Assembly: GCA_016794545.1 (NCBI GenBank)
Contig: JAEUJX010000357.1
Span: 1 to 41,752, forward strand
DNA: 41,752 nucleotides
Source: Myxococcales bacterium
GTDB lineage: Bacteria; Myxococcota_A; Polyangia; Haliangiales; Haliangiaceae
Direction: 5' to 3'
Shown here: positions 1-41,752 of the stretch, in pieces
Numbering within the stretch: position 1 is the first letter of the stretch
Layout: each line of letters starts with the position of its first letter
The notes under the pieces: model-generated
Seen by the model: the letters and a program-made list of their open reading frames with translations, nothing else
What the model was told of the DNA's origin: nothing
The model's database searches: none
Made by a program: the position numbers and the translations under genes

Positions 1-2
1 TC

Positions 3-1736
<1,734 letters not shown>

Positions 1737-1744
1737 TAGAACGC

Positions 1745-2341
1745 CTACGCCGTTCGCCGTCGGCGCAGCGCCAGGCCGATCTCCGTCCCGAGGCCGAGCA
1801 CGTAGCCGAGCTGGATGTTCAGGTAGCCGAGCGGTTCGATCAGCCGGGCGTTCGCGAGCGGACCGGCGTCGACCACGTCGAAGCCGATCCCGGACGCGAG
1901 GTCCATCACCGCGCGCTTCGCCTTCGCGTCGTCGCCGGCCGCGAACACGGTCAGGCGATCCTCGCCGAGCCGCCCGCTGTCCATGTGCTGCGCGAACTGC
2001 GTGTTGAACGCCTTCACGACATGCGCTGTCGGCAGGAGCTTCTGGAGCTCCTCGGCACCGCTCGTCGTGTAGCCGACCGCGAGCTTCATGTCCTCGGTCA
2101 GCGCGTTCGTGACGTCGACGATCGTCTTGCCCTTCACGAGCGGCGCGATGGTCGCGGCGACGTCCGGCAGCGCGCCGAACGGGACGGCGAGGATGACGAT
2201 GTCAGCCCACTCGGCGACCGCGCGCACCTCCGCCTTGTCCTCGCCCGCGGCGCGGACGCTCTGGCGCGCCCGCTCGAGGCCGCGGCGCAGCGCGCCGCCG
2301 ACGTTGCCCGTACCGATGATTCCGATCTGGTTGTTCGACAT
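1745..2341 (-). CDS. NADPH-dependent F420 reductase-like / NADP oxidoreductase, coenzyme F420-dependent family
   Basis: The 198-residue protein begins MSNNQIGIIGTGNVGGALRR. Residues 7-15 form the Rossmann GxGxxG nucleotide-binding loop, and the pattern WADIVILAVPFGALPDV is typical of the NADP-binding domain of F420-dependent NADP reductases and related small dehydrogenases. The substrate cannot be read from sequence, and members of this family often do not use F420. ATG 2341 is chosen because AAAGGA lies just upstream and the Rossmann strand starts immediately after it; the frame stays open further upstream only as a shadow of the SDR gene. It lies 14 bases downstream of the SDR gene on the same strand, so the two are probably one operon. 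It ends tail-to-tail with the TPR gene. Confidence 0.85.
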   Translation of the reverse strand: MSNNQIGIIGTGNVGGALRRGLERARQSVRAAGEDKAEVRAVAEWADIVILAVPFGALPDVAATIAPLVKGKTIVDVTNALTEDMKLAVGYTTSGAEELQKLLPTAHVVKAFNTQFAQHMDSGRLGEDRLTVFAAGDDAKAKRAVMDLASGIGFDVVDAGPLANARLIEPLGYLNIQLGYVLGLGTEIGLALRRRRTA

Positions 2342-2355
2342 GACTGGGTTTCCTT

Positions 2356-3111
2356 TCACTGAGCGAGGTAGCCGCCGTCGGCGGCGTAGTAGGCACCGGT
2401 GACGAACGAGGCGCGCTCGGTGGCGAGCCACGTCACGAGCTCCGCGATCTCCTGGGACTCGCCGAGGCGGCCGAGGGCGTGCATGCCCTCGAGGTGCGTG
2501 ATGGCCTCCGGCGAGAGGTTCTTCTCGAGGAGCGGTGTCCGGATGAAGCCGGGGCCGACCGCGTTGACGCGGACCTTCTGCGGCCCGTACTCGAGTGCGG
2601 CGCTGCGCGTGAGCCCGACGACGCCGTGCTTCGCGGCGACATACGCGGACGAGCTCCGGAACCCGACCTGGCCGAGGACCGACGCGATGTTGATCACCGA
2701 GCCGCCGCCGCGCGGGAGCATCGCCGGGATCTGGTAGCGCATCCCGTAGAACACGCCGTTCAGGTTGACCGCGATGACCTTGTCCCAGCCGTCGAGCGGA
2801 TACTCGCCGACCGGTGCGCTCGGGCCGCCGATGCCGGCGTTGTTGACCGCGATGTCGAGGCCGCCGAACGCCTTGACCGCTGCCGCCACGAGCGCCTCGT
2901 GGTCCGCGGGTTTCGCCGTGTCGGCGCGGACGAAGATCGCCGCGTGACCGAGGTCCTTCATGCGGGCCACCGTCTCGGTGCCGGCCCTGTCGTTGATGTC
3001 GGAGACCACGACCCGCGCGCCCTCGGCGGCGAGCTGGTACGCGATCGCCTGTCCGATGCCGGAGCCGGCACCGGTGACGAGGGCGACCTTGTTCTCGAGT
3101 AGCTTCGTCAT
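2356..3111 (-). CDS. Classical short-chain dehydrogenase/reductase (SDR)
   Basis: This 251-residue protein is a complete classical SDR: TGAGSGIG at residues 13-20 (NAD(P) binding), NNAG at 90-93, and a catalytic set of Ser144, Tyr157 and Lys161 (YVAAK), followed by NAVGPGFIRTPL and the usual YYAADGG ending. It should catalyse NAD(P)-dependent oxidation or reduction of an alcohol/carbonyl substrate; specificity is not predictable. ATG 3111 is preferred over an upstream in-frame start because a good Shine-Dalgarno (AAAGGACAGG) precedes it and the N-terminus then matches family length. It is the first gene of a two-gene operon with the reductase that follows. The 116 bases upstream must carry its promoter, but I see no convincing -35/-10 pair there. 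Confidence 0.93.
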   Translation of the reverse strand: MTKLLENKVALVTGAGSGIGQAIAYQLAAEGARVVVSDINDRAGTETVARMKDLGHAAIFVRADTAKPADHEALVAAAVKAFGGLDIAVNNAGIGGPSAPVGEYPLDGWDKVIAVNLNGVFYGMRYQIPAMLPRGGGSVINIASVLGQVGFRSSSAYVAAKHGVVGLTRSAALEYGPQKVRVNAVGPGFIRTPLLEKNLSPEAITHLEGMHALGRLGESQEIAELVTWLATERASFVTGAYYAADGGYLAQ

Positions 3112-3227
3112 GACCTGTCCTTTCGTGGTTCTTGCCCATAGGGAAAGCACCGGACATGCCATGCGTGGCTCCGTGTAAACTCAACCCGTTGCGTGCCGGG
3201 TAGCTCTCGGAATGAACGATCGTGCTC

Positions 3228-3614
3228 TCATTGTGAGAGATCCGGCCCTGGCGGCACGTCGACCGCGCGGCCGAGCGGAGGCGGCGTGTCGGCCTCGCCC
3301 GCGGCGCGCCGGCGGAACAGCGCCACGCGCGACAGCAGCACGGTCGTGACCGGCACGGTGATCGCGAGCACGATGACGACGAGCCACGGGTGCAGCGCGA
3401 GGCGCGACTCGAGCGTCGAGTCGTAGAGCACGCCCGCGAGCGCCACGGTCCACGTGCCGAAGGTGTACGCGATGGCGGGCGGGTGCATGCGCGAGAAGAA
3501 GTCGCGGAGCCGGACGAAGCCGAGCGCCGAGATGACGACGGTGAGGCCGCTCGCGACGAGCAGCGCGGAGACCACGATCTCCAGCCAGAACGGTACGTCG
3601 GTCACGCCGGTCAC
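3228..3614 (-). CDS. mnhG: Mrp antiporter subunit MnhG/MrpG
   Basis: The 128-residue product has three predicted membrane segments, the MnhG/PhaG hallmark GFVRLRDFFSRMHPPAIAYT (about residues 32-52), and an Ala/Pro-rich hydrophilic tail. MnhG is a small membrane subunit of the multi-subunit monovalent cation/proton antiporter. The start is GTG 3614, which overlaps the mnhF stop by four bases (GTGA), implying translational coupling; a second GTG three codons later is possible. It is the last gene of the operon. A weak five-base-stem inverted repeat (ACCCG/CGGGT, 3184-3201) lies downstream but has no T tract, so I do not call it a terminator. Confidence 0.9.
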   Translation of the reverse strand: MTGVTDVPFWLEIVVSALLVASGLTVVISALGFVRLRDFFSRMHPPAIAYTFGTWTVALAGVLYDSTLESRLALHPWLVVIVLAITVPVTTVLLSRVALFRRRAAGEADTPPPLGRAVDVPPGPDLSQ

Positions 3615-3889
3615 TCGATCACCTCGCCGCGCAGGATGAACTTCGCCAGCGCCGACGAGCTCACGAAGCTGAACAGCGGGATCAGGAGCGCGGCGTCGAA
3701 GTAGACGCTGCTCTGGTAGCGGATCCCGAGGACGAGCATGACGAGCATCGCGTGCAGGTACAGGAGGTCGAGGGCGAACACGCGGTCCTGCGCGCGTGGT
3801 CCGCGGACCAGGCGGACGAGCACGAGCAGCGACGCGAAGGCGTAGCAGCCGATCGCGAACCGGATCGCCGTGAGGAGGACCACGCTCAT
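3611..3889 (-). CDS. mnhF: Mrp antiporter subunit MnhF/MrpF
   Basis: A 92-residue protein of the size usual for MnhF, with three hydrophobic segments and the family motif VRLVRGPRAQDRVFALDLL in the first loop. It is an integral membrane subunit of the Mrp Na+(K+)/H+ antiporter complex. Its ATG overlaps the mnhE stop (ATGA) and its stop overlaps the mnhG GTG, so it is embedded in a translationally coupled chain. Confidence 0.92.
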   Translation of the reverse strand: MSVVLLTAIRFAIGCYAFASLLVLVRLVRGPRAQDRVFALDLLYLHAMLVMLVLGIRYQSSVYFDAALLIPLFSFVSSSALAKFILRGEVIE

Positions 3890-4380
3890 TCGAAGATCTC
3901 CCGCAGGGGCTTCTCGTACCGCTGCTTGAACCGGGCGACGAACGCGCGCTCGTCACCGACATCCCACACGTGCAGCAGCATCGCGCTGCGATCGAGCGCG
4001 AGCTCCGACCACACGGTGCCCGGTACCACCGTGGTCACCATCGCGAGTGCCGCGAGGCCCACCGGATCGCGCAGCTCCAGCGGGATGACCACGAACCGCG
4101 AATCCGGGCGGCGCCAGCGCCACCGCAGGACTCCCCACGCGACCTCGAAGCTCGACGACACGACGTCGAAGCCGACCGTCAGGAGGTACCGCGCGATCAC
4201 GAGCGGGCGGCGCACGCGCACCTCCGGGTGAAGCCGCGAGGTCAGGAGCGGCACACCCACGGCGAATGCCAGCGCCAGGAGGACGTCGCTCGCGCCCGTC
4301 CCGCGCGCGAGCACGAGCCACAGCGCGAACACCGCGCACGAGGTGAGCGGCGCCGGCAGCACCTTCCGCACCAGGCTCAC
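3886..4380 (-). CDS. mnhE: Mrp antiporter subunit MnhE/MrpE
   Basis: The 164-residue protein has an N-terminal pair of hydrophobic helices, then a basic segment (VRRPLVIARYLL) and a cytoplasmic domain carrying TVVPGTVWSEL, the signature of MnhE/PhaE proteins. It is an accessory membrane subunit of the Mrp complex. The start is GTG 4380, overlapping the mnhD stop by four bases. Alternative internal starts exist but would remove the first transmembrane helix. Confidence 0.9.
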   Translation of the reverse strand: MSLVRKVLPAPLTSCAVFALWLVLARGTGASDVLLALAFAVGVPLLTSRLHPEVRVRRPLVIARYLLTVGFDVVSSSFEVAWGVLRWRWRRPDSRFVVIPLELRDPVGLAALAMVTTVVPGTVWSELALDRSAMLLHVWDVGDERAFVARFKQRYEKPLREIFE

Positions 4381-5996
4381 GGGCGCGGCTCCGCGGTCGT
4401 CGACAGCACGCGATCGACGTAGGACGGTGGCGCGTGCAGCTGCTCGGCGGTCGCACGCGTGTAGCGCAGGACCGGCTCGGCGAACACGGTGAGCAGCGCG
4501 CAGGACAGCAGCAGCGTCGTCACGGCCGCGGCCTCGGCCCCCTTGACCTCGGGCGCGGAGCGCCGGCCCGTCGCCCACAGGTGCTTGATCCCCGCGCGCG
4601 AGAACGACACGATCGACGACAAGCTCGACACCAGGAGGAGCGCGAGGAACACCCAGCGCGCCGCCGGGAGGTCGGCGGATCCCGTCGCATCGCTGTCCAC
4701 GACCGCCGTGAGTAGCGACAGCTTCGCGAGGAAGCCCGATAGCGGCGGCAGCCCCGCGACCAGCATCGTGCACGACATGAACGCGAGCCCGAGCAGCGCG
4801 ATCGACACCGGGAACGCCCGGCCGACGAGCGGGAGCTGCGCGTCGTCGAGGTTCGTGTCCTCGCCGGGAGCCGTCTCGTCGTCGTCGTCGTCGTCCTCGG
4901 TCAGCTGCTGCCGGCGGCTCTTTCCGATCCGCTCGACCAGCTCGACGAGCAGGAACAGCGCGCTCGCCGCCAGCGTCGCCGTCACGATGTAGAACAGGGC
5001 CGCGGACATCACCGCCGGCGTGTCCGCCCCGATCGCCGCGAGCAGGGTCCCCGACGACACGACGATCGAGAACGCGGCGATGCGGTCGAGGCGCACCGTG
5101 GTCAGGAGCCCGATCGTGCCGACGGCGATGGTGACGAGCCCGCCGTGGAGGAGGAACGACTGGCCGAAGTGCGACGACGGACCATCGGCCGAGAACAGCA
5201 GCGTCCACAGCCGCAACAGCGTGTAGATGCCGACCTTGGTCATCACCGCGAACAGCGCCGCGACGGGCGCGCTCGCGGCGGTGTACGCCGGGACGAGCCA
5301 TGCATTGAGGGGCCACACGGCCGCCTTGATCAGGAACGCGAGCGCGAGGATGGTCGCGCCCGCGTGCAGGAGGCCGCGATCGTTCGCGGGCACGTGGGGC
5401 AGCTTCGCGGCGATGTCGGCCATCGACAGCGTGCCGAGGACGCCATACAGGACGGCGAGACCGACGAGGAACAGCGCCGACGCGAGCAGGTTCACCGCGA
5501 GGTAGTGCAGGCCCGAGCGCACGCGCGGCAGTCCGGAGCCATGGAGCTGCAGGCCGTACGAGGCGGCGAGCATGACCTCGAAGAACACGAACAGGTTGAA
5601 CAGGTCTCCGGTCAGGAAGGCGCCGTTGATCCCCATCAGCTGGATCTGGAACAGCGGATGGAAGTAGACGCCGACCCGCGACCACGCGCCCTCCGCGTGC
5701 AGCGCCGCACACAGGCCGACGATGCTCGTGACGAGCAGCATGAGTGCGGCGAGCCGATCGGCCACGAGGACGATGCCGAACGGCGCCTCCCAGTTCGAGG
5801 CGAGGTACACCCCGAGGCGATCCGCGTCCGCACGCCACACGACGAGGGCGGCGACCAGGACGCCGGCGAGGCACGCGGTGACGTTCACGAGTGACTTGAG
5901 GCGCCTGTGCTCGTCGCCGAGCAGCAGCAGCACCGCCGCGGACACGAGCGGCAGGAGGATCGGCCAGATCGTCAGGTGAGCGAGGAGGGTGCTCAC
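4377..5996 (-). CDS. mnhD: Mrp antiporter subunit MnhD/MrpD (NuoN/NuoM-like proton-translocating subunit)
   Basis: A 539-residue polytopic membrane protein of the complex I antiporter-like family. The proton-channel core is visible in FLIKAAVWPLNAWLVPAY and AVMTKVGIYTLLR, which hold the conserved lysines and the helix-breaking prolines. GTG 5996 overlaps the mnhC stop (GTGA). An unusual hydrophilic, strongly acidic insert (EDDDDDDE and following acidic residues) sits between two transmembrane segments in the C-terminal third, encoded partly by a GAC trinucleotide run. Together with MnhA it forms the ion-translocating part of the antiporter. Confidence 0.93.
   Translation of the reverse strand: MSTLLAHLTIWPILLPLVSAAVLLLLGDEHRRLKSLVNVTACLAGVLVAALVVWRADADRLGVYLASNWEAPFGIVLVADRLAALMLLVTSIVGLCAALHAEGAWSRVGVYFHPLFQIQLMGINGAFLTGDLFNLFVFFEVMLAASYGLQLHGSGLPRVRSGLHYLAVNLLASALFLVGLAVLYGVLGTLSMADIAAKLPHVPANDRGLLHAGATILALAFLIKAAVWPLNAWLVPAYTAASAPVAALFAVMTKVGIYTLLRLWTLLFSADGPSSHFGQSFLLHGGLVTIAVGTIGLLTTVRLDRIAAFSIVVSSGTLLAAIGADTPAVMSAALFYIVTATLAASALFLLVELVERIGKSRRQQLTEDDDDDDETAPGEDTNLDDAQLPLVGRAFPVSIALLGLAFMSCTMLVAGLPPLSGFLAKLSLLTAVVDSDATGSADLPAARWVFLALLLVSSLSSIVSFSRAGIKHLWATGRRSAPEVKGAEAAAVTTLLLSCALLTVFAEPVLRYTRATAEQLHAPPSYVDRVLSTTAEPRP
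4878..4895 (-). repeat. (GAC)6 trinucleotide run inside mnhD
   Basis: Six tandem GTC triplets on the plus strand (GAC on the coding strand) encode a hexa-aspartate in the acidic loop of MnhD. Any slippage would change loop length by whole residues without breaking the frame. Confidence 0.85.
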
Positions 5997-6337
5997 GGCT
6001 CGTCCTCCTTCGCGTCGACGTGGTCGGTGCCGCTCAGGCCGCGCGTGGCGAGGAGCACGACGAGGAACAGCGCCGTGGTCGCGAAGCTGATCACGATCGC
6101 CGTGAGCACGAGCGACTGCGGCATCGGATCCGTGTAGTGCTCGAGGTCGGCGGGCACCCCGGGGCGGACGACCGGGGGCTTGTCGATCGCGAGGCTGCCG
6201 ACGCTGAAGATGAACAGGTTCACGGCATACGACAGCAGCGTGAGCCCCATGATCACCTGGAACGTGCGCGGGCGCTGGACGAGCCACACGCCCGCGCCGC
6301 CGAGCACACCGATCACGCACGCGAGGACGGCTTCCAT
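5993..6337 (-). CDS. mnhC: Mrp antiporter subunit MnhC/MrpC (NuoK-like)
   Basis: The 114-residue protein has three transmembrane helices and the NuoK/MnhC pattern RTFQVIMGLTLLSYAVNLFIF. It is a small membrane subunit of the Mrp complex, homologous to NuoK of complex I. ATG 6337 lies 4 bases after the mnhA stop, and its own stop overlaps the mnhD start, so it is part of the same coupled operon. Confidence 0.92.
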   Translation of the reverse strand: MEAVLACVIGVLGGAGVWLVQRPRTFQVIMGLTLLSYAVNLFIFSVGSLAIDKPPVVRPGVPADLEHYTDPMPQSLVLTAIVISFATTALFLVVLLATRGLSGTDHVDAKEDEP

Positions 6338-6341
6338 CGGA

Positions 6342-9218
6342 CTACGTCCCCCGCCGCGCGCGGATCGACTGGTGCGCGAGTGCCGTGAGGATGAGCAGCG
6401 TCGCGCCGATGACCACCGAGAACACCCCGAGGTCGAAGAACGTCGCGCTCGGGAGGTGGACGTCGCCGACGAGCGGCAGCGACAGGTGCGCGGTGTGCGT
6501 GGTGAGGAACGGGTAGCCGGCGACGATCGCGCCGAGACCTGTCAGGGCCGCGAGCAACAGGCCGATCGCGATCCAGCGGACCGGGCTCAGCCGCGCGTGG
6601 CGCTCGGTCCAGCGCGCGCCGCCGAACATGTACTGCGCGAGCATCGTGATCGACACGATCAGGCCGGCGACGAAGCCGCCTCCCGGCGCGTTGTGGCCCC
6701 GCAGCAGGTAGTACGCCGCGACGACGAGGGACACGGGCAGGAGAAGCCGGGTGAGCAGCGACGGCACCAGCACGTAGCCGCGCGGCTCGTCCTCCGCGCC
6801 GCCGGGCCTCACCAGGTCCGTCGCGGTCTCCGCGGCGATCAACCCCTGTTGCTCCGGCTGTCCCTTGGTCTCCGGGGGCGGGCGGAACCGGCGCAGGAGG
6901 GCGAACACGGTCAGAGCCACGGTGCCGAGCACGGTGATCTCGCCGATCGTGTCGAACGCGCGGAAGTCGACCAGCATCACGTTCACGACGTTGTGCCCGC
7001 CGCCATCGGGGAGCGCGTGGCGGAGGAAGAACGGCGAGATGCTGTGCGGGGCCGGCCGCGTGAGCAGCGCGTACGACAGCGCGGCCAGGCCACCGCCGGC
7101 ACCCACGGCGACGAGCAGGTGGCGCGCGCGGCGCACCCGGTCGGCGAGCGTACGCTGCACGGGGATGCCCTCGATGCGCATGGGCAGCCAGCGCAGCCCG
7201 AGCAGGAACAACGTCGTGGTCACGACCTCCACCACGATCTGCGTGAGGGCGAGATCGGGCGCGGAGAACCACGCGAACGTGACGCAGGTGACGAGGCCGG
7301 CGCCGCCCATCAGGGTGATCGCGACGAGGCGGTGGAACTTCGCCATCACGGCCGCGCCGACCGCGCAGATCGCGCCGATCACCCACAGCAGCACGAACGC
7401 CGGCGACGCCGAGATCCGCGCCCGGTCGCCCCACTCGAGCGGGACCTCGCGCCCGGCGAACAGCGCGAGGACGACCGCGACCGTGAGGATCACGAACAGC
7501 TGGGTCTGCAGGCCCTCCGGCTGGACGAGGCGAAGGAGCCGCCGCGAGCCGCGGGTGACGCGAACGAGGGCGCGCTCGAACAGGCGCTTGCCGTCGAGCC
7601 GCGCCAGGATCGGGGCGCGCTGCAGGCCGCCTCGCGCCTGCCGTGCGCGCAGCCACAGATACCCGATGGTGCCCAGCGAGATGGCGACGATGCTCATCAC
7701 CAGCGGCAGGTTGAAGCCGTGCCAGACCGCGAGGCTGTAGTCGGGGAGGGCACCGCCGACGACCGGCCGGGCCGCCGTCGCGAGCGGCGCTCCGATCGAG
7801 AGCGCCGGCGCCACGCCGACGATCACGCAGGCGAGGACCAGGAGCGCGATCGGCACGCGCATCCAGCGCGGTGGCTCCTCGGGCGCGCGCGGCAGGTCGG
7901 TGGACGGTGGGCCGAAGAAGATGTCGTAGCTGAACCGCAGCGAGTAGACGACGGCGAAGATCGACGCGAGCGTCGCGAGGAGGGGGAGCCCGACCTCGAC
8001 GTAGGGGTGCGACCGCAGGAACACCGCCTCGGCGAAGAACATCTCCTTGGAGAGGAACCCGTTGAGCAGCGGCACGCCCGCCATCGCGGCGCTCGCGGCG
8101 AGCGCGAGCACGCCCGTGTTCGGCATCGATCGGATGAGGCCGCTCAGGCGGCGGATGTCGCGCGTGCCGGTCTCGTGGTCCACGACGCCCGCCGCCATGA
8201 ACAGCGACGCCTTGAACGTGGCGTGGTTCATGATGTGGAACACGCCGGCGACCGCCGCGAGCGGGCTGTTGAGCCCGAACAGCAGCGTGATCAGCCCGAG
8301 GTGGCTCACCGTCGAGTACGCGAGCACCCGCTTCAGGTCGTTCTGGAACATCGCGAGGTACGCGCCGAGGAGCAGCGTGGCGATCCCCGCGCCGCCGACG
8401 AGCCAGAACCACAGCTCGGTCCCCGAGAGCACGGGCCACAGGCGGGCGAGCAGGAACACGCCGGCCTTCACCATCGTCGCCGAGTGCAGGTACGCCGAGA
8501 CCGGCGTCGGCGCCGCCATCGCGTGCGGCAACCAGAAGTGGAACGGGAACTGCGCGCTCTTGGTGAGCGCACCGAGCAGGATGAGGACGAGCGCGAGCGG
8601 ATAGAGTGGATGGGCCCGCACCTGCGCGCCGGCCGCGAGCACCGCGTCGAGCTCGTAGCTGCCCGCGATGTGGCCGAGGATCACCACGCCACCGAGGAGC
8701 GCGAGCCCGCCCGCGCCGGTCACGATCAGAGCCATGCGCGCGCCGCGCTGCGCGTCGAGGCGGTGCGTGAAGTAGCCGATGAGCAGGAACGACACGAAGC
8801 TCGTCAGCTCCCAGAACACGACGAGCTGGATCAGGTTTCCCGAGATGACGACGCCGAGCATCGCGCCCATGAACGCGAGGAAGAACGCGTAGAACCGCGC
8901 CACCGGATCCTCGGGCGACATGTAGTAGCGCGCGTAGAGCGAGACCAGCGCTCCGATCACCGTGACCAGGACGGCGAACATCCACGCGAAGCCGTCGATC
9001 CGGAACGTCAGCTCGAGCCCCAGCGACGGCACCCACGAGATCGTCTCGCGGAGGACGCCGCCGTCGCGGACCTGCGGATAGAGGCTGATCACCCACGCCG
9101 CGGCCGCGGCCGACACGAGCCCCGCGACCGACGCGAGCACCGTGCGCGCGCGCGTCGGGAGCACCGCGGTCGCGACGCTTCCGGCGAACGGAAGGAGGAG
9201 CAGGACGGCCAACCGCAC
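6342..9218 (-). CDS. mnhA: Mrp antiporter subunit A with fused MnhB domain (MnhA-MnhB)
   Basis: A 958-residue polytopic protein. The N-terminal ~500 residues are NuoL-like, with the channel signature TKSAQFPFHFWLPHAMAAPTP followed by SATMVKAG. A middle region matches the MbhD/DUF4040-like part of MrpA. The last ~190 residues, from VPSLLTRLLLPVSLVVAAYY through RGHNAPGGGFVAGL to FFDLGVFSVVIG, are a complete MnhB domain. No separate mnhB gene exists, so this is an A-B fusion as in PhaAB-type antiporters of Proteobacteria. The start is GTG 9218; there is no Shine-Dalgarno, but a TAGAGT box lies 9 bases upstream. It is the first gene of the operon and is divergent from the UspA gene. Confidence 0.95.
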   Translation of the reverse strand: MRLAVLLLLPFAGSVATAVLPTRARTVLASVAGLVSAAAAAWVISLYPQVRDGGVLRETISWVPSLGLELTFRIDGFAWMFAVLVTVIGALVSLYARYYMSPEDPVARFYAFFLAFMGAMLGVVISGNLIQLVVFWELTSFVSFLLIGYFTHRLDAQRGARMALIVTGAGGLALLGGVVILGHIAGSYELDAVLAAGAQVRAHPLYPLALVLILLGALTKSAQFPFHFWLPHAMAAPTPVSAYLHSATMVKAGVFLLARLWPVLSGTELWFWLVGGAGIATLLLGAYLAMFQNDLKRVLAYSTVSHLGLITLLFGLNSPLAAVAGVFHIMNHATFKASLFMAAGVVDHETGTRDIRRLSGLIRSMPNTGVLALAASAAMAGVPLLNGFLSKEMFFAEAVFLRSHPYVEVGLPLLATLASIFAVVYSLRFSYDIFFGPPSTDLPRAPEEPPRWMRVPIALLVLACVIVGVAPALSIGAPLATAARPVVGGALPDYSLAVWHGFNLPLVMSIVAISLGTIGYLWLRARQARGGLQRAPILARLDGKRLFERALVRVTRGSRRLLRLVQPEGLQTQLFVILTVAVVLALFAGREVPLEWGDRARISASPAFVLLWVIGAICAVGAAVMAKFHRLVAITLMGGAGLVTCVTFAWFSAPDLALTQIVVEVVTTTLFLLGLRWLPMRIEGIPVQRTLADRVRRARHLLVAVGAGGGLAALSYALLTRPAPHSISPFFLRHALPDGGGHNVVNVMLVDFRAFDTIGEITVLGTVALTVFALLRRFRPPPETKGQPEQQGLIAAETATDLVRPGGAEDEPRGYVLVPSLLTRLLLPVSLVVAAYYLLRGHNAPGGGFVAGLIVSITMLAQYMFGGARWTERHARLSPVRWIAIGLLLAALTGLGAIVAGYPFLTTHTAHLSLPLVGDVHLPSATFFDLGVFSVVIGATLLILTALAHQSIRARRGT

Positions 9219-9227
9219 GGCGGCGCG

Positions 9228-9233
9228 ACTCTA
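9228..9233 (-). promoter_or_regulatory. TAGAGT -10-like box for mnhA operon
   Basis: On the minus strand GCTAGAGT is followed by 9 bases and then GTG 9218. No clear -35 is seen. The spacing would put transcription start at or next to the start codon, consistent with the absence of a Shine-Dalgarno. Confidence 0.4.
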
Positions 9234-9285
9234 GCAGCTCGATCGCGGAGCGCGTTGCTCCACTCGGCACCGAGAGAAACTGGGC

Positions 9286-9291
9286 TACCGT
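9286..9291 (+). promoter_or_regulatory. TACCGT -10-like box for the UspA gene
   Basis: GCTACCGT lies 5 bases before ATG 9297, with no Shine-Dalgarno in between. It has the same GCTAnnnT form as the boxes before mnhA, the antitoxin and recQ. No good -35 is visible. Confidence 0.35.
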
Positions 9292-9296
9292 AGGGT

Positions 9297-10148
9297 ATGG
9301 CCCTCCACGAACGCATCCTGCTCGCGACGGATCTGAGCGCGCGAAGCGACCGCGCGCTGGATCGCGCCGTGATGCTCGCGGCCCGTGAGGGAGCGGAGCT
9401 CGTCGTGCTGCACGTGGTCGAGCCGGTCGCGGGCAGCCGGTTCTATCCGCGCACCCAGCCCCTGCCGGTGCTCGCGGGGCTCGTGCGCCAGCAGCTCGTT
9501 CACGACCTCGGCGATCGCGTGGCGAAGGCCGACATCCGCGTCGAGGAGGGCGAGCCCGCCGAGGTCATCGAGCGCGTGGCGCGCGAGCTCCACGCGACGA
9601 TCGTGGTGGTGGGCGTCGCACGCGTCGAGCGGCTCGGCCGCTTCGTGCTCGGGACCACGGTCGAGCGCCTCGTGCGCCTGATCGAGGCCCCGCTGCTCAT
9701 CGTGACGGACCGGCCGCGCCGGCCCTACGAGCACATCGCGGTCGCCGTGGACTTCTCGCCCGCGGCGATGCACGCCGTGCAGCTCGTCACCTCCGAGCTC
9801 CCCGGGAAGCGCATCACCGCCATTCACGCGTACCGCGCGGTGACCTACGCCTCGCCCGAGCCGAAGCTCGCCGCCGCGCAGTGGAAGCAGGTCGCCGCGG
9901 CGAGCTTCGAGGAGTGGATCGCGAGCGGGAAGCTCTCCCTGGAGGACCGTGCGCGCGTCGTGCCGCGGTTCGAGCACGGAGATCCGGCCCGATCGATCCG
10001 CGAGGCTGCGGCGCACGGTGGCTTCGACCTCGTGGTGATCGGCACGCGCGGGCGCGGCCGGATCTCCGAGTTCTTCATGGGCAGCGTCGCGAAGGAGATC
10101 CTCGCCGAGCTCCCGTGCGACGCGCTGCTCGTCCGCGAAGCGAAGTAG
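9297..10148 (+). CDS. Tandem-domain universal stress protein (UspA family)
   Basis: A 283-residue protein made of two Usp domains (about 1-138 and 139-283), each beginning with the strand-Asp pattern (ILLATDLS and IAVAVDFS). The second domain carries an intact ATP-binding signature G-x2-G-x9-G-S (GTRGRGRISEFFMGS). In the first domain the second glycine is replaced (GVARVERLGRFVLGT), so only the C-terminal half is predicted to bind ATP well. Usp proteins act in the cytoplasm in stress survival. It is divergent from the Mrp antiporter operon across 78 bases and ends 6 bases from the convergent rnk-like gene. Confidence 0.93.
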   Translation: MALHERILLATDLSARSDRALDRAVMLAAREGAELVVLHVVEPVAGSRFYPRTQPLPVLAGLVRQQLVHDLGDRVAKADIRVEEGEPAEVIERVARELHATIVVVGVARVERLGRFVLGTTVERLVRLIEAPLLIVTDRPRRPYEHIAVAVDFSPAAMHAVQLVTSELPGKRITAIHAYRAVTYASPEPKLAAAQWKQVAAASFEEWIASGKLSLEDRARVVPRFEHGDPARSIREAAAHGGFDLVVIGTRGRGRISEFFMGSVAKEILAELPCDALLVREAK

Positions 10149-10154
10149 CCGCGC

Positions 10155-10526
10155 TCAGCGGACCTCGACGACGCGGATGCGCTTGGTGCCGCCCGGGACC
10201 TGCCACGAGATGGTCTGGCCCACGCGGAGCCCCAGCAGCGCGCTGCCGATCGGCGCGAGCACGGAGATGTGGCCGCGATCGGCGTCGGCGTCCTTCGGGT
10301 ACACGAGCGTCACCTCGCGGCGCGCCAGCGTGTCGCAGTCCTCGTAGACAACGGCCCGGTTCATCGCGACGACGTCGATCGGCACCTCGGCCTGTTCGAC
10401 GACGACGGCGCGGTGCAGCTCGGTCGAGAGCCCCTCCGTGGCCGGCGTGTCGTGCAGGTCGAGCAGCGACAGCAGCGTGCGCTGGTCGGTGCTGCCGATG
10501 ATGATGGTGGACTCGAGATTCTCCAT
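10155..10526 (-). CDS. rnk: Rnk-like regulator (GreA/GreB C-terminal domain)
   Basis: A 123-residue protein with an N-terminal helical stretch (RTLLSLLDLHD) and a C-terminal FKBP-like GreA/GreB domain: YPKDADADRGHISVLAPIGSALLGLRVGQTISWQVPGG. The family member Rnk (regulator of nucleoside diphosphate kinase) binds RNA polymerase and resembles Gre factors but lacks the long coiled-coil finger, as here. ATG 10526 is preceded at ideal distance by GGAGGA; an in-frame TTG four codons earlier is less likely. The mRNA has a predicted leader of about 148 bases with a promoter at 10681-10708, two hairpins and a small ORF. Confidence 0.88.
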   Translation of the reverse strand: MENLESTIIIGSTDQRTLLSLLDLHDTPATEGLSTELHRAVVVEQAEVPIDVVAMNRAVVYEDCDTLARREVTLVYPKDADADRGHISVLAPIGSALLGLRVGQTISWQVPGGTKRIRVVEVR

Positions 10527-10547
10527 GATTTCCTCCAAATGCTGCCG

Positions 10548-10573
10548 CCCGTGACCGGGTCGGCGGTCACGGG
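10548..10573 (-). promoter_or_regulatory. Perfect 9-bp inverted repeat in the rnk leader, next to the ribosome binding site
   Basis: CCCGTGACC and GGTCACGGG are separated by 8 bases and end about 10 bases from the GGAGGA of rnk. In the transcript this forms a stable hairpin that could restrict ribosome access or act with the upstream hairpin as a switch. The role is inferred. Confidence 0.55.
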
Positions 10574-10595
10574 TCGGGGCGAGTGGTCAGGTCAC

Positions 10596-10673
10596 TCAGC
10601 CCGCGAACGCTGCCGCGCGCATCGACGCGACGCGCGGGTGCGCGTCGCGAATGAAGTCGTTGCAGCAGCTCAT
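10596..10673 (-). CDS. Possible 25-codon leaderless ORF in the rnk leader
   Basis: ATG 10673 opens a 25-residue frame (starting MSCCND, ending AAAFAG) that stops 70 bases before the rnk start. The predicted -10 box (TACCTT) ends 7 bases before this ATG, so the transcript would begin at or next to the start codon. There is no Shine-Dalgarno. Two adjacent Cys codons occur at positions 3-4. It could be a leader peptide or a chance frame; only its placement relative to the promoter argues that it is real. Confidence 0.35.
   Translation of the reverse strand: MSCCNDFIRDAHPRVASMRAAAFAG
10626..10649 (-). promoter_or_regulatory. Perfect 10-bp stem, tetraloop hairpin in the rnk leader
   Basis: CGCGACGCGC and GCGCGTCGCG flank a four-base loop. 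The hairpin lies inside the small leader ORF, so translation of that ORF would unfold it. Together with the second hairpin at 10548-10573 it gives the layout expected of a translated, structured leader. Confidence 0.55.
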
Positions 10674-10680
10674 GATGCCA

Positions 10681-10708
10681 AAGGTAGGCCACCGATCCGC
10701 TTTGTCAA
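10681..10708 (-). promoter_or_regulatory. Sigma70-type promoter for rnk leader transcript
   Basis: On the minus strand a perfect TTGACA (10703-10708) is followed after 16 bases by TACCTT (10681-10686), which matches the first two and last positions of TATAAT. This is the best -35 in the window. Predicted transcription start is about 10674. Confidence 0.55.
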
Positions 10709-10758
10709 CCGCGCGTCGATTCGAGAAAACCGGACGGTCTGTCGCAAAGGATGAAAGG

Positions 10759-10773
10759 GACAGCGTCGCTGTC
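10759..10773 (+). promoter_or_regulatory. 15-base palindrome upstream of the HPF-like gene
   Basis: GACAGCG-T-CGCTGTC is a perfect palindrome centred about 40 bases before ATG 10806. The central spacing is too short for an RNA hairpin with a full stem, so a dimeric regulator site is the more natural reading. No regulator is identified. Confidence 0.3.
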
Positions 10774-10805
10774 GAGGCCTACATGGAAAGGTGAAGGAGA
10801 ACGTG

Positions 10806-11132
10806 ATGAAGCTCGAGATCCGGACTCGCCACATCGTCCTGACGCCCGAGGCTCTCGCCGAGGCGCACCGCCGTGTCACCGTGTCGCTCGCGCGGATCAG
10901 CCCGTGGATCCGCTCCGTCGATATCCGGCTCGCGGACATCAACGGCCCGAAGGGCGGGGCCGACAAGCTGTGCCGCGTGCGCATTCGCGGCCGTTCGATG
11001 CCCAGCGTGGTGGTCGAGCACGTCGGCACGGACGTGCTCGCCGCGCTCGCGTTCGCGGTGGAGCGTGCGGAGCAGACGATCGTCCGCAAGATGGCGCGCC
11101 GGCGCTCGTTCGCTCCGCTGCTCGCGTTCTGA
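10806..11132 (+). CDS. HPF/RaiA-like ribosome hibernation factor (S30AE domain)
   Basis: A 108-residue basic protein starting MKLEIRTRHIVLTPEALAEA, with the beta-alpha pattern of S30AE domains: conserved DIRLADINGPKGGADKLCRVRI and the second helix ALAFAVERAEQTIVRKMARRR. Family members bind the 30S subunit or 100S dimers and silence ribosomes in stationary phase or stress. The short form lacks a C-terminal dimerisation domain. ATG 10806 is chosen over GTG 10791 because AAGGAG sits 6 bases before it. It is divergent from rnk and close to uspA, giving a stress-response neighbourhood. The tail converges on a lipoprotein gene 59 bases away. Confidence 0.8.
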   Translation: MKLEIRTRHIVLTPEALAEAHRRVTVSLARISPWIRSVDIRLADINGPKGGADKLCRVRIRGRSMPSVVVEHVGTDVLAALAFAVERAEQTIVRKMARRRSFAPLLAF

Positions 11133-11191
11133 TCGACCAAGCGTGATCGCGATGCGCCGCACCGCGCGCACGCAGCTGTTCGGCCGAGCGC

Positions 11192-11650
11192 TCAGCGGCT
11201 CGCGGTGACCGGCGCCGGCGCGCCGTCCATCGATGCGGCGGTCGCGAGGAGCGCACGGCGGATGGTCGCGTACTGCCCGCGCAGCGGCTTGCTCGGATCG
11301 AGCGAGGCGACGACCGCGCCGTCCACATCGAGCGCCTCGGCGGCCGCGGTGAGGCCGATCTTCACGAAGTCGGCGCGCGCGGCGAGGTTGCCGAGCGAGC
11401 GCGCGAGCGTCGTGCAGGCGTTGCGGACGCGATCGACCTCGGCCTGGTGCCCCGGCGCGATGTCGGGGATGGCCTGCGCGAGCACCTCGAAGGCGTAGAG
11501 CAGCTGGGCGTGATCGGGTGCGTCGAGGGGCGGGATGGCGGCGCGGAGCCGGTCGCCCCACGTGTCGGGGTGCGCGGTGCGCGGCGCGTTCACGGAGGAT
11601 GCGCAGCCGACGGAGGTCACCACGAGGAGGGCGAACAGCAAGCGGGCCAT
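11192..11650 (-). CDS. Predicted lipoprotein of unknown function
   Basis: A 152-residue protein with a lipoprotein signal (MARLLFALLVVTSVGCASS; lipobox SVGC, Cys16). The mature part is helical and Ala/Leu-rich without recognisable domains. It follows the PilZ-receiver gene on the same strand after 87 bases, so it may be co-transcribed with the kinase/receiver pair; this is inference. I recognise no family. Confidence 0.7.
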   Translation of the reverse strand: MARLLFALLVVTSVGCASSVNAPRTAHPDTWGDRLRAAIPPLDAPDHAQLLYAFEVLAQAIPDIAPGHQAEVDRVRNACTTLARSLGNLAARADFVKIGLTAAAEALDVDGAVVASLDPSKPLRGQYATIRRALLATAASMDGAPAPVTASR

Positions 11651-11737
11651 GCTCCGTGCATCGACCGCCCGCGGGGCCGATCAAGGTGTGCGATGGCGGC
11701 GCCATGCGCGTCGCGTGCCTCCTCCTGCCCCGAGTCC

Positions 11738-12475
11738 TCAGGTCGCGAGCAGGCGCTGCATCGTGTCGATGACCTGGCGCAGGCGCATCGGTTTGTCGAG
11801 GAAGATGTTGGCGCCGGCCTCGAGCGCGGCGCGGCGCGCGGCGTCGCCGCCCGCGGAGACCGCGATGATCGGCAGGTCACCGAGACCGAGCTCGGAGCGC
11901 GCCTGCTGGATGACGCGCGGGCCGTCGAGGATCGGGAGGTAGACATCGATGATCAGCGCGTCGAACTTCTCGCGGCGCATGATCTCGACAGCGGCGCGGC
12001 CGTCCTCGGCATTGCGAAACACGAACGAGACGCCGCCGAAGTCGCGGCGCGCGGAGCCGCGCAGCCCCTCGGTGATCAGCTGCGCGACGTGCTTGTTGTC
12101 CTCGACCACGAGCACGCGGAACAGCCGCGAGACCGTCCTGGGATCGCGGTTCTTGATCTTCTCGATCACCGCGGCGAGCTGATCGCGGGCGGGCCCGGGC
12201 TCGAACTCGATGCCCGCGCCGGCGTCGCCTTCGGGCCCGGCTTCCTCGCGCTTCCAGCGCACGGTGCCCTCGACGTTGATCGGCTCGAGCAGGCCGGGGA
12301 ACGACAGGACGAGCTGGACGCGCGTGCCGAGCGGCAACGCGCGGTTCGTCGCGACGAACGTGCCGCCGCTCGACAGGTTCTCGGTGAAGTCGCCGATCAG
12401 ATCGTCGGCGCCTTCGTACTCGACGAAGAGCGTGACGGCCTCCCGGGAATCGCGCCGTTTCTCCTCCTCGGACAT
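11738..12475 (-). CDS. PilZ domain - response regulator receiver protein
   Basis: A 245-residue protein. Residues 1-105 form a PilZ-like domain with the c-di-GMP signature RRDSR and NLSSGG (RxxxR and D/NxSxxG motifs), of the type common in Myxococcota (TIGR02266-like). Residues ~117-245 are a CheY-like receiver: acidic pair in VLVVEDN, phosphoacceptor Asp near 175 (IIDVYLPILDG), Ser in the Thr position (IIAVSAG) and Lys in FLDKP. The order PilZ then receiver, with no DNA-binding output, suggests a protein that senses c-di-GMP and phosphorylation. ATG 12475 starts right at the PilZ domain; no good Shine-Dalgarno is seen. It lies 43 bases after the histidine kinase gene on the same strand. Confidence 0.88.
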   Translation of the reverse strand: MSEEEKRRDSREAVTLFVEYEGADDLIGDFTENLSSGGTFVATNRALPLGTRVQLVLSFPGLLEPINVEGTVRWKREEAGPEGDAGAGIEFEPGPARDQLAAVIEKIKNRDPRTVSRLFRVLVVEDNKHVAQLITEGLRGSARRDFGGVSFVFRNAEDGRAAVEIMRREKFDALIIDVYLPILDGPRVIQQARSELGLGDLPIIAVSAGGDAARRAALEAGANIFLDKPMRLRQVIDTMQRLLAT

Positions 12476-12518
12476 TCGAGCGGCACATGATCCCAGGGCG
12501 CAGACGCGCGCGCAAGTG

Positions 12519-14045
12519 TCACGCCGCCACGGGTACCCGCACGGTGAAGGTCGTACCTCGCCCGACCGTGCTCGTGACGTCGACGTCACCTCCGTGGTCG
12601 CGGACGATCTGCTGCGTGAGGGCGAGTCCGAGGCCGTTTCCGCCGTCCTTGGTCGAGAAGAACGGGTCGAACAGGCGCGGCAGCACGTCCGACGGGATGC
12701 CGACGCCGGAGTCCTCGACCTCGATGACGGCGCGGTCGGCGTCGCGGCGCGTGCGAAGGATGACCCAGCCCTTGCCCTTCACCGCGACCGCGTCGGCGGC
12801 GTTGCGGACGAGGTTGATGAGGCACTGGCGGATCTGGCCCGCGTCGATCTGTCCGATCACGTCCTCGGCCGCGAGCTCGGTGGTCAGCACGACCTGCCGC
12901 GCGGCGAGGTCCTCGCGGACGAACGCGGCGAGCGCGGTCACCATGCCGTTGATCGACTCGGCAGCGAGCTTGGGCTTCGGCAAGCGAGCGAACGCGAGGT
13001 ACTCCTCGGTGATCGCGGTGAGGCGGTCGACCTCGCGGTGGATCGACCGGCACAGGCCGCGCGCCTCGTCGGCGTTCGGCACGTCGGCGAGCTCCTCCTC
13101 GAGCAGCTCGGTGTTGAGGCCGATCGACGAGAGCGGGTTGCGCACCTCGTGCGTGATCATCGCGGCCATCTTGCCGACAGCGGCGAGCCGCTCGGCGCGC
13201 ACCACCTCGCGCTCGCGCTCCTCGACGGCGCGGCCCATCGAGTTGAACTCGCGCGCGAGGTCGGCGACCTCGGTGGGGCCGCGCTCGGGGATGCGGCTGC
13301 CGTAGTCGCCCGAGGCGATGCGGCGCGCGGCCTCGCGGAGCCGCGCGAGCGGGCGCAGCGTGATCACGACCCAGATCGTGATGAACAGGCCGAGCGCGAC
13401 GGCCGCGGTGCCGAGGTAGATCGTCTGGAGCCGCAGCTTCTGCTCGTTCTCCTCGAGCTGGCTCGTGGTGTCGGTGACGTTCTTGTCGAGCTGATCCGAC
13501 AGCGCGTTCGCCTTCTGCATGAGCTTGCGCTCCTCGGAGCGGAGCTTCTGCAGCGCCTCGAACGCCTTCTTCTGCTCCTCGTTCCAGGCCTCCGGCTTGC
13601 CGGTGGGGAGCGAGGTCATGACCTGCGCGTAGAGCGGCTCCACCGCGGCGACGCTCTCCTCGAGCGCGACGATGCGGGGCTTCGTGAACCGGAACTGATC
13701 GGGCTGGAGATCCAGGATGCGCTCGACCGTGTCGAGGATGTTCCGCAGGGTCTTGAGGGCGCGGTCGCGGTTCGCGCGCGAGTTGCGGAGCGCGATGCGG
13801 GCGACCTGTGCGTTGGACTCGTCGATCAGGCGCTCGTCCAGGTAGTTCCGGAGGTCGTCCTGGCGGCGCTGGAGGTCCTTGGCGCCCAGCGCGAGCTGCA
13901 TGTAGCCCTTGCCGATCAGTGTGACCTGATCCTCGACCTGGCTCATGTTGACCACGACCGTCGCGGTGATCACCGCGAACGTGATGGTCAGGGCGGCGAA
14001 CCCCAGGAGGATCCGCGCCGAGAGGGTCCGGAACAGGGTCCGCAT
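12519..14045 (-). CDS. Transmembrane sensor histidine kinase with HAMP domain
   Basis: A 508-residue kinase: first transmembrane helix at about 10-31, a helical periplasmic sensor of about 170 residues, second helix (IYLGTAAVALGLFITIWVVI) near 200-222, HAMP (about 223-275), HisKA with MITHEVRNPLSSIGLN (His near 299), and HATPase_c with LINLVRNAADAV (N box), DSGVGIP (G1), LFDPFFSTKDGGNGLGL (F/G2). The pattern is NtrB/ZraS-like. ATG 14045 places the start directly before the first membrane helix; a longer N-terminus would be non-hydrophobic. The PilZ-receiver protein downstream is the obvious candidate partner. There is no Shine-Dalgarno; a TACGGT box is 15 bases upstream. Confidence 0.92.
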   Translation of the reverse strand: MRTLFRTLSARILLGFAALTITFAVITATVVVNMSQVEDQVTLIGKGYMQLALGAKDLQRRQDDLRNYLDERLIDESNAQVARIALRNSRANRDRALKTLRNILDTVERILDLQPDQFRFTKPRIVALEESVAAVEPLYAQVMTSLPTGKPEAWNEEQKKAFEALQKLRSEERKLMQKANALSDQLDKNVTDTTSQLEENEQKLRLQTIYLGTAAVALGLFITIWVVITLRPLARLREAARRIASGDYGSRIPERGPTEVADLAREFNSMGRAVEEREREVVRAERLAAVGKMAAMITHEVRNPLSSIGLNTELLEEELADVPNADEARGLCRSIHREVDRLTAITEEYLAFARLPKPKLAAESINGMVTALAAFVREDLAARQVVLTTELAAEDVIGQIDAGQIRQCLINLVRNAADAVAVKGKGWVILRTRRDADRAVIEVEDSGVGIPSDVLPRLFDPFFSTKDGGNGLGLALTQQIVRDHGGDVDVTSTVGRGTTFTVRVPVAA

Positions 14046-14118
14046 CGAGGTGTGACGGACACCGTAACCTGCCGCTTTCCCGTGGGCCAGCTGACGATCA
14101 GATGGCGCCCGAGGCGTG

Positions 14119-14124
14119 TATACT
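14119..14124 (+). promoter_or_regulatory. TATACT -10 box upstream of first PEGA gene
   Basis: TATACT (5 of 6 to consensus) lies 19 bases before ATG 14144. A matching -35 is not clear (CTGACG at 14091-14096 would need a 22-base spacer). The transcript would have a leader of about 12 bases. Confidence 0.45.
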
Positions 14125-14143
14125 CGCGGTTCGAGGACCCCCC

Positions 14144-15394
14144 ATGACGCGTGCACTTTCGTCCATTTGCGCGGCCCTCCTGGTTCTGTGCGCGCTCGCG
14201 GGAACGGCCCTGGCCGGCAAGCCCACGGTCGGGGTGCTCGGGCTCGAGGTCTACGACCCGACCGGGCAGATCGATCAGAGCACCACCGCGGTCGCGAAGG
14301 ATCTCACCGATGCGTTGCGGTCGCGCGCGAAGCTGCCGAACGGTCCGTACCAGTTCCAGCCGGGCTCCGAGAAGGAGCTGATCGACGAGAAGCTGATCAA
14401 GAACTGCGACAACGAGGCCGTGTCGTGCATGTCGCAGATCGGCAAGGACCTCGGCGCCGATTACCTGATCTACGGCCGCCTCGAGAAGAAGCCCGACGGG
14501 TACCAGGTGTCGATCAACCTGCTGAACGTCACGAAGAAGAAGTTCGAGAAGGCGAAGTCGCCGATGACCGTGCCGCTCGGCGCCGCCAAGGACCCGCAGC
14601 AGATCCTGTCGGTCGCGACCAAGGCGTACAACGAGCTCGTCGGCGTGGTGACGAACGGCACCCTGATCGTGAAGAGCAACGCCGACCGCGGCACCGTGCT
14701 GATCGACAACGAGCCGAAGGGCACGCTGGCCTCGGGCTCGCTGACGCTGTCGCTGCCCGAGGGCCCGTACCGCGTCGCCATCGAGGCGGACGGCTTCGAG
14801 CGCTCGACCGAGACCAAGGTGACGGTGCGCAGCGGCGAGACGACCTCGCAAGATGTCCGCCTGGTCGAGGCGAAGAAGCCGCCGCCGAACGGCAACACCA
14901 CGGTCGTCACGCCACCGGGCGACGGCACCAAGAAGCCCGACGAGCTGATCCACACCACGACCGGCACCACGTCGACGGCGAAGAGCAACGTGTGGAAGCC
15001 GATGTTCGTCGCCTCGGTGGTCGTCGCGCTCGGCGCCGGCGGGTTCTGGGGCTTCTCGTACTACAAGGAGCAGCAGGCGGCCGACGACGCGGCGAAGAAG
15101 CTCCAGGGCATGAATCACCCGGCGCTGAACGAGAGCTCGTGCAACGACCCGCAGTACAAGACCGTCCTCAAGGACGCCTGCAAGTACAAGGACTGGACGA
15201 CCTACGGCATCATCGGCACCGGCGTCGGCGTGGCGCTGATCGCCGTCACCGGCTACATGGCGTTCGGCCGCGGAGACTCCGAATCCGACGCGAAGGTCGG
15301 TCTCACGGGCAAGCGCGTCCCGAAGAAGGCCATCGCCGTGACTCCGATCCTCCAGCCCAACGGCGGTGGCGCGGCGTTCCGCATCGACTGGTAG
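14144..15394 (+). CDS. PEGA-domain exported/membrane protein, first of a tandem pair
   Basis: A 416-residue protein with a cleavable signal peptide (ending TALA at about residue 24), an alpha/beta N-terminal domain starting KPTVGVLGLEV with TAVAKDLTDALR and DYLIYGRLEKK (reminiscent of CsgG/TolB-N-like folds), a PEGA domain (about 170-245: NGTLIVKSNADRGTVLIDNE ... EGPYRVAIEADGF), a Thr/Pro-rich linker, and two C-terminal transmembrane helices (near 285-305 and 355-375). PEGA domains occur in surface proteins and may bind cell-wall or other surface components. It is paralogous to the next gene, 20 bases downstream. The start codon lacks a Shine-Dalgarno. Function is unknown. Confidence 0.85.
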   Translation: MTRALSSICAALLVLCALAGTALAGKPTVGVLGLEVYDPTGQIDQSTTAVAKDLTDALRSRAKLPNGPYQFQPGSEKELIDEKLIKNCDNEAVSCMSQIGKDLGADYLIYGRLEKKPDGYQVSINLLNVTKKKFEKAKSPMTVPLGAAKDPQQILSVATKAYNELVGVVTNGTLIVKSNADRGTVLIDNEPKGTLASGSLTLSLPEGPYRVAIEADGFERSTETKVTVRSGETTSQDVRLVEAKKPPPNGNTTVVTPPGDGTKKPDELIHTTTGTTSTAKSNVWKPMFVASVVVALGAGGFWGFSYYKEQQAADDAAKKLQGMNHPALNESSCNDPQYKTVLKDACKYKDWTTYGIIGTGVGVALIAVTGYMAFGRGDSESDAKVGLTGKRVPKKAIAVTPILQPNGGGAAFRIDW

Positions 15395-15414
15395 ACTGGT
15401 TGCCGCTCCCCATC

Positions 15415-16575
15415 ATGCAGCGCGCCCTGGCCCTCCTCGTCATACCGCTGGTGTTGTGGCTGTGCGCGGGCAGCGCGGCCGCAAAACCCAAGGTCGCCGT
15501 GCTCGGCCTCGAGGTGACGGGCACGATCGATCAGCAGTCGACCGGCGTCGCCCACGACGTCACCGAGGGGCTGCGCCAGAAGGCGCGCAGCGGCGGCGGC
15601 AATCCGTACCAGCTCGCGTCGAGCTCGGACCGCGAGCTGATCGACGAGAAGGTGCTGAAGAACTGCGACAGCGAGGGCCCGCTGTGCATGAGCGACATCG
15701 GCCGCGACATCGGCGCCGACGTCCTGATCTACGGCAAGCTCGAGAAGACCGGCGACGGTTACCGCGCGAAGCTCCACGTGCTCGACGTGCGGAAGAAGTC
15801 GCACCAGAAGGAGATGACGATCGCCGTCCCGAGCGGGACGAACAGCGACGGCGTGCGCACCATCGCGAAGAAGGCGTACACGGATCTGGTCGGCGGCGGT
15901 GGGCCGCCCACCGGCACGGTGGTGATCACCGCGAACGTCGACAGCGGCACGGTGTTCGTCGACGACGAGCAGAGCGTGCCGGTCGAGGGTGGCAAGGCCT
16001 CGGTCACGCTGCCCGAGGGACGCTACCGGATCGCGGTGGAGTCGCCGGGGAAGCGCCGCAAGGAGAAGACGGTGACGATCGCGTCGGGCGAGCAGGTCTC
16101 CGAGACCTACGAGCTCGGGGCGCTCGGCGGCGGCGGCAAGTCGAACGTGTGGAAGCCGATCTTCGGCGTCAGCCTCGCGGTCACGGTGGTCCTCGGCGGC
16201 GTGTCGCTGTACTCGTTCATCAGCTGGAAGGGCAAGGTCGACAACATCGACGCGATGTACACGGCCGCCTCCGGCAAGACCGGCCCCGTCAGCGACGCCG
16301 ACTGCAGCGGCGGCGGCATCAGCGCCAACGTGATGGACGACAACGGCACTCTCGGCGACGTGTGCAGCCGCCGGCAGCTCAACATCATCACCGGCATCGC
16401 GGCCGCCGGCATGGGCGTCGTGACGCTCGGCGCCGCGTACATGGCGTTCCGCAACAGCGGCGGCAAGAGCGAGACGGCCGGCCTCGGAGCGCGCCGGAAG
16501 CGCGGCACCGAGGTCGTCGTGACGCCACTCGTCACGCCCGACAGCGGCGGCGCGATTCTGTGGATGCGCTGGTAG
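15415..16575 (+). CDS. PEGA-domain exported/membrane protein, second of a tandem pair
   Basis: A 386-residue paralogue of the preceding gene with the same plan: signal peptide to about residue 23 (GSAAA), KPKVAVLGLEVTG, a matching DRELIDEKVLKNCDSEGPLCM segment, DVLIYGKLEK, a PEGA domain (GTVVITANVDSGTVFVDDEQ ... EGRYRIAVESPGK), SNVWKPIF before the first transmembrane helix, and a second helix near the C-terminus. The shared segments KNCD-SE and SNVWKP show a tandem duplication. No Shine-Dalgarno is seen; a TAGACT box (15392-15397) begins inside the upstream stop codon and lies 17 bases before the ATG, so a separate promoter is possible. Function is unknown. Confidence 0.85.
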   Translation: MQRALALLVIPLVLWLCAGSAAAKPKVAVLGLEVTGTIDQQSTGVAHDVTEGLRQKARSGGGNPYQLASSSDRELIDEKVLKNCDSEGPLCMSDIGRDIGADVLIYGKLEKTGDGYRAKLHVLDVRKKSHQKEMTIAVPSGTNSDGVRTIAKKAYTDLVGGGGPPTGTVVITANVDSGTVFVDDEQSVPVEGGKASVTLPEGRYRIAVESPGKRRKEKTVTIASGEQVSETYELGALGGGGKSNVWKPIFGVSLAVTVVLGGVSLYSFISWKGKVDNIDAMYTAASGKTGPVSDADCSGGGISANVMDDNGTLGDVCSRRQLNIITGIAAAGMGVVTLGAAYMAFRNSGGKSETAGLGARRKRGTEVVVTPLVTPDSGGAILWMRW

Positions 16576-16593
16576 CCGTGCTACGCATCGGGC

Positions 16594-18872
<2,279 letters not shown>

Positions 18873-18876
<4 letters not shown>

Positions 18877-19784
18877 AGCTCGAGATCGAACGCGACGCGC
18901 GCGCCGATCTTGATCGTCGTCGCGTCGTCTCCGTCGAGGAACGTGCGCTCCCAGGAGATGCCGACGGCGGCGCCCGGGAACACGAAGCGCGTGCGCAGGC
19001 CGCGCGCACCGACCGCGAACCCGGCGTGCACGCCGTGGTCGAAGGCGGTCCAGTCGCGCTCGGTAGCGCGGCCGAGGTAGCCGATCTCGAATTCGTAGTA
19101 GGCGTTGAGCAGCACCCGGCGGTAGACCACCGGGGTCACGAGATCCACGCCGAGCTCGAGCGAGTCGCGCTCGCCCATCGCGTTCTTCGGGAACGCGGCG
19201 GAGGCGCCGGCCTCGAGGCCCGTGAACAACCCGCGCTCGTCGGAGAACATCTTGCCGAGCAGGAGCCGCCCCGCGCCGCCGAACTTCAGGTCCATCGAGT
19301 CGCCCTGGAGCGAGAGGGTGCCCTTGCCGCCGCCGCCGAACGACAGCAGCCACTTGCCGTCGCTGATCTGGCGGCCGTGAAACGGGCGCTCGGGCTCGAG
19401 CCAGAACGGGCAGTCGAGCGACAGCTCGTCGGCGCGCGCGAGCAGCTTCTGGACGCGCGTGAGCACGAGCAGGTCCTCGACAGCGGACAGCTGCTTGCCG
19501 CGCTTCGCGTACGCGACCTCGACGGGGCCGCCGCGCCGGTGGATCTCTGCATCGAGCCACGCGAGCAGGCCGCGCCGGTCGAGCGCGTCGACGCGGCACG
19601 CCGAGTCCATGGCCGCGTTGACCAGCGAGTCGACCTCGAACCGGTCCACGCGCCAGCCGGTCGTCGACGCCACGGTGACCTGGCGCTCGAGGTCGCGGAA
19701 CAGCGCCCGCTCGCTCGGCTCCCTGGGGGCGGGTCGCCGCGCGCAGGCCGCGAGGGCGATCAGGACGAGGAACAGCCTGGTCAT
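18873..19784 (-). CDS. Predicted lipoprotein with beta-rich C-terminal half
   Basis: A 303-residue protein with a lipobox (MTRLFLVLIALAACARR; LAAC, Cys14). The N-terminal half is helical; the C-terminal half is rich in alternating hydrophobic strands (GTLSLQGDSMDLKFGG to the final KIGARVAFDLEL), resembling outer-membrane barrel strands. I recognise no family. It starts 2 bases after the stop of the upstream TPR lipoprotein on the same strand, implying co-transcription. The last four bases overlap the stop of the convergent oxidoreductase. Confidence 0.75.
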
Positions 19785-19786
19785 GA

Positions 19787-21511
19787 TCAGAACACCGGCG
19801 TCGCGAGCTTGGTGTCCGCGCGCTTCCACGTCACCTCGAATCGCTTCCACGCGCCGGCCGCATCGGGCCGCTTCTGCGCCTCGAGCGCGGTGGCGAGGCC
19901 GAACAGCGACCAGCCGTTCTCGGCGTGGGCCGCGAGGTCCTCGCGGAACACGCGCTCCGCGTCGGCGGCGCGGCCGGCCGCGAGGTAGTACGCGCCGAGG
20001 CGCTGGCGCGCGGGCAGCGGGAAGCTCATCAGCTCACCCTCGCCAGTCAGCGCGTCCTCGGCCTTCACCGCGGCGAGGGCGCGCTCGATCGCCGTGTCCT
20101 TGTCGCCGCGCGCGAACGCGATCGCCGCCTCGAGCTGCGCGGCGGCGCTCTCCGCATCCGCGGCCACGATCTCGCGCACGCGCGCGAGCAGCTCCGGCGG
20201 CGGCCCCAGCTCCGGCATCGGCGGCGGATTCGCACCGGCGCCCGTGGCGTGATCGCCGCCGTGTCCGTGCTCCGGGGCGGGTGCCGCGGGACGGGGCGGT
20301 GGGGGCGGGACGGCGGCGCGGATCGGCGCGACCTTCGCGGCGGCCTCGTCGAGCTTGCCCTTCGTGGCGAGCGCGAGGCCCTGCGCGTAGTGCGTGCCGA
20401 TGGTCGTGAGCGATCCCTCGGGCGCGGGCAGCGCGAGCGCGTCGTCCCACCGGCCGTAGCGCGCCGCGATCAGCGCGCGGATGTAGCCGGGTCCGATGCC
20501 GAGCGGGTTCGGCATCGGCGGGTGGTTCGCCACGATCTCGTCGACCTGCTTCAGGGACGCGGCGTGCTGCCCCGACCACAGCAGCACGTACACGAGGTAC
20601 TCCGCGGGGTGCATCGTGAACATCTCGTACTCGGTGCCCGGCGGCGTGCGGTCGAGGTACCGGCGATCGGCGGCGATCGCGGCGCGGTTGACGTCCTCGG
20701 CGTCGGCGTAGCGGCCGAGGTAGAGGAACGTGTGCGCCGGCATGTGCACGAGGTGCCCCGCGTCGGGCGCGAGCGCGCCGAGCTTCTCCGCGTACGGCTC
20801 GCACAGCTTCGCGTACGGCCCCATGTCGGTCACGTGGATGTAGTAGTGGATCGCGCCGATCGACTGCGGGGAGCGCGCGAGCACGCGCTCGGTCGCGGCG
20901 CGGGCCTCCAGCGCGTGCGGCGTCGTCGGCTGACCCGCCTTGTCCCACAGCGGGACGAACCGCTTCGTGTCGATCAGCAGCGCCTCGACGTACGCGATCT
21001 GGACGTCGTCGTCGCCGGGGAACTGCCGCGCGACCGCGCGCATGGCCTCCGCGTACACGGCGTTGACCCGCTCTCGCTCCGCCGCAGGTGCCGGCATCAT
21101 CTCCACGTGCTTCGGGAGGAACCGCGTGTCGAGCGCCTCGGCGAGCGCCTTCTCGACCGGCTCGACGGCCAGCTCGTCGAACCGATCCGCCGCGTCGCGC
21201 GCGCCCGGCGCCTGCTTCTCCGGCGCGTTGATGTTCGCGCCGCTCGCCATCGCGAAGCCCCACGTGCACATCGCGCAGCTCGCATCGGCGCGCATCGCCG
21301 CCGCGAACTGGAAGCGCGCCTCGTCGTAGTTGAAGCCGTACATCGCCGCGAGCCCGCGATCGAACGCCGCCTGCGCCGCCGGGACCTTCGTCCGGATCGC
21401 CCGGTGCACGTTGCCCAGTCGCAGCCCCGTGCCCGGTGCCTCGACGGCCGGCTTGCCATGACAGGCGACCAACCCGGCGATCACGACAACGGCGAGAACC
21501 CTCACGGCCAC
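19787..21511 (-). CDS. TPR-repeat lipoprotein
   Basis: A 574-residue protein with a lipobox (VVVIAGLVACHGK) and TPR-like helical repeats. The motif CAMCTWGFAMASGANINAP belongs to a widespread but uncharacterised TPR family, together with HLVHMPAHTFLYLGRYADAEDVN and a second half of degraded TPRs around a Pro/His-rich linker (PPPPPRPAAPAPEHGHG). GTG 21511 is taken as start, with a second GTG two codons later; both keep the signal peptide. It is the first gene of a pair with the next lipoprotein. The biochemical role is not known; these proteins are predicted to be anchored in the envelope. Confidence 0.8.
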   Translation of the reverse strand: MAVRVLAVVVIAGLVACHGKPAVEAPGTGLRLGNVHRAIRTKVPAAQAAFDRGLAAMYGFNYDEARFQFAAAMRADASCAMCTWGFAMASGANINAPEKQAPGARDAADRFDELAVEPVEKALAEALDTRFLPKHVEMMPAPAAERERVNAVYAEAMRAVARQFPGDDDVQIAYVEALLIDTKRFVPLWDKAGQPTTPHALEARAATERVLARSPQSIGAIHYYIHVTDMGPYAKLCEPYAEKLGALAPDAGHLVHMPAHTFLYLGRYADAEDVNRAAIAADRRYLDRTPPGTEYEMFTMHPAEYLVYVLLWSGQHAASLKQVDEIVANHPPMPNPLGIGPGYIRALIAARYGRWDDALALPAPEGSLTTIGTHYAQGLALATKGKLDEAAAKVAPIRAAVPPPPPRPAAPAPEHGHGGDHATGAGANPPPMPELGPPPELLARVREIVAADAESAAAQLEAAIAFARGDKDTAIERALAAVKAEDALTGEGELMSFPLPARQRLGAYYLAAGRAADAERVFREDLAAHAENGWSLFGLATALEAQKRPDAAGAWKRFEVTWKRADTKLATPVF

Positions 21512-21539
21512 GGGATATCACGCCCGCCACGACCGCATG

Positions 21540-21848
21540 TCAGCGCAGACGCCCCTTCCAGTAGTCGGGCCCACGGCGCATGTGCGCGACGGCCTCGATT
21601 CGAATCCCTTTGCTTGCGATGCGATACGCCAGTACGAATGGAAATCCCGTGACCACTCGCCGCCGGTACCCGAGGTCCGAGCGCACGCCCGGAAAGGGAG
21701 GCCCGAGCAGCGGAAACCGGGCGATCCACGTCGAGGTCTCCTGGACGGCAGCAGCGAAGTCTCGACCGCGGCCGCCTCGCTGGATCTCGTAGGCATCCGC
21801 GGCAGCGACGAGCTCGTGGCGAGCCGCCGGCGCGAGCTCGATCCTCAT
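21540..21848 (-). CDS. RelE/ParE-family toxin
   Basis: A 102-residue basic protein: MRIELAPAARHELVAAADAYE, then TSTWIARFPLLGPPFPGVRSDLGYRRRVVTGFPFVLAYRI and the terminal VAHMRRGPDYWKGRL. This is the RelE/ParE fold of type II toxin-antitoxin systems, which act as ribosome-dependent RNases or gyrase inhibitors; which one is not readable. ATG 21848 lies 2 bases after the antitoxin stop and lacks its own strong ribosome binding site, so translation is probably coupled to the antitoxin. A longer upstream frame runs through the antitoxin gene and is not coding. Confidence 0.88.
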   Translation of the reverse strand: MRIELAPAARHELVAAADAYEIQRGGRGRDFAAAVQETSTWIARFPLLGPPFPGVRSDLGYRRRVVTGFPFVLAYRIASKGIRIEAVAHMRRGPDYWKGRLR

Positions 21849-21850
21849 GG

Positions 21851-22084
21851 CTACGGCTTCTGATAGCGGGCGCGCAGCTCGGAGAACACTTCCTCGGCGG
21901 GAATGCCAGGCAAGTTCTCCTCTGCGCGGCGCTCGATCTCGCGAGCCCACGCCGCAGCGATCTCGGGATCCTCGAAATCTTGTTCCTCCTCGAGACTGAG
22001 GAGCAAGGCCTCGGCCGCCTCCGACCGTTCCTCGGCAGAGAGCTTCAGCAGCTCCTCGACGAGCTTCTTGGCCGCCCCGGTCAT
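21851..22084 (-). CDS. Antitoxin, addiction module component (TIGR02574-like)
   Basis: A 77-residue acidic helical protein: MTGAAKKLVEELLKLSAEER, SEAAEALLLSLEEE, AAAWAREIERRAEE and FSELRARYQKP. This matches the small antitoxins that pair with RelE/ParE toxins (putative addiction module component family). It lies directly upstream of the toxin in the usual antitoxin-first order with a 2-base gap. ATG 22084 is preferred over GTG 22114: a TACAGT box lies 6 bases before the ATG and would be inside the longer version. Confidence 0.85.
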   Translation of the reverse strand: MTGAAKKLVEELLKLSAEERSEAAEALLLSLEEEQDFEDPEIAAAWAREIERRAEENLPGIPAEEVFSELRARYQKP

Positions 22085-22090
22085 GCCTTC

Positions 22091-22096
22091 ACTGTA
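22091..22096 (-). promoter_or_regulatory. TACAGT -10-like box for the toxin-antitoxin operon
   Basis: On the minus strand GCTACAGT is followed by 6 bases and ATG 22084. The spacer contains GAAGG, too close to act as a normal Shine-Dalgarno. This gives a near-leaderless start. Confidence 0.4.
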
Positions 22097-22147
22097 GCCG
22101 ATGCTCGGTTGCACGTCCCCACCTCCGTTGCGCTTCGCGTCGCGCTG

Positions 22148-24058
<1,911 letters not shown>

Positions 24059-24065
24059 GGCGGCG

Positions 24066-24071
24066 ACCCTA
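24066..24071 (-). promoter_or_regulatory. TAGGGT -10-like box for recQ
   Basis: On the minus strand GCTAGGGT is followed by CGCCGCC and ATG 24058. There is no Shine-Dalgarno. It has the same form and spacing as the other short-leader starts in the window and decides the start codon call. Confidence 0.4.
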
Positions 24072-24162
24072 GCAAGGGGGTCTGACACGAGGAACGGCGC
24101 GATTTCGTGGCCGAATTTCGGACTACCCCACAGCGCCCTAGGTCTTCGTCACCACACCTTGT

Positions 24163-24168
24163 TAGATT
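24163..24168 (+). promoter_or_regulatory. TAGATT -10-like box for the MopE-like operon
   Basis: TTAGATT ends 7 bases before ATG 24176, with no Shine-Dalgarno between. It matches 4 of 6 to TATAAT. No obvious -35 is present. Confidence 0.4.
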
Positions 24169-24175
24169 CGCACAC

Positions 24176-27100
24176 ATGCTCCGCCGGATCCGGGCCGCGG
24201 TGATCGCCCTTGGTGTATTCGCGACCCACGCTGCCGCTGCGCCCTGTCCGACGGCAGGACCGAACCTGACGCTGACGAACACGACCTGCCAGATGTCGGG
24301 CGTGCACACGTTCCAGTCGATCACGTTGACGAACAGCCGGATCGAGGTGAACCCCTACGCCGGCGGCAGCAAGACCGCGACCGGCAACCTCGAGCTCCGC
24401 GCGCGCACGATCACGATCGATGCGACGTCGCGGATCACCGCCAAGGGCGCGGGGTATCAGACGCCGATCTGCGGCGACGGGCGCGGGCCGCTCTCCACGA
24501 CCGGCACCGGTGACTCGTTCCAGAAGAGCGGGACCACGATGACGCTGACCGATGCCGCCGGGACGTTCCAGGGCGGGCACGTCGGACGCACGATCACGAT
24601 CTACGGCTCCACGTCGGCCGGCAACAACGGCACGTTCACGATCACGCAGCTCATCGGGTCGTCGCAGATCCGCTACACCAACGCGGCCGGCGTCGCCGAG
24701 GCGTTCCCGGGCACGTACATCATCGACGATGGCGCCGCCGGGCAGGGCGGGTGCGCGGTGCGCGACTCCGGCGGTGGTGGCGCGCACTTCGGCCGCGGCG
24801 GTCGCGGCACCAACGACATCTCCGGCACGCAGACATTCCCCGCGGACTTCGAGGAGGACTGCGGCAACACGGTCACGTACAACGGGACCGGCACGCCCGC
24901 CTGCAACGCGATCGGCTCGCCCGCGAGCACCGCGAACTGCCGCAACGATGACGGTCTTCCGACCGTCGCGGGCGCGGGCTACTTCCACTCGATCTACGCG
25001 CCGGAGTTCGGGGCGTCCGGCGGTGACAAGGGCTGCCGCGACGGCGATGGCACCACGCTGATGACCGCGGGCTCGGGCGGCGGGCGCATCGTGCTCGCCG
25101 CGCTGAACGGCGGCATCGGGCTCGTCACGATCAACGGCACGATCGAGGCGACCGGCAAGCGCGGCTGCGGCATCGAGAACGACTCCGGCGGCGGCGGCGC
25201 CGGCGGCACGATCTTCGTGGTCGGCGACAACGTGTCGATCGGCGCGACGGCGCTGATCACCGCGGCCGGCGGCCTCGGCGGCGACACGCAGGGCGCGATG
25301 TCGATGGGCGAGTGCGCGGCGCCGTTCCAGCAGAGCGGCACCTGCGACGACTGCGGCGGCGGCGGCGGCGGCGGCATCATCTCGGTGCTCTCGGGCGCGA
25401 GCGCGAACATCCACGACCGCGCCGTGTTCAACGTCAACGGCGCGCTCGGCGGCGTGTGCCCGATCTGCAACGGCGAGGCCGGCGGCGGCGTCGGCGAGCT
25501 GCAGATCAGCGGCGGCTACGTCGGCGAGTTCTGCGATGGCTTCGACAACGACTTCGACGATCAGGTCGACGAGGGCCTCGGCACGCTCAACTGCGGCACG
25601 ATGACCGTGCAGGCGTGTCTCGGCGGCGTGCCGCAGCAGTGCGCGCCACAGGTCCCGGCGTGTCAGGGCCCGGTGGACGACACGCGCCCGCGGTTCACGG
25701 TGATCCTCGACACCTCGGGCTCGATGCTCGGCAACCTGCCCGGCATCCCGACGTTCGGCGACGGCTCGACCGACCACGCGGGCCGCGACTTCGACGGCAA
25801 CGGCGTCGCGGACGACTCGCGCCTGTACAAGGCGAAGACCGCGCTCAACAACGTGATCGCGGCGTATCCCGATGTCGACTTCGCGCTCGCGCGCTACCAC
25901 CAGGATCAATCGGTCGACCGCAGCTGCCAGCTCGCGCACAACTTCGAGTGCCAGAACCTCCCGCAGGGCATCTGCTGCACGTACGACAACCCCGGCAACA
26001 ACACCGGCATGGCGCCGAGCCCCGCGTGCACGATCAACGGCGGCTCGACCGGTCCCATCACGGTGCTCAAGGACTCGCCCGGCGAGGAGTGCATCAACTA
26101 CGCGGGCAACTGCGGTCCGCCGCGCCGCGGCGCCGACGTGCTCGTCGGGTTCGGCAAGGACATCAACCAGTACCTGATGTGGATGGACGGGACCGAGGTC
26201 AACTTCAACAACACGCAGACCATCGGCGACTACTGCGACTTCGCCGGCGGTGGCGACTGCGAGCTCCGCGGCACGGGCCCGACGCCGCTCGCGAACTCGC
26301 TGAACGCGGTCGAGGACTTCCTCACGCCGATCAAGGGCTGCGACCTCGCGTCGACGGGCGGCTGCCGCAACTACTCGGTGATCCTGCTCACCGACGGTGC
26401 CGAGAGCTGTCAGGGCGATCCGGTCTCGGCGGCGGTCGGGCTGCGGGCGAAGGGCATCAACACGTTCGTCGTCGGGTTCTCGACGCAGCCCTCGGAGACG
26501 GCACAGCTCAACGCGATCGCGGCGGCGGGCGGCACCGGCTCGGCGTTCCTCGTCGGCGACGAGAACGCGCTGGCGAACACGCTCGCGAACATCGTGTCGA
26601 GCTCGATCATCTTCGAGACCTGCAACAACCTCGACGACGACTGCGACACGCGCGTCGACGAGGACTTCCCCGGCAAGGGCCTGTCGTGCACGAACAACAA
26701 GTTCGGCGCGTGCTTCCGCCAGGGCACGCTGGTGTGCTCGACGAACGGGCAGGGCCTCACCTGCGACGCGCCGGTCGTCACGTGCAACGCGTCGGGCCGG
26801 CTGGTCGACGGCACCGGCGCCGACCTCGGCCCGTGCACCGAGATCTGCAACAACCTCGACGACGACTGCGACGCGAAGGTCGACGAGGGCCTGACCGGCT
26901 GCACGTGCGTCGTGCAAGGCGCCGAGCAGTGCGACGGCGAGGACGACGACTGCGACGGCACCACCGACGAGGACACCGACGTCCCGTGCGGGACCGGCGT
27001 GTGCGGCGGCGTGCGCCAGTGCAACTTCGTCCCCGGCTGTAACCCGAGCTCGACGTGTACCGGAGCGAACTGCTGCTACGGCGCGTGCAGCGCGACGCAA

Positions 27101-28708
27101 CCGGTGCCGGAGACCTGCAACGGCCTCGACGACGACTGCGACGGCAACGCGGACGGCTTCACCCGCGCGTGCTCGAACCTGTCGAACGGCTTCCCGCCGT
27201 TCGATCCGCTGAACAACCCGGGCGCGGATCACCCGACCGACACCGGCTGCGAGACGCTGAACGCGATGACGCCGGGCGCGTGCAAGTGCCAGCCCGGCAC
27301 CCGCACCTGTCCGCTCAACGGCAACGGCACGTTCGGCGCGTGCGGCGGCGAGGTCGTGCCGACCACCGAGGTGTGCAACGGCTTCGATGACGACTGCGAT
27401 GGTCGGATCGACGAGACGCCGCCCGTCACGTGCACGACGAACGCGCAGTGCGCCGGCACGCCGATGACACCGACCTGTGACAACCCGAGCGGCATGCCGA
27501 ACATGGGCACGTGCGTGCCGCCCGACTGCTCGACGAACTGCGGCACCGGGCAGCTGCTCTGCCAGGGCGGCATGCAGGTCTGCAACGCGACGATGGCGCC
27601 CGACGACGACTCGTGCGACGGCAACGACGACGACTGCGATGGCATGGTCGACGAGGACTGGGTGTGCGCCGATCCGGACGGTCCCGACGACATCGCCGGC
27701 AACGCCGACGACTGCCGCTGCTCGGTCGCCGGCCAGTGCAACGCGACCGAGACCTGCCAGAACGGCGCCGTGATCTGTCAGGGCATGCCGACGGCCCAGG
27801 AGACGTGCAACTGCCAGGACGACAACTGCAACGGGCAGGTCGACGAGGGCACGCTGTGTCCGAGCGGCGCGGCGTGCACGTCGTGCCAGTGCGCGTTCCG
27901 CTGCAGCCCGGGTGAGTTCCCGTGCCCGCTCGGCAAGAAGTGCAAGGGCACCGCGCCGAACGACTTCTGCGTCGCCGATCCGTGCTTCGGCGTGACGTGT
28001 CCCCCGGTGCCGGGCACCAAGCAGGTGTGCATCGAGGATCCGCAGCAGGCGAACAGCCACCTGTGCGTCGGCGCGTGCAGTCAGGTGACGTGCAGCGCCG
28101 GCCAGGTCTGCCTCCCGCAGACCGGCGAGTGCAAGCCGGATGACTGCACGACGTTCCCGCAGCGCTGCTCCGCGACGCAGAGCTGCATCGTGGACGGCAG
28201 CGGCGTCGGCCAGTGCGTCACCAACCCGTGCGCGGGCGTGACGTGCGGCGCCGATCAGTACTGCGTCAACAACACGTGCGTCTCGAGCTGCGCCGACGTC
28301 GAGTGCCCGGACGGCCAGCGCTGCCGCCTCGGCGCGTGCGAGCTGGATCCGTGCACCAAGCCGTGCCCGTTCGGGAAGGTGTGCCACGACTCCACCGGCC
28401 AGTGCGTCGACGATCCGTGCACGTTCGTGACGTGCCAGGACGGCCAGTGGTGCAACCCGAACAACAACGGCGCCTGCGAGCCGGACCCATGCAAGCTGTT
28501 CGGCGTGAAGTGCCCGAACGTGGGCGAGGTCTGCAAGGGCGGCACCTGCTACGACCCGGCGGCGTTCCTCCCCGACGCGGGCATGGAGGAGCACGTTCAG
28601 GCGGGCGGAGGTGGTGGCTGCGCGGCGGGCGGCGGTGACGCGGGCCTCGCGCTCGGGCTCCTGCTGCTCCTGCGCCGGCGGCGGCGCGCGGCGGGAGGTG
28701 CCGCGTGA
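24176..28708 (+). CDS. Large surface protein: Gly-rich domain, VWA domain, MopE-type repeats, MYXO-CTERM tail
   Basis: A 1510-residue exported protein. A signal peptide (ending about THAAAA, residue 22) is followed by a glycine-rich, beta-helix-like region (to about 450), a first MopE-like motif (CDGFDNDFDDQVDEG), and a VWA domain at about 505-800 with the MIDAS sequence LDTSGSM and LLTDGAES. Seven further CNxxDDDCDGxxDE motifs lie between about 815 and 1230. Then comes a Cys-rich stretch of CxxVTCxxGxxC units, and finally a MYXO-CTERM-type tail: Gly-Cys (GGGGGCAAGGG), hydrophobic LALGLLLLL, and an Arg cluster. MopE motifs are Asp-rich and putatively metal-binding (the name is from a copper-binding surface protein of Methylococcus); VWA suggests protein or matrix adhesion. 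The tail predicts cell-surface anchoring by a myxosortase-type system. It overlaps the next gene by GTGA. Confidence 0.9.
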   Translation: MLRRIRAAVIALGVFATHAAAAPCPTAGPNLTLTNTTCQMSGVHTFQSITLTNSRIEVNPYAGGSKTATGNLELRARTITIDATSRITAKGAGYQTPICGDGRGPLSTTGTGDSFQKSGTTMTLTDAAGTFQGGHVGRTITIYGSTSAGNNGTFTITQLIGSSQIRYTNAAGVAEAFPGTYIIDDGAAGQGGCAVRDSGGGGAHFGRGGRGTNDISGTQTFPADFEEDCGNTVTYNGTGTPACNAIGSPASTANCRNDDGLPTVAGAGYFHSIYAPEFGASGGDKGCRDGDGTTLMTAGSGGGRIVLAALNGGIGLVTINGTIEATGKRGCGIENDSGGGGAGGTIFVVGDNVSIGATALITAAGGLGGDTQGAMSMGECAAPFQQSGTCDDCGGGGGGGIISVLSGASANIHDRAVFNVNGALGGVCPICNGEAGGGVGELQISGGYVGEFCDGFDNDFDDQVDEGLGTLNCGTMTVQACLGGVPQQCAPQVPACQGPVDDTRPRFTVILDTSGSMLGNLPGIPTFGDGSTDHAGRDFDGNGVADDSRLYKAKTALNNVIAAYPDVDFALARYHQDQSVDRSCQLAHNFECQNLPQGICCTYDNPGNNTGMAPSPACTINGGSTGPITVLKDSPGEECINYAGNCGPPRRGADVLVGFGKDINQYLMWMDGTEVNFNNTQTIGDYCDFAGGGDCELRGTGPTPLANSLNAVEDFLTPIKGCDLASTGGCRNYSVILLTDGAESCQGDPVSAAVGLRAKGINTFVVGFSTQPSETAQLNAIAAAGGTGSAFLVGDENALANTLANIVSSSIIFETCNNLDDDCDTRVDEDFPGKGLSCTNNKFGACFRQGTLVCSTNGQGLTCDAPVVTCNASGRLVDGTGADLGPCTEICNNLDDDCDAKVDEGLTGCTCVVQGAEQCDGEDDDCDGTTDEDTDVPCGTGVCGGVRQCNFVPGCNPSSTCTGANCCYGACSATQPVPETCNGLDDDCDGNADGFTRACSNLSNGFPPFDPLNNPGADHPTDTGCETLNAMTPGACKCQPGTRTCPLNGNGTFGACGGEVVPTTEVCNGFDDDCDGRIDETPPVTCTTNAQCAGTPMTPTCDNPSGMPNMGTCVPPDCSTNCGTGQLLCQGGMQVCNATMAPDDDSCDGNDDDCDGMVDEDWVCADPDGPDDIAGNADDCRCSVAGQCNATETCQNGAVICQGMPTAQETCNCQDDNCNGQVDEGTLCPSGAACTSCQCAFRCSPGEFPCPLGKKCKGTAPNDFCVADPCFGVTCPPVPGTKQVCIEDPQQANSHLCVGACSQVTCSAGQVCLPQTGECKPDDCTTFPQRCSATQSCIVDGSGVGQCVTNPCAGVTCGADQYCVNNTCVSSCADVECPDGQRCRLGACELDPCTKPCPFGKVCHDSTGQCVDDPCTFVTCQDGQWCNPNNNGACEPDPCKLFGVKCPNVGEVCKGGTCYDPAAFLPDAGMEEHVQAGGGGGCAAGGGDAGLALGLLLLLRRRRRAAGGAA

Positions 28709-30708
28709 TCCGCGCCCTCGTCGTCGGGCTGGTCGCGGCCGCGGCGCTCGTGCTGACGTCGTGCGATCTGAACCCGTACTGCCTCAACTGCGGCGTCCTG
28801 AACGGCGACGGTGGCCCGGGCGACGCGGTCGACGGTGGCATCGACACGCCCGACGCGCCCGACGCGAGCACGTGCGTGCCGACCGGGCCCGAGGCCTGCA
28901 ACAACAAGGACGACGACTGCGACGGAATGATCGACGAAGGCACGCTCGCGGCGCCCGTCGGCCAGCTGTGCACCAACATCGGCGGCGTCACCGGGCCGGC
29001 GGTCGGCGAGTGCACGGGCGGCATCAACGTCTGCGTGAACGGTGCGGTCGTCTGCGACAAGCCGCCGATGCCCGAGCAGTGCGACGGCAAGGACAACGAC
29101 TGCAACGGTCTCGAGGACGAGGGCGATCCGGGCGGCGGCGCGAAGTGCGGCACCGACGTCGGCGAGTGCGTCGCCGGCACGTTCCACTGCAACACCACGA
29201 CGATGATGGTCGAGTGCCAGGGCGCGATCGGCACCGTCGGCGGGCAGACCGAGACGTGCAACAATCGCGACGACGACTGCGACGGCATGTTCGACGAGTC
29301 GATCCCGACCACCGCGTGCGTGCCGGGCGTCGATGGCCCGATGCAGGGCGACACGGGCGAGTGCAACCTCGGCACGCGCTCGTGCATCGGTGGCGTCACC
29401 GTCTGCTCGGGCGCGGTGTTCCCGACGTTCGAGCGGTGCGATGTCGCCGACCTCGATCAGGATTGCGACGGCATGGGCCACAACGGCTACGACATCCTGA
29501 ACGGCGATCCGCTCAACTGCGGCGCGTGCGGCACGGTCTGCAACCTGCCGCACGCCTTCGAGGGCTGCGCGAACGGCCAGTGCACGATCGCCGCGTGCGA
29601 GACCGGCTGGCACGACAACAACGGGATGGCCTCCGACGGCTGCGAGGCCGGCTTCTGCATCGTCACCGGCAACGAGGTGTGCAACGGCCTCGACGACGAC
29701 TGCTCCGGTGTCGCCGACGACAACCTCGGCACGCCGCCGAACATCTGCAAGGCCGGCGGCGAGTGCGGCGCGACCGCGCCGACCGCGATGTGCATGGGCG
29801 CGATGGGCTGGCGGTGCGTCTACCCGGGCACCGTCCAGACCGATCCGATGACGGGCGCGATCGTCGCCGAGACCCGCTGCGACATGCTCGACAACGATTG
29901 CGACAGCGTCACCGACGAGGGCCAGCCGAACCTCGGCCAGCCGTGCGCCGACACCGGCGTCGGCGTCTGCCAGGGCAAGGGCTCCTACCAGTGCGACGCG
30001 ATGAACCTCAACAACCCGGCCGTCTGCGTGATCACCACGCCGGGCGCGTCGCCGGGCCCCGAGCTGTGCGACGACCAGGACAACAACTGCGACGGCATCG
30101 TCGACAACACCACCGGCCCGGACCGCGTGATCGACTCGATGACTCACGTCGTCCTCGGCGGCCTCGACTACTACATCGACACGTACGAGGCCTCGCGCCC
30201 CGACGCCGCCACCACCAACACCTCGACCTCGCGCGCCTGCTCCACCGCGAACCGCCCGCCGTGGCGCAACGTCACCTGGACGGGCGCCCAGGCCGCCTGC
30301 CAGGCCGCGGGCAAGCAGCTGTGCACCTCGAACCAGTGGCAGTTCGCCTGCGAAGGTGCGCTCGACACGACCTACCCCTACGGCAACGCGTTCATGCCGA
30401 TGGCCTGCAACACCGAGAGCTACGACGGCATCATCGGCCTGCCCGACGACGACGTGATGATCAACACCGGCGCGCTCGCCGCCTGCGTCTCGTCACCCGG
30501 CGTGCGCGACATGTCCGGCAACCTGAAAGAGTGGACCGACGACATCACGGGCCAGACCACCGGCGGCGTCAACATCGCCGTGCTTCGCGGCGGCTCGTTC
30601 GAGACGCCGAAGCTCGGCGCCACGTGCGACTTCCGGACGACGCGCGCCGCGATCAACGTGATCGAGTCGGCGACCGGCTTCCGCTGCTGCCGCGCGACCG
30701 CGCCGTAG
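28705..30708 (+). CDS. Lipoprotein with MopE-type repeats and C-terminal SUMF1/FGE-like domain
   Basis: A 667-residue protein with a lipobox (AAALVLTSC, Cys20), about seven MopE-type motifs (for example CNNKDDDCDGMIDEG, CDGKDNDCNGLEDEG, CNGLDDDCSGVADD; one is degenerate), then a C-terminal formylglycine-generating-enzyme/SUMF1-like fold from about residue 485: YYIDTYEASRPDA, WRNVTWTGAQAACQAAGKQL, NQWQFACEG, RDMSGNLKEWTDD, LRGGSFETP, GFRCCRA. The paired catalytic-cysteine motif of true bacterial FGE (CHxSYCxRYR-like) is not seen, so enzymatic sulfatase activation is doubtful. The start is GTG 28705, overlapping the upstream stop (GTGA), which strongly implies co-translation with the MYXO-CTERM protein. 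It is likely a surface or outer-membrane partner of that protein. Confidence 0.9.
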   Translation: MIRALVVGLVAAAALVLTSCDLNPYCLNCGVLNGDGGPGDAVDGGIDTPDAPDASTCVPTGPEACNNKDDDCDGMIDEGTLAAPVGQLCTNIGGVTGPAVGECTGGINVCVNGAVVCDKPPMPEQCDGKDNDCNGLEDEGDPGGGAKCGTDVGECVAGTFHCNTTTMMVECQGAIGTVGGQTETCNNRDDDCDGMFDESIPTTACVPGVDGPMQGDTGECNLGTRSCIGGVTVCSGAVFPTFERCDVADLDQDCDGMGHNGYDILNGDPLNCGACGTVCNLPHAFEGCANGQCTIAACETGWHDNNGMASDGCEAGFCIVTGNEVCNGLDDDCSGVADDNLGTPPNICKAGGECGATAPTAMCMGAMGWRCVYPGTVQTDPMTGAIVAETRCDMLDNDCDSVTDEGQPNLGQPCADTGVGVCQGKGSYQCDAMNLNNPAVCVITTPGASPGPELCDDQDNNCDGIVDNTTGPDRVIDSMTHVVLGGLDYYIDTYEASRPDAATTNTSTSRACSTANRPPWRNVTWTGAQAACQAAGKQLCTSNQWQFACEGALDTTYPYGNAFMPMACNTESYDGIIGLPDDDVMINTGALAACVSSPGVRDMSGNLKEWTDDITGQTTGGVNIAVLRGGSFETPKLGATCDFRTTRAAINVIESATGFRCCRATAP

Positions 30709-30714
30709 CCGTCA

Positions 30715-30741
30715 GTCCGGCTCGCGCATGCGAGCCCGGAC
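30715..30741. terminator. Hairpin after the SUMF1-like gene (bidirectional terminator candidate)
   Basis: GTCCGG-CTCGC and GCGAG-C-CCGGAC form an 11-bp stem with one bulged base and a GCAT loop, 6 bases after the stop. There is no T tract, so it is a stable stem rather than a classical intrinsic terminator. Confidence 0.5.
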
Positions 30742-30748
30742 AGCGCCT

Positions 30749-30769
30749 CGACCGTGTTCGTTACGGTCG
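30749..30769. terminator. Second hairpin in the convergent gap
   Basis: CGACCGT and ACGGTCG form a perfect 7-bp stem with a 7-base loop. It lies between the convergent SUMF1-like and YkgJ-like genes and can act in either direction. Confidence 0.4.
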
Positions 30770-30773
30770 TGCT

Positions 30774-30802
30774 GGCGACCATGACGAGTGCGCATCGTCG
30801 CC
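30774..30802. terminator. Third inverted repeat in the convergent gap
   Basis: Ten-base arms (GGCGACCATG and CATCGTCGCC, one mismatch) with a 9-base loop lie 17 bases from the YkgJ-like stop. It is the third of three stems in under 90 bases. Confidence 0.4.
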
Positions 30803-30818
30803 ATGAACCTTGCGTGAG

Positions 30819-31559
30819 CTACGGGGCTCGGCTCACGGCCGCGGCCCAGGCTTCCTCGGTCGGCCAGTCGAGCTGGCGGAGGTAGTCGCGGAAGTCGGTG
30901 CGGTCCCACGCCTCGAGCGCGACGAGCACCATGCGGGGGAGGATGCCGAGGTAGCGGCGGCCGACCTTCTTGCGGAGCGACAGGCGCTCGCGGAAGGCCT
31001 CCTCGAGCTCGTTCGCGTGGGCGACCTCGGCGCGCGGCGTGTACGAGATGACGTTCGGCGAGCGCGCGTTGCACAGGTCGGGCGAGGAGTAGACGTAGAG
31101 CTGCGCGCACGTCGTCGGGCGGACGGCGTAGACGGTGCAGCGCTCGGCACCGTCGAGGAACAGGCACGGCGTGAACCAGTCGGCGACCGGGGTCGCGTCC
31201 ATCCGCTCGGCGCGCGTCCGGAGGTCGGCGCGGAGCTCGGGCGTGTCGCGGCCGGTGCGCTTCAGGGTGTCGGCGATGACGAGGCCCTCGTAGAGGCGCA
31301 CGATCACGTACGAGCTGCAGCAGGCCTTCGTGGCGGTGCACGTGGAGCAGACCATCGGCAGCCGCGCTTTCTTCGCGACCGCGCGCGCGCCGGTGTCGGA
31401 GTCGCGGTGGTTCTGCGCGATCTGCTCGGCGAGCCAGCGGACGATCTGCTCGTCCTCGACGAACTGCCCGAGGGTGCGGATGGCCTGCACGAGGGTCAGT
31501 CGTCCCGGCGATGAGTGCGATCGTGCGCGCGGTCGTAGCGCATCTGCTTTCCGTATCAC
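30819..31559 (-). CDS. YkgJ-family cysteine-cluster protein (putative Zn/Fe-chelating)
   Basis: The C-terminal ~225 residues contain the YkgJ/UPF0153 cysteine pattern: VCSTCTATKACCSS, CLFLDGAERCTVYAVRPTTC and DLCNA, thought to bind zinc or an iron-sulfur cluster. Function in this family is not established; some members are linked to protein-modifying or flagellar functions. The start is uncertain: GTG 31559 is the longest option inside the gap, and GTG 31490 (VQAIRTLGQF) is equally plausible because conserved sequence begins about there. There is no good Shine-Dalgarno for either. It lies 47 bases downstream of the ketosynthase on the same strand and probably belongs to the chaperone-ketosynthase operon. 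Confidence 0.75.
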   Translation of the reverse strand: MIRKADALRPRARSHSSPGRLTLVQAIRTLGQFVEDEQIVRWLAEQIAQNHRDSDTGARAVAKKARLPMVCSTCTATKACCSSYVIVRLYEGLVIADTLKRTGRDTPELRADLRTRAERMDATPVADWFTPCLFLDGAERCTVYAVRPTTCAQLYVYSSPDLCNARSPNVISYTPRAEVAHANELEEAFRERLSLRKKVGRRYLGILPRMVLVALEAWDRTDFRDYLRQLDWPTEEAWAAAVSRAP

Positions 31560-31606
31560 ATCAGCCGAGGTGTTCCGCCTGTTCGCGAACCTCCCCGAAC
31601 GAGTCG

Positions 31607-32722
31607 CTACTGGCGCTGGAGCAGCAGCGAGCCGAGCGAGTAGCCGGCGCCGAACGACGCCATCACGCCGTAGCTGCCGGCCGGGAGGTCGGCGTTGTGC
31701 CGCGAGAACGCGATCAGCGATCCGGCGGACGCGGTGTTGCCGAACTCGTCGAGGATGATCGGTGCTTCCTCGCGCGTCGCCTCGCGGCCGAGCACACGCT
31801 TGGCGATCAGCTGGTTCATCGGGCCGTTCGCCTGGTGCAGCCAGTAGCGCGCGATCTGGGTCGGCGCGAGGTCGTGCTTCGCGAGGTGGCCCTTGATGAA
31901 GGTCTCCGCCATCGGGACGACCTCCTTGAACACCTTGCGGCCCTGCTGGTGGAACAGCTTGGACGTCTCGTCGTGCTCGGTCTCGGGATCGCAGCGATCG
32001 AGGTAGCCGCGGTTGTTGCGGATCGTCGAGGCCGACCACTTCGACAGCATCTCGACCGACAGGATCTCCCACGACCCCGGCCGGGCCTTCGCCGTCGGCT
32101 CGATCACGAGCGACACCGAGGCATCGCCGAAGATGAAGTGGCTGTCGCGCTCGCGCCAGTTCATGTGGCCCGTCGTCAGCTCGGGCACCACCACGAGCGC
32201 GCACTGCGCCTGGCCGGTGCGCACCGCCTGGCACGCGAGCTGGGCCGCCCCGGTGGCTGCCGAGCAGCCGATCGACACGTCGAAGCCAAAGCCGTGCGCG
32301 CCGAGCGCGTCCTGGACCTCGATCGCGAGGGCAGGGTAGAGGCGCTGGAGGTTCGACGCGCCGAGGACCACGAGGTCGACCTCCTCGCCGTGGCGGCCGG
32401 CGGCGGCGAGCGCCCGCTTCGCCGCGTTGACGGCGTACTCGGCCTGGACGCTCAGCTGGTCCTCGGGGCGGTCCTTGATGTTGGGACACATCCGCTCGGG
32501 ATCGACGAGGCCGGTCTTGTCGTGGACGTAGCGGCGCCGGATCCCCGAGGCCTTCTCGATGAACTCGCTCGACGACTCCTTCAGGGGGTGGTCGGGGTGC
32601 GCCGCGTTGTGCCGGCGGACGAACTCGTTGAACCCGGCGACCAGCTCGTCGTTGGTCAGCACGTTGTCCGGGTGCCACACGCCGTGGCCGGTGATCGAAG
32701 TGCCAGTCGTCTGCCGGGGCAT
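31607..32722 (-). CDS. Beta-ketoacyl-ACP synthase III (FabH-like)
   Basis: A 371-residue thiolase-fold ketosynthase with the KAS III triad: Cys near 153 (FDVSIGCSAATG), His near 295 (YWLHQAN) and Asn near 328 (DEFGNTASAG). The N-terminus has GHGVWHPDNVLTNDEL and an insert (SSSEFIEKASGIRRRYVHD) that makes it longer than the housekeeping FabH. It resembles FabH-like paralogues that condense longer acyl-CoA primers rather than acetyl-CoA; substrate is inferred, not shown. ATG 32722 is preferred (AAGGAA upstream), although GTG 32767 is in frame. It lies 75 bases after the J-domain gene and upstream of the YkgJ-like gene, all on the minus strand. Confidence 0.88.
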   Translation of the reverse strand: MPRQTTGTSITGHGVWHPDNVLTNDELVAGFNEFVRRHNAAHPDHPLKESSSEFIEKASGIRRRYVHDKTGLVDPERMCPNIKDRPEDQLSVQAEYAVNAAKRALAAAGRHGEEVDLVVLGASNLQRLYPALAIEVQDALGAHGFGFDVSIGCSAATGAAQLACQAVRTGQAQCALVVVPELTTGHMNWRERDSHFIFGDASVSLVIEPTAKARPGSWEILSVEMLSKWSASTIRNNRGYLDRCDPETEHDETSKLFHQQGRKVFKEVVPMAETFIKGHLAKHDLAPTQIARYWLHQANGPMNQLIAKRVLGREATREEAPIILDEFGNTASAGSLIAFSRHNADLPAGSYGVMASFGAGYSLGSLLLQRQ

Positions 32723-32797
32723 ATCGAGGTCGGTTCCTTGCACGGGTCCGCACCCGTTGTCTACCACCCGGACCTCACCGGCGATCGCCCGTGGATC

Positions 32798-33343
32798 TCA
32801 GGGGTTCTTCGCGAGCTCGGCCTCGACCTCGCCGAGCGCCTGACGGAGAAACTGGGACGCCGGATCGGCCGCGATCGCCATCTTGAGCTGGAGCAGGCCA
32901 GCCTTCAGATCGCCGCGCCGCAGGGCGAGCTCGGCCTTGCGGTAGTAGATCAGCGCCTTCGAGCTCATCGAGGCCGCCGCCGGGCCACCCGTCGGCGGCG
33001 GCTTGTCGGCGACCGCGACCGCCGCCATCCGCTGCGACACCACCGACGCGGGCTCCGCCGGGTTGGTCAGCGGCTTCATCCGCGTCGTCGTCATCCGCTG
33101 CGAGCGCATCTCCTGGTACGCGCCGGCGACGCGCGAGTACGCGCTCGTCACCTGCTCGAGCTCCTCGGGCCCGAGCCCGCTGCGGTGCAGATCGGGGTGC
33201 GCCATGCGAGCGACCTTCTGGAACGCATCGGAGATCTGCTCCGCCGTCGCGTCGGCCTTCACCTCGAGGAGCAGGTGCGCGGGCGCGTTGCCCTTCGAGA
33301 GCACGCGCTGCGCCCACAGCAGGACGTCGCTGCGGACGCTCAC
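32798..33343 (-). CDS. J-domain protein with C-terminal TPR-like helices
   Basis: A 181-residue protein. The N-terminal ~85 residues form a J domain with the essential HPD (ARMAHPDLHRSG) preceded by TAEQISDAFQKV and followed by VTSAYSRVAGAYQEM. A flexible Pro/Ala linker leads to a TPR-like pair (ALIYYRKAELALRRGDLKAGLLQLKMAIAADP). It has none of the Gly/Phe or zinc-finger parts of DnaJ, so it is a specialised co-chaperone. GTG 33343 overlaps the stop of the Hsp70-like gene by four bases, so the two are translated together and are very likely partners. Confidence 0.85.
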   Translation of the reverse strand: MSVRSDVLLWAQRVLSKGNAPAHLLLEVKADATAEQISDAFQKVARMAHPDLHRSGLGPEELEQVTSAYSRVAGAYQEMRSQRMTTTRMKPLTNPAEPASVVSQRMAAVAVADKPPPTGGPAAASMSSKALIYYRKAELALRRGDLKAGLLQLKMAIAADPASQFLRQALGEVEAELAKNP

Positions 33344-34968
33344 CGGTGCGGGTCCTCGATCGACGGTGCGCCGAGCACCTGGAGGTGAGCTTCCTGCCGC
33401 GCACCGCTCGTCTGATCGGAGGCGCGCACGTGCAGGATGCCGTCGGCGTCGACGCGGAACATCACCTCGATCTTGAGCTCGCCGCGCGGCTTGGGCGGGA
33501 GCTCCTCGAGGACGAGCGTGCCGAGCGGCTCGTTCTCGGCGTAGCGTCGGTTCTCGCCGCGGCAGCAGTCGATCTCGACGCGCGTCTGGTTGTCGCGCGA
33601 GGTCGTGAACACGCGCGTGCGCTCGATCGGGATCGGCGCGTTCTTGTCGAGCAGCCGCTCGGTGAACCCGCCCGCGGTGTGGATCGCGAGCGTCGCCGGG
33701 TTGACGTCCATCAGGATCGGACGCTTCGCCTGGTGCTGCGGCAGCACCGTGTTGCCGCCGCCGCCGAGCATCGAGTGACCCTTGGTCGCGACCGCGTCGC
33801 GCGCGCCCATGCCCGACCCCGCGGCGAGGTTGCCGACGAGCGAGCCGGCCTGGATCGCCGCGCCCTGCGAGACCACCTCGTCGGGGTTGATCGAGGTGTT
33901 CGGCGGCTTCTTGAACAGCTCCGCGATCCGCTGGCGCACCAGCGGGATCCGCGTCGAGCCGCCGACACACAGCACCTCGGAGACCGAGCGCGCGTCGAGC
34001 CCGGCGCTCGCGAGCACCTGCCGCGTCACCTCGAGCGTGCGGTTCACGTAGCCCGAGATCAGCGCCTCGAACTGCTTGCGCGTGATCTGGAACGGCAGCC
34101 GCGCGGCCGGGTTCCCCGGGATCTCGAGGCCGTCGATCTCGCCCTCGGCGGCGTCGTTGTCCGACAGGTGGCACTTGATCGCCTCGGCGCCCATCATCAG
34201 CTTCATCATCAGTGCCGCGTTGGGGCGCGGATCGATGCGCAGCATGCGGTTGCACTCGGACGCGAGCACCTCGCCGAGCGCGCGGTCGAGATCATCGCCA
34301 CCGAGGAAGAAGTCGCCCTCGCTCGCGAGCACCTCGAACACCTCGCCGTTGAGGCGGAGCAGCGACACGTCGAACGTGCCGCCGCCGAAGTCGAACACGC
34401 AGATCACCTGCTGCCGATCGCGGCCGAAGCCATACGCGAGCGCCGCCGCGGTCGGCTCGTTGATGAGGCGCATCACCTCGAGGCCGGCGAGCCGGCCGGC
34501 CTCCTTCGTCGCCTGCCGTTGCCCGTCGGTGAAGTTCGCCGGGACGGTGACCACCGCATCCTTGATCGGCGTGCCGAGCTGGCGCTCCGCACACCGTTTG
34601 AGGTGCAACAGGACGTTCGAGGAGATCTCGGGCATCGTCATGCGGCGGTCGCGCACGACGACGATCGGCTGCTGGTTCGGACCTTCCTCGACCCGGTAGC
34701 GCACGCCGGTCAGGGCGAGCTGGACCAGCGGCGCCCGGATGTTCTGGCCGATGAACCGCTTCGCGGAGTGGATGACGTGGTGCGGCTCGGTCAGCTTGTA
34801 GCGCTTGGCATCCGCTCCGACCACCACACCACCGCTGGACGGGAACGCCACGACGGACGGGTGCACGCGCTCCCCACGTGGGCCGAGGATGAACTCGACG
34901 CCCGTAGGCGTCGCGATGGCAGCGACCGAGTTGGTCGTGCCCAGGTCGATCCCCAGCGCGACAGACAC
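33340..34968 (-). CDS. Hsp70-family (DnaK-like) chaperone lacking the C-terminal lid
   Basis: A 542-residue Hsp70: LGIDLGTTNSVAAI (phosphate 1), VFDFGGGTFDVSLLRL (phosphate 2), CVGGSTRIPLVRQ (adenosine motif), and a beta-type substrate-binding domain (MDVNPATLAIHTAGGFTERL ... FRVDADGILHVRASDQ). It ends there, about 100 residues short of DnaK: the alpha-helical lid and C-terminal tail are missing. Compared with DnaK, the ATPase domain also has a Gly-rich insert (GGGGNTVLP). The start is GTG 34968 (an earlier in-frame ATG would add an unrelated 20 residues). It is coupled to the J-TPR gene. It is likely a specialised chaperone rather than the housekeeping DnaK: no grpE or dnaJ proper is beside it. 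Confidence 0.9.
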   Translation of the reverse strand: MSVALGIDLGTTNSVAAIATPTGVEFILGPRGERVHPSVVAFPSSGGVVVGADAKRYKLTEPHHVIHSAKRFIGQNIRAPLVQLALTGVRYRVEEGPNQQPIVVVRDRRMTMPEISSNVLLHLKRCAERQLGTPIKDAVVTVPANFTDGQRQATKEAGRLAGLEVMRLINEPTAAALAYGFGRDRQQVICVFDFGGGTFDVSLLRLNGEVFEVLASEGDFFLGGDDLDRALGEVLASECNRMLRIDPRPNAALMMKLMMGAEAIKCHLSDNDAAEGEIDGLEIPGNPAARLPFQITRKQFEALISGYVNRTLEVTRQVLASAGLDARSVSEVLCVGGSTRIPLVRQRIAELFKKPPNTSINPDEVVSQGAAIQAGSLVGNLAAGSGMGARDAVATKGHSMLGGGGNTVLPQHQAKRPILMDVNPATLAIHTAGGFTERLLDKNAPIPIERTRVFTTSRDNQTRVEIDCCRGENRRYAENEPLGTLVLEELPPKPRGELKIEVMFRVDADGILHVRASDQTSGARQEAHLQVLGAPSIEDPHR

Positions 34969-35117
34969 CGCTTGATTTACGCTCGTATGGGGCCGGGAGT
35001 CGAGTCCTCCACCGGCCGCGGATCGCACCCAGTTACCCCAGCCAGCGCTCCCGGGCCCATTTCACCCGTGCCGGTGGCTGTGATCTGCGCTGCGTTTCGC
35101 CCGTGCGCAGGCGCGCG

Positions 35118-35178
35118 CTCCCGTACGAAATCTCGACGTCGAAAAAGTGGCATTTCTCGTCGAGATCTCGTACCGGAG
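35118..35178. repeat. 21-base inverted repeat with 19-base loop upstream of the Hsp70-like gene
   Basis: The left arm (35118-35138) and right arm (35158-35178) are complementary over 21 bases with two mismatches; the core is GTACGA-x-ATCTCGACG. In the loop GAAA and TTTC can pair further. It lies about 150 bases upstream of the Hsp70-like start and 185 bases upstream of the lipoprotein start. It could be a cruciform, a regulator site or a transcript structure. Confidence 0.75.
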
Positions 35179-35296
35179 ATCGGGGGGGGCCTGGACCGTC
35201 GACATCCCTCACAACTTTCCCCCGGTGCTACCCGAATTTTTCCAGCCCGGGGCCTTCCACTTACCCCAGTGAGTGTGGGACGCCTATGGGCATTCT

Positions 35297-35316
35297 GTGG
35301 ACGCGGGTACGTCCAC
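35297..35316 (+). promoter_or_regulatory. Perfect 7-bp inverted repeat upstream of the giant lipoprotein
   Basis: GTGGACG and CGTCCAC flank a 6-base spacer, 47 bases before the start codon and 35 bases before its Shine-Dalgarno. It is probably in the promoter or the leader; role unknown. Confidence 0.4.
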
Positions 35317-35350
35317 TGCATCGTCAGATCGATTTCGGGATTGTCTTTTA

Positions 35351-35357
35351 GAGGAGG
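35351..35357 (+). promoter_or_regulatory. Strong ribosome binding site for the giant lipoprotein
   Basis: GAGGAGG lies 5 bases before GTG 35363. It fixes the start at this GTG and excludes the earlier in-frame ATG at 35273, which would give no signal peptide at the N-terminus. Confidence 0.75.
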
Positions 35358-35362
35358 CTGCT

Positions 35363-38300
35363 GTGAGAACTTTGGGCTCGAGGATTGGGCGCGTAGGCGC
35401 GCTCGCATTTAGCATCGCGACGTTCGCCGCTTGCGGCGACAACGGCGTGACGCCACCGGATGCGGCGCCAGACGCGCCGCTCACGCCGGCGGCGCTATCC
35501 ATGATGCCGATGTCTGCTGACTTCGGCACCGTCACGGTCAACACGACCAGTGGCGCCCAGACCTTCACGGTCACCAACGGCGGCCAGGCCGAGTCCGGAT
35601 CGATCTCCGCGATCGTCTCGGGCGCGAACGCCGGCGACTTCACGGTGCAGAACGGCTGCACCACCCTCGCGGGTGGCGGCACGTGCGTCGTGAGCGTCAC
35701 CTTCCGCGCCAGCACACCCGGCGCCAAGAGCGGCACGCTCGTCGTCACCGGCTCGCCCGGCGGCACGGCGATGGCCACCCTCAACGCGGCGGCCGTCGCT
35801 CCGACGGCGCTGACCATCACGGGCTCGCCCTTCGACTTCGGCAACGTCGTCGTCGGCACGACCACCACGGTCAACCGCGTCTTCACGGTCACGAACAGCG
35901 GTGGTGTCACGTCGGGTACTCTGACGGTCACGCCGGCGGGCTCCAACCCGGCCCAGTTCGTCAAGACCGCCGACACCTGCAACGGCCAGACGCTGGCCGC
36001 GGGTGCCAACTGCACGTTCACCGTCAACTTCGCGCCCACCTCGATCGGTGCGAAGTCCGCCTCCTTTGATGTCTCCGCGAACCCGGGTGGTCTTGTCTCC
36101 GGCGCCGTCAGCGGCACCGGTATCAACAACGCCACGATCGTCATCACCCCGAACGCGACCGACTTCGGCAGCGTGACGGTTGGTGCCAACAGCACGCAGA
36201 GCTCGTTCGTCGTCACCAACTCGGGTGGCGTCGCGACGGGTGCTCTCGCTGCCCCGACCCTGACGGGTGCCCAGGCCGCGCAGTTCAACATCGTCTCGCA
36301 GAACTGCACCGGCGTGGTCCTCCAGCCGGGCGGCGCGAACTCCTGCACCGTGATCGCGCGCTACTCGCCGACGGCGACGGGCGCGGCGGCCGCGAACCTC
36401 AACGTGACGGGTACGCCGGGCGGCACGGGCGTTGCCAACCTCTCGGGCACCGGTAACGCGGTCGGCTCGCTGACGTTCAACCCGACCACCCACGACTTCC
36501 TCACGGTGAACGTCGGCGCGGCCTCGGCCCCGCAGCAGTTCACGCTGTCGAACCCGGGCGGCTCGCCGATCGGTCCGCTGACGCTCGCCACGGGCGGCGC
36601 CAACGCGAACCAGTTCCAGATCGTCGCCGGCACGGACACGTGCACCGGCCAGACGCTGCTGCCGACGGTCGGCACGTGCACCATCTCGGTCACGTTCAAC
36701 CCGACCAGCGCCGGCCTCAAGAACGGCACGCTCCAGGCGACGGCGCCGTCGGGCACGTTCTCGGCCACGCTCACCGGCACGGGCATCGTGGGCGCCACGC
36801 TCTCGATCGCGCCGGCCACGCACGACTACGGCTCGGTCGCGATCCAGACCAACAGCCCGTATCAGGACTTCGTGGTCACCAACACCGGTGGCGTCGCGTC
36901 GGGCGTTCCGACCGTCGCGCTCAACGGCACCAACGCCAGCGAGTTCAACATCGCGAACCCGCCGAACGGTGGCTGCACCGCGGCCCTCGCTCCGGGCGCG
37001 AGCTGCACCATCCAGGTGCGCTTCTCGCCGGTCATCGTCTCGATGATCGCCAAGCAGGCGACCCTCGACGTCGGCGCCTCGCCGGGCGGTAACGTCTCGG
37101 CGGCGCTCTCCGGCTTCGCGATCAGCCAGGCGCAGATCGCGAACACGCCGTCGGCGCTCTCGTTCAACCAGACCCTGATCGGGGACACCTCGGTCCAGAT
37201 GATCACCGTCACCAACAATGGTGCGGCGACCACCGGCCCGCTGATGGTCACGATCGCCGGCGCGAACGCGGCGGACTACACGCAGACCAACAACTGCACC
37301 ACGCTGCTCAACGGCCAGTCGTGCACCATCAACGTCACGTTCGCTCCGCAGGGCCCGTTCAACCTGAACGCGCTCTCGATGGAGGACCGCCGCAACGCGA
37401 GCGTCACCGTCACCGGCACGCCGGGCGGCACGGCCGTGACGTCGCTGACGGGCACCACCCGTCCGCGCATCGAGCTCCTCGCCCCGTCGACGAACCCGTT
37501 CGACTTCGGCGCGGTCGGCGTCTCCTCTCCCGAGGAGGCCGTGTGCGTGAACGTGACGGTGCGTAACAACACCGCCACCACGGCGAACCTCGCGCTCACC
37601 CCGACGCTCGGCACCCCGCAGCAGTTCTTCCCGGTCACGAACGGCGTGACCTGCCCGACGGGTGGCTACCCGGCGACGTTCGGCGGCGCCAGCGTGTGCG
37701 GCGCGACGCTCGGTGCGGGCGCGAGCTGCACCATCCGCATCGCGTTCAACCCGGAGAGCACCGGCGTGAAGACCGGTAACGTGGTCTTCGCGATCAACGG
37801 CGGCGGTCCGAACAACGCGGTGACGCAGCAGCTCACCGGCACCGGTGGCGGCCTGACGATCAACCCGTGCACGGCGCAGACGTGCGTGGGCATCCAGCCG
37901 CCGATCACCCCGGCGAACCCGTTCAGCTACGGCACGATCAACGTGAACAACTCGAACTTCCAGGAGTTCTTCGTCGACAACGACACCGGCGTTGCCACGG
38001 GCCCGATGGGCACGCGCATCACCGGCCCGAACGCCAACCTGTTCCACATCATCTCCGACACCTGCGCGGGTAACTCCGTGCCGACGCTCGGCGGCTGTGT
38101 GATCCGGGTGTCGTTCGCTCCGACCTCGACGGGCACGTTCACCGCGACGCTGATCACGACGGACTCGACCGGCGCGCAGATCACGAGCTCGCAGAACCTG
38201 TCCGGTACGGGCGGCATGCCGGCCGTGATCTCGGTGACCCCGAACCCGGGTAACTTCACCGCGTTCTCGGGCGAGGCCTCGACGGCCTCGTTCACGGTGT

Positions 38301-40624
38301 CGAGCGCGGGTGGCACGACCTCGCAGATCACCATCACGCCGCCGGGTGGCTTCTACACCATCCTCGGTGGTCAGCCGGGTGACTGCATGTCGGGCACGCA
38401 GACCCTCGCGGCCGGCGCGTCGTGCGTCGTCCGCGTCCGCTACGCGCCGACCGGCACGTGCGTGGGCACGGCCTGCACCTCGGGCAGCAACGTCAGCCAG
38501 TTCACCGTCACGGCCGCCATCGGCGCGCCGGGCGGTATCAACGTGGCGCTGAACGGTACGCAGCGGAACACGATCTCGCTGACGCCGGCGACGACGTCGT
38601 ACAGCACGGTCGACGACGGCACGATCGTGACGGGTGCCTACACCGTGACGAACAACAGCGCGTCGACGATCCAGATCCCGTCGATCGTGCCGATGCCCAC
38701 GGGCCCCGGCACCTTCACGGTCATCGCGAACACCTGCGGCGGCATGATCCTGCCGATGGGTACGTGCACGTTCAGCCTCCAGTACTCGAGCAACACGGCG
38801 GGTACGATCGGTGGCGTGGTTCAGGTCAACGCGACGACCGGCGGTCTCCCGACCGGCATCGCGCAGTCGAACCTCACGGGCACCGTGATCACGCGTGCGC
38901 TCCTGCTCATCTCGCCGCCGGTGGTCACCCGTAACTTCGGTACGGTGGTCGCGGACGCGGTGGCGATGACGAACTCGACGGCGACGTTCACGGTCACGAA
39001 CGTCGGTCAGCAGACCAGCGGCGTGCCGGTCGTCACCATCGGTGGTGACCCGGTGTCGTTCATGATCAGCACGAACGGCTGCACCGCGGGCCTCGCGCAG
39101 AACGGGACCTGCGATGTCGTCGTGATGTTCAATCCGCTGACGACGGGCGTCAAGAACGGCACGTTCAACGTGGCCGGCTCGCCCATCAGCCCGATCGCTC
39201 TCACCGGTACGGGCCTCGCGAACACCGCGGTGACCATCACGCCCGCGCAGCACGTGTTCCCGTCCCGCGTCGTCGGCGCGCAGTCGCCGCCGCAGACGTT
39301 CACGGTGAACAACCCGACGGGCACGGCGGTCGCGATCGACACGACGCCGCTCAACGGCAACACGCAGTTCACGGTCGACCCGGCGTCGACGTGTCTGTCG
39401 CTCGTCGGCAACATGCTGAACGGCGGCGCGTCGTGCACGTTCATCGTGCGCTTCACTCCGACGGTCGTGAACTTCAACGACAACGTGCAGCTGACCCCGG
39501 TCGCCGGCACGTTCGCGTCGATCTCGGGTACGGCGGTCGCGTCGATCCTCGACGCCACGATCGCGTTCGGTCCGGTGGAGATCGCTCCGTCGCCGGGTCG
39601 CACGATCACGTACACGTTCACCAACAACATCGGCGGCAACGACAACCTCGGCGCGCTCTCCATCGCGATCAGCGGTATGGACGCGGCGAACTTCACGCTG
39701 CAGCCGAGCAGCACCTGCCCGGGCACCGACCTGGCGCAGAGCGCGAGCTGCACGATCGTGATCAACTTCCTGCCGACGACGACGGGTCCGAAGATGGCGA
39801 TCGCGACGGTCACCGGCACCTCGGGTGCCACGACCGTCCTGACGCTGACCGGCACCGGCCTCAACCACCCGATGGTCAGCGGTTCGCTGACCGCCGGTGG
39901 CCCGGCCGCGCAGGGCACGCGCCGCGTGGGCGTGCTCGACAACGGCCCGAAGGTCTACACGATCGTCAACGGTGTGGCGTCCAGCAACGCCCCGACCGGT
40001 GCGCTCTCGTTCGCGCTGTCCGACAGCACGAACTTCAAGCTCACCGTTCAGGGTGTGGCGAACGCTTGCTCGCTCGCGGGCACGACGACGCTGATGACGA
40101 ACACGGCCGCGATCGCTGCCCCGCCGTCCGCGGGTAGCTTCTGCAACGTCGGCATCACCTACAGCCCGACCACGACCGGCGCGCACACGACGACCCTGAC
40201 CGTGACCGACGCGACCCACGCGTCGAACACGCTCATGATCCCGAACGCGGTGACCGGCACGGGTGCGGAGACGCTGACGGCGCCGGCCTCGATCGCGATC
40301 GGCGGCGGCACCCCGATGACGAACGTCAACGTGGTCTTCACGAACAACGCGTCCGTTCCGATGAACGCGGTGACCGTGGATGCGTCGATGCTCGGCACGC
40401 AGGTGTCGATCGTCACCGACGGTTGCACCGGCGTGCAGATCCCGGCGATGGGCACCTGCACGGTGGTCATCCGCTTCGTCTCGACGGGCACCGGCTTCAC
40501 CGGTGCGTCGATCTCGGCGACCGGCACGGTGTCGGGTAACAACGGCGCGGCGCTCACCCCGCCGAGCGGTTACCCGGTCAACTTCTCGCGCGCCTCGACG
40601 GCGACGGTGATGCTGACCCCGTGA
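35363..40624 (+). CDS. Giant lipoprotein of about 15 tandem ASH/choice-of-anchor-D repeats
   Basis: A 1753-residue protein. The start is GTG 35363 with GAGGAGG upstream; the lipobox is in ALAFSIATFAAC (Cys24), followed by a short Asp/Pro/Ala-rich linker. The rest is about 15 repeats of 100-120 residues, each an Ig-like ASH (HYDIN / choice-of-anchor-D) unit: a start such as ITPNATDFGSVTVG, then FVVTNSGG, a Cys...Cys pair about 8-20 residues apart (NGCTT ... GTCVV, DTCNG ... ANCTF), VxFxPtxxG, and a closing GTG. All units retain the Cys pair, implying one disulfide each. It should form a long extracellular rod. The last units are more diverged. Hairpins at 40637-40656 and 40660-40687 follow the stop. 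Confidence 0.9.
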   Translation: MRTLGSRIGRVGALAFSIATFAACGDNGVTPPDAAPDAPLTPAALSMMPMSADFGTVTVNTTSGAQTFTVTNGGQAESGSISAIVSGANAGDFTVQNGCTTLAGGGTCVVSVTFRASTPGAKSGTLVVTGSPGGTAMATLNAAAVAPTALTITGSPFDFGNVVVGTTTTVNRVFTVTNSGGVTSGTLTVTPAGSNPAQFVKTADTCNGQTLAAGANCTFTVNFAPTSIGAKSASFDVSANPGGLVSGAVSGTGINNATIVITPNATDFGSVTVGANSTQSSFVVTNSGGVATGALAAPTLTGAQAAQFNIVSQNCTGVVLQPGGANSCTVIARYSPTATGAAAANLNVTGTPGGTGVANLSGTGNAVGSLTFNPTTHDFLTVNVGAASAPQQFTLSNPGGSPIGPLTLATGGANANQFQIVAGTDTCTGQTLLPTVGTCTISVTFNPTSAGLKNGTLQATAPSGTFSATLTGTGIVGATLSIAPATHDYGSVAIQTNSPYQDFVVTNTGGVASGVPTVALNGTNASEFNIANPPNGGCTAALAPGASCTIQVRFSPVIVSMIAKQATLDVGASPGGNVSAALSGFAISQAQIANTPSALSFNQTLIGDTSVQMITVTNNGAATTGPLMVTIAGANAADYTQTNNCTTLLNGQSCTINVTFAPQGPFNLNALSMEDRRNASVTVTGTPGGTAVTSLTGTTRPRIELLAPSTNPFDFGAVGVSSPEEAVCVNVTVRNNTATTANLALTPTLGTPQQFFPVTNGVTCPTGGYPATFGGASVCGATLGAGASCTIRIAFNPESTGVKTGNVVFAINGGGPNNAVTQQLTGTGGGLTINPCTAQTCVGIQPPITPANPFSYGTINVNNSNFQEFFVDNDTGVATGPMGTRITGPNANLFHIISDTCAGNSVPTLGGCVIRVSFAPTSTGTFTATLITTDSTGAQITSSQNLSGTGGMPAVISVTPNPGNFTAFSGEASTASFTVSSAGGTTSQITITPPGGFYTILGGQPGDCMSGTQTLAAGASCVVRVRYAPTGTCVGTACTSGSNVSQFTVTAAIGAPGGINVALNGTQRNTISLTPATTSYSTVDDGTIVTGAYTVTNNSASTIQIPSIVPMPTGPGTFTVIANTCGGMILPMGTCTFSLQYSSNTAGTIGGVVQVNATTGGLPTGIAQSNLTGTVITRALLLISPPVVTRNFGTVVADAVAMTNSTATFTVTNVGQQTSGVPVVTIGGDPVSFMISTNGCTAGLAQNGTCDVVVMFNPLTTGVKNGTFNVAGSPISPIALTGTGLANTAVTITPAQHVFPSRVVGAQSPPQTFTVNNPTGTAVAIDTTPLNGNTQFTVDPASTCLSLVGNMLNGGASCTFIVRFTPTVVNFNDNVQLTPVAGTFASISGTAVASILDATIAFGPVEIAPSPGRTITYTFTNNIGGNDNLGALSIAISGMDAANFTLQPSSTCPGTDLAQSASCTIVINFLPTTTGPKMAIATVTGTSGATTVLTLTGTGLNHPMVSGSLTAGGPAAQGTRRVGVLDNGPKVYTIVNGVASSNAPTGALSFALSDSTNFKLTVQGVANACSLAGTTTLMTNTAAIAAPPSAGSFCNVGITYSPTTTGAHTTTLTVTDATHASNTLMIPNAVTGTGAETLTAPASIAIGGGTPMTNVNVVFTNNASVPMNAVTVDASMLGTQVSIVTDGCTGVQIPAMGTCTVVIRFVSTGTGFTGASISATGTVSGNNGAALTPPSGYPVNFSRASTATVMLTP

Positions 40625-40635
40625 TCTGAGATCAC
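40621..40635 (+). repeat. 15-base palindrome across the stop codon
   Basis: GTGATC-TGA-GATCAC overlaps the TGA stop (40622-40624) of the giant lipoprotein. It is the first of three inverted repeats and may contribute to transcript ending or stability. Confidence 0.4.
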
Positions 40636-40636
40636 A

Positions 40637-40656
40637 GAGCTCGGCCTTCCGAGCTC
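40637..40656 (+). terminator. Terminator-like hairpin after the giant lipoprotein
   Basis: GAGCTCGG and CCGAGCTC form a perfect 8-bp stem with a CCTT loop, 12 bases after the stop. Confidence 0.55.
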
Positions 40657-40659
40657 GAA

Positions 40660-40687
40660 GCCCCCTTTCGCTGACGCGGAAGGGGGC
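40660..40687 (+). terminator. Intrinsic terminator candidate after the giant lipoprotein
   Basis: GCCCCCTTTCGC and GCGGAAGGGGGC form a 12-bp stem (one G-T pair) with a TGAC loop, followed by GTTGTCGTTT, a T-containing but imperfect tail. It is the best rho-independent terminator in the window. Confidence 0.7.
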
Positions 40688-40725
40688 GTTGTCGTTTCGG
40701 GGGCCGACAGGGCGGGGACCGATTG

Positions 40726-40755
40726 TTGGTCCAGGGCGACGGCGCGGGCGATACT
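40726..40755 (+). promoter_or_regulatory. Promoter candidate for the kelch lipoprotein
   Basis: TTGGTC (40726-40731), 18 bases, then GATACT (40750-40755), which ends 9 bases before ATG 40765. It begins 38 bases after the terminator stem of the previous gene, so this gene is a separate unit with a very short or absent leader. Confidence 0.45.
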
Positions 40756-40764
40756 CCCGGCGCC

Positions 40765-41752
40765 ATGACCGCCCGTGCCCTCGGTTGGGTGTTTGTGATC
40801 GTGCTCTCGGCGTGCGTGCGGTCGAGCTCGGTCCCGTGCGGAGACCAGGGGGTCTGCCGCGAGGGCACGGTGTGCGCGCAGGTGACGTCGCCGGAGGAGC
40901 TGCTGTGCGTGACGCCCCAGCAGCTCGCGGCGTGCGAGCAGCCGGCCGCGGACGGCTCGTGCGAGCTCGCCGGCGTCGACTCCGCGCGCTGCTACGACGG
41001 CGTCTGCCTGCCCGCCGGGTGCGGCAACCTCCGGATGGATCCCGGGGAGGTGTGCGACGACGGCAACGACCGGTCGGGCGATGGATGCGCCGCGGAGTGC
41101 CGCTCGAACGAGACGTGCGGCAACGGGATCGCCGACGCGGTGAAGGGCGAGCTGTGCGACGACGGCAACGGGTTCGGGCACGACGGCTGTGATGGGACGT
41201 GCCGGCCGGAGCTCCCGCGCTGGACCTCGGTCGATCTCGCGCCGCCCTCGCCGCGACAGGGCGCGGCGATCGCCTACGACGCCCGGCGCGGCGTCGCCGT
41301 GATGTTCGGCGGGATCGAGGACGACACGCCGAGCCCCAACGTGTACGGCGAGACGTGGCTGTGGGACGGCCTCGGGTGGCTGAACGCCTCGCCGACGACC
41401 TCCCCGTCGAGCCGCGCCTGGGCGGCGATGGCCTACGACGCCGCGCGCGACCGCGTGGTGCTGTTCGGAGGCGTCGCCGGGCTGGTGACGGGCGAGAGCG
41501 TCGTCGCCGAGACCTGGGAGTGGGACGGGGCGCGGTGGTCGCTTCGCCCGGCCGCGAGCTCGCCGTCCGCGCGCGCGCACCACGCGATGGTCTACGACGC
41601 GAAGCGCGAGCGCGTCGTGCTGTTCGGCGGCGGGGCCGCGGGCGAGCTCGCCGACACCTGGGAGTGGGACGGCACGACCTGGACGCAGATCATGGGAGCG
41701 GCACCGCCCCCGCGGCGTGGCGGTGCGTTCGCGTTCGATCCGGTGCGCGGCG
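40765..41752 (+). CDS. Lipoprotein with myxococcus Cys-rich repeats and kelch-type repeats (3' truncated by window)
   Basis: The frame from ATG 40765 is open to the right edge (at least 329 residues). It has a lipobox (WVFVIVLSACVR), a Cys-rich region, two 'myxococcus cysteine-rich' (DUF4215-like) repeats with the pattern GEVCDDGN-x-GDGC-x-C and GELCDDGN-x-HDGC-x-C, then kelch-type beta-propeller blades: IAYDARRGVAVMFGG ... ETWLWDG, MAYDAARDRVVLFGG ... ETWEWDG, MVYDAKRERVVLFGG ... DTWEWDG, and a fourth cut by the edge. It is likely an exported, lipid-anchored beta-propeller protein; its ligand is unknown. No Shine-Dalgarno; a GATACT box is 9 bases upstream. Confidence 0.88.
   Translation, partial: MTARALGWVFVIVLSACVRSSSVPCGDQGVCREGTVCAQVTSPEELLCVTPQQLAACEQPAADGSCELAGVDSARCYDGVCLPAGCGNLRMDPGEVCDDGNDRSGDGCAAECRSNETCGNGIADAVKGELCDDGNGFGHDGCDGTCRPELPRWTSVDLAPPSPRQGAAIAYDARRGVAVMFGGIEDDTPSPNVYGETWLWDGLGWLNASPTTSPSSRAWAAMAYDAARDRVVLFGGVAGLVTGESVVAETWEWDGARWSLRPAASSPSARAHHAMVYDAKRERVVLFGGGAAGELADTWEWDGTTWTQIMGAAPPPRRGGAFAFDPVRG

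Follow-up and report, generated by a model that had tools for sequence, protein, structure and literature searches.

Two overlapping genes, P1 and P2, of a Myxococcales bacterium probably encode partner subunits of a single receptor or adhesin at the cell surface, with stalks of matched height. They lie in the window, that is, the whole analysed stretch of 41,752 nucleotides. In both proteins a stalk of MopE repeats connects the anchor to an outer head, which is VWA in P1 and FGE-like in P2. We infer the complex as well as its ligand. The open-licence PMC literature yielded no description of a pair of this kind.

P1-like and P2-like matches were each found in 28 of 30 genomes of the family. 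Among 282 genomes of the phylum, P2 is present in 30 (E<=1e-40) and the VWA segment of P1 in 15 (E<=1e-30), all of which are among these 30. The pair recurs in Kofleriaceae and other Myxococcota as 51 adjacent P1-P2 pairs, and the genes overlap by 4 or 1 nt in 37 of them. Cultured hosts of the pair include Sandaracinus amylolyticus. In 36 regions chosen by the P2 match alone, P1 was adjacent (22), fused (9), off the contig (4) or fragmented (1). The gene order is reversed in four class-D loci. The VWA and FGE trees yield the same four classes: the two heads are inherited together. A strain-specific overlap or missing co-occurrence was ruled out by the presence of both pair and overlap in many genomes. 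The original observation of the gene pair is confirmed, far above chance: tens of loci show both architectures in the same order. Many loci derive from MAGs, and in four genomes where the gene caller fails (G016, G197, G154, G234) they were read by six-frame translation or match positions. In the pair table, one P2-P1 row (L099) is spurious, and the rows with a gene alone are contig ends (L098, L158, L177, L187), fused loci (L168, L181) or another MopE protein (L111).

The features of the locus and its flanks are the following, all names and domains being predictions.

22148..24058, - strand: RecQ-type helicase, flanking the class-A locus on the left (name from sequence)
24176..28708, + strand: P1 gene, ATG start, TGA stop, 1510 aa, secreted VWA/MopE/MYXO-CTERM protein
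24176..24241, + strand: P1 signal peptide, aa 1-22 (read from sequence)
24242..25528, + strand: P1 N-terminal Gly-rich beta domain, class-A specific (no Pfam match)
25529..25573, + strand: first MopE-type motif of P1, ahead of the VWA head (aa 452)
25691..26620, + strand: P1 VWA head with MIDAS-type DTSGSM at 25709 (Pfam, structure match, motif)
26621..27847, + strand: P1 stalk of seven MopE motifs (Pfam and motif count)
26696..30024, + strand: block like the class-B paralogue, comprising the P1 stalk, the two anchors and the P2 stalk and flanked by class-A heads, with approximate boundaries (120 bp either way)
27863..28585, + strand: P1 Cys-rich membrane-proximal segment (no NCBIfam match)
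28604..28705, + strand: P1 MYXO-CTERM sorting tail with GGC, hydrophobic helix and RRRRR (TIGR03382)
28705..28708, + strand: GTGA overlap of the P2 start and the P1 stop
28705..30708, + strand: P2 gene, GTG start, 667 aa, lipoprotein with MopE stalk and FGE-like head
28705..28764, + strand: P2 lipoprotein signal peptide, lipobox LTSC at aa 17-20 with Cys at aa 20 (read from sequence)
28897..30108, + strand: P2 stalk of six canonical MopE motifs and a degenerate one (Pfam, motif count)
30160..30705, + strand: P2 FGE/SUMF1-like head domain (PF03781)
31607..32767, - strand: ketoacyl-ACP-synthase-III-like gene, flanking the class-A locus on the right (name from sequence)

The GTGA overlap noted before is present, and it suggests that P1 and P2 are co-translated. 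P1 consists, from N to C terminus, of the N-domain, the VWA head, Asp- and Cys-containing MopE repeats, the Cys-rich segment and the MYXO-CTERM tail. The Pfam scan gave 49.9 bits for Cu-binding_MopE and 29.6 bits for VWA (cut-off 23.8). A VWA domain with an intact MIDAS between the first and second MopE motifs had been predicted, and its residues, as expected of VWA adhesins, are in place: DTSGSM at aa 512 and, downstream, the threonine of GPTP and the aspartate of LLTDG. The folded core also resembles VWA domains in PDB. This comes from a low-confidence model of the head (mean pLDDT 49), used solely for the VWA core and for the start of the N-domain, whose first approximately 70 residues form a beta ladder, most of them at pLDDT 83-90. 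The eight MopE-type motifs are one at aa 452, with Phe in place of the second Cys, and seven past the VWA region, from aa 816. The C terminus of P1 has the signature of MYXO-CTERM/myxosortase substrates (Cys, transmembrane helix, Arg-rich end). As had been proposed, it matches NCBIfam TIGR03382 'MYXO-CTERM sorting domain', with 16.5 bits (cut-off 15.85); on TIGR03901 it scores 15.8, below the cut-off of 20. The orthologous tail in L069 exceeds both cut-offs (TIGR03901 21.5), and the tail of L072 scores 26.0 on TIGR03901. The genome encodes a myxosortase-core protein, L121 (Mrt_core 106.2 bits, cut-off 100), which reached none of the equivalog cut-offs (MrtX, MrtC, MrtP) in a scan of six of the seven CPBP matches.

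P2 carries the expected lipid anchor, as read from its lipobox. Its stalk scores 77.6 bits for MopE and contains six canonical motifs and one degenerate copy near aa 243, identified by eye; together with the eight of P1 this agrees with the earlier count of about 8 and 7. The structure model of P2 was poor (mean pLDDT 41) and could not be used. The C-terminal domain matches FGE-sulfatase, PF03781, with 60.7 bits (cut-off 23.3). A match so far over the cut-off could mean an enzyme pair, in which P1 or a different surface protein would be the substrate of the FGE-like domain, for formylglycine formation or other oxidation, with VWA as the docking site. However, we consider this highly improbable. 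The FGE active site has a pair of Cys residues in the loop after RGGS, whereas a single invariant Cys (C641) is found between RGG and GFRCC, the second catalytic-loop Cys being absent in all nine aligned sequences. Further, the alignment begins at profile position 82, so that the first part of the domain is missing, and the nearest solved chain is SUMF2 (1y4j). SUMF2 is not known to be catalytically active. Finally, class-B P2 proteins have a large GH115_C-like domain inserted within the FGE domain (30.6 bits in L113, cut-off 24.1; 18.5 bits, below it, in L087). Because of the one loop Cys and the proximity of SUMF2 among solved structures, the domain is read as a putative binding head, and the class-B insertion also favours binding over catalysis; FGE catalysis is not supported. 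Thus the SUMF1-like domain was correctly recognized, but without the Cys pair, and with SUMF2 as its closest structure. FGE-like domains are known targets of diversity-generating retroelements. Such an element at P2 was judged unlikely, the one reverse transcriptase being on another contig.

At 15 loci P1 and P2 are encoded in one reading frame. In all 15, an internal R/K-rich MYXO-CTERM-like tail is followed by a lipoprotein signal with a lipobox. On TIGR03382 one such tail reaches 20.0 bits (cut-off 15.85), and in L168 there is no start codon between the tail and the lipoprotein signal. In L176, L184, L175 and L185 the HMM search found the Cys-rich segment and no convincing VWA. The split and fused states changed into each other at least eight times on the FGE tree. 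Two cuts would process the fused polyprotein, one at the MYXO-CTERM Cys and one at the lipobox Cys, yielding the same two subunits at 1:1. Alternatively, the fused product stays uncut in the inner membrane as one protein with a helical hairpin, the separate genes being the sole working surface form; the internal signals could then be relics of recent fusion. This is quite unlikely, given that both signals are retained at every fused locus and that the state has changed so often; processing of the internal MYXO-CTERM motif of MXAN_5598 is proposed in the available part of PMC11980579.

The original prediction of a surface system stands in so far as the paired proteins are concerned, but not its reading as a link between two envelope anchors. 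The C terminus anchors P1 and the N terminus anchors P2, and the two signals are back to back in the fused loci. Because of this, both proteins most likely share one membrane, from which their heads point outward.

The numbers of repeats in the two stalks match. They differ by at most two in 55 of 55 pairs, range from 3 to 18, and correlate with r = 0.97; a within-genome shuffle of 37 pairs in 16 genomes gave p = 5e-5. Contrasts of stalk length correlate with r = 0.92. Among 11 large contrasts (at least 1.5 motifs) nine have the same sign and two are discordant, and the length contrasts overall have the same sign in 28 cases and the opposite in 19: large changes of stalk length are few, and small ones are noise. 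The count keeps L112 (6 vs 4), whose P2 looks truncated. It leaves aside six P2 proteins whose FGE landmarks were missed by the pattern (L091, L096, L114, L178, L179, L180), fused loci without a 100-bit VWA match or outside the table (L176, L184, L192, L175, L185, L181, L168, L082), and pairs at contig ends or without gene calls (L085, L098, L092). Exchange of repeats between the stalks was ruled out as the cause of matching, because the nearest neighbours of P1 repeats are P1 repeats of other loci (387 of 397) and those of P2 repeats are P2 repeats (351 of 360). The two stalks thus descend separately. Since repeat numbers are nearly equal in every relative measured, the matching suggests that P1 and P2 are placed next to each other on the cell and act together as a two-part receptor or adhesin. 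One could also assume two independent surface lipoproteins, merely co-transcribed, with sizes inherited from old paralogue classes. Indeed, repeat numbers hardly vary inside a class, and many small contrasts are discordant. However, the matching survives both contrasts and within-genome shuffles, the genes were repeatedly fused with both signals kept, and both stalks were jointly replaced in the window lineage, which makes independence unlikely.

This replacement is seen as a mosaic: by its sequence affinities, the window pair appears to have class-A heads on class-B stalks, both stalks being replaced as one contiguous block. For the Cys-rich part of P1, the AU test rejects membership in class A (p = 0.03), whereas for the P2 part it does not (p = 0.12). 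It likewise rejects G013:C263 with class D (0.03) and G012:C793 with class A (0.0007), all these groups having been named after the first trees had been seen. Recombination with the class-B paralogue would have swapped both stalks in one step, as they are neighbours in the DNA, without affecting the heads.

The shared motif, CNxxDDDCDGxxDE, corresponds to PF11617 (Copper-binding MopE). The earlier notion of a metal-loaded pair is plausible for Ca-type loops, but copper binding or storage by the stalks is not supported. In the available part of PMC3423442, the copper site of MopE is formed by two His and kynurenine. By inspection, the stalk motif itself lacks these residues, and His and Trp are scarce in both stalks (P1, 4 His and 2 Trp over 630 aa; P2, 5 His and 2 Trp over 470 aa). 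A pair serving for storage or scavenging of copper, as in MopE, or of calcium, with accessory heads, is suggested by the Pfam label Cu-binding_MopE, 'putative metal-binding motif', and by the abundance of Asp and Cys. It is nonetheless very unlikely, as the MopE site is not the stalk motif, His and Trp are few, and storage leaves the matched repeat numbers and conserved heads unexplained.

The best reading of the likeness to TraA/TraB, the outer membrane exchange receptor of Myxococcus xanthus, seems to be one of architecture and not of homology. According to the part of PMC3325183 available, traA and traB overlap by four bases, as the P1 and P2 genes do; TraA, like P1, combines a head with a Cys-rich stalk and ends in a MYXO-CTERM tail, and the second gene encodes an envelope partner. 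However, TraA has a PA14 head and TIGR04201 repeats, in contrast to VWA and MopE repeats, and TraB has an OmpA-like domain, where the lipoprotein P2 carries MopE and FGE-like domains. The Pfam scan found neither PA14 in P1 nor an OmpA-like domain in P2, the Cys-rich segment had no match in an NCBIfam library that may lack TIGR04201, and no Pfam or NCBIfam match links the two systems. The fused loci are similar to MXAN_5598, a single ORF with an internal MYXO-CTERM motif thought to stem from gene fusion (PMC11980579, in part). Its C-terminal half is a beta-barrel/OmpA protein, whereas the fused loci encode a lipoprotein whose sorting signal is right behind the first. The motif is shared with MopE and other PF11617 repeat proteins, but in Methylococcus MopE the copper site is outside it (PMC3423442, in part), whereas here it builds long stalks. 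The P2 head has the SUMF1/SUMF2 fold by its PF03781 and SUMF2 sequence matches; it differs in the single catalytic-loop Cys, the shortened start and its position at the tip of a surface lipoprotein.

Taken as one receptor, the pair could work as follows. P1 would receive its lipid at the C-terminal Cys and be trimmed there by myxosortase, whereas P2 would be lipidated and trimmed at its N-terminal Cys. Type II secretion would probably bring the two to one and the same outer membrane. With disulphides and Ca-type loops to stiffen them, the rods would stand side by side with the VWA and FGE-like heads at equal height, and the heads would jointly form a binding tip. Its surface ligand would probably be a glycan or glycoprotein, carried by neighbouring cells or by prey. 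One possibility, to which we give slightly less than an even chance, is a built-in ruler. Selection on a C-anchored and an N-anchored subunit would keep their MopE repeats equal so that the heads meet at the same height. Several lineages would make one polyprotein, cut by myxosortase and lipoprotein signal peptidase at back-to-back signals, and in the window lineage one recombination event would have changed the reach and not the tips, which the adjacency of the stalks in DNA permits.

Myxobacteria have dozens of MYXO-CTERM surface proteins (PMC11980579, in the part available). Few have a known job; P1-P2 would be a conserved, multi-copy two-subunit system with definite predictions, namely that the subunits form a complex, that their stalks match and that the polyproteins are cut twice. 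Two proteins of separate descent whose repeat numbers match would amount to a natural experiment on a ruler. The fused genes, in turn, offer ready substrates for the question raised for MXAN_5598, namely whether a sorting signal can function at an internal position of a protein.

The host of the gene pair is a soil bacterium. The RecQ-type helicase of the left flank has neighbours with 78-86% identity in G014:C28 and G005:C121, and the ketoacyl-ACP-synthase-III-like gene of the right flank has one with 80% identity in G014:C28.

The two genes of the pair lie on the forward strand of the window:

24176-28708 (+): P1 gene, encoding a secreted VWA/MopE/MYXO-CTERM protein
28705-30708 (+): P2 gene, encoding a lipoprotein with a MopE stalk and an FGE/SUMF1-like head; it has GTGA in common with the end of the P1 gene

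This agrees with the original prediction of two genes with a GTGA overlap and about eight and seven MopE copies: there are eight MopE-type motifs in P1, and six canonical motifs and a degenerate one, recognized by eye, in P2. The VWA domain is indeed situated between the first and second motifs of P1, with one motif ahead of it and seven behind. All Pfam matches (MopE motifs and the VWA domain in P1, MopE motifs and the FGE-sulfatase domain in P2) are above the curated cut-offs. In profile scans the P1 tail reaches the cut-off of TIGR03382 (MYXO-CTERM sorting domain) and misses that of TIGR03901; the tail of the near ortholog at locus L069 is above both. The P2 lipobox was assigned from sequence reading. 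The genome encodes a myxosortase-core protein; the named relatives in its group comprise Kofleriaceae and other Myxococcales MAGs.

P1-like and P2-like matches were each found in 28 of 30 genomes of the family. In the phylum, 30 of 282 genomes contain a P2 match at E<=1e-40, and all 15 genomes matching the P1 VWA segment at E<=1e-30 are among these 30. When 36 phylum regions were selected solely by a P2 match and then checked for P1, P1 was adjacent in 22 and formed a single reading frame with P2 in nine; four regions leave the contig end and one is fragmented. Among all loci, P1 is followed by P2 in 51 pairs, with a 4-base overlap in 31 and a 1-base overlap in six. Thus the genes co-occur in relatives and the overlap (37 of the 51 ordered pairs) is not unique to this strain, so the original prediction is not refuted on either point. 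One complete genome of 10,327,335 bases contains four pairs. The reversed order is a real variant, observed in four loci of one class (class D: L110, L117, L194, L195), and is thus stable in one genus-level group. A further pair of MopE lipoproteins with a 4-base overlap occurs in the window's genome (L118, G000:C488, 3-5521, minus strand); a search with the FGE domain of P2 gave no match in it. The 3257-base contig of locus L070, assigned to a Nocardioidaceae bin, has a P1 whose best segment is 59% identical to the window P1, and is probably a mis-binned myxobacterial contig.

The stalks of P1 and P2, that is, the runs of MopE repeats between anchor and head, have matching repeat numbers. Motifs were counted with a single scoring matrix; the count ran in P1 from the VWA domain through the Cys-rich segment, and in P2 from the lipobox to the FGE domain. 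In 55 pairs the numbers range from 3 to 18, and the difference between partners is at most two (Pearson 0.97). When partners were shuffled within genomes (37 pairs, 16 genomes), the summed difference averaged 102, and the observed value of 37 was never reached in 20,000 shuffles. Nine of the 11 contrasts of at least 1.5 motifs on the FGE tree have the same direction in both proteins, and stalk-length contrasts correlate at 0.92; the signs of all contrasts divide only 28 vs 19, because small length differences are noise. Copying of repeats between the two genes as the cause of matching is ruled out: the nearest repeat is a P1 repeat of another locus for 387 of 397 P1 repeats and a P2 repeat for 351 of 360 P2 repeats, and P1 repeats are barely closer to those of their own partner than to those of another locus in the same genome.

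The VWA tree and, independently, the FGE tree yield the same four groups A-D within the family. Class A, to which the window heads belong, is flanked by a RecQ-type helicase on one side and a KAS III-like gene on the other (window and genome G014), and a GAPDH-type gene often adjoins class C; these names are from sequence. In class-B P2 proteins the FGE domain is interrupted by an inserted domain of at least ~150 residues. The insert matches Pfam GH115_C, with a score over the cut-off for L113 and under it for L087. Glycoside hydrolases are known to carry this family at their end, which makes carbohydrate binding a reasonable guess for the insert.

By sequence comparison, the window pair is a mosaic. 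Scanned in 40-residue steps against class-A and class-B relatives, P1 is class A up to ~residue 840 and class B from ~880, and P2 is class B up to ~residue 440 and class A beyond. The class-B-like block (~26.7 to 30.0 kb) includes the overlap and the stalk and anchor of each protein. In the tree of Cys-rich segments, the window and its ortholog are nested in class B (98/94, 94/93), close to the pair on contig C17 of the window's genome, and constraining the segment to class A was rejected (p = 0.03; AU test, as for the values below, with groups named after the first trees were seen). The P2 stalk was also placed in class B, with the class-A constraint not rejected (p = 0.12). At G012:C793, a class-A FGE head is combined with a stalk placed among that genome's class-B pairs (100/100; class A rejected, p = 0.0007), and at G013:C263, the heads are class D and the Cys-rich segment is class B (class D rejected, p = 0.03). 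By the same count as for the matched stalks, both window stalks rose to six motifs from three or four, and thus changed together.

P1 and P2 form one open frame in 15 loci:

L100 (same locus as L071), L102 (same locus as L073), L116, L119, L162, L176, L184, L189, L190, L192
L175, L185, L181, L168, L082

At all 15 junctions, a Cys is followed by a hydrophobic stretch and an end rich in Arg or Lys, making a MYXO-CTERM-like segment; a few to ~40 residues further comes another hydrophobic stretch, this one with a lipobox. One internal tail scores 20.0 bits with TIGR03382. No start codon was found between the two sorting signals in L168, and those found in L119 sit within the first hydrophobic stretch; hence the second half cannot be started separately there. 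In L102, an ATG ahead of the Arg-rich stretch would make this possible. The split or fused state changed at least eight times on the FGE tree (a quick tree, direction not polarised). A precedent for an internal MYXO-CTERM motif is described in PMC11980579 for MXAN_5598, which the authors liken to the overlapping TraA/TraB genes, proposing processing. The fused proteins may be processed as well. The L168 protein (G177:C76) continues for ~300 residues past the FGE domain (~aa 2860-3162), a stretch that comprises a further Cys-rich part and an additional domain.

A MYXO-CTERM protein with an overlapping partner gene is of an already known kind, that of TraAB. The pair is not TraAB, as it has neither PA14 nor OmpA domains in Pfam and NCBIfam scans. 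The copper site of MopE is described in PMC3423442 as two His and kynurenine; copper binding by the pair is not supported. Searches of open PMC papers gave no description of a VWA/MopE and MopE/FGE pair, matched stalks or double-signal fusions.

P1 is predicted to be anchored at the C-terminus and P2 at the N-terminus. Thus, in a shared membrane, the chains would be antiparallel with the heads facing outward, and equal repeat numbers would hold the heads at equal height, where they may be in contact. The Cys- and Asp-rich repeats are compatible with a rod stiffened by disulphides and Ca. FGE-like domains have a C-type-lectin fold, and the FGE enzyme has two Cys at a loop position where the P2 domain carries one; the nearest solved structure to this domain is SUMF2. 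Enzyme activity of the pair is likewise not supported. Of the predicted structures, only the VWA core of P1 is usable, that of P2 giving no usable picture. With the MIDAS-bearing VWA and FGE-like domains taken as binding modules for a putative ligand, the pair is most likely a two-subunit receptor or adhesin contacting cells, prey or surfaces.

Other features of the window are as follows:

3228-9164 (-): apparent operon for an Mrp-type Na+/H+ antiporter, a run of six genes with overlaps
14144-16575 (+): two adjacent genes whose secreted products (416 and 386 aa) resemble tandem duplicates
35501-40624 (+): repetitive protein of 1707 aa, probably a surface protein
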